Source: a virus. From it: a DNA stretch of 30,202 bases. The DNA lies in IMG/VR virus record IMGVR_UViG_3300008339_007144, positions 1-30,202 of that record, one strand, 5' to 3'. A program made the position numbers and the translations under genes. The notes under the pieces are model-generated. The model was not told the DNA's origin. It worked only from the letters and a program-made list of their open reading frames with translations, and searched no databases. Every line of letters starts with the position of its first letter. Positions within the stretch are counted from its first letter, which is position 1. This document shows, in pieces, positions 1 to 30,202 of the stretch.

Positions 1-159
1 CACCCGAACTACTCACGAGTGAAGGTCGGCACCCGTGTCTTCATCCCCGAGTACGCCGGTCAGGAAGTCGAGGTCTCTCCGGGTAAGTACGCCACCATCA
101 TCAACATCGAAGACGTGATCGCCACCTTCCCCGGCACCCCTGACGCCCCCTCCCTCTGA
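1..159 (+). CDS. GroES-like co-chaperonin, C-terminal end (partial)
   Basis: Only the last 52 residues are in the window; the reading frame is open from base 1 to the TGA at 157-159. The segment VKVGTRVFIPEYAGQEVEV followed by GKYATIINIEDVIATF matches the C-terminal half of GroES/Cpn10, where a VKVGDxVLFPxYAG strand is followed by the DILA strand near the end. GroES forms a heptameric lid on GroEL. Phage versions (T4 gp31 is the model) re-purpose the host chaperonin for capsid protein folding, and the same role is inferred here. The mobile loop that contacts GroEL lies outside the window, so that part of the identification is untested. The next gene starts 10 bases downstream in the same direction, suggesting one operon. 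Confidence 0.75.
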   Translation, partial: HPNYSRVKVGTRVFIPEYAGQEVEVSPGKYATIINIEDVIATFPGTPDAPSL

Positions 160-169
160 GCCCCACCCC

Positions 170-724
170 ATGAAAACCACCAAATCCAAATCCAAAAAGT
201 CCACCTCCTTCATCATCCCCAAGTCCACCCGTCCCTTCGTCAAACAGTCCCTCCTCAACGTCGTCCAATACTGCCGGGACTGTCTGGTTGCCGAGGGCAA
301 CCTACCCAACTCCGTCCCCCTCCTCCACACAACCTTCTGCCGTGAAACCGGCTCCTCCTCCCTCACCCTCAACGACTTCAAGCGGATGCTCAAGTCCCTC
401 GGCCTCAAGTCCGAACACCGTCACGTCGTCGAAATCTCCGAGTCCGAACTCCGCTCCCTCTTGGACACCCCTCTCCCGGATTCAGGGGTCCCCTCCGACT
501 CAGCCATCCCCTCCAAGAGGAAACCCAAGAAACCCCTAACCCCCAACCTCAACGTCCTCAACACGACCCCTGTGACTGCCACGCAGATTCCGGTGGACGA
601 CACCCTCGATGACGACGGTGGCGACGGGTTCGACCCCCCGCCTCCTCCGAAGCCCCTCGACGCGGATGACGTTCGCCCCTTCTCTCTTGACATGTCCCAT
701 CCCGGCACTACGACCGCTGGATAA
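170..724 (+). CDS. hypothetical protein, basic N-terminus and Pro/Asp-rich tail
   Basis: This 184-residue protein is not recognised. The first 15 residues are Lys/Ser/Thr-rich, residues about 20-90 look like a compact folded part (with CRDC and a helical segment LNDFKRMLKSLGL), and residues about 98-184 are low-complexity with KPKKP, a DDTLDDDGGD acid run and PPPPPKP. There is no clear Shine-Dalgarno sequence before the ATG, only a C-rich stretch, so the start is uncertain. Third codon positions are dominated by C, as in the neighbouring rightward genes, which supports this frame. One copy of the dispersed 17-bp repeat lies inside, at 465-481, encoding TPLPD at the junction between the folded part and the tail. 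It lies between the GroES-like gene and the recombination ATPase; no function can be inferred. Confidence 0.6.
   Translation: MKTTKSKSKKSTSFIIPKSTRPFVKQSLLNVVQYCRDCLVAEGNLPNSVPLLHTTFCRETGSSSLTLNDFKRMLKSLGLKSEHRHVVEISESELRSLLDTPLPDSGVPSDSAIPSKRKPKKPLTPNLNVLNTTPVTATQIPVDDTLDDDGGDGFDPPPPPKPLDADDVRPFSLDMSHPGTTTAG
465..481 (+). repeat. dispersed repeat copy 1 (GGAT form)
   Basis: ACACCCCTCTCCCGGAT, an exact match to the longer form of the repeat. It lies inside the 170-724 gene, read as T-P-L-P-D at the start of the low-complexity tail. Unlike most copies, both sides are C-rich on the plus strand, so no skew flip is seen here. Confidence 0.9.
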
Positions 725-730
725 CACCAC

Positions 731-1672
731 ATGACCACACCAACCTCAAACACCCAGACCCTCGAACACGGCAAACCCATCGCTGCGACAAGCCGCTACG
801 GGTTCCGAAATGTCCGCATGGTCTCAGGACCACGCCGCCTCTTCGGTCTGATCGTCGGCCCCTCCAACATCGGCAAAACCCACTTCTTCATGTCCCACCC
901 CGGGGCCCTCATCCTGAACCTCGACCTCTCCTCAACCCCCACCTCAGAGGTACCCAAAGCCTCCTACTGGCCGGGCATCTCTGAGGACGGAAGGCCGATC
1001 GACCTGAATGGTGAGCCCATCATGCTCACTTGGGATCACGTCCTCCGCATGAAGGCCGTTCTCTTGGAGGCCGCCAAGAACAATGACCCATCCCGCCCAG
1101 AAACCATCGTGATCGACTCACTGGCCGCCGCCATCTCCCTCTCCAAGGACTACGTGACCAAGGCCGCAGGCAAAACCTCCTTCGACGAACTACACGGGAA
1201 ATCTGCGTGGGATGACGTATACAATCAGATCATCGACCTCGCCAACGACCTCCGCAACCACGGCTACGGCGTCTACATGATCTGCCACATGACCCAGAAG
1301 TACATCCCTCTCGACGAAAACAAGAACATCCGTGTAAACCTCCTGACGATCACGGATGCCTTCTACCGTCGCCTCTACCACCGCTTCGAGTTCGTCGGAG
1401 CCATCTCCAAGGAAACCCGCACCGAAATGATCGACGTGGCCCAACCCACCTCCCTCAAGAACCCTGACGGCACACCCAAAATGAGGATCGTCAAACAAGC
1501 CAAGGTCATCACCAAACGATTCCTCGTGACCTCCGCACCCGACGTTGAAGACATCACGAAGGTCCGTGTCGTTCTCCCTCCAACCATTGAACTGTCAGCA
1601 TCAGGTGCATGGGAAGATTTTGAGCGGGAGTACCGCTCTGCCATGCACACGCACACCACACCCCAAAACTAA
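731..1672 (+). CDS. Sak4/RecA-like P-loop ATPase (AAA_24 family)
   Basis: A 313-residue protein with a Walker A motif GPSNIGKT at residues 43-50 and a Walker B-like strand TIVIDSL at 125-131. The core layout, a short N-terminus followed by LFGLIVGPSNIGKTHF and ALILNLDLS, is that of phage nucleotide-binding proteins of the AAA_24/Sak4 group, single-domain RecA relatives that promote single-strand annealing or strand exchange in phage recombination. The gene directly downstream (1694-2260) is a probable ssDNA-binding protein, a pairing often seen for Sak4-like ATPases, and this supports a recombination/replication role. The start is 6 bases after the upstream stop with only a weak ribosome site. 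The family is fairly sure; the biochemical role is inferred. Confidence 0.75.
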   Translation: MTTPTSNTQTLEHGKPIAATSRYGFRNVRMVSGPRRLFGLIVGPSNIGKTHFFMSHPGALILNLDLSSTPTSEVPKASYWPGISEDGRPIDLNGEPIMLTWDHVLRMKAVLLEAAKNNDPSRPETIVIDSLAAAISLSKDYVTKAAGKTSFDELHGKSAWDDVYNQIIDLANDLRNHGYGVYMICHMTQKYIPLDENKNIRVNLLTITDAFYRRLYHRFEFVGAISKETRTEMIDVAQPTSLKNPDGTPKMRIVKQAKVITKRFLVTSAPDVEDITKVRVVLPPTIELSASGAWEDFEREYRSAMHTHTTPQN

Positions 1673-1693
1673 AGGGGCAAGGAGTTTTTCAGT

Positions 1694-2260
1694 ATGGATC
1701 GCAATCAAGCACTGTCCGCTCTCCGCAACATCACCAGCGATTTCAAGAAGGTCGAAGCCTCCGGGAAGGTCATCCGTCCCGGTGCTGGCAACCACGTCTG
1801 TCTCCTCACCAAACTGGAGATGGAGCCCGACACCCGCGAACTCTCGGATGGCCGAGAGATCAAGGGACTCCGCTGCACCTTCCACTACGAAACGGTGGAC
1901 CCCATGCCGGACACCGGCAAGAACCTCTCGTTCCCGGGCAAGGGTGCCTTCCTCGTCCTCGACCGTGCCCCCTACGAAGCAGCCCTGAACTCCACCGACG
2001 AAAACGTCCAGCGTCCGACTTGGAACATCAAGTCCGACGAGAGCCGTTTCAAGGGTGCTCTCAAGGCCATCCTCGGTGAATCCTACCAAGACAACCTCGA
2101 AGTGGACGTTGACGCCGTTCTCTCCCTTGTCAACGGCCAAACCTCCACCGCCGTCGAGGTCTACTGCCAATACAAGAAGGGCAAGGTGAAGCCGGGTGAA
2201 GACCCCTCGAAGGCTCCCGAATACTTCACCGACTTCATCAACCGCACCATCTCCAACTGA
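1694..2260 (+). CDS. probable ssDNA-binding protein (Sak4-associated)
   Basis: A 188-residue protein with a strong ribosome site: AAGGAG about 9 bases before the ATG. It has no motif I can name with certainty. It has an early conserved-looking segment IRPGAGNHVCLLTKLEME, a beta-rich middle (CTFHYETVD, GAFLVLDR) and a C-terminal strand VEVYCQYKKGK, which could form an OB-like fold. Its place immediately after the RecA-like ATPase is where phages often carry the cognate single-strand binding protein (DUF669/DUF2815-like proteins). The assignment therefore rests mainly on neighbourhood and is moderate to weak. A structure-based comparison showing an OB fold would settle it. Confidence 0.45.
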   Translation: MDRNQALSALRNITSDFKKVEASGKVIRPGAGNHVCLLTKLEMEPDTRELSDGREIKGLRCTFHYETVDPMPDTGKNLSFPGKGAFLVLDRAPYEAALNSTDENVQRPTWNIKSDESRFKGALKAILGESYQDNLEVDVDAVLSLVNGQTSTAVEVYCQYKKGKVKPGEDPSKAPEYFTDFINRTISN

Positions 2261-2273
2261 TCCCCAACACCCA

Positions 2274-2304
2274 CCCCCACCAAACCCTAACGGGATCGTG
2301 GGGG
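2274..2304 (+). promoter_or_regulatory. hairpin covering the ribosome site of the 2311 gene
   Basis: CCCCCAC at 2274-2280 pairs perfectly with GTGGGGG at 2298-2304; inside the loop CCC (2285-2287) can pair with GGG (2292-2294). The 3' arm is the only G-rich sequence before the ATG at 2311, about 6 bases upstream, so the stem would hide the ribosome site. There is no T-run after the stem, so an intrinsic terminator is less likely. This is the whole content of the 50-base gap between the two genes. Confidence 0.4.
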
Positions 2305-2310
2305 CTTCCC

Positions 2311-2787
2311 ATGTCAACCCCCTACAACAACTGGCTCCTCAACATCCAGCCAACCTACTTCACCCTTCGATGGGTCAAACAGCCTCGCTCCCTCCCCAAC
2401 CCAACCCCTAACGACTACATCCTCACCCCCATCATCTTCCACCCCTCTCCCGATTCGGACCCCTACCTCGCATTTTTCCTTGACCTCCATCACCCACACA
2501 CCGTACCCTCCCTCATCACGGAAGGGCTCAAGCATGTCCACTCGCACTTCACCTTGCCTCGTCCCGAACGAATCTGCGTCGAACCCTGCCACAAACACCC
2601 GGACGACCCGGGCCTCCTCCACATACCCACCCCAGCCCGGTGGATCACAGCCTGCCTCCGACGTTCACGCGGAACGCCCTACCACCCACTCCTCGAAAAC
2701 CTCCTCCTCCACCCAAAGGAAGTCCCCACGACCTGCTACCCAATCAAACCCCTCACAGGGGTTTACCGCCTCATCACCCTCCTATGA
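2311..2787 (+). CDS. hypothetical protein
   Basis: A 158-residue protein I do not recognise. The frame has a strong C preference at third positions from the ATG through to the TGA at 2785-2787, which argues that it is truly translated. A GGGGG ribosome site sits about 6 bases upstream but inside a possible hairpin. Residues 1-60 contain several aromatic positions; the middle has clustered His, Cys and Pro residues (RICVEPCHKHPDD near residues 86-98) that might bind metal. Its last 254 bases overlap a second rightward frame that starts at 2534 and ends in a sigma-like domain. The junction CTC CTA TGA C could also be a +1 shift point joining the two. Plus-strand sequence here is extremely G-poor. 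One repeat copy lies inside at 2439-2454. Confidence 0.5.
   Translation: MSTPYNNWLLNIQPTYFTLRWVKQPRSLPNPTPNDYILTPIIFHPSPDSDPYLAFFLDLHHPHTVPSLITEGLKHVHSHFTLPRPERICVEPCHKHPDDPGLLHIPTPARWITACLRRSRGTPYHPLLENLLLHPKEVPTTCYPIKPLTGVYRLITLL
2439..2454 (+). repeat. dispersed repeat copy 2 (GAT form)
   Basis: CCACCCCTCTCCCGAT, differing from the consensus only in its first base. It is inside the 2311 gene and read as H-P-S-P-D. The sequence to the right stays strongly C-rich, so this copy has no skew flip. Confidence 0.9.
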
Positions 2788-3238
2788 CGCCTACCGGAGG
2801 GCCTCCGAAATCACCATCCACCGCTACCGCCTCCACAGCGTAGACACCGAAGACCTCATCTCCTATCTCTGGGAAGTCTTCCAAGGCCGCCTCCCCCCCT
2901 TCTCCGCCCTTCTCACCACCGCCCGCAACTACATCTTCAAGTCCCTCACCCGCAATCTCACCGACCCCAAAGCCAAACCCCTCCCCTCCACACCAACAAT
3001 CGCCGCCCCAGAACCCCCCATCGGGAGAGGGGTGTCTCTCACAGATAAACAACTCACGACTCTCCAGTGGCAGACCGCTTTTCTCCTGAGTCGTGGGTAC
3101 ACCGTGAACCAAATCGCTTACATCTTCGGCACCCATAGGAACTCTGTCCATGACAAACTCAAGTGCATCAGGCAACACCTCTCAGGGGGTACCGCAAAAC
3201 GCATTGGAAGTTCTCGACGGTGGATTTGTTCGGCTTGA
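2534..3238 (+). CDS. sigma-70-like factor, regions 2 and 4
   Basis: From the ATG at 2534 this gives 234 residues. Residues about 84-142 resemble sigma region 2 (the series EDLISYLWEVF at 106-116, then FSALLTTARNYIFKSL); residues about 169-216 resemble region 4, with a helix-turn-helix RGYTVNQIAYIFGTHRNSVHDKL. This is the layout of small ECF-type sigma factors, which direct RNA polymerase to specific promoters; a role in phage gene timing is inferred. The start is the problem: coding-like composition in this frame begins only near 2783, where no ATG, GTG or TTG exists. ATG 2534 has a good ribosome site (GGAAGGG, 7 bases) but gives an 83-residue Ser/Thr/Pro-rich leader overlapping the previous gene by 254 bases. 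A repeat copy (3020-3035) lies in the linker between regions 2 and 4. The end overlaps thyX by 89 bases. Confidence 0.6.
   Translation: MSTRTSPCLVPNESASNPATNTRTTRASSTYPPQPGGSQPASDVHAERPTTHSSKTSSSTQRKSPRPATQSNPSQGFTASSPSYDAYRRASEITIHRYRLHSVDTEDLISYLWEVFQGRLPPFSALLTTARNYIFKSLTRNLTDPKAKPLPSTPTIAAPEPPIGRGVSLTDKQLTTLQWQTAFLLSRGYTVNQIAYIFGTHRNSVHDKLKCIRQHLSGGTAKRIGSSRRWICSA
3020..3035 (-). repeat. dispersed repeat copy 3 (GAT form)
   Basis: The reverse complement of ACACCCCTCTCCCGAT. It lies in the sigma-like gene, read I-G-R-G-V in the linker between regions 2 and 4. Plus-strand composition changes from very C-rich (2941-3000: 4 G, 32 C) to nearly balanced (3061-3120: 14 G, 18 C) across it. Confidence 0.92.
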
Positions 3239-3899
3239 GTTAGTACACGGAGACGACCTCATGGTGGTGAACGCCGCCCGTGTCTCCTTCGGCAAACGCT
3301 CTGAATGGTCAAAGCAGGGCACACCCGAAGAACCGCACGCCCGCGTCCTCGAAGACAAGGACGCCCGCCTCATCTCGTACCTCGCCAAGAACGGGCACTG
3401 GACCCCCTTCGGCCACCCACAAATCAGTCTCCACATGAGGATGCCTATCTTCGTGGCCCGACAGTTCATGCGGTCCAACGTCGGCATCGTCTACAACGAA
3501 GAGTCCCGCCGCTACGTTTCCACGGAACCCTCCTACCACTTCCCAGCCGGGTGGCGTTGCAAACCTGAAGGCTCCATCAAGCAGGGGAGCGGCCCCCAAC
3601 CCCTCCCCCCAAACCTCCAAGGGGAGGCTTTCGAGATGTACCTTGAGGCAGTCCAGAAGTGCATCGACACCTATAATGAACTCATCAAGATGGGGGTGGC
3701 CCCTGAGCAGGCACGCATGGTCCTCCCCCTCTCCACCTATACTGAGTTGTGGGCCACGATGTCACTGGCGGCCTGTGCCCGTATCTGCAAACTGAGGATG
3801 GACCCTCACGCCCAGAAGGAAATCCGAGATTACGCCAATGCGATCTCATCCCTCGTTCAACCGTACTTCCCTGTGTCTTGGCCAGCCCTCCTCTCCTGA
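3150..3899 (+). CDS. thyX: FAD-dependent thymidylate synthase ThyX
   Basis: ThyX makes dTMP from dUMP using methylene-tetrahydrofolate and a flavin, supplying thymidine for phage DNA. From ATG 3150 it is 249 residues, close to the family norm. Seen in order: NAARVSFGK (41-49); NGHWTPFGHPQI (81-92), the family HxTPFxH region; RQFMRSN...NEESRRY (104-122), the ThyX signature; and EQARMVLPLSTYTELW (186-201) followed by RMDPHAQKEIR, the dUMP/FAD-binding C-terminal part. The signature is atypical: the usual RHR is RSN. ATG 3150 has AGGA about 10 bases upstream and overlaps the sigma-like gene by 89 bases; a TTG at 3204 would match the usual N-terminus (LEVLDGGFVRL) and reduce the overlap. The dNMP kinase follows, forming a small nucleotide-metabolism block. 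Confidence 0.9.
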   Translation: MTNSSASGNTSQGVPQNALEVLDGGFVRLELVHGDDLMVVNAARVSFGKRSEWSKQGTPEEPHARVLEDKDARLISYLAKNGHWTPFGHPQISLHMRMPIFVARQFMRSNVGIVYNEESRRYVSTEPSYHFPAGWRCKPEGSIKQGSGPQPLPPNLQGEAFEMYLEAVQKCIDTYNELIKMGVAPEQARMVLPLSTYTELWATMSLAACARICKLRMDPHAQKEIRDYANAISSLVQPYFPVSWPALLS

Positions 3900-3901
3900 G
3901 T

Positions 3902-3918
3902 ACACCCCTCTCCCAGAT
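3902..3918 (+). repeat. dispersed repeat copy 4 (variant CCCAGAT)
   Basis: ACACCCCTCTCCCAGAT, the only copy with A in place of the first G after CCC. It is intergenic, two bases after the thyX stop. Hand counts give G25/C41 for 3781-3900 and G38/C24 for 3921-4040, a clear skew flip between two genes read in the same direction. Confidence 0.9.
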
Positions 3919-3935
3919 GGTATTTGGAGCGAACC

Positions 3936-4505
3936 ATGAGTCCGACAAACATCTTTGAGTATCAGAAGCCTGTGATTGTTGGGTTGAGGGGGAGGGCGGG
4001 TGCAGGGAAAAGCACACTCGCATCCCACCTCAATGAGATGGAGACGGATGTTGTGAGGATGTCGTTTGCGGGGCCGATCCGCGATGCTCTCCGAACCCTC
4101 GGTATCACCAAGCAGGACTCCCCACAACTGTACCGCAAACTCGCACAGACGATCGGGCAGTCCGCGAGGGATGCCGACCAAGACCACTGGGTCAAGTTGG
4201 CGAAGCAAGGGATCGAACGCGAATGTATGTCGGGCAGACACAAGACGCCGATCATCGTGTTCGACGACGTACGATACCCAAACGAAGTGATCCTGTGTGA
4301 CCTCGTGTTCTACATCACCCCGGTCGGATTCAACCCGCTGGACCTCGGGGACCTCGCCAATCACGAATCCGAGAAGATGAACAGGAAGGGTCCCGGCGAC
4401 TCCATCCAGATTCTAAACGCAGTCGGGAGAGGGGTGTACGCTGCGGAGGAGATTCTGAAGGCGGTCAGGGCAGAGGTGTCTCGTCGAAATCCTCGTCGTC
4501 GCTGA
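3936..4505 (+). CDS. deoxynucleoside monophosphate kinase
   Basis: A 189-residue P-loop kinase, inferred to phosphorylate dNMPs to dNDPs (T4 gp1-like). The P-loop GRAGAGKST is at residues 19-27 and DDVRYPNE at 110-117 is the motif typical of phage dNMP kinases; helices with repeated Gln/Arg (about 60-80) fit the substrate region. The ATG at 3936 is chosen because GGAG lies 6 bases upstream; an in-frame TTG at 3924 would include the ribosome site itself. Codon use changes markedly from thyX: the first 100 bases are G/T-rich (GTG ATT GTT GGG TTG AGG) immediately after repeat copy 4. A second repeat copy lies near the C-terminus (4422-4437). It is the last rightward gene and meets the metallophosphoesterase tail to tail. 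Confidence 0.8.
   Translation: MSPTNIFEYQKPVIVGLRGRAGAGKSTLASHLNEMETDVVRMSFAGPIRDALRTLGITKQDSPQLYRKLAQTIGQSARDADQDHWVKLAKQGIERECMSGRHKTPIIVFDDVRYPNEVILCDLVFYITPVGFNPLDLGDLANHESEKMNRKGPGDSIQILNAVGRGVYAAEEILKAVRAEVSRRNPRRR
4422..4437 (-). repeat. dispersed repeat copy 5 (GAC variant)
   Basis: The reverse complement reads ACACCCCTCTCCCGAC. It is inside the dNMP kinase gene, read V-G-R-G-V near the C-terminus. Plus-strand counts are G29/C41 for 4301-4420 and G46/C23 for 4441-4560, a flip in the same direction as at plus-oriented copies. Confidence 0.9.
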
Positions 4506-4538
4506 CCTCGTAGGGACCAAAAATGAAGGAGAGGTCAG
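4502..4538. terminator. inverted repeat between convergent genes
   Basis: CTGACCTC (4502-4509) and GAGGTCAG (4531-4538) are perfect 8-bp inverted repeats with a 21-base loop. They contain the stop codons of both convergent genes (TGA 4503-4505 forward; TGA complementary to 4535-4537). No T-run follows either arm, so this would be a weak intrinsic terminator at best; a role in separating the two opposing transcripts is an inference from position. Confidence 0.35.
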
Positions 4539-5341
4539 GGGAGCGTGCGTGGTTTTGAGAGGGGTGCATGGCCGTCTCCCAAGTCGAGGACCGTGGCCCA
4601 CCACTCAGGACGTAACAGAACGTGCCGTGAGAGGAGGGTCTCAGCCAAGAGTAGGCCGTGTCCCCACCTCGAAACATCCTTCCTCAGCATGTACGGTGGT
4701 TGTTTGGGACCCATATGCCCGGTATTTGCACACCAGAGGGGTAACGGGAGCGGACCCCTGAAGATTTGTGTGGGCTGGAGTGGTCGATGGGTGTGTCCCC
4801 TCACACAGAGGAGGTGGGGGCGACCACCCAAAAGAGACTGGGCCTGTATGGCTTCCGTTTGGTTGCTGTTTGTACCGGCGTCCCACCCATGCGAAAAGAC
4901 CAACTGGCCAATCCGAACAAGCCCACCGAGACCCTTGACATAGGGGACCTGCTTCCATCGGCGGAAGGTCGGGCCACATTCTTCGTCGAGGTTCCAATCG
5001 AGACTGGGCCTCAGTGCAGGGGGGATGCGTCGGGGATCGCAGGTGCGAAGATTGTCGTCGTGATTCCCCAGCAACCAAGTGAAACGAGTGCCCTTCCGAC
5101 ACGCCCCTTCCAGTTCTTGGAGGGTCCGTGCCCCACCACGGTACTCATCCTTCAGGGTGTGCTTGTGTTCGTGGGGGTGTACCGACGCTGCCGCACCCTC
5201 AAACAGGTCACCCAACACAAGAAGGTGGTCAGGTTGAAAGTCCCTGAGTGATCGAATAGCGGACGACAGAGCGTTCTGGTCTGTGAAGGGGGAGTGGAAA
5301 CATGAGAGAGCCGCAACACGGACGATCTTCCTCTTGCCCAT
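4535..5341 (-). CDS. calcineurin-like metallophosphoesterase
   Basis: A 268-residue protein of the two-metal phosphoesterase fold, which cleaves phosphomono- or diesters; its phage substrate is unknown. Seen in order: a first strand VAALSCFHSPF (9-19), GDLFEG (44-49), GNHDD (92-96), SHGWDAG (150-156) and GHTHRP (182-187). The family's first metal-binding motif is DxH; here the aligned triplet is CFH (14-16), so the first Asp appears replaced by Cys. The ATG at 5341 is preferred over a longer version because AGGAG lies 6 bases upstream and the previous gene ends 10 bases before. It is the last leftward gene before the convergent junction, downstream of the large virion gene. It lies in a stretch that is G-rich on the plus strand. 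Confidence 0.8.
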   Translation of the reverse strand: MGKRKIVRVAALSCFHSPFTDQNALSSAIRSLRDFQPDHLLVLGDLFEGAAASVHPHEHKHTLKDEYRGGARTLQELEGACRKGTRFTWLLGNHDDNLRTCDPRRIPPALRPSLDWNLDEECGPTFRRWKQVPYVKGLGGLVRIGQLVFSHGWDAGTNSNQTEAIQAQSLLGGRPHLLCVRGHTHRPLQPTQIFRGPLPLPLWCANTGHMGPKQPPYMLRKDVSRWGHGLLLAETLLSRHVLLRPEWWATVLDLGDGHAPLSKPRTLP

Positions 5342-5351
5342 TCCACGCTCC

Positions 5352-6089
5352 TTAGAAGGGCTGGAAGGACTCGAAGGGTTGAGCCCGTCCAGACTCCTGC
5401 ATCTTCTCACGAATGAACTGTGCCATTTCCGGTGTGAGTTGTGGTTGGGAGGTTCGGTCCCTGTTTGCAGCCTTCTGTACACTTACCAGTTGGGCGGGGT
5501 CCCTCAAGTTCAGGTTGTTCATGGCGGACCTCTCGACCATCGCAGCGTAGAGCGGACGGTACTCTTCGGGAATCCTGTCCAAAATCCGTTCGGCCCTCGG
5601 GGTATTCCTGTTCCTCATGGCAGCCAAGAACTGATCTTTCCCGACAAGGAGGGGCATCTTGTGACGACGCTGGAACTCCGAGGCGATTGCGTCGGCCTTG
5701 TCCTGATCGTTGGCGAGGACCGCGTTGATGTAGTTTCGACGGGCCCCCACAATGAGGTCCCTCTGTGCGGTCAGGTAGCGGTCGAGTTGACCGGGCTTCT
5801 GGTAGGCCGCCATGTCCACACCAAAGGACCGCATCACAATGTCTTTGGGGTCACGGTAATCCACCAGCGACCCGTCCGCCGCGAACACAGGCACCCTACC
5901 CTGCTCATCACGGGACTCCCAATCCGCAAATGTCTTCTGTCCAAGGGGAACAGAGAGCCATGAGGGGAGAGCAGGAGCCCCACCCAAAGCCTTGCTGAGG
6001 GCGACCCCACCGGGCAGCAAACCACGGGAGGCCGCATCTGCCAGCATGGCACGGTCCTGTTCGAGGACACCACGGGCCGCCTTGTACAC
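5352..6089 (-). CDS. large virion protein, C-terminal part (after frameshift)
   Basis: This 245-residue reading frame continues the 5834-8869 protein in the -1 frame. It is open from 6125, but the first start codon (GTG) is at 6089 and has no ribosome site. The frame gives a well-formed helical sequence (ALDIVYKAARGVLEQDRAML, then GARRNYINAVLANDQDKADAI), while the other frame becomes Cys/Arg/Pro-rich nonsense after about 6103. Adding one C to the CTCCCG at 6106-6101 restores a continuous protein reading PIPFLPALDIVYKAARG, about 1,170 residues in total. The last part is Gln/Arg-rich and ends about 10 bases before the metallophosphoesterase. Whether translation really crosses, or a base is missing from the sequence, cannot be told from here. 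Confidence 0.65.
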   Translation of the reverse strand: MYKAARGVLEQDRAMLADAASRGLLPGGVALSKALGGAPALPSWLSVPLGQKTFADWESRDEQGRVPVFAADGSLVDYRDPKDIVMRSFGVDMAAYQKPGQLDRYLTAQRDLIVGARRNYINAVLANDQDKADAIASEFQRRHKMPLLVGKDQFLAAMRNRNTPRAERILDRIPEEYRPLYAAMVERSAMNNLNLRDPAQLVSVQKAANRDRTSQPQLTPEMAQFIREKMQESGRAQPFESFQPF

Positions 6090-8869
6090 GATGTCGAGTG
6101 CGGGAGGAATGGGATGGGTCCGTTGTCACCGGAGAAACGCTGTCCAACCACATCGGTCGCAGCGGACACACCGAGACCCCTCTCCAAGTCCACACCCGCG
6201 AGGTTCTTGCCCAACTCATAGACGATCGCCGAGAGACCGGCCATCCTTGTGAAGTCCACAACGCCCGCAAACCCCCCAAAGTTCACCTCTTGACCCAACA
6301 CATTCCGAACGCCACCACCAATCTGGGGGCTGACGGCCAAGAAAGCGGAGGCCGACCTCGTACTGAAGGAGAGGAACTGGCGGGCCAGCGGGTTGCTCAA
6401 CCAGCGGGTCCACGTCGGCGTCAGATTCGGGATGTCGCTCTGGAAGGCCACAGGAGTATTCATCAGGGAGGAGCCAAACTGCGTCTCCTGAATCATCCTC
6501 TTGATGCTCTGCTTGGCGACAGCCTGATCCACCACACCGGCCTTCGTCAGAGCAGCCTCAGTGGCGTGTGCAACCACCAGCCGGTTGAACCACTCGGCCT
6601 TCTCAAAGCCCTTCATGGAGAGGTCGCCGATCTGCCCGAAGATGCCCGGCCTCTCAAAGCCACCGGACCCTGTTGCAGCAATCTGGTCCAGAACCTCGTG
6701 AGGGTTCGCCCCAAACTGCAACAGGTCCTCCCCTCCATAGTTCATAAAGCGACCGAAGGCGGACTCCATGACAGCCTGCCGTTCAGCAGCCGAGATACCA
6801 CGAATGACCCCACCCTTGGCAGACCGAAGTTGGGCGTACTTCGACATGTCCTGAAACGCCTTCTGATACCCCTCCAGCACGTTGTCGAAGCCGAGCCACG
6901 ATGTACCATGCAGAAGAGGCTGCGTCAGGTTGAGCAGAATACTGGCGGGATTGAAACCCAAATGGGTCCCGTACAGATGCGAGGCGATGCCTTGGGTGAT
7001 GGCACGCCCACCCCTCACCGGCATGTTCTCATCGGCGAGATATCGAATCTCGTCCACCATCCTCTTCCCCACGGAGCCACCGTTGGTCTCCATCCAGTTG
7101 GCCATCCCCGACTCGCCAACCCTCTTCAACATCCCCCTGTTATTGATGACCATCGCCTGCGTCAGCCCATACCTCACGGAGGTCCGCCCGAAGGACGCGG
7201 GTAGCAGAAGGTCCACCACGATATCACGGTGGTACTGCTGAGGGAGCATGGACCAAGAGGCCCACAACGCATCCGAGTTGTTGAAGTACCCCTTCCGTCC
7301 ATCAGTCGGGGCCTTGTACCCCTCCACCTCTGGATGCATGATCGTCTTGATATCACTCCCGTCCACCAGTACCTCCCCACTGGCGGTCGCCACCTTGTAA
7401 GTAGTCCTCTGGAGTTCACCCACATCCTTCCCCACAGGGGCGACGAACCACCCGTATGTCCTCGCCGTTCGGTCGAAGTACGTCTTCAGCGATTCATAGG
7501 GGTTCATCCTCAGAAAGGTCACCCCTCTCCCGGATGAGGAGGTGAGTGCTTCCTGTGACTTGCGGACCTCACCCAAAAACTCCTCGGTGAGGGCACCAGA
7601 CCCCACGTTCTTCTCGGCGAAGGTGGCAAATGCTGTCCAGTCATCCGGGTGATAGAGGCCCACGTCACGGGCCCTCGCCAGAATGTTCGGAGAGGTTGTG
7701 ACAATGCGGGCCGTGGCCGACCTCCTTGCATCCTCGAAGGGACGGATGGTCCCGGTGGCATCCACCGTCTCCATGTAGGCCCTCGGAAAATACGAGGAGC
7801 CCTGATCCACAAAGGTCTTCGAGGCAATCTCGGCAAACTGCTCCACGCTGACGGCACCGTCATCCATCAACCCCAACATCTCGGGGCCGAAGATCGTCCG
7901 AGCCACATCCAGAGGGGTGTCACCACCAGTCATCCGATACCTACCATCAGAAAACAGTTTGCTCTTGAGACCCTCGTGGAGGTTCTTCAACTTTCGGCTG
8001 TCCACTTTGAAGACGCCCTCGCTTGCATACAGAGCCTCATCACCGAACAGCCTCACCTTCCTCTGCTCCAAACTCTTCTGGATAGCAGAGACAAGCGGAT
8101 CAGCCACGTCCCCCAAATACTTCTTGAGGACGGCTCGCGGATCGTAGTTGATGAGGGCACCCCTCTCCCGATTCACGAGTTCGACACCCGTGAAGACCCC
8201 TTCTGCGTTCCGCTGGATCACGGGGTACACGGTGGTTTTGGCTTGGTCCCATCCTTCGATGGTGGCCTGCAAGTTCATCAGAACACCGGAGACCATCTCG
8301 CGGTCCTGCGGGTTCCTGATCCTCCTCACATCGAGGGTCTTCGAGGAGCCCTGCCAAGGCATCTTTTCAAGGGCCTTCTGCCAAACCTCCCCAGTCACCA
8401 ACCTCTCCTCCCTCGTGAGGTTGTCAGCGGCGGACATCGCGTCCTCGAAGATTCGAGTGATCGGCGTACCGCTGAGTTCTGTGGTGGGTGCAAGCAACCC
8501 TGCATAACTGAGGAGTCCACGGCCCTTCTTGACGAAGGCACCGTACGCCCCGGCCTCGTCGAAGATGTAGCGGGCACCCCTCGAAAGTGCAGACTGGGCA
8601 CCGGGAGCCCCCATAAACATCAGCCAGACAAAGGGGTTCGTCCCGATATCAATGAGGGCGTTGGTCACAGGGTTTCCCCCTGCGGCCTGCTTCATCCTCG
8701 TTCGGATCGTGTCCCTCTCAGCGAGGGTGGTCTTGGTGGGGTCGAAGACCGCAGCCAATGACCCTTTCACCGTCACCTCCCCATCCAACAACATCGAAAA
8801 GAGCAGGTCCGGCTTCTCATAGAAGGACACGCTCTCGAATGGGGATGGAGTGATAGCGGTCTGGGTCAT
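5834..8869 (-). CDS. large internal/ejection-type virion protein, main part
   Basis: As read, 1011 residues; the genuine part ends near residue 920 (about 6103), where coding moves to the -1 frame and continues to 5352. I recognise no enzymatic motif. It is a long, mostly helical protein with hydrophobic segments (NPFVWLMFMGAPG near residue 80; FGGFAGVVDFTRMAGLSAIVYEL near 870-895) and a segment LARQFLSFSTRSASAFLAV near 840-858. Similar segments occur in very large phage proteins carried inside the virion and ejected with DNA. Position and size support that role; it is an inference. The ATG at 8869 has GGAGG 8 bases upstream, directly after an intrinsic terminator, so it may be transcribed separately or by read-through. 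Two repeat copies lie inside (7519-7535 and 8157-8172). Confidence 0.65.
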   Translation of the reverse strand: MTQTAITPSPFESVSFYEKPDLLFSMLLDGEVTVKGSLAAVFDPTKTTLAERDTIRTRMKQAAGGNPVTNALIDIGTNPFVWLMFMGAPGAQSALSRGARYIFDEAGAYGAFVKKGRGLLSYAGLLAPTTELSGTPITRIFEDAMSAADNLTREERLVTGEVWQKALEKMPWQGSSKTLDVRRIRNPQDREMVSGVLMNLQATIEGWDQAKTTVYPVIQRNAEGVFTGVELVNRERGALINYDPRAVLKKYLGDVADPLVSAIQKSLEQRKVRLFGDEALYASEGVFKVDSRKLKNLHEGLKSKLFSDGRYRMTGGDTPLDVARTIFGPEMLGLMDDGAVSVEQFAEIASKTFVDQGSSYFPRAYMETVDATGTIRPFEDARRSATARIVTTSPNILARARDVGLYHPDDWTAFATFAEKNVGSGALTEEFLGEVRKSQEALTSSSGRGVTFLRMNPYESLKTYFDRTARTYGWFVAPVGKDVGELQRTTYKVATASGEVLVDGSDIKTIMHPEVEGYKAPTDGRKGYFNNSDALWASWSMLPQQYHRDIVVDLLLPASFGRTSVRYGLTQAMVINNRGMLKRVGESGMANWMETNGGSVGKRMVDEIRYLADENMPVRGGRAITQGIASHLYGTHLGFNPASILLNLTQPLLHGTSWLGFDNVLEGYQKAFQDMSKYAQLRSAKGGVIRGISAAERQAVMESAFGRFMNYGGEDLLQFGANPHEVLDQIAATGSGGFERPGIFGQIGDLSMKGFEKAEWFNRLVVAHATEAALTKAGVVDQAVAKQSIKRMIQETQFGSSLMNTPVAFQSDIPNLTPTWTRWLSNPLARQFLSFSTRSASAFLAVSPQIGGGVRNVLGQEVNFGGFAGVVDFTRMAGLSAIVYELGKNLAGVDLERGLGVSAATDVVGQRFSGDNGPIPFLPHSTSCTRRPVVSSNRTVPCWQMRPPVVCCPVGSPSARLWVGLLLSPHGSLFPLDRRHLRIGSPVMSRVGCLCSRRTGRWWITVTPKTL
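7519..7535 (+). repeat. dispersed repeat copy 6 (GGAT form)
   Basis: TCACCCCTCTCCCGGAT. It is inside the large virion gene, where the minus strand reads S-G-R-G-V-T. The composition is C-biased to the left (7381-7500: G30/C41) and balanced just to the right. Confidence 0.9.
8157..8172 (+). repeat. dispersed repeat copy 7 (GAT form)
   Basis: GCACCCCTCTCCCGAT. It is inside the large virion gene, where the minus strand reads N-R-E-R-G-A, a different frame from copy 6 in the same gene. Confidence 0.9.
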
Positions 8870-8881
8870 TGGGCGACCTCC

Positions 8882-8917
8882 AAAAAACCCACCAACCCCG
8901 GATAGAGATTGGTGGGT
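8882..8917 (-). terminator. intrinsic terminator after the 163-aa gene
   Basis: Reading the minus strand, ACCCACCAA (8917-8909) pairs perfectly with TTGGTGGGT (8895-8887) around a 13-base loop, followed directly by a run of six T (8887-8882). It sits between the stop at 8942 and the ATG at 8869. It would end transcripts of the internal-protein cluster, or reduce read-through into the large virion gene. Confidence 0.8.
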
Positions 8918-8920
8918 CTC

Positions 8921-8936
8921 ATCGGGAGAGGGGTGT
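8921..8936 (-). repeat. dispersed repeat copy 8 (GAT form)
   Basis: The reverse complement is ACACCCCTCTCCCGAT, exact. It is intergenic, between the 163-aa gene stop (8942) and the terminator stem (8917). On the transcribed strand it reads in the opposite sense to the copies at 13784, 23320 and 29976. Confidence 0.92.
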
Positions 8937-8941
8937 TCCTA

Positions 8942-9433
8942 TTAGACGTTCACAATCGTACCGGACGGGACGCTCACAGCGTAGACCGTAACGAGAGCAC
9001 CGGCCAGACCAGTCGAAGCAGCCGCAATGACCGCAAAGAGAGTCTCACCGGGTTCAATCACGTTCGTCGCCGCCGCATAGTCCTCAGCACCAAGCGTACC
9101 CGTCGGAGACGCATCAGCAGCATCAGGCACATTCACCGTAAACGACGCATTGGTATTCGCCGTGATGGTGTTCAGGTCAAGGTTCGGAGCCACGTCAGCA
9201 GAGCCGACACCAGCAACCGCAACACCGGACGGAACCCTCTGCAACTTGCAGTTGCAGCCAGCGTTTGCCGCAGCAGCCGCCCTCACGGTCGCCGACACAA
9301 CAGCCAAACGGCTCCCGGTCGTATTCGTGAGGATCGGTACGTTCTGAGCAGCACCCGTAGCAGCCACAGGGGTCTCAAAGAGGAAGGGAATACCAATCTG
9401 CAAAGCCTTGTTCGTGATGATCGCACCAGCCAT
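8942..9433 (-). CDS. small beta-rich virion protein A
   Basis: A 163-residue protein rich in Ala, Val, Thr and Asn with alternating hydrophobic pattern (SRLAVVSATVRAAAAANAG, ETLFAVIAAASTGLAGALVTVYAVSV), consistent with a beta-sandwich of the decoration or head-fibre type; no specific family is recognised. It resembles its upstream neighbour (9477-9920) in layout: an N-terminal strand set, a central Thr/Asn-rich part, then a strand with E-G-x-x-(I/L) followed by a final strand ending in V. The two may be diverged duplicates. GGAG lies 8 bases before the ATG. It ends 25 bases before an intrinsic terminator. Confidence 0.6.
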   Translation of the reverse strand: MAGAIITNKALQIGIPFLFETPVAATGAAQNVPILTNTTGSRLAVVSATVRAAAAANAGCNCKLQRVPSGVAVAGVGSADVAPNLDLNTITANTNASFTVNVPDAADASPTGTLGAEDYAAATNVIEPGETLFAVIAAASTGLAGALVTVYAVSVPSGTIVNV

Positions 9434-9476
9434 AGTTCATTCTCCAGATGATTTCAACCGTTCAGCGGGTACCCAC

Positions 9477-9920
9477 TCAGGCAATCCGCGTCGAAGTCCG
9501 CACCGCAATCGACAAGTCCGCAAGGCTCGCTGTGTTCCCCAGCGAAATCGAGGTCCCCGTACCCGTGGTGCAAACGATCGCATAGATCATCGCCCCCTCC
9601 TCGACCACATTGTTGTTGCTGAGAATAGCAAGGTTCTGGTCGGTGTGGTTCGCCGCCGAAGTATTGATGGCCGACCCAGCGGTCGCCAACTCCTGCGTGG
9701 CCACAGTAACACCAGTCGGGTTCTGTCCGGCGTTCACCTTGAAGAACCGGATGAAGTGTGCGTTGGAACCATTGGTCCCCCACCGCACATTGATCTGGTC
9801 AACTTGAAGCCGCTTGGTGGCCCTCAAGATCGGAAGGACCGTCGGCACGCTCGCCGAAATGACGGCCATCTCAACACCGAACATGTCAGGGCAATACTGC
9901 GAGGTAAGGGGGATAGGCAT
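9477..9920 (-). CDS. small beta-rich virion protein B
   Basis: A 147-residue protein with a beta pattern: PTVLPILRATKRLQVDQINVRW near the start, HFIRFFKVNAG in the middle, and EEGAMIYAIVCTTGTGTSISLG near the C-terminus. It has no catalytic motif. It is similar in size, order of strands and gene position to protein A, with a 43-base gap between them. GGAG is 6 bases before the ATG. A structural role on the virion surface is inferred only from fold type and location among virion genes. Confidence 0.6.
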   Translation of the reverse strand: MPIPLTSQYCPDMFGVEMAVISASVPTVLPILRATKRLQVDQINVRWGTNGSNAHFIRFFKVNAGQNPTGVTVATQELATAGSAINTSAANHTDQNLAILSNNNVVEEGAMIYAIVCTTGTGTSISLGNTASLADLSIAVRTSTRIA

Positions 9921-9953
9921 GGTTGTCTCCTACGAGCCTGTCTCAAAACTTGT

Positions 9954-10589
9954 TCAGAAAAGTCCGCTCAAATCACCCCCATCACTCATGGGTGGAGACT
10001 TGATGGTGAGGGTACTCGTGGGTCCTTTGGGCCCAATACCCTGTGTCTGCCTCACATTATAGCCCCCCTGCTGAAGCGACGAGAGAAGGTCTTGCCCGCC
10101 ACCCTGTCCGGGTACCTGCCCCAAGGTCATCATCTGGGCCAACTCCTCCAGAAGGTCCACCCTCGGCACCCCACCAATAACCTCGGCCCCTACAGGGAGC
10201 CTCCGTCCAGCCATCACCCTCTGAAAGAGTGCCGGGTCCAAAGCCCGCAGTTTCACCAAACTCTCAGACATCCCCCTCTGAACCCTCTCAGCCTCCAACT
10301 TCTTCCCGGCAGCGACGGCCCTCGCCTTGTACTCCAAAGCCTGAGCAGCCCTCGCCCTCTTCGCCCCTCCCCCCGAGAAGTAATCCCCAATCCCCCCAAT
10401 CAACGGAGAAACGACCTCACTGGCAGCGAACCCAATGGCAGGAGCAGCGAGGCCCACAGTCGCCAATGGTCCGATGTCCCTCGCGGTCTTCATCGTGAGA
10501 CCTGTAACAGTCTCGGCAATACCCCGGGTCTTCGCCCCACCGACAGCCCCCTTCAACGCAGACACAGCAGCCTTCACAGCACCCTTCAT
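9954..10589 (-). CDS. Ala/Gly-rich internal virion protein
   Basis: A 211-residue protein. Residues about 1-75 are Ala/Gly-rich with a long hydrophobic stretch (GPLATVGLAAPAIGFAASEVV, then PLIGGIGDYF) that could insert in a membrane; residues 75-110 are helical and charged; the C-terminus is Gln/Gly/Ser-rich. Such composition is typical of small ejected virion proteins of short-tailed phages (P22 gp7/gp20-like in character, not shown homologous). The start overlaps the stop of the upstream 529-residue gene by 4 bases (ATGA), suggesting coupled translation. Confidence 0.6.
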   Translation of the reverse strand: MKGAVKAAVSALKGAVGGAKTRGIAETVTGLTMKTARDIGPLATVGLAAPAIGFAASEVVSPLIGGIGDYFSGGGAKRARAAQALEYKARAVAAGKKLEAERVQRGMSESLVKLRALDPALFQRVMAGRRLPVGAEVIGGVPRVDLLEELAQMMTLGQVPGQGGGQDLLSSLQQGGYNVRQTQGIGPKGPTSTLTIKSPPMSDGGDLSGLF

Positions 10590-12175
10590 GGCATGGCTCC
10601 CATCTTCAGCATCATTTCAGCAAAGGAGGGCCTCGTGGGCGTAGAAGCCTGCTGAAGTTTTACAAGGTCGGGGCCCACCAACTCCAAAACCTGAGCCTGC
10701 CTCTCATAGGACGCGGCCCTCTGTCCATACGCATCGGCCTCTGCCATCCCAACCAAATCCGAGAGGGCCTTCTCCTCAGAGGTCAGAGACGCTTCAACAG
10801 CAGCAGACCTCGCGGCCTGCCCGAACATCTCCGTCTCTCCGGCAAGTTCCTGTGACGCCTTCTCCCGAGGATCGCTCGACAGTGCATCCAACACCTCTCC
10901 CACCGTCATCACCGCACCAACCACACCGAGGGCCTTCACCCCCTTGGTCAGCAACTTTCCGGGAAGGGCCTTCCTCGCAGCAAGAGCCTCAGCCTTTGCC
11001 GCCCTCGACTGCCTCAAAGCAATGTTCGAGTCGCTCCCCAACTGCCTCTCCAAAGCAGAGTCGAGGCCCATCTTCTTGGGTGCGGTCGAAACATCAGCCA
11101 GAGACGACAGAGGGTCCACAGGCCCGGTCACATCCAAGAGCCCCTGCCTCGGAGGAACCACCCCGCCACCACCCAACCTCACATTTCCAACCTGCATCCT
11201 CATGTTGGACGGGTTGATAACTGAGGGGATTCGACGGGTCGGACCCGGAGTAACCCCAGCCGTCCTAAACCTTCTCTCAAGGTAGGGCGACACAGGACCC
11301 GAGAACCCCTGTGCAGGAACCTTCGCGTTCGCAATGTTCCCAGCACCAATCTTCTGAACCTTCGACGCAGCCTTCTCAGCCTCCGTTGCCAACCGCTGCT
11401 GGGCCATCTGTTTGGTGACACCAAGAGCCTTACTTTGCTCCATGCCACCACGCACAAACTCCACATACGTCTTCCGCTCAGACGGCGTGAGTGCAGCCAA
11501 CTGAGCCAGATCAGCGTCCGAAGTCAGCCCCCCATACACGCCAGCAGACTTCGTAGCCTTCGTGAACGAGGACAACGCCGGACTCACCGGACTCTGCGTC
11601 ACACCCACAGGGGCAACGGTAGAAGGAGGAACAGCGTTCCGGGGGATTCCAACCTTCCTCGGAACCCCCCCCTTCGGAGAGACAACGGGCTTGGCTTCTG
11701 GGGGTAGTGTGGGGGATACCGATGGACCCGGCTTATCAATCGGAGGAGCAGCAGAGGGCGTGGTCTTCGCCACCTTCTTGGCCTTCACAACCTTCCCGGC
11801 CTCCACCTTCGGAGCCTTCTCACCCTCAAAGAGTGTTTCCTGTTGGACCTTCGCCACGCCCTCCTTCGCCTTGGCCTTCACAGCGTTCGCAACATTCGGC
11901 CTATCCGAGTTCGCCAACAGTGCTTCACGGATCGCCTTGGGCGATGACATACCCATCGTCTCACTGAGAACCTTCTGTCTCCACGCCGCATTACCCTTAC
12001 TCAGTTGCGACTCATCAACCCCCTTCAACACATCAACAATAGTCTTTGCGTAGTCTTTATCGAGGTCTTCACCAGTCAAACCCCGCAACTGCTTGATGAA
12101 AGCATTGATGTCCACCTGCCCACGAGAAGTGGAGGCTACACCACTCAAGTCAACATTAGTCTGTGGGTTTGACAT
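10586..12175 (-). CDS. internal virion protein, 529 aa (Pro/Ala-rich)
   Basis: Not recognised. Residues 1-110 are helical, 130-210 are a Pro/Lys/Val-rich low-complexity linker (APPIDKPGPSVSPTLPPEAK), 230-300 are helical (a segment LTPSERKTYVEFVRGGM), 300-370 are Gly/Pro-rich and the C-terminal third is Ala-rich and helical with one possible membrane stretch (LGVVGAVMTVGEVL). The start has GGAG 8 bases upstream, within the end of the previous gene, 2 bases after its stop. It is one of a run of Ala/Gln-rich leftward genes behind the tail protein gene, the usual site of internal or ejection proteins in short-tailed phages. Confidence 0.6.
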   Translation of the reverse strand: MSNPQTNVDLSGVASTSRGQVDINAFIKQLRGLTGEDLDKDYAKTIVDVLKGVDESQLSKGNAAWRQKVLSETMGMSSPKAIREALLANSDRPNVANAVKAKAKEGVAKVQQETLFEGEKAPKVEAGKVVKAKKVAKTTPSAAPPIDKPGPSVSPTLPPEAKPVVSPKGGVPRKVGIPRNAVPPSTVAPVGVTQSPVSPALSSFTKATKSAGVYGGLTSDADLAQLAALTPSERKTYVEFVRGGMEQSKALGVTKQMAQQRLATEAEKAASKVQKIGAGNIANAKVPAQGFSGPVSPYLERRFRTAGVTPGPTRRIPSVINPSNMRMQVGNVRLGGGGVVPPRQGLLDVTGPVDPLSSLADVSTAPKKMGLDSALERQLGSDSNIALRQSRAAKAEALAARKALPGKLLTKGVKALGVVGAVMTVGEVLDALSSDPREKASQELAGETEMFGQAARSAAVEASLTSEEKALSDLVGMAEADAYGQRAASYERQAQVLELVGPDLVKLQQASTPTRPSFAEMMLKMGAMP

Positions 12176-12177
12176 TC

Positions 12178-13767
12178 TTACTGCTCCAGACTCTTCGCCA
12201 TCTCATCAAGGGCCTGCAACTGCACATCCACAACCCGCTTGGCTCCGGGTGACGCAGCCTGCTGTTCAACACGAGACCTCTTCGCCCCCACCTTCCCGGC
12301 CTTCTGCTTGGCCTCCACCTCCTTCTTCCTCTCCTTGGAGAGTTGGGAGCCCGAAGCCACAGCCCTCTGAACAGTATCCTGCACACCCATCCTCTTCAAC
12401 TGGGGAGACAGACTTTCCAAGAGTGCCGTATCGTCAGCGGTCGGTTCGCCACCAACCGCCAACATATTGAGCCTTTCAATCAGCCTACCCATCTGGTTCG
12501 GTGTGGCAATCCTCCCAGCGAAATGCCCATTGAAAAGTGCCTTCATGGAGGCCCCATAATCCGAGACCTTCCCAACACTCTTCCTCATCCTCATCAAATA
12601 CTCCTTCTCAGGAGTACCGTCCCACATCTCTGTCTCATTGATCCCAGCCTTCTGAAGGAGGGTTCGCAACTCTGCCTCATTGGCAACACCACTGAAGGAG
12701 CCACTCACGGAATCCACCATCGCCTTGATCGCAAACGGAGGGATGCCAAGTCCAACCAACTTGTCGAACTCAGCACCAAGGTCCTTCGAGATATCCATCT
12801 TAGCATTATCAGGTGAGGTGCGGACAGCCACAGACACCGCCCCCAACTTCTCGAAGAAGGACTGCACCGCTTCGGCGACACCGGGACCATCACCAAAGGT
12901 CGCCGCAATCTGGGGAGCAGTATACGCAGCCAGTTTGGAAACGGCAGTCTGGAACCCCTTTGCAGGGTCCCCCTCCTCAAAGGCCGCTAGATTGAAAGCC
13001 CCCGCCTTGTCACCAAACTCGTCGCCGCTCGTAGCCTTGGACAACTTCGACACGATGGTCGTGAGTCCGATCACATTGGCCACGCTCTTGATGGTGCCCC
13101 ACGAACCCCTCTTGGAAACAAGGTCCTTCGCCAACTCCGAATCAGGATTCAAAGCGACATCCTGAAGCATCCTCGTGACACCCTCACCCATGATGCCCGC
13201 AATGACACCGGGGAACTGGGCCTCCACAGCGGCCTTCGACTTGATGGTATCAACAGCCTGACGGCTCATTGCTTCAGCCTGACCAGAAGCCCTCAATGTC
13301 GCCGCCTCAGCAGCAGCAGCATCCACAGCCGAAGCCGTCAACTCCTCCTCATACTTGGCCATCTCCGCCTCATAGAGCGGAGCCTCCTCAGCACTCGCCC
13401 TCGCAGCCTTCAGTGCGAGAGCCTGCATCTGCACAGTCAACGACTGCTGCTTCTTGAACATCTGCTCCTTGAAAGCCCTGTCCTCAGCACTCTCCCGGGA
13501 CATGAACTCTTCCTGAGCAGCCTGCTCGGCCAACCTCTGCTGTCCCTCCCTGACCTGACTCTCAGTCTGAAAGGACTGGTAGTTGGTGTCCCGATCAGCC
13601 TGAGCATCAATCTGAAGTTGAGCGAGTTTCGACTCGTGCTTCATGCGTTCGGCAGCCATTCGGGCCTGAAAGTCCATCTCGACCTTCGCCCTCTGTCCAG
13701 CCACGACCTCCCCAACACCGGCCTGAGCCTGCGGTGAAATCTGCTCGTTGATCTTGTACGATGCCAT
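12178..13767 (-). CDS. internal virion protein, 529 aa (coiled coil)
   Basis: Not recognised by family. Residues about 20-185 are a long Ala/Glu/Gln/Lys-rich coiled coil (AERMKHESKLAQLQIDAQAD, ESAEDRAFKEQMFKKQQSL), followed by a mixed globular part (about 185-470) and a Lys/Glu-rich basic tail (SKERKKEVEAKQKAGKVGAK). It has the same length as its downstream neighbour but no evident similarity to it. AAGGAG is 5 bases before the ATG, and a repeat copy lies just upstream. Predicted role: structural, internal to the virion or tail. Confidence 0.6.
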   Translation of the reverse strand: MASYKINEQISPQAQAGVGEVVAGQRAKVEMDFQARMAAERMKHESKLAQLQIDAQADRDTNYQSFQTESQVREGQQRLAEQAAQEEFMSRESAEDRAFKEQMFKKQQSLTVQMQALALKAARASAEEAPLYEAEMAKYEEELTASAVDAAAAEAATLRASGQAEAMSRQAVDTIKSKAAVEAQFPGVIAGIMGEGVTRMLQDVALNPDSELAKDLVSKRGSWGTIKSVANVIGLTTIVSKLSKATSGDEFGDKAGAFNLAAFEEGDPAKGFQTAVSKLAAYTAPQIAATFGDGPGVAEAVQSFFEKLGAVSVAVRTSPDNAKMDISKDLGAEFDKLVGLGIPPFAIKAMVDSVSGSFSGVANEAELRTLLQKAGINETEMWDGTPEKEYLMRMRKSVGKVSDYGASMKALFNGHFAGRIATPNQMGRLIERLNMLAVGGEPTADDTALLESLSPQLKRMGVQDTVQRAVASGSQLSKERKKEVEAKQKAGKVGAKRSRVEQQAASPGAKRVVDVQLQALDEMAKSLEQ

Positions 13768-13783
13768 CTGATCTCCTTCGTGT

Positions 13784-13799
13784 ACACCCCTCTCCCGAT
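13784..13799 (+). repeat. dispersed repeat copy 9 (GAT form)
   Basis: ACACCCCTCTCCCGAT, exact. It is intergenic, between the stop at 13805 and the start at 13767. Counts are G26/C45 for 13661-13780 and G54/C21 for 13801-13920, one of the sharpest flips in the window, between two genes on the same strand. Confidence 0.95.
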
Positions 13800-13804
13800 T
13801 TGGG

Positions 13805-15001
13805 TCAGGTGAGGGGGCGGTTGCTGGGTCCGGTCACAGTGATTTGGGGAGTTGAGGGTTGACCTGCGAGAGGAGCGGGGCGTCCAGTCCTCGTGTTCGC
13901 CATTTGTTGGAGGGCGAGAACACCGCTCATCATGGAGGTGAGGGCGTACGGATTTCGCTCCTGATAGGATGCAAGTTGTTCGAGACCCGCCATGCGAGCC
14001 TGCAAAATGGAGAGACCGACACCCGCCGTGATCTGTGCGGCCTGCTGCCTGAGAGGTTGGACCATCGCGGCCACCTGCGTTCGCACGCGAGATGCCTCCG
14101 CCATGAGGTCTGCCCTCTGCCCCAGAAGTTGAGTTCCGACTTGGGCCTGAGTCGCCGCAGCCTGAGATTCCAGACCAGCCTGAGACTGCTGCATACCGGC
14201 GACCTGCATCCCCAGTTGGGCCTGCGTCTCATTGAAGCGAGAGTACAACTGGATGGCTGCCGAACTCGCTTCCCTCATGGTCTGCGAAAACAGCGAGGTC
14301 CTCATGTCCCGCATCTGGTCCAACGTGAGCGGATTGCCCCTCTCGTCCCTCGCCATATCCAGCATCGAGGACTGCTGACGGAACCTCTCCGTCAAACCAT
14401 CCACAATCACAGAGGCCGTGGCAGTCGAAGTGTCCGCAAAGTTGGACATCGTACGCATGGCCATCCGAACAGCACCCTGACCAGTCTGAAGTGCAGTCTG
14501 GAGATGCTCACCGAGGCCCTGCGTAATCCCTGACGAAATCCGATCAAAGGTCTCAAAGTCGATGGGCTGTCCATTCTGACCCAAAGCAAGCCTTTGAGTT
14601 TCATCAGCCGCAGCATCCAACCTCCGCACCCCACCCTCAGCAGAGTCGCGGATGGACCCAGGGATATCCCCAAGCAAGCCCTGAATGTCTCCAGTCATCT
14701 GGGCCCGTTCCCTGTTCGACTGTTCGGTGGCCAACCTCTGCTGGAGCGACTCATAGGCGAACAGATTGGATGCCTGCTCCAAGGCAGAGTCACCCGACAG
14801 CGGGCTGAAGGGCTGGTTGTTCCCAGTCACCAGTTGACCGAGATCGCTGAAGACCGCCGTTCGGTCCTGTGGATTTGAGGGGCCCACCTGCCCAGCCTGT
14901 GAGGCGGACATCGGGTTGAAGTTGTTGAGCCTCTCCAGAGTGCTGTCCGTACCCGGGCTGGTGAATCGGTTGGTCATCTGGGTTCGGGGTTGGTTCGGCA
15001 T
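13805..15001 (-). CDS. Gln/Ala-rich internal virion protein, 398 aa
   Basis: Not recognised. Residues about 80-330 are predicted helical and Gln/Ala/Arg-rich (SLQQRLATEQSNRERAQM; QAQLGMQVAGMQQSQAGLES; RTQVAAMVQPLRQQAAQI), suggesting long coiled coils; the last 35 residues are Pro/Thr-rich. A GGAGG ribosome site lies 6 bases before the ATG, and the previous gene ends 3 bases before it. Position in the internal-protein run suggests a structural or ejected role. Its C-terminal codons lie in the strongly G-rich (plus-strand) stretch just right of repeat copy 9. Confidence 0.6.
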   Translation of the reverse strand: MPNQPRTQMTNRFTSPGTDSTLERLNNFNPMSASQAGQVGPSNPQDRTAVFSDLGQLVTGNNQPFSPLSGDSALEQASNLFAYESLQQRLATEQSNRERAQMTGDIQGLLGDIPGSIRDSAEGGVRRLDAAADETQRLALGQNGQPIDFETFDRISSGITQGLGEHLQTALQTGQGAVRMAMRTMSNFADTSTATASVIVDGLTERFRQQSSMLDMARDERGNPLTLDQMRDMRTSLFSQTMREASSAAIQLYSRFNETQAQLGMQVAGMQQSQAGLESQAAATQAQVGTQLLGQRADLMAEASRVRTQVAAMVQPLRQQAAQITAGVGLSILQARMAGLEQLASYQERNPYALTSMMSGVLALQQMANTRTGRPAPLAGQPSTPQITVTGPSNRPLT

Positions 15002-15004
15002 ATT

Positions 15005-15640
15005 TTACCTCCGGGTCAGGGTCGCCCGAGCCCAATAGTCTTGAATCATGTTCGGGGTCCAATCAGAGCCATATGATAGGGCCCCGTAGTTGTTGTTTCC
15101 AGACTGCGAGAGCAGCCTCGACAAATCCCCGTAGGGCGTCGTGCCCTGATTTCCCACATTCGTCACGGGGGTCCCACCAACAGACAGTACGTTCACGGGC
15201 CCGCCGACGTTCGTGTTGAGGGTCTGTGCGGTGACCGCTCCAGAAGTTGTCGCCCTCGACAAATCCGTCAACTGCTGCCTCTGAAGCCTGATGCGGTCCC
15301 CCGTATTCCTCGCCCTCGACAAGTCCTGCAACCTCTGGTCAATGCCGGTCATGCCCATCGAGGCCATCGAGTCTGCCCACGACAAATCCGACTCCGTAAA
15401 TGGACTCTGGTTGTGGGACAGATTGGAGTTCAGTCCGGCCAACCTCGCCATCCTCGCCTCCTCAGAGGCGTTGGACCCCAGATACCCAGTATACCCAGAG
15501 GCCGAGATATTGGACTGGTTGTCCCGAGCCACCTGCTGTGCTTGAGCATCCTGCTGATTCCAGTATTCCCGGGCCGGGTTGAAGCCCGTGTCCCAAGTCA
15601 TCGGCTGGAAACCCTGAATGGAAGGGAGATTGTTGGGCAT
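15005..15640 (-). CDS. hypothetical virion-region protein with DLSRA repeats
   Basis: A 211-residue Asn/Gln/Ser-rich protein of unknown family. The short motif DLS(R/W)(A/L) occurs four times (SDLSWA, QDLSRA, TDLSRA, GDLSRL), spread irregularly over the middle and end. The start codon shares one base with the stop of the upstream 927-residue tail gene (TGATG), implying translational coupling and a related function, such as a tail-associated or scaffolding accessory protein. Confidence 0.55.
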   Translation of the reverse strand: MPNNLPSIQGFQPMTWDTGFNPAREYWNQQDAQAQQVARDNQSNISASGYTGYLGSNASEEARMARLAGLNSNLSHNQSPFTESDLSWADSMASMGMTGIDQRLQDLSRARNTGDRIRLQRQQLTDLSRATTSGAVTAQTLNTNVGGPVNVLSVGGTPVTNVGNQGTTPYGDLSRLLSQSGNNNYGALSYGSDWTPNMIQDYWARATLTRR

Positions 15641-18423
15641 CAGATACTCCTGAAACTTTGGTTGGCGGTGCCCAGAATCGAGCCCTGAGCCATCACCCCC
15701 AGCAGATTATAGTTGAGGTCCGAACAGAAAATCTCGATCGAAGGACTTACCATGAAGCCTGCGATGCTCGAACCACCCTGAATCTGAGAGGTGAGGTCCC
15801 TAAAGGAGGTCCAGTACGTCCCCTCATTGTCCTTGATGGATTGAGCAACGGTCCCATCCGTCTGGAGAGGCGTACCAAAGGACCTCGGAGCACTCTCATT
15901 ACCCCTATACACAGACGCCTTGTACCTACCTGAAACCGTTGCGGAGATACCCTGCTTGAAGTAGGCATCATCGACATCCGAGAAGCACGCCCCAATGGAA
16001 CTGATAGACTTCAACCTGAAAAAGTTGACCCCTCCAAAGTCCTGCCCATTCACCTCAATACCAACCGGATGACCAACCCACCTCATATAAACAGGGGAGA
16101 TGGAAACTGTATCCCCATTCCTGAAGTTGGTTGAGTTGGTGATGGTGATGGTCGATCCAGAAATATCCGTAATCGTACCCGTCTTACCAAAGTTGGAACC
16201 CCACGTCAAGTTGTACATGACTCCACCCAGAATAGAGTCGGATGGAGCATCTCCCCCCGTCAGGTCGAAGTTGGAGCCCGTCTGATTGGCCAACACAAAC
16301 CGGGAGTCACCACCAGCATCGAGAAGCCTGATGGCTCTCAGACCATTCAAACTGCTGTTGGTCGTTGAAGTGATGGTCTTGGAGCCCGTTGCATCCATCA
16401 CATAGATGTCCGCACAGAACGCAGCCGTGGACCTCCGACAGTTCAGGAAGAAGGCCCTCTCCGTGCAGTCTGCCTCGACGCTCGCAGCGACCAAGGGGTT
16501 CGTCGGCCACACCCCCCTATCCGAATACATGAACGGGATATCCCTCAGTTCAGTGACCCGAGAAGCATCAAGCCACAGGGTAATCATCGGATCAACGCCA
16601 CGCACCCACACAAACACCGCACCGGCATAGGGGTCGTACGTCACAAACGCAGGGTTCCCGGCCTCCAACCCACCAGCCCACAGATTCTTCACCACGTAAT
16701 CACAGGACCTCACATCATCCATATCACCATTGACATTGACGGCTTTGAGGCCCTTGGTCGTCAGGAAGTACGCAAACGAACCCACACTGGTGGCGGCCAT
16801 CCTCCCACCAATAACCCCGTACCCCTCATGGATTTCCTGAATCTTGATGTAGATGGACTCCCTGCGGATATGGTACATCCTGTCACGAGAGAACCCGATC
16901 ACATTCCCTGACACCAGCACGAACGTCTGCACCTCATTCGACGGGATGTTCGGAACATACCTACTCGTGGGCGGGAACAACTCCGGTGAGCCCTCAGTCA
17001 GCGTTGACCACCTGATCTCACCCAACGCGAGCGTGTTCTCCCCGACATCTCCGGTACCCTTGCGAATACCGCTGACCAACACACACCCCTCATAGTTGAT
17101 GGCAACACCACCCGGAGGCACCCTCGGATCAAACTCGGGCCTCTCAATGTAGGTGTCCTGAAGCACGAGGGCCTTATCATCCAGCCTGATCCAATACACA
17201 GACTGTCCAACATTCGATGCAGCAGGGGTGGTCGGATACGCCGGATCGACCGCCCACTCATCCAGATTGATGACTGCCTCCTGCGAAAGGATAGCGGACG
17301 TGAACGTACCACCGCTCCCCTCAGTCCTCGCACTCCTGAAGATGATGGCCTTATCGTACTTCGTCTTCTCGTAGGCAATCTCGATCCCGATGTACTTGTA
17401 AATGTCATCGGTAGTGGTAACTGTGGGGGTCCCGGCCTGCCACTGACTGTCAGGAGTCTCACCGCTGCCGGGAGCGAACGGATCGAAGTCAGGGGGCCTC
17501 ATCTGCCCAATCAAAGAGAGTGGGCCCTTCAACCCCGTCTTACTGCTCAGCAGTTGGTAGGCGAAAGCGTACGAGCCCGGGACAAGGACCCGACACGCTC
17601 GATCAAGGTCAGCAGCAGTATCATAATCACCGGGGATGGTCGTCCCATGCACAGTACCCGCACCCGTAAAACTTCCGGGTGACAACGTGTAAGGAGGGTG
17701 GTGAATCTGTCCACGCGAGTACGCCCCCGCGTACCCCCCCGAATACGAGGACAACTGCCCAATGTTGAGGGCGAGGTTGGGGTCGAGGAGTTCGGGCCTG
17801 TTCCCCGGTCCAGTCCTCGTGGTCGTCCCAATGCCCCCAACACACACCTCATCGTAGGCCGGGGAACCCCCCGTCTCCCTCACATAGAAGAGAATCGGGT
17901 CCCTGCCCTGCATGTAGATGTAGACCAACCTTCCGTACACCACGACATCCCAAGGCTTTGAGGCGTCAACCTCTTCAACCAACTGCCTCGAATACATGGT
18001 CGTGGTACCAGTCAGGGAGTTCCTATACTGGATGTGGATCGAGGCGACACCATCGTAACCACCCAACACCCTGTACACAAACCCATATCCAAACCCACCG
18101 TCACCGATCCGGAAACAGACGGACCTAAACTCATCAATGGTCCACGACGTACCCGGATCACCAGCCATCCACGGATGGGTCGGAGAGGTTGGAGCAGCCC
18201 CGTTGTATGTCCACGGGTTGTTCTCCTCCTCTTCCGGCTGAAGAGAGGCAACCTTCAAGAAGCCGGGGAAGGGCCTGAGCCCACCATCAAGCCGCCCGTC
18301 AACCCCCACCAGTTCAGAGGCCATCCCCTTCTCCGTGGAGACACGGTTGGCCCTCCGATCCTCCGTCACCTGAAGGAGGGGGTACATCCACGTCACACTC
18401 TGCGTTTCGGTTTCCTTCGGCAT
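15640..18423 (-). CDS. large tail protein (tail-tube/stabilisation type)
   Basis: A 927-residue protein and the largest uninterrupted tail gene. Near the N-terminus GVDGRLDGGLRPFPGF (about 39-54) is like the start of tail tubular B/stabilisation proteins of podoviruses; the rest is beta-rich with many Gly, Tyr and Thr (SVYWIRLDDKALVLQDTY; VFVWVRGVDPMITLWLDAS). T7 gp12-like proteins form the tail nozzle and are similar in size. The start is taken at ATG 18423, which has GGAGG 6 bases upstream; an in-frame TTG at 18438 would place the ribosome site inside the gene. It follows the adaptor-like gene cluster and precedes internal proteins, the usual podovirus order. Confidence 0.55.
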   Translation of the reverse strand: MPKETETQSVTWMYPLLQVTEDRRANRVSTEKGMASELVGVDGRLDGGLRPFPGFLKVASLQPEEEENNPWTYNGAAPTSPTHPWMAGDPGTSWTIDEFRSVCFRIGDGGFGYGFVYRVLGGYDGVASIHIQYRNSLTGTTTMYSRQLVEEVDASKPWDVVVYGRLVYIYMQGRDPILFYVRETGGSPAYDEVCVGGIGTTTRTGPGNRPELLDPNLALNIGQLSSYSGGYAGAYSRGQIHHPPYTLSPGSFTGAGTVHGTTIPGDYDTAADLDRACRVLVPGSYAFAYQLLSSKTGLKGPLSLIGQMRPPDFDPFAPGSGETPDSQWQAGTPTVTTTDDIYKYIGIEIAYEKTKYDKAIIFRSARTEGSGGTFTSAILSQEAVINLDEWAVDPAYPTTPAASNVGQSVYWIRLDDKALVLQDTYIERPEFDPRVPPGGVAINYEGCVLVSGIRKGTGDVGENTLALGEIRWSTLTEGSPELFPPTSRYVPNIPSNEVQTFVLVSGNVIGFSRDRMYHIRRESIYIKIQEIHEGYGVIGGRMAATSVGSFAYFLTTKGLKAVNVNGDMDDVRSCDYVVKNLWAGGLEAGNPAFVTYDPYAGAVFVWVRGVDPMITLWLDASRVTELRDIPFMYSDRGVWPTNPLVAASVEADCTERAFFLNCRRSTAAFCADIYVMDATGSKTITSTTNSSLNGLRAIRLLDAGGDSRFVLANQTGSNFDLTGGDAPSDSILGGVMYNLTWGSNFGKTGTITDISGSTITITNSTNFRNGDTVSISPVYMRWVGHPVGIEVNGQDFGGVNFFRLKSISSIGACFSDVDDAYFKQGISATVSGRYKASVYRGNESAPRSFGTPLQTDGTVAQSIKDNEGTYWTSFRDLTSQIQGGSSIAGFMVSPSIEIFCSDLNYNLLGVMAQGSILGTANQSFRSI

Positions 18424-18434
18424 CGTACCCTCCT

Positions 18435-19211
18435 TCAAGCCTCAATGTGATTGGAGAACCCCGGCATGGCCCTCGGACACTCAAGATACTCATACCCGAG
18501 TTTGTGGTCCAACCTCGCCAAGGCCGTATCACCACACCCACACTCCCCACAATAATAGTTCCCCGGCTCCTTCTGGGATTCCTTCCGGGCAGGACACGCA
18601 CCAGTAACCCCATCCCCATGACAGGACGCCATCCGCCTGTCGTACATCTCCTTGGACACCCCTCTCCCGGATGTGAGGGATTTGCCGAGAGAGGTGGCTT
18701 TGGACCAAGTGGAACGGACAAGGGACCAGCGGGTTGAGGGTGATTTGGCCATCCACTGTTCACGTGGGGTTAGGGAGGCGAGCCTCCGATACACCTCGTC
18801 GCTGCATGAGAAGGCTTCGGCTGCGGCCTTCAAGAGGGGCAACGGGAAGGAGGGAGCCATCTCGATCAAGGAGGTCTTGGCCTCTTCCTTCGTGAGGTGG
18901 CGGCCCATCACCGTGAGGGCCACAACGGGCGGAAGACTTTTGAGGTCACGCTTTGCACTTTCGACGGCGTTCTTGACGACCTGCTGACGGAGTTGATGGG
19001 CTTCCTCGGTGGAGGGGTTTTTGGCCCAGCAGGCATCGCAGACCACAAGAGGGACACGTACGAAAGTGCCGAACTCCACGTCCACGAACCCACAGGAGGG
19101 GTTGCCGGGGGTGTATCGTCGGGCAGGACACTCCTGCATCCGAGTCAACTCCCGAACGTCAACCTTACTCGCAGAAGCAGCAACCGGATTGGATGATTTG
19201 GGTGTATCCAT
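18435..19211 (-). CDS. Cys-containing, zinc-ribbon-like protein of unknown function
   Basis: A 258-residue protein. There are two Cys-rich parts: N-terminal CPARRYTPGNPSC...CDACW (about residues 28-61) and C-terminal CHGDGVTGACPARK...YYCGECGCG...CPRAMPGF (about 198-252), with a helical middle. The Cys spacing suggests metal binding, but I cannot assign a family. The start overlaps the Cys-rich upstream gene by 47 bases. A repeat copy at 18656-18672 encodes S-G-R-G-V just before the C-terminal Cys part, and base composition flips there within the gene. Role unknown; it lies between adaptor-type and tail genes. Confidence 0.55.
   Translation of the reverse strand: MDTPKSSNPVAASASKVDVRELTRMQECPARRYTPGNPSCGFVDVEFGTFVRVPLVVCDACWAKNPSTEEAHQLRQQVVKNAVESAKRDLKSLPPVVALTVMGRHLTKEEAKTSLIEMAPSFPLPLLKAAAEAFSCSDEVYRRLASLTPREQWMAKSPSTRWSLVRSTWSKATSLGKSLTSGRGVSKEMYDRRMASCHGDGVTGACPARKESQKEPGNYYCGECGCGDTALARLDHKLGYEYLECPRAMPGFSNHIEA
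18656..18672 (+). repeat. dispersed repeat copy 10 (GGAT form)
   Basis: ACACCCCTCTCCCGGAT, exact. It lies inside a single gene, at the junction of two apparent domains. Counts are G22/C49 for 18541-18660 and G48/C23 for 18673-18792: a near mirror-image switch within one reading frame. Confidence 0.95.
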
Positions 19212-19977
19212 TTGAGCAGCAACAGACCGTCACTTGGTAGGGGCAGGCCACAAACGCAGAACCACAACAATCTCCGCAGGTCACAATGGCCTCACTACAC
19301 TCATCGAACCAGCACCCACACGCTTGTGCATTGACGGCTGCACAGAGACCGGGGCACTGAGAGCAGGCACCTCCAGCCGTGGCAGGCGGAATCGGGCCCG
19401 ACATCGTTGAGAGCATGTTGAGGGCTTGGTACCAGTACGCGGTATTGTAGTATGAGGGGTCGTCAGGGGGAATCTCAGGACCGGGATTCTCATTGAACTT
19501 CGAGAACCCAGCCACACAACTTTCCACCTGAGTAGGGGTACAGCCGGTCCCACCACCCCCTCCAGTCCAGCCCGGAATCTCCGGGGGAGGAGGAGGGTCG
19601 ATTGTGCCGGGAGTGCCGTCCGGTCCCGTCGTCCTCCCAGAAGGAGGAGGAGGCACAGGAGGAGGAGCGGAGGTGGTGGGGCTTGACGGGATCAACTCAG
19701 AAACGCCGTCCTGTGCCGATGGGGCGGCGAGGGGGGCCCTTCCGGGCGGATTGATGGCGTTCACGATCGAGCCGATCGGTTCGATGCCCTCGTAGACACC
19801 GGCCCTCGTCCTCTGAACAAGGTGGGGTGTTACCACGGGAACAATGCCCTCACGGGCCCGCTCCTGAAAGAGGCGGTCGCGTAGCCTCTGATACTTCTCG
19901 TCGGACCACCCGGGGGTGAACCCTTCGAGGAAGCGGGCCATCGTCGCCCTTCCGTTGCCGGACGTGTCAAATGGCAT
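19165..19977 (-). CDS. Cys-rich protein with poly-Pro linker
   Basis: A 270-residue protein. Residues 1-60 are helical and charged, about 85-150 are Pro/Gly-rich (PPPVPPPPSG, PPPPPEIPGW), and the C-terminal ~130 residues hold 18 Cys, 16 of them in the last ~70 residues (patterns CSQCPGLC, CGDCC, CCCSNG, CCFCE). This resembles a disulphide-knotted or multi-metal domain; no family is recognised. There is no signal peptide. It overlaps the adaptor-like gene by 11 bases at its start and the next gene by 47 bases at its end. Given its neighbours it may be a virion protein, but the reducing cytoplasm makes so many cysteines unusual for a phage structural protein. Confidence 0.6.
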   Translation of the reverse strand: MPFDTSGNGRATMARFLEGFTPGWSDEKYQRLRDRLFQERAREGIVPVVTPHLVQRTRAGVYEGIEPIGSIVNAINPPGRAPLAAPSAQDGVSELIPSSPTTSAPPPVPPPPSGRTTGPDGTPGTIDPPPPPEIPGWTGGGGGTGCTPTQVESCVAGFSKFNENPGPEIPPDDPSYYNTAYWYQALNMLSTMSGPIPPATAGGACSQCPGLCAAVNAQACGCWFDECSEAIVTCGDCCGSAFVACPYQVTVCCCSNGYTQIIQSGCCFCE

Positions 19978-20881
19978 AGTTCCCGTCCCTCGGAGTTACC
20001 CACTGTGAGAACGGATTGTCAACGGTGTGCCTCTCGAAGCCACCGGGCCTCTTGTTGTTGAGGTTCGCAAGTTGATCACCGATGGTCTTGATGGCCGAGC
20101 GATAGTTCAACTGGAGTCCCTGCAACTGTGTACCCGGGGTCCTCCGAATGGTGGCAAGGCGGATCGCCGATGCCAAAGCGATGGCGTCCCACAAAGCCTG
20201 TGACTGCCCCATCGGAACCACCTCAACCTTGTGGGTACCGCTCGGGGTCGGATCGAAGTTCCTCCTCAAGGTGAACGTCCTCGTCGTGAAATCGTACGCG
20301 GAGATCACCCGCTCTTGGATTTCAGCGGAAGACGTGTTCGGAATCAGCCTGAGCATGTGACCAACGTACGCCGACTTCCTCCGATCCAATGCCCCGAGCG
20401 TCGGAGTCGCCGGAACAACCACGGTCGAGGCCGTCGTACTCGTCACATCTCCATAGAAGGGCATCGCATCCCCATTATTGATGTACCAGAGCGTGAAGGT
20501 CCCACCAGAGGAGGGTGCGGGTCTCACGGCCAGCACGTTCCCTTCGACGGTCCACCCCGGCCCAAACGGATGCGTCTCCCCGCGAGGGGTCCACTCCGTC
20601 GTCACAGTGCCGTTGGCATCCGTAATGCCCAACCTCACAACCTCACCCACACAGGGCGGCAGGTCATAGAACTCCTGATTGGCCACAATGTTGATAGACA
20701 CCCGGTTGTACACCGGATTGTCCAAAAAGAGGCTCAGCCGTCCCTGCACATCAACCATCGCCGGTGTGATGATGTGACGGATGATCCAGTCCGCAGTATA
20801 CTTCGCGTCCGTGTCGGGATCGTCCGTGTAGGCCCGCACCCTCTCCAGAATCGTGTACAACATTGAACCACTGGAGTGCAT
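19967..20881 (-). CDS. head-tail adaptor / tail-tubular-A-like protein
   Basis: A 304-residue protein. The N-terminal helix (LYTILERVRAYTDDPD) is followed by a long mixed segment with VNRVSINIVANQEFYDLP-type strands and charged helices (ALWDAIALASAIRLATIRR) near the C-terminus. The N-terminal helices, then an xxFYDLPP strand and beta domain, resemble phage adaptor or tubular-A proteins that sit under the portal; assignment rests on this pattern and on gene order between capsid and large tail protein. The ATG at 20881 has GGGG just upstream; a second ATG at 20863 is possible. Confidence 0.5.
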   Translation of the reverse strand: MHSSGSMLYTILERVRAYTDDPDTDAKYTADWIIRHIITPAMVDVQGRLSLFLDNPVYNRVSINIVANQEFYDLPPCVGEVVRLGITDANGTVTTEWTPRGETHPFGPGWTVEGNVLAVRPAPSSGGTFTLWYINNGDAMPFYGDVTSTTASTVVVPATPTLGALDRRKSAYVGHMLRLIPNTSSAEIQERVISAYDFTTRTFTLRRNFDPTPSGTHKVEVVPMGQSQALWDAIALASAIRLATIRRTPGTQLQGLQLNYRSAIKTIGDQLANLNNKRPGGFERHTVDNPFSQWVTPRDGNYAI

Positions 20882-20890
20882 ACATTCCCC

Positions 20891-21466
20891 TTACGGAAGG
20901 ATCAGTTTCGGAACCGAAATCACACGCCCAGCCGCCCTACTCAGAAGGTCCCTCGCGGTATCCCTCACGCGATCCCTGTCCGTGAACGACTCCACCTTCA
21001 TGGATGACAGCGTGAGGTTCACGTCGTCCTGCGTCCAACCAGTCTGCTTCCTGAGCCACTTCCCGAGCCTCTTCTTCTCGTCCTGAATACCCCTCAGCAG
21101 ACTCTCCCTGAGCCTCCTCCGCTCTACGATCTTGCGGATTCTCCGACTGGCGGTCGTCCGCATATTCCTGAAGAGGTTGCCCATGAGGTCCGGGTTCGGT
21201 CCAAACCCCTCATCTGGATTCCCCTCAAAGACCTCGACCTCGTGCATCAGTCCCGGCTCCCCACACCTCCGAGGCTTCCTGATCCACTGGGCAAGGACCC
21301 AGTTTCCAGTTCTCGCGTGCCTATAGGTAAACACGTCTTTCCGATTACCCATCCTCGAAACAACCCCAGCCAACCTCGTGTTCCGAATCTGGTGGATTCG
21401 AGGGTGGAAAGTGGTTCCGTTCGCAGAAAGGTAGGAGTCCGTCACAGGATCATAAGTGGTTCTCAT
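20891..21466 (-). CDS. small basic protein downstream of capsid gene
   Basis: A 191-residue, Arg-rich protein, not recognised. Residues 85-160 contain dense basic helices (ASRRIRKIVERRRLRESLLRG, KKRLGKWLRKQTGW). The ATG at 21466 is chosen because GGAG lies about 10 bases upstream; a longer frame reaching 21565 would begin inside the terminator hairpin. It is the first gene after the capsid-gene terminator, 9 bases before the adaptor-like gene. Basic character suggests contact with DNA or with the acidic capsid, as in head-completion proteins, but this is an inference. Confidence 0.55.
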   Translation of the reverse strand: MRTTYDPVTDSYLSANGTTFHPRIHQIRNTRLAGVVSRMGNRKDVFTYRHARTGNWVLAQWIRKPRRCGEPGLMHEVEVFEGNPDEGFGPNPDLMGNLFRNMRTTASRRIRKIVERRRLRESLLRGIQDEKKRLGKWLRKQTGWTQDDVNLTLSSMKVESFTDRDRVRDTARDLLSRAAGRVISVPKLILP

Positions 21467-21532
21467 GGTTGATGTTCTCCGGGTTCCCCCTCTACGCCCC
21501 ACAATCATAGGCGGATCACTGAAAATGAAAAT

Positions 21533-21558
21533 GGGGGACCCCCGCAAAGAGGTCCCCC
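21533..21558 (-). terminator. intrinsic terminator downstream of the capsid gene
   Basis: On the minus strand GGGGGACC (21558-21551) pairs with GGTCCCCC (21540-21533) across a 10-base loop, followed by the T-rich tract ATTTTCATTTT. It stands 43 bases after the capsid stop (21601). A terminator after the capsid gene is typical of T7-like phages and lets capsid mRNA be made in excess over tail genes. The rest of the 134-base gap up to 21600 shows no other feature. Confidence 0.85.
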
Positions 21559-21600
21559 ACACCACTCAGAGGCCCGCCCGAGCCTCACCCAGAAGATCAA

Positions 21601-23199
21601 TCAGGCCACGTAACTGCCGCTCACAGCGGTGTCACCGTAGGTCCTGTCCTCAGTGCAACCAGTCAGCAGGAGACCCGCAGGCTGCTCGGCCATGACCTGC
21701 ATACACAGGACACCGGGCATCTGCGAAGCCTCAGTGAGGCGACCGCTCGCATCCGTGATCGGGAGACGGTTGCTGCCGTGGCCCGCCAGAATGTTCGCCA
21801 CAAACTTGAAGGGAGCGAACGCCGGGACCTGACCGAGGCTCTGGGCCCCAGCCGGATCAGGCGGAACGATCCTCTTCCAGTTCTGGCCACCCTTCTTGTG
21901 GCCCAGCACAACACCACTCTCAATGAATAGGGAGGTGTAGCCGGTGTAAGACCGACCGTCATACTTGATCTGGAAGCCTTCCTCAGAACCCTCATTGTTG
22001 AGGCTCGACAGACGGTTGGTCCGATCAATCTGATACTGACCGATCTTCTGAGCCTCATAGGCCAGCCAGACACCATCAGACGCCACGAGGAAGTCGATGC
22101 TCTGACCGTACTTGTCCTTGGCCCTGTGGAACGCACGGAGGTTCCTGCGAAGCACCTGCTCCGTCAAAACCCCGTTGATGTTCTTCAGATAGGACCGATG
22201 CTCAGGGTACTTCACCACGTCGATCTTGCCGTCCTCAGCACCCTCGGGACCACCACCCACAGCCTCATCACCCAGCAGATACCGCAGCGAGGCAGAGTCC
22301 GCCGAGTTCGTCGAGAACTTCATGTAGGAGCGGTACCCAGCGATACCACGGAAACCACTGGTGGCCTTGCTGTTCGCATAGACCACGATGTCACCGTTGG
22401 TCACACCAGAGAGGGCCGCCTCCGAAACCAGCACAACGAACGGACCATTCGCATCACCGATCTCATCGACCAGTTCAACGTACGTCCGAATCCTCGTACC
22501 GGAAGCCTCATTCCTGCGGGTAGCACCCGTGCTGTCATACACGTCCACCCTCTCACCAAGAATGAAACGCTCAACAGCCTTGTTCGTCGGGTAGAACTTC
22601 GTCCGATACACGGTACCACCCGAACGACCAGTACCAGTCGAGGTCGCCACATTGGAGATGGCGGCCAGCCTATACGAGTCATTCTGGCTGGTATAGAAGG
22701 CGTTGGTCAGGCGATGCACAATATTCCGTGCAAAGCCCTCCATCCTCGGAGCCGTAATCTCCGTGAGCACCGAGGACGTAGCCTCAGCCCGGAGTTCGGC
22801 CATCGACACGGGCATGTTGGTATTCATGCTCCGCATCGGAATCGTCAACCTTACGGGGATCGGGCTCACCGCCTCGGTCGCATCCGGGAACGTCCTTGCG
22901 TAGTTCCTGCGGATCATGCGATCACCAAGGTCCGTGACGTTATCGTCACCGAACAGCCCAAAGTCGTTCTGGCTGGGGCCCCAACCCGGCTCGATCACAC
23001 CACCGAACATGTGGTTGAAAATCTTGTGGATCAGGTAGCCACGACCCAGTTGGTCCGACGGAACAACACCCTGACTGGAGGCGATCATGTCCCTCCAGAA
23101 GGGGTCGATCTGCGGCATGAAGGTCGTGATGTTGGTGTTCAGGACTTCCTGAATCGCCGTACGGTTGGTGTCAAAGACGGAGCCAATGGTTGCAGTCAT
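21601..23199 (-). CDS. major capsid protein
   Basis: A 532-residue protein. It is placed directly after a scaffold-like gene and directly before an intrinsic terminator, with its own promoter and structured leader, as expected for the most abundant virion protein. The sequence is mixed alpha/beta with few low-complexity parts (MIRRNYARTFPDATEAVSPI; VRLTIPMRSMNTNMPVSMAE, a likely spine helix or E-loop region; NIVHRLTNAFYTSQNDSYRL). I do not recognise a specific family, but size and context fit an HK97-fold coat protein. AAGGAA lies 6 bases before the ATG. Confidence 0.75.
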   Translation of the reverse strand: MTATIGSVFDTNRTAIQEVLNTNITTFMPQIDPFWRDMIASSQGVVPSDQLGRGYLIHKIFNHMFGGVIEPGWGPSQNDFGLFGDDNVTDLGDRMIRRNYARTFPDATEAVSPIPVRLTIPMRSMNTNMPVSMAELRAEATSSVLTEITAPRMEGFARNIVHRLTNAFYTSQNDSYRLAAISNVATSTGTGRSGGTVYRTKFYPTNKAVERFILGERVDVYDSTGATRRNEASGTRIRTYVELVDEIGDANGPFVVLVSEAALSGVTNGDIVVYANSKATSGFRGIAGYRSYMKFSTNSADSASLRYLLGDEAVGGGPEGAEDGKIDVVKYPEHRSYLKNINGVLTEQVLRRNLRAFHRAKDKYGQSIDFLVASDGVWLAYEAQKIGQYQIDRTNRLSSLNNEGSEEGFQIKYDGRSYTGYTSLFIESGVVLGHKKGGQNWKRIVPPDPAGAQSLGQVPAFAPFKFVANILAGHGSNRLPITDASGRLTEASQMPGVLCMQVMAEQPAGLLLTGCTEDRTYGDTAVSGSYVA

Positions 23200-23280
23200 A
23201 TGTCATTCCTTCTTCGTGGTCCCCCGAACAGGGGGTTGGGGCTTTCCCCATATGTTCAGGGGCAGGTGTCCAACGCGAAC
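23200..23280 (-). promoter_or_regulatory. structured leader of the capsid mRNA
   Basis: On the minus strand the leader contains GGGG-AAAG-CCCC as a small hairpin and flanking GAACA...TGTTC arms, with CCCCC-TGTTC-GGGGG as a competing hairpin just before the ribosome site. These could form alternative structures or protect the mRNA end. The ribosome site (AAGGAA) lies beyond the last arm, so the structures need not block it. Stability or translational control of capsid mRNA is inferred. Confidence 0.4.
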
Positions 23281-23287
23281 ACCCTCC

Positions 23288-23293
23288 ATTATA
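23288..23293 (-). promoter_or_regulatory. extended -10 promoter upstream of capsid gene
   Basis: The minus strand reads TGGTATAAT, a perfect extended -10 (TGnTATAAT) for a housekeeping sigma-70 polymerase. The hexamer 17 bases upstream is GGAAAA, a poor -35, as is common for extended -10 promoters. It lies in the 141-base non-coding gap before the capsid gene; transcription would start near 23281, giving an ~80-base leader. Repeat copy 11 sits just upstream. Confidence 0.6.
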
Positions 23294-23319
23294 CCAAACA
23301 AGCCTCCCTCTTTTCCACG

Positions 23320-23335
23320 ACACCCCTCTCCCGAC
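23320..23335 (+). repeat. dispersed repeat copy 11 (GAC variant)
   Basis: ACACCCCTCTCCCGAC. It is intergenic, 5 bases downstream of the scaffold stop codon and upstream of the capsid promoter. Composition is C-rich on the left (23201-23320: G26/C40) and balanced on the right (23341-23460: G36/C35), a partial flip. Confidence 0.92.
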
Positions 23336-23340
23336 CGGGT

Positions 23341-24267
23341 TTAGAGGTAGGAGTTTCCACCCTGAGAGGCGGTTTCAGCCGCAGCCCTCAGCAGTCGGTC
23401 TCGGTTATAGTCCCGCAGCCCAGTCAAAACTTCGTCCTTTCGGCCCTTGGGATTCGGGGGGGCAACCGGGGGCTTCCCGTCAAGCAGGCTGGACAGGTCC
23501 TCGCCAACCGAGGGGGCCCTCCCCAATCCCTTGAAGTCACCCACCACAGCCTTGAAAATGTTGGTGGCCTCCGCAACGGCCTTCTTCGACTCCTCCCCGA
23601 TCCACGAGGGGTCGAACTTTCCGGTCAGGGCCTTCCTCTGTTCGAGGGAGCGGACGAGGCGGGCCCTCGCGTCCTTGATGATGCTCTGCCTGACGGTCTC
23701 GGCATCCTTCTTGTCACGCTGACCAACCTTCTCCAGCAGGAGTTTGGAGTCGGCGGCGTCCTGAAGGGCCTGTTCCAGACCCCCCGTAACTTGCTTGTTC
23801 AGGTTCTCCAGATTCATGCGGACGAGTTCACGACGCTGCTGCTCAACAGCCTGCATCACTTCGTCAAGCCTCGGATCACCTCCTTCAGCCGTGTCATCGG
23901 CACCGTCGCCCTGACCCCCATCATCACTAAAGGTCTTCCCGATGTACTCCTCGATCTGCTGAGGGGTGTACCCCTGCTGAGTCATCAGGTAACGCATCGA
24001 CTTCGCCTGCTCCTCCTTGGGAGTGGTCGGAGTCAGCAACTTCCCAGCGTTCTCCTTGTACTGCTTGAGTTCACTCACCTGACCCTGAAGGGAGTCAAGG
24101 TTCTTGCGGGCCTCCAGAAGTTCGGCCACAGTGTACGCCTTCCCGCCCACGGTAATGGGCGAGTCCAGATTGAGGGCACCCCCACTGGGGACCCCCGGGT
24201 TCGGATTGAGATTCGGGTTCGGGACGGGCTGGTTCACGGTCTTGTCAGCGTTCTGATCGGTGCTCAT
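23341..24267 (-). CDS. capsid scaffolding-like protein
   Basis: A 308-residue acidic helical protein. Residues 1-35 are Asn/Pro-rich, 50-100 helical, 110-130 an acidic Gly-rich stretch (DDGGQGDGADDTAEGGD), and 130-230 coiled-coil-like (EVMQAVEQQRRELVRMNLEN). Placed between portal and capsid genes, it fits a scaffold, which guides capsid assembly and then leaves. AAGGAA lies 6 bases before the ATG. The 94-base gap to the portal gene contains a possible GGGACC/GGTCCC stem but no T-run and no gene. Confidence 0.65.
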   Translation of the reverse strand: MSTDQNADKTVNQPVPNPNLNPNPGVPSGGALNLDSPITVGGKAYTVAELLEARKNLDSLQGQVSELKQYKENAGKLLTPTTPKEEQAKSMRYLMTQQGYTPQQIEEYIGKTFSDDGGQGDGADDTAEGGDPRLDEVMQAVEQQRRELVRMNLENLNKQVTGGLEQALQDAADSKLLLEKVGQRDKKDAETVRQSIIKDARARLVRSLEQRKALTGKFDPSWIGEESKKAVAEATNIFKAVVGDFKGLGRAPSVGEDLSSLLDGKPPVAPPNPKGRKDEVLTGLRDYNRDRLLRAAAETASQGGNSYL

Positions 24268-24361
24268 AAATGGTTCCTTCTGGCTGGTGTTTGGGGGACC
24301 CTCTCTTTACGGTGTTGGTGGTCCCGTGGTTCACATGATGGTAGGCCAACAACCCACCAAC

Positions 24362-26308
24362 TTACTGCTGGGGCACGGAAATACTTTGGTCGGGAGTGGG
24401 GACTCCCTCGGGCAGGACATTCCCCATCGACAGTTCAAGGAACTGCTTGTAGCGGAGGAACTGATCCTGTACCTCTGGGGAGGCCCTCCTCATGGCCGGT
24501 CCCACCATGAAGGACTGGAGGACCCGAATCTGGATGTCGGGGGCCGCCGTATGTGGTGTCACCGTGATCTCACCCGGAGTGATACCGTCTCCATACAGGG
24601 TGAGGATGTCGCGGATGCCGGACTCGTAGGCCCCCTGTTCCCTCGTGAGCCAGCCCGGAATATCCCACCCCTCATTGAGGGCGGCCAACACAAAGTTCCC
24701 CGGACTCATAATACCGAGTTGGAGGTACTGGAGGGCCTCTTGCTTTCGAGCGACCATCGACCTCGGATTCGTCTCCCTGACCGTAAACGTCAGACGGGAG
24801 ACATCGGGGATCGGGTTCGTGGGGAACGAGACCTCAGACTTGTCCGGGTCGATGATGGCCCCAGCCAAGTCCAGCGTGAGCCGTGTGACGGGCATGGGCC
24901 TCGGCGAGACCGCCAACTGCCCCGCCATCGTGGAAACCACATACTTGTAGACACCGCCGAAGGTTTGCTGGATGGCCCTCGTCGGCGTGGTCATCGCCTT
25001 CGAGAGTGCTTCATCGAGCAACTGGAGACCGCTGGCTGAGTCCACCCTGCCCTTCTCACGGATGATGTCGCGGATCGGGTTGAGTTCGTCGATCATCTGC
25101 TTCGACATCATGGCGACCTTGCCGGGCACGTCCCCCGAGTTGAAGGGCTGCACAACGAAGGGCCTGAAGTTCTCCGTGAGGGCGTCCGGCTGATACTGCA
25201 CGACTCGGAGGCTTCCGCCCACCTCCTTCATGGCCGTCCTCTCGTTGAAGGAGCCTTGCGGGACAACCAAGAAACCGTAGCGGTCGATCGACCTCACATT
25301 GTTGTAGAGAGACTTGAGCATCAGTTCGAGTTGCCTGCACTGTGCGAACAGCAAGTCGAACATACCAGCCCCATAGAAAGTGCCGGTCTCGAAGAACCTC
25401 GCCACTTGAATGGGGCTTGTGACGCCCAACTCCGACACATCCTGATCCACAAGGGTGGCATCCCCCGACGTAACCACATACCTTTCGAGGATGCCTTGGG
25501 GTCCCTCCAACCACAGTTCATTGATGCGGACCACATCGGCATACTCATCCTCGGGATTCACACGACCCTTGAGTACGCTCCCTGAACGCTCCGTTGCGGC
25601 CCCGCTAAGGTCCCTCGCATCGTTCTCGTCGTAGGACATGTTCTGGCCGATCTGGAGTTTCCAAGCATCCATCTCATCGGCCTTACCCGCCAGCACCCTC
25701 TTCCCAATCCTCTCCTCCAAGAAAGAGAGGGGGACGGTCCTCCGCCTCACAACACCACGCTGCTTGAGGTGGTCCATGCCGATGGTCGGGAACGGCATCA
25801 GTTCACGGGGATGCACCACCTCCAAGTCGGAGGTGAGACCGATCGTCGGATGATCCAACACAGAGCCCACCAAACCCACGCACCCAAGCGTCGTAAACAG
25901 ATGGGAGAACTGGGTCTTCACCTTTTCGAGGTGGTCGTTGTTCACGCCAGCATCCGCGATGATTTGAGCGATCGACCGCTCCCGGATGCCCGACAGCGAG
26001 AAGCCCTGACGGACGACCATCGGTCGGAGGTCCATCGCCGCAATCCTGCCCTGTACCCGGTCGATGGCGGCCAACAGGTCCGTGGCCTGAAACTCCAGAT
26101 TTCCTTCCTTGTCGAGGTACGTCCCCCTCACGTTGCCGGTCGTCAGGTTCAGGACGTTGAAGTTACGAACCCCATTGAGATAGAACCAAGCGAGTTTCCA
26201 CTTGGTCCTCATCCACGAGTTCATAGCCCTCTCACGTTCGATGTGCTGGGCGATCACCCGAGCCAGTGCCTTGGGATTTTTGGGGAGCCGGATGGTGTCG
26301 ATCGCCAT
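24362..26308 (-). CDS. portal protein
   Basis: A 648-residue protein, in the size range of podovirus portals. The N-terminal half has alternating helices and strands (ALARVIAQHIERERAMNSWM; ELMPFPTIG; DEYADVVRINELWLEG), the middle contains a segment resembling portal stem/wing helices (LLFAQCRQLELMLKSLYNNV; MMSKQMIDELNPIRDIIREK), and the C-terminal part has crown-like helices. It directly follows the terminase gene and precedes the scaffold, the standard order. Portals form the dodecameric ring through which DNA is packaged. AAGGA about 9 bases before the ATG supports the start; the preceding small gene overlaps by 77 bases. Confidence 0.75.
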   Translation of the reverse strand: MAIDTIRLPKNPKALARVIAQHIERERAMNSWMRTKWKLAWFYLNGVRNFNVLNLTTGNVRGTYLDKEGNLEFQATDLLAAIDRVQGRIAAMDLRPMVVRQGFSLSGIRERSIAQIIADAGVNNDHLEKVKTQFSHLFTTLGCVGLVGSVLDHPTIGLTSDLEVVHPRELMPFPTIGMDHLKQRGVVRRRTVPLSFLEERIGKRVLAGKADEMDAWKLQIGQNMSYDENDARDLSGAATERSGSVLKGRVNPEDEYADVVRINELWLEGPQGILERYVVTSGDATLVDQDVSELGVTSPIQVARFFETGTFYGAGMFDLLFAQCRQLELMLKSLYNNVRSIDRYGFLVVPQGSFNERTAMKEVGGSLRVVQYQPDALTENFRPFVVQPFNSGDVPGKVAMMSKQMIDELNPIRDIIREKGRVDSASGLQLLDEALSKAMTTPTRAIQQTFGGVYKYVVSTMAGQLAVSPRPMPVTRLTLDLAGAIIDPDKSEVSFPTNPIPDVSRLTFTVRETNPRSMVARKQEALQYLQLGIMSPGNFVLAALNEGWDIPGWLTREQGAYESGIRDILTLYGDGITPGEITVTPHTAAPDIQIRVLQSFMVGPAMRRASPEVQDQFLRYKQFLELSMGNVLPEGVPTPDQSISVPQQ

Positions 26309-26603
26309 TTGTTTGGGTCCTTCTCTTCGAGTATTCAGACATCGGGATCACCCTCTGATCTCCCGCCCAGATGAGGGGGTCAGCCGACGGCACAAAGTTC
26401 TCTGCCTGCTCCTCAATGATAGGCTCCTCTTCGACACCCCTCTCCCGGATGTCCTGTCGGGCTTCGGGGGGGCCATAGAGACGGAGTTTCTCCAGTTCCC
26501 GCTGGTCCCTGAGAAGTTGCTTCAGGAAGGAGAGGGGGATGGTGCAGGGTGGGTCACGGTGGTCGTACTGCTCGTCAGGCGAGCGTGGGGCGGTTGGATT
26601 CAT
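26232..26603 (-). CDS. small hypothetical protein between terminase and portal
   Basis: A 123-residue hydrophilic protein of unknown function, with a charged helical middle (LSFLKQLLRDQRELEKLRLY) and a His/Gln/Gly-rich end. Its start overlaps the terminase stop by 29 bases and its end overlaps the portal gene by 77 bases in a different frame, so the last ~25 residues are constrained by the portal sequence. The repeat copy at 26434-26450 is read D-I-R-E-R-G-V in this frame. Position suggests a packaging or portal-assembly accessory. Confidence 0.45.
   Translation of the reverse strand: MNPTAPRSPDEQYDHRDPPCTIPLSFLKQLLRDQRELEKLRLYGPPEARQDIRERGVEEEPIIEEQAENFVPSADPLIWAGDQRVIPMSEYSKRRTQTNGDRHHPAPQKSQGTGSGDRPAHRT
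26434..26450 (+). repeat. dispersed repeat copy 12 (GGAT form)
   Basis: ACACCCCTCTCCCGGAT, exact, inside the 123-residue gene. Counts are G29/C38 for 26311-26430 and G50/C25 for 26451-26570. Confidence 0.95.
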
Positions 26604-28500
26604 GGCGGTCCTTCTCCAGAACTTTCTGCATCACGTACTCGGGATCGACCTTGCTCCAGTCCACCCCCAAACCAAGGGGTGCCCCGGTGGCATCATAGAG
26701 TTCCCCGTCCATAATCCGGGAGAGGGGTGTACGCTCCTCCTCTGGTTTGGTTCGGTCGTACGTACGCGACCTGATAACAAACATGGACATGGCTACGGTG
26801 TCGATGTGGTCGTCGTGCTGGAGACCCCCGTTGTCCGCGTCCGGGTTGAACTCACCGATCTGTTCGAGGAGTTTGCGGACAGCCGGATTCGAGGAGTTCC
26901 ATGTGGGCAACTTGATGGTGCCCAACCGGAAGCGAACCTCTAAGGCGGCGATCTTGTCTTCCTTGCGGGTCATGCCGGGTTTCACGGCGACGACCTTCGG
27001 GGCAAACGTCAGTGAGAGGGCCTTGGTGCGGCACAGGGAGTCGAGTTCGTGGTAGAGGCCGTAGGACTCGCGGACCACCTCCGGGTGTATAGAGGCCCTC
27101 CACCTCTCGGCCATCCTCAAAGTGGCCTCGACCAACTCCTTCTGGAGACACTGTTTGCCCCAAATCTCCATGACGAAGAGTTCGTTGTGGTTGGGGATGT
27201 AGGCCATGCACGTACAGACCTTGTAGTCGGAGTCGGAGCGGGCCGTGTACGAGGTGTCCACCGTAATGAAGAAACGGGCCTGCTTCGCAAAGTCCGCCAT
27301 CGGCATCACGACCTGTTCGCCGTTCCTCTGGAAGCAGATGGAGGCTTTGGACTGGAGAGGGTTGGTCTCGAAGTCGTGGTCGGTGTTGATGGGCTTCCAT
27401 GCGTGAGCCTCCCCGATCTCAGGGAAGAACGCTTCGCCTTCGGTGCCGGGCTCCGCAAGGTACTCGGAGTTGTAGTTGGCCACACCGATCTGCTCCTTGA
27501 TGCTTTCGAGGGAGATGGCGTTGCGGTGGATCGTAGGGTCATCCTTCTTGTCTGATTCGGTGAGGGGCCACATCTGGGGCCAACAGGAGCGGCGGACACC
27601 TTCGGCGTCGTCGTACTCCGCCTTGATGAGGAGACGGGACCAGTTGTTGAAACGGGGGTCCTTCGCCACCACCAACCCAGAGGGCAGGGTGATGGTTTCC
27701 ATTGCGGCCCACGCATAGTGCCTCTTGGAGACGAAGGTGTTGAACCAGTCCACGCCTGTGTCGGGACGCATCACCATCGGCAGCACGATCTTGTTGATGA
27801 GACGGTCCATGTACCCACGAACGATGGTCATGGACGTGGAGGCCCTCGGATCGTACTCTGGATCGTCGAGAATGTAGCGGCGGGGACGGCCACCACGCTG
27901 CTTCGAGTCCGCCGAGATACAGCGGAGCCACGACCCATTGTTCAGGTAGAAGAAGTCGATGCCCTTGGGGGCGTCACCGTGGCTGGGCTTCATCCGACCC
28001 TTGTACTCGGGAGCGAAGTCCTCAAGGATTCGAGGGTTCTCGTAGCACTGGGCCTTCACACGCTGACCAGTCTCGCGGGCGTTCATGCCGGAGGAGGTGG
28101 CGTAGACCACCGAGTACATGGGCCTCGTCACAAGGTACTGAATGATGAGACGGCGGGCCAGCGTGGACTTCGCAGCACCACGCGGCAGGGTCGTAATGGT
28201 GCGGTTGTAGAGGGCCACGTTCCGAAGCAGGGCGTAGTGCATCGGAGGCATCTGGAGGGGAGGGTCATCATAGAACATGGGCTCGAACTCGGTGTCCGGG
28301 TCCGGCTGCAAGTAGTAGATGTCAAAGAAACTGTGTGAGCGGATGAACCTCTCGGCCTTCTCATCAGGCTCCTGACAGTCGAGGAGCCACTGTCGTGAAG
28401 CGTTGACGCGGGCCATCCTCTGCCCTGCCTTCGTCAGCGAGGTGTAGTCAGCGGGCAACGGAAAGTTCGGCGACGAAAGTGGAATCCTCAGAATCTTCAT
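26575..28500 (-). CDS. terminase large subunit
   Basis: A 641-residue DNA-packaging motor. ATPase part: Walker A LPRGAAKST at 105-113 and Walker B YILDDPEYD at 209-217. Nuclease part: FITVDTSYTARSDSDYK with the first catalytic Asp near 415, and GLQHDDHIDTVAM at about 559-571 with the paired Asp residues near 563-564. The protein couples ATP hydrolysis to DNA translocation into the prohead and cuts concatemers. The start lies on the stop of the upstream gene. A repeat copy near the C-terminus is read T-P-L-S-R-I, in a likely linker after the nuclease domain. It lies in a strongly G-rich plus-strand stretch. Confidence 0.9.
   Translation of the reverse strand: MKILRIPLSSPNFPLPADYTSLTKAGQRMARVNASRQWLLDCQEPDEKAERFIRSHSFFDIYYLQPDPDTEFEPMFYDDPPLQMPPMHYALLRNVALYNRTITTLPRGAAKSTLARRLIIQYLVTRPMYSVVYATSSGMNARETGQRVKAQCYENPRILEDFAPEYKGRMKPSHGDAPKGIDFFYLNNGSWLRCISADSKQRGGRPRRYILDDPEYDPRASTSMTIVRGYMDRLINKIVLPMVMRPDTGVDWFNTFVSKRHYAWAAMETITLPSGLVVAKDPRFNNWSRLLIKAEYDDAEGVRRSCWPQMWPLTESDKKDDPTIHRNAISLESIKEQIGVANYNSEYLAEPGTEGEAFFPEIGEAHAWKPINTDHDFETNPLQSKASICFQRNGEQVVMPMADFAKQARFFITVDTSYTARSDSDYKVCTCMAYIPNHNELFVMEIWGKQCLQKELVEATLRMAERWRASIHPEVVRESYGLYHELDSLCRTKALSLTFAPKVVAVKPGMTRKEDKIAALEVRFRLGTIKLPTWNSSNPAVRKLLEQIGEFNPDADNGGLQHDDHIDTVAMSMFVIRSRTYDRTKPEEERTPLSRIMDGELYDATGAPLGLGVDWSKVDPEYVMQKVLEKDRHESNRPTLA
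26714..26730 (-). repeat. dispersed repeat copy 13 (GGAT form)
   Basis: The reverse complement is ACACCCCTCTCCCGGAT, exact. It is inside the terminase gene, 263 bases from copy 12 in the opposite orientation, so copies 12 and 13 form a long inverted pair. The plus strand is G/T-rich on both sides. Confidence 0.95.
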
Positions 28501-28994
28501 GTGGTGATCTTCTTGGAGTGGTCGTGAAGTTCCTTGAAAAGGAGGTCCATCATCCCCAACTTCACCATGATGAAGACAAATCCATGCGGGTCGTGGGCGG
28601 CAGGCACAATCTGGTAGAGGTTGAGGAGGGGTCGGTAGAAGTGTGTGCGAAGTTTCTTGGAACCCTCGGGATTAGGCTCAAAGAGGTTGTTGAGGATTCG
28701 CTCTCCGAGTCTCCCCAGACCAGCGGGCTCGAAAACGTTGACATCGACGACACCCATGTCCATGAGGACGTAGGCCCCGAACCTCCCCACCGTCTCCATG
28801 TCCATCTGACCGAGGACGATGAAGGGTTCAACCGTGAGAACTTGGACTCTGCGGTGGAAGGATTCTTCCGAGTTGGGATCGACCGGAGGCAGCCTGTTGA
28901 TTTTGGGGGCTACCGAGGGAACTGTGGGCGTTCCTGAGTTTTCCAAGGAGTCCTGTGGTTGTGACGACGCGGCTGACCGTGCTACCTTCTTCAT
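28497..28994 (-). CDS. hypothetical packaging-region protein
   Basis: From ATG 28994 this is 165 residues (GGAG about 10 bases upstream); ATG 29036 and TTG 29045 would lengthen it. The first ~40 residues are low-complexity (Ser/Pro/Gln), the rest is a compact hydrophobic sequence (RVQVLTVEPFIVLGQMDMET; FGAYVLMDMGVVDVNVFEP; AHDPHGFVFIMVKLGMMDLL). It is not recognised. It overlaps the upstream gene by 167 bases and the terminase start by 4 bases. Function is unknown, but its position just before the terminase suggests a packaging role. Confidence 0.5.
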   Translation of the reverse strand: MKKVARSAASSQPQDSLENSGTPTVPSVAPKINRLPPVDPNSEESFHRRVQVLTVEPFIVLGQMDMETVGRFGAYVLMDMGVVDVNVFEPAGLGRLGERILNNLFEPNPEGSKKLRTHFYRPLLNLYQIVPAAHDPHGFVFIMVKLGMMDLLFKELHDHSKKITT

Positions 28995-29457
28995 TCTGGG
29001 TGGTCTCCATTTGCGAGGCTTGAGCGACCATCCCATTCTTTTCAAGGATGTCGCCCATCGTCTCCCGAAGTTGTGTCTGAGCCTTCAGACGATCCTGCAC
29101 CTTCGTGAGTGGGTTCCTGATGATATCGACGAGGAACTGAATCTCCTCATTGAGCGTGAATCCAGTGGAGGCGAGAGCAGCGTCCATCGCCCCCGCGTCA
29201 TACATCGACAGGAAGGCGTTGGTCGGCCCGGCCCTCTCGATGCGTCCACCCTGAGCAGCAATGTCCCTGATGTCAGCGGGGGTCGCCGACTCCACCAGCC
29301 CCTTCGTCTCCATTGGAAAGGACCTCTCCGTGATCGGCAGCCTCATCGGCTCCGTCACCTTCCCCTGAATCACTTGGGGGTCGGGCCTCTCCTCGGGATT
29401 GTTCTGCATCTGTGAGGGCATTGTTTGGGCTCGGGGCTGTGACGATGGGCGGATCAT
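28828..29457 (-). CDS. possible small terminase subunit
   Basis: A 209-residue protein. Its middle (NEEIQFLVDIIRNPLTKVQDRLKAQ...RETMGDILEKNGMVAQ, split here) is helical and resembles the oligomerisation region of small terminases, where a helix with RLKAxxxLxExxG leads to the end; this is a resemblance only. GAGG lies 6 bases before the ATG. It overlaps the upstream gene by 185 bases and the downstream gene by 167 bases. Small terminase recognises phage DNA and recruits the large subunit, and position upstream of the large terminase fits. Confidence 0.4.
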   Translation of the reverse strand: MIRPSSQPRAQTMPSQMQNNPEERPDPQVIQGKVTEPMRLPITERSFPMETKGLVESATPADIRDIAAQGGRIERAGPTNAFLSMYDAGAMDAALASTGFTLNEEIQFLVDIIRNPLTKVQDRLKAQTQLRETMGDILEKNGMVAQASQMETTQNEEGSTVSRVVTTTGLLGKLRNAHSSLGSPQNQQAASGRSQLGRILPPQSPSSHG

Positions 29458-29956
29458 CCTTCACCTCAGTACGGTAGAACTCAAGTGCTTGTTTGTCAAA
29501 CTTCCTCTGGGCCTTCGTCGGAGAAAACGCATAACTGAGGACCCGAGAGACCGCCGAAACGGCTTCCTCCCTCACATCGAGGTGCTGCCAACCCTTCAGT
29601 TTGTAGGCGGCCACCAACTCCGCCAGATAGACTTCGTGGTTCTTGGCCAGTTCCTCCACATCGACCTTGCACACGAACTGCTCCCCCCTTCGATCGGCCA
29701 GAAAGGCGGAGCCGGGTGCAGCAAAGTTCTTCTGACCCACCGACATGATGTGACGCATCGCCACCAGAAACGAAGTCTGATCGACAAACCGATTGTCCTG
29801 ACGCCCGATCTGGAGCATCGGCACACAGAGGGCGGCACAGAAGGCCCGAAAGCCCTTCCTCGTCATCCCGAAGGGACCCAAAACATTCAGGAAGTAATCC
29901 TCATGTACAAGGGTCATACCCATGCCAAGTCGGATGACCGGCTGCTCGGTCGGCAT
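29273..29956 (-). CDS. hypothetical protein with acidic tail
   Basis: A 227-residue protein. The first 165 residues are compact (YFLNVLGPFGMTRKGFRAFC; DQTSFLVAMRHIMSVGQKNF; VDVEELAKNHEVYLAELVAA), the last 60 are acidic and Gly/Ala-rich (DSGEGDGADEAADHGE) and overlap the next gene for 185 bases. AAGGAG is 8 bases before the ATG. Not recognised; it could be the small terminase instead of the next gene. Repeat copy 14 lies upstream of the start. Confidence 0.5.
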   Translation of the reverse strand: MPTEQPVIRLGMGMTLVHEDYFLNVLGPFGMTRKGFRAFCAALCVPMLQIGRQDNRFVDQTSFLVAMRHIMSVGQKNFAAPGSAFLADRRGEQFVCKVDVEELAKNHEVYLAELVAAYKLKGWQHLDVREEAVSAVSRVLSYAFSPTKAQRKFDKQALEFYRTEVKDDPPIVTAPSPNNALTDAEQSRGEARPPSDSGEGDGADEAADHGEVLSNGDEGAGGVGDPR

Positions 29957-29975
29957 CTTTTCATCTCCTTATTGG

Positions 29976-29991
29976 TCACCCCTCTCCCGAT
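29976..29991 (+). repeat. dispersed repeat copy 14 (GAT form)
   Basis: TCACCCCTCTCCCGAT. It is intergenic, between the stop at 30016 and the start at 29956. The right side is strongly G-rich on the plus strand (29992-30120: G60/C21), the left roughly balanced (29881-29975: G21/C25). Confidence 0.95.
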
Positions 29992-30015
29992 GTCGGGTGG
30001 GGGTTTGGGTGTGGT

Positions 30016-30202
30016 TCAGGAGTCAGAGGGCTTTGGGGTGGAGCGGGATTTTGAGGAGCGAGATTTGGAGCCGCCGAGGAGGTCCCGCCACTTGGAGGCT
30101 TCGTCGGGGGTGAGACCTTTGAGGTCCGAACCGGTCTCTGGGCCGGGGGTGGGTTCAGGGTTGGGGGTGGACTTGGGGGATTCCGGGGTGGAGGGGGCGG
30201 GG
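30016..30202 (-). CDS. C-terminal end of a Pro/Ser-rich protein (partial)
   Basis: This is open from the window edge to a TGA (complement of 30016-30018). The 62 visible residues are Pro/Ser/Thr/Lys-rich (STPESPKSTPNPEPTPGP; SKSRSSKSRSTPKPSDS) with a short ordered part LKGLTPDEASKWRDLLGG. No family can be named. The beginning is outside the window. Third-position C is very strong on the coding strand, which makes this the most G-rich plus-strand stretch in the window. Confidence 0.5.
   Translation of the reverse strand, partial: PAPSTPESPKSTPNPEPTPGPETGSDLKGLTPDEASKWRDLLGGSKSRSSKSRSTPKPSDS

Follow-up and report, generated by a model that had tools for sequence, protein, structure and literature searches.

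How can a gene be translated when it appears to have no place to begin? The DNA analysed here, which we call the window, is a whole IMG/VR virus record of 30,202 bases from a phage of a little-known group, and two of its open reading frames meet in a way that raises exactly this question. The first of them, ORF1, ends in CTC CTA TGA C. The second, which we refer to as the sigma-like gene, reads TAT GAC GCC TAC CGG AGG from position 2783, lacks any ATG, GTG or TTG close to where it begins, and lies in a frame without a stop from 2291 to 3235. Further upstream this frame offers ATG 2534 and TTG 2480 as candidate starts, and the only plausible ribosome sites for its in-frame start codons lie far upstream, within ORF1. 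There is an ATG at the junction itself, overlapping the ORF1 stop, but as sequenced it is one base out of frame with the sigma-like gene, its own frame runs into a stop after 19 codons and it has no Shine-Dalgarno of its own. A first-pass annotation had described the missing local start, and its coordinates all hold on a direct check of the sequence; it had also proposed three ways out (a +1 frameshift, a long overlap between the two genes or a missing base), each of which is taken up below. The RNA here may also be structured: a strong hairpin, AAACCCCTCACAGGGGTTT, lies at 2747-2764, about 20 bases upstream of the ORF1 stop, and CCCTCC at 2777-2782 is able to pair with GGAGGG at 2796-2801 around the stop and ATG.

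The surroundings of the junction are collected in the table below. The minus strand of the window carries mostly structural genes, and the portal, capsid, adaptor and tail proteins gave no PHROG match, several of them being without relatives among sequenced phages. The start of thyX, the gene that follows the sigma-like gene, is itself ambiguous: ATG 3150, with an AGGA ribosome site, would give an 89-nt overlap with the sigma-like gene, and the alternative, TTG 3204, would place the N-terminus nearer to the beginning of the Thy1 domain.

Features of the window at and around the junction of ORF1 and the sigma-like gene
Feature	Position	Strand	Basis or remark
Early operon gene	170-724	+	
Sak4-like gene	731-1672	+	
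SSB-like gene	1694-2260	+	Name from weak similarity to the relatives' next gene
ORF1, 158 aa, adjoining the Sak4-like/SSB-like pair	2311-2787	+	Open frame; TGA 2785-2787
Sigma-like/HTH gene body, ~150 aa, without a local start codon	2783-3238	+	Open frame; weak C-terminal HTH
ATG overlapping the ORF1 TGA (ATGA), most likely the true start of the downstream gene	2784-2786	+	Sequence; modelled frame change agrees
Stretch where losing one base would account for the lack of a start	2787-2838	+	Reading of the sequence, inference; the ATG 2784 frame meets a stop beyond
ThyX-type thymidylate synthase	3150-3899	+	Pfam Thy1, E=4e-46, from residue 33
dNMP kinase	3942-4505	+	
Large virion-protein gene, frame-broken at ~6105-6113	5352-8869	-	Single open frame in relatives

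Which of the two frames is coding, and over what part of its length? By codon-position composition ORF1 is coding-like (third-position C 0.63, second-position T 0.28), and by the same measure so is the region after 2783, over about 150 codons (third-position C 0.56, second-position T 0.25). Upstream of 2783, the sigma-like frame has a second-position C of 0.59 and a second-position T of 0.07, which is the pattern of a shifted frame. We then described the locus with codon models that allow a single change of frame, trained on three sets of sequences (the operon's other genes, the flanks of the locus, and both together). The best points for the change fall at 2782-2785, at the ORF1 stop and the ATG, and the 95% intervals for the three training sets are 2746-2785, 2737-2785 and 2752-2785. 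Since the frame changes within 2737-2785, coding in ORF1 continues as far as its stop, where the next gene begins, which speaks for two adjacent genes rather than for a 254-nt overlap.

That overlap had been one of the proposals of the first-pass annotation, and its ingredients are present in the sequence as described: ATG 2534 is a canonical start, GGAAGGG stands 7 nt upstream of it, the frame is open throughout and no indel is needed. The sigma-like protein would then carry an 84-residue Ser/Thr/Pro-rich leader encoded within ORF1 (2534-2786). We nevertheless think it unlikely. The leader has the shifted-frame composition just described, and a change of frame as early as 2533 is about 9-13 log units worse, a cost that only disfavours the overlap, in a codon model that does not permit two frames to code at once. 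Moreover, when ORF1 was resampled with synonymous codons, its +1 frame was fully open in 11-15% of cases, an open +1 frame being commonplace over ORF1 because C-ending codons make stops rare there, and a start with an SD-like motif turned up in that frame in 7-17% of the resamplings. The open frame and the start with its ribosome site are thus both within chance, and therefore neither counts as evidence for the long overlap. The same composition bears on a bleaker suggestion, that the gene in the sigma-like frame has decayed or is not expressed. Such a gene might well have neither a start nor a significant homologue, as is the case here, but some 150 coding-like codons without an internal stop make this very unlikely.

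Is the downstream gene a sigma factor at all? The first-pass annotation had seen a sequence like sigma region 2 in its N-terminus, a label that we could not substantiate: neither Sigma70_r2 (PF04542) nor Sigma70_r4_2 (PF08281) matched the window even at E<=10, and the region 2 resemblance is one seen by eye. What was found is a weak helix-turn-helix at about residues 86-137 (TIGR02937, E=0.069; several HTH families, E 0.004-0.2). The protein does share with the sigma-70 family, and with its ECF-like members, a region-2-like acidic helix and an ARN-type stretch, both by eye, as well as the C-terminal HTH, and it differs from that family in giving no significant match to the Sigma70_r2 or r4 models. 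Its alignment with relatives is unreliable over the N-terminal half, and a single-sequence structure model had a mean pLDDT of 46.7, too poor for comparison. The putative assignment to sigma is, in other words, a weak one, which draws on the weak C-terminal HTH and the N-terminal resemblance by eye.

Relatives of the phage allow the layout of such genes to be compared. A terminase profile led to a family of at least 245 related contigs, of which 80 were kept, many with full synteny; at least 245 virus contigs share the terminase, portal, capsid and SU10-like adaptor with the window (records G001 = L034-L036; L037-L115). Matches to ThyX belonged to unrelated phages, and among known phages there was no relative of the sigma-like, ORF1, virion or Sak4-like proteins. 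Sigma-like genes occur in 11 related records (L157-L167, from G009, G013, G022, G023, G025, G029, G038, G042, G047, G050 and G054) at two places in the genome other than that of the window gene, either before a nuclease gene or between capsid and adaptor. They resemble sigma region 4, carry the N-terminal motif DHIGFL..W and are possibly a transcription switch of this little-known phage group. In all 11 the gene is separate and has a local ATG, GTG or TTG where the preceding gene ends or just past it. The stop-to-stop frame of several of these genes reaches 70-86 codons back over the preceding gene, as the frame in the window does, yet the conserved part starts only after that gene, which again tells against a start at ATG 2534. 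A profile of these genes, built with the window left out, matched the window gene with an E of 1.1, which is not significant, and the relatives' genes therefore back the general layout only and not orthology.

ORF1 is no easier to place. Domain searches gave it no family match. In the relatives, the SSB-like gene is followed by an ORF of about 160-200 aa that has its own stop and no sigma-like part; a C-terminus that by eye seemed to be shared between this ORF and ORF1 received no support from profile and shuffle tests. The pair of ORF1 and sigma-like gene, or their junction, was found in no relative. Among viral contigs, close relatives of ORF1, the sigma-like gene, the Sak4-like gene and the capsid included none spanning the locus, and a search of genome contigs for the junction pattern, tolerating 0-3 bases, found no second copy.

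Could the ribosome simply skip a base? The first-pass annotation had noticed that a TGA followed by C, read with a +1 shift, leads exactly into the sigma-like frame and would yield a protein of about 308 residues, and this is indeed what the sequence at CTA TGA C (2782-2788) allows, a one-base skip at the ORF1 stop giving 158 + 150 = 308 residues. The model for such an event is the programmed +1 frameshift of prfB, whose signal runs AGGGGG (SD-like), then three bases, CTTT, GA and C, the SD-like and CTTT elements both being nearly universal in prfB (PMC12421855). The junction in the window resembles it in having a TGA stop and then C, with +1 entering the downstream frame. It differs in lacking both the CTTT slippery run and an AGGGGG three bases before the slippery site, and in having no counterpart among the relatives, none of which has this gene pair. 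CTA would re-pair poorly on TAT, and upstream of it there is no purine-rich SD-like stretch: the bases at 2765-2781 (ACCGCCTCATCACCCTC) do not contain the motif, as the first-pass annotation had itself cautioned, and the nearest run of G, AGGGG at 2757-2761, is more than 20 nt off. Because CTTT and an internal Shine-Dalgarno are both absent, and no relative has an ORF1-sigma fusion or shares the junction, the frameshift is unsupported, and we consider it extremely unlikely.

A further reading, which was not among the options of the first-pass annotation, is that translation begins at a near-cognate codon. GGAGGG at 2796-2801, 9 bases past the ORF1 stop, is a strong SD, and after 8 nt it is followed by an AUC at 2810, so that spacing is ideal, the frame is correct and no indel is needed; the protein would be slightly shorter. 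But bacterial genes that naturally start with AUC are very rare, an SD followed by a cognate or near-cognate codon appeared in 9% of synonymous resamplings of the sigma-like N-terminus, and a start at AUC 2810 would leave out the 'YRR' residues that resemble the beginning of sigma region 2. We regard this start as quite unlikely. Taking together the ways in which the sequence could be correct and the start unusual, that is, AUC 2810 with its SD freed as ribosomes finish ORF1, or a +1 shift that produces the 308-residue fusion, we would give them a slim chance.

Is the sequence, then, exact? A frame-tracking model run on the window flagged one other break, at about 6112 on the minus strand, in the large virion gene, which is split between two frames. 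In 13 relatives, both parts of the virion protein find their match in one and the same open frame, and the proteins of 12 relatives align to the window in two frames at this break and nowhere else in the window; G001, which is more distantly related, likewise reads through the site in one ORF. No classical slippery heptamer is visible at the break on direct reading. One open frame in the relatives as against two in the window means an indel in the window contig: it carries at least one that breaks the frame of a conserved gene, be its origin an error of sequencing or assembly or a mutation. Even so, the contig does not have frequent indels. The record L009 (IMGVR_UViG_3300031951_013511) is the same phage from a different sample, and it matches the window over 17888-30024 with 99.74% identity, 32 mismatches and no gaps in 12,137 bases, a stretch that ends short of the locus in question (2311-3238).

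An indel could have acted at our junction in one of two ways. ORF1 and the sigma-like gene could be a true fusion, one protein of about 308 aa, with the indel at or just before the apparent stop of ORF1. The contig does have an indel elsewhere, and one change of frame would link the two parts. Such a fusion, however, needs a break within roughly the final tenth of the more than 300 nt over which both frames are open, exactly at the ORF1 stop, and the relatives keep their sigma-like genes apart from the gene that follows the SSB-like gene (the homology of ORF1 to the latter, as noted, is not significant). We hold a fusion to be decidedly unlikely.

The other way is the one that we favour, and we think it probably correct: the sigma-like gene is an ordinary gene whose ATG overlaps the ORF1 stop as ATGA, and one base has been lost from the contig just after this start. 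ORF1 and the sigma-like gene would then be neighbours in a phage operon, ordinary genes packed tightly together. ORF1 would be translated to its TGA, and ribosomes would probably re-initiate at the overlapping ATG 2784; the product would be a small protein of about 150 residues that binds DNA and is perhaps sigma-like, with ThyX next. The start would look out of frame because one base has dropped out within some 50 bases past the ATG, either through an error of sequencing or assembly or through a recent mutation. Among the three options of the first-pass annotation this is the best supported (the frameshift is unsupported, and the 254-nt overlap has a leader with the composition of a shifted frame and a ribosome site within chance), because the contig has a demonstrated frame break in its virion gene and because coding changes frame at the ORF1 stop, both frames being coding on their own sides of it. 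The missing base itself is one that we infer, since no second copy of the locus was found.

How does this compare with what is known? ATGA coupled pairs are common in phage and bacterial operons, and the junction resembles them in being part of a tight, co-directional operon, with an ATG over the TGA and no SD at the ATG. It differs from them in that the ATG, as sequenced, is not in frame with the downstream gene and meets a stop after so few codons. Taken by itself the ATGA is weak evidence, requiring just an A before the TGA. A survey of more than 200,000 frame transitions predicted in prokaryotes put the singletons that lack homologues down to gene overlaps in 33% of cases and to indels or errors of sequencing in 67% (PMC3711429). 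The transition in the window is like these GeneTack singletons in having been found in a single genome, without a conserved partner, and a second break exists in the contig; it is unlike them in lying between two putative genes, so that homology could not validate it.

If the sequence should prove to be exact, either a non-AUG start or recoding that does not use the prfB elements would add a new example of unusual translation, in a phage regulator. The likelier lesson is a practical one: single-base indels in assembled virus contigs imitate recoding, and such artefacts may be recognized cheaply, by looking whether some conserved gene elsewhere in the contig is frame-broken as well.

Follow-up and report, generated by a model that had tools for sequence, protein, structure and literature searches.

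The window, a stretch of 30,202 nucleotides from the viral record IMGVR_UViG_3300008339_007144, encodes on its minus strand a 532-aa protein whose ATG (23199) is separated from the end of an upstream scaffold-like gene (23341) by a 141-base spacer. This is the largest gap between any two gene models of the window, of which 3.7% lies outside gene models. We refer to the 532-aa gene as the capsid gene on the basis of synteny: a terminase (PHROG 38), a portal-sized gene, a scaffold-sized gene and the 532-aa gene follow one another, with an SU10-type adaptor further on, and this terminase-portal-scaffold-capsid-adaptor order is kept in two relatives. The protein itself matched nothing in PHROG or Pfam, phmmer against the PDB returned nothing at E 1 and tblastn nothing at E 0.1; its AlphaFold model was discarded (mean pLDDT 30). 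In an annotated phage collection, the capsids of the window and of two relatives were without a tblastn match, and the terminases had distant matches only.

A sequence-only reading had described the spacer as a control region composed of a repeat, TGGTATAAT, GGGG-AAAG-CCCC, GAACA/TGTTC arms, CCCCC-TGTTC-GGGGG, AAGGAA and the ATG. All of these are present on the minus strand, and the repeat next to the promoter is the eleventh copy of its kind, as had been stated (Table 1); the 7-bp hairpin at the 5' end of the leader had been missed. Rfam gave no match, and 181 bases around the control region gave none in phage records. The 16-mer ATCGGGAGAGGGGTGT was found in seven stretches of viral contigs with one match apiece, and these we took as chance.

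Table 1 Features of the spacer upstream of the capsid gene, of the capsid gene itself and of the dispersed repeat
Feature	Position	Strand	Remark
13-mer CGGGAGAGGGGTG, all copies	478, 2452, 3022, 3915, 4424, 7532, 8170, 8923, 13797, 18669, 23333, 26447, 26717, 29989	both	
Repeat copy 11, 13-mer CGGGAGAGGGGTG	23333-23321	-	one of 14 copies, both strands
-35-like hexamer TGGAAA	23317-23312	-	4/6 match (weak); spacer to -10 of 18 nt
Extended -10 TGGTATAAT	23296-23288	-	start site inferred at 23283-23280
5' hairpin GGTGTTC-GCGTT-GGACACC	23283-23265	-	7 bp; -8.4 kcal/mol
Second stem-loop, 10-bp stem CCCCTGAACA/TGTTCGGGGG around TGGGG-AAAG-CCCCA	23262-23221	-	-22.6 kcal/mol
Arms of 10-bp stem, CCCCTGAACA / TGTTCGGGGG	23262-23253 / 23230-23221	-	
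CCCCC/GGGGG hairpin	23235-23221	-	less stable alternative inside second stem-loop
Ribosome-binding site AAGGAA	23211-23206	-	6 nt 5' of ATG
Capsid gene, 532 aa	21601-23199	-	named by synteny
Intrinsic terminator 3' of capsid gene	21561-21522	-	13 pairs

The -10 element matches the consensus TGnTATAAT of sigma70 extended -10 promoters perfectly. The motif TGNTATAAT occurs once in the window, as TGGTATAAT, where 0.08 occurrences are expected, and at least one occurrence was present in 8/100 shuffles of the window. In a sigma70 scan, this site ranks first with a score of 12 (runner-up 10); the same score was reached in 1/40 shuffles of the window and, when the 141 bases alone were shuffled, in 3/20,000, with 2/20,000 containing the motif. 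Compared with TTGACA at 16-18 nt, the -35-like hexamer is a weak match with an 18-nt spacer, which counts against the site as a promoter, as does the fact that relatives manage without such a promoter. A -35 hexamer is dispensable where the -10 is extended. The shuffles speak for a non-random host-type promoter match, and the claim that it is the only strong one is borne out by the scan for this 30-kb fragment; further promoters may lie beyond its ends: open frames run past both ends of the window, and the records of relatives reach ~50 kb. Among the proteins searched in the fragment, no match to a phage RNA polymerase was found.

The leader that would follow this promoter (23283-23200) has a predicted folding energy of -33.9 kcal/mol compared with -25.2 ± 3.1 kcal/mol in shuffles, of which 3/500 were equally stable. 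Among 26 upstream regions of 84 nt it ranks first in stability by a narrow margin (next, -33.3 kcal/mol), and 3.5% of all 84-nt windows match it. The significance of the fold varies with the RNA that is chosen, i.e. with its start and with the inclusion of coding sequence: the energy drops to about -27 kcal/mol if the RNA starts at 23281 or 23280, and extending an RNA with that first start into the coding sequence gives z = -0.93, 30/200 shuffles folding at least equally well. Taken singly, the 5' hairpin is equaled in stability by 0.56% of 19-mers sampled across the window, and the second stem-loop by 0.14% of sampled segments of its length. The sequence-only reading had cast the two arrangements of the second stem-loop as competing hairpins; these are unbalanced, given that the leader with the 10-bp stem is better by 5.4 kcal/mol than the leader forced into CCCCC/GGGGG, and a balanced RNA switch finds no support in these energies. 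The accessibility of the capsid ribosome-binding site is ordinary (rank 10/30), with no unusual openness found.

Searches for close relatives with the terminase, portal and capsid proteins and with the adaptor and tail proteins returned a sister contig only, and a search of genome contigs returned no relatives. The sister contig corresponds to positions 17888-30024 of the window at 99.7% identity with zero differences over 20208-30024. The identical control sequence in a second assembly argues against an assembly accident, and, because differences are lacking over this stretch, the comparison is silent on selection and covariation. Using the large protein encoded at 5834-8869 as query, we obtained six distant relatives, and the capsid gene was located in three of the six records (44-46% identity); in these three, the scaffold-capsid gap is 28 bases and contains neither repeat nor leader. 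A capsid alignment of three sequences (A1) then found 137 loci, the best 80 of which were analyzed, one of them being the sister contig; the capsids of the distant relatives are 41-47% identical to that of the window. Among these best 80 of 137 loci, the scaffold-capsid gap is 141 bases in the window's lineage and at most 42 bases (median 28) in all 79 others, which also lack exact copies of the 13-mer CGGGAGAGGGGTG; a gap of -41 at locus L077 reflects the choice of a longer overlapping ORF, and a stop codon sits 11 bases before the ATG there. After near-identical capsid starts had been dropped from the 80, 48 non-redundant loci remained, and the best-scoring promoter in the 300 bases upstream reaches 12 in the window's lineage versus at most 9 in the 47 others. 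The records of 16 relatives (44 to 54 kb each, ~0.8 Mb) contain no TGNTATAAT, an absence that is only mildly informative because ~2 occurrences are expected by chance at the window's rate. By sequence comparison, then, the putative promoter, the leader and the repeat are specific to the window's lineage among the relatives examined. In a capsid tree with midpoint rooting, this lineage is a single long branch opposite all others, so that acquisition of the stretch by this lineage and its loss in the ancestor of the remaining loci are indistinguishable by the tree; we consider gain somewhat likelier.

Confinement to one lineage is also what a neutral 141-base spacer with a promoter and hairpins arising by chance could produce, and the dependence of fold significance on the RNA chosen points the same way. 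Nevertheless, we regard this explanation as very unlikely because the promoter score is so seldom reached in shuffles (3/20,000) and because long spacers are rare in a window with so little DNA outside gene models (3.7%).

The intrinsic terminator that had been proposed behind the capsid gene is present and strong (Table 1). Across the family, we took the best 45-base fold within 130 bases past the capsid stop and counted a hairpin as stable if it was matched at no more than 5% of 40 positions drawn at random from its own locus. By this measure, a stable hairpin lies 3' of the capsid gene in 46/46 testable non-redundant loci from the best 80 of 137, the window's lineage included, the 46 being the 48 non-redundant loci minus two that were short of downstream DNA. 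With a stricter rule that includes a T-rich tail, 21/46 are terminator-like compared with 4.8% of control windows. Judged from these sequences, the 3' hairpin is a family trait, to which the window's lineage adds the candidate promoter and leader 5' of the gene. In loci L036-L115 the post-capsid hairpin is very stable, with a TTCG loop in several. A second intrinsic terminator of the window (8916-8880, minus strand, six T) follows a 163-aa gene (8942-9433) and adjoins repeat copy 8.

What the sequence itself establishes is that a promoter motif is matched, that the leader is predicted to fold, that a terminator is present and that the relatives examined lack both promoter and leader. We think it fairly probable that the control stretch is a host-type promoter with a stabilizing leader ahead of a capsid-terminator unit, and we infer promoter use, polymerase, timing and mRNA protection by the hairpins as follows. 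Host RNA polymerase with sigma70 would recognize the extended -10 and start leftward at about 23281; the RNA would open with or near the 7-bp hairpin, and the second hairpin would end 9 bases before the ribosome-binding site; the transcript would end at the terminator, 70 to 80 bases past the capsid stop. From what is generally known of mRNA decay, hairpins at both ends would favor a stable capsid message. The product would be a short, structured mRNA, probably stable, that encodes the capsid protein, of which more copies are needed than of any other protein, and the purpose of the control stretch would probably be that the shell protein is made from its own message. The earlier proposal of a capsid-specific transcript stands in part: a candidate promoter and a terminator flank the gene, so that such a transcript is the simplest reading, but the hairpin switch and the tie to the repeat (see below) that had come with it are not supported.

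We also considered that the stretch might act in RNA processing or stability without any promoter. The two leader hairpins would then be points at which an upstream late mRNA is cleaved or shielded, such that the capsid part accumulates, and TATAAT would be incidental. Two strong hairpins in tandem before the ribosome-binding site would suit such an element, and relatives with gaps of at most 42 nt presumably transcribe their capsid genes from upstream. Yet the -10 very seldom arises by chance when the 141 bases are shuffled, the first hairpin begins where RNA from that -10 would begin, and typical RNase III sites have longer stems than those of 7, 10 and 5 bp seen here; we therefore hold this possibility to be unlikely.

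In T7, the capsid unit consists of phi10, gene 10 and Tphi. For LUZ100, a local promoter and a terminator directly behind the capsid gene are described as 'similar to T7' (PMC10134795). The window resembles both phages in that its major capsid gene, judged from the sequence, has a candidate promoter immediately in front and a strong terminator immediately behind; it differs in that their promoter is phage-specific and that of the window is of the sigma70 host type. Of a T7/LUZ100-type unit we found the terminator and did not find a promoter for a phage RNA polymerase. In having a putative promoter of the host RNA polymerase type and intrinsic terminators between modules, the window is like LUZ24-like and phiEco32-like podoviruses, although the promoters described for these in the accounts consulted serve gene groups, with none described there for the capsid gene alone (PMC3517423, PMC4281155, PMC8948821). 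If a promoter and leader indeed serve the capsid gene, this suggests that control of capsid dosage can vary within one phage family by ~100 bases at a nearly closed junction while the 3' hairpin is kept. It would also provide a testable example of T7-like capsid control on a host-type promoter in a family without capsid matches in the annotated phage collection.

The 13-mer CGGGAGAGGGGTG is present in 14 copies, 13 exact and one with one mismatch, of which ten lie on the minus and four on the plus strand. Nine of the 14 are in gene models (six sense, three antisense) and five are intergenic. Because the genic copies fall in more than one reading frame and in either orientation, DNA rather than peptide seems to be conserved. 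The sequence-only reading had specially tied the repeat to capsid control; the 13 other copies lack a comparable -10 (at most 4/6 matches at the spacing of copy 11, copy 12 having TATCAT, 5/6, at a different spacing), and with 9/14 copies inside gene models this tie is not supported. Nor do the -10 matches of the other copies support a role of the repeat in binding an activator that acts on a -10. The repeat adjoining the promoter is probably not part of the capsid mechanism. Copies 5 and 11 (4412-4437 and 23320-23345) share their upstream flank, with 26-nt arms that are 92% complementary and 10/15 identical upstream bases, the highest of 91 pairs, and one may have been copied from the other.

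That the repeat nearly touches the -35 position bears on the possibility that the promoter is used not by the plain host enzyme but by a phage-encoded or modified holoenzyme, with a phage sigma factor or with an activator on the repeat at about -52 to -40. phiEco32-like phages use their own sigma factors, and a predicted HTH protein of the window (2780-3238) weakly matches ECF sigma factors and LuxR-type HTH domains in its modeled structure. We consider this quite improbable, however: the -10 is found once, whereas promoters of phage sigma factors recur; the 13 other repeat copies have at most 4/6 matches to TATAAT at the same spacing; and the structural evidence is weak, with a mean pLDDT of 57.8, a top Z of 5.5 and a Foldseek E no better than 0.51.

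We compared the repeat with known elements. There is no conserved promoter body upstream of the 13-mer, and a T7-type promoter body was rejected because the columns that exceed the 95% null outside about -3 to +15 are single and scattered. Nick sites of tf, phiKMV-like and T5-like phages share with the repeat ~14 copies of a fixed short motif mostly in coding DNA; those are, in the reports cited, on one strand only (PMC3517423, PMC11780129), and the mixed strands of the window (10 minus, 4 plus) led us to reject this identity. Like L5 stoperators, the repeat is an asymmetric 13-mer in many copies. Stoperators have an orientation that follows transcription and occupy promoter or short intergenic positions, unlike a repeat with 9/14 copies in gene models, three of these antisense, and we rejected this candidate too. 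The repeat does qualify as an over-represented asymmetric G-rich motif of the Chi kind. Chi sites are likewise short, G-rich, over-represented and mostly genic (PMC3784561, PMC8022716); the repeat differs in its 13 nearly invariant bases and sparser spacing, and a Chi-like role, which would entail recognition by RecBCD or AddAB of the host, is putative.

Relatives carry G-rich motifs of their own. The records of six of them (G001 to G006) contain no exact CGGGAGAGGGGTG, and TGGGGGGA occurs 16, 17, 9, 38, 24 and 5 times in these, whereas its reversed control is found twice in G001 and never in G002 to G006; in the window the counts are two and, for the control, one. In ten other records, which were picked because their loci showed the motif and hence are not a blind test, TGGTGGGG occurs 24 to 63 times per record (control, 1 to 4) compared with six in the window (control, three). 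In samples of 27-40 kb, the top 8-9-mer was G-rich in 12/12 relatives, being CTGGTGGGG or CTGGTGGG in four, GTGGGGGGA or TGGGGGGA in seven and GTGGGGGGG in one; in single loci of 5-10 kb a G-rich 8-mer was sometimes not at the top, and loci below 5 kb were left out. The strongly over-represented dispersed motifs, which are specific to clades, comprise CTGGTGGGG/GCTGGTGGG and GTGGGGGGA in records G001-G024 (loci L018-L135) and CGGGAGAGGGGTG in the window. In the capsid tree, the TGGTGGGG type comprises 15 loci, which cluster as a single group with support 100/99; the 30 loci of the TGGGGGGA type do not, two of them adjoining the TGGTGGGG group, and two loci are without an assigned type. Motif type, which for each locus rests on small counts, appears largely to follow the capsid tree.

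The 9-mer GCTGGTGGG of the TGGTGGGG group contains the E. coli Chi sequence GCTGGTGG, and CTGGTGGGG overlaps Chi; both the Chi sequence itself and how abundant it is in phages have been described (PMC8022716, PMC3784561). From these patterns it seems likelier that the motifs, copy 11 included, are Chi-like or protein-binding sites than that they serve capsid control. The window's 13-mer is longer and sparser than the motifs of the relatives, which counts against equating them. Tentatively, and with more doubt than confidence, these observations can be joined in one picture: an uncultured phage family would combine a strong post-capsid hairpin in every member tested with genome-wide G-rich motifs that vary by clade (GCTGGTGGGG; GTGGGGGGA; CGGGAGAGGGGTG in the window), the window's lineage would have an autonomous capsid promoter and leader beside one motif copy, and the motifs would either act like Chi, each adapted to a different host, or be bound by a DNA-binding protein of the phage that co-evolves with them. 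Clade-specific G-rich motifs, one of them with Chi, might give a clue to which hosts uncultured phages infect.

Three further genes of the window deserve mention. The HTH protein (plus strand), whose weak likeness in the structural models includes ECF sigma factors and LuxR/sigma4-type HTH domains, had no row at Z 8 in structure comparison, so that no family was assigned; its start codon is ambiguous because of an overlap with an ORF at 2311-2787 in another frame. The large virion-type protein (5352-6089 and 5834-8869, minus strand) appears, by eye, to be split by a frame change near 6090-6110, its C-terminal part continuing in another frame; in two relatives it is one gene of 1306-1311 aa. 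Finally, the C-terminal end of a GroES-like co-chaperonin, with a match to Pfam Cpn10 just under the curated cut-off (E 0.0008), occupies positions 1-159 on the plus strand and runs off the left end of the window.
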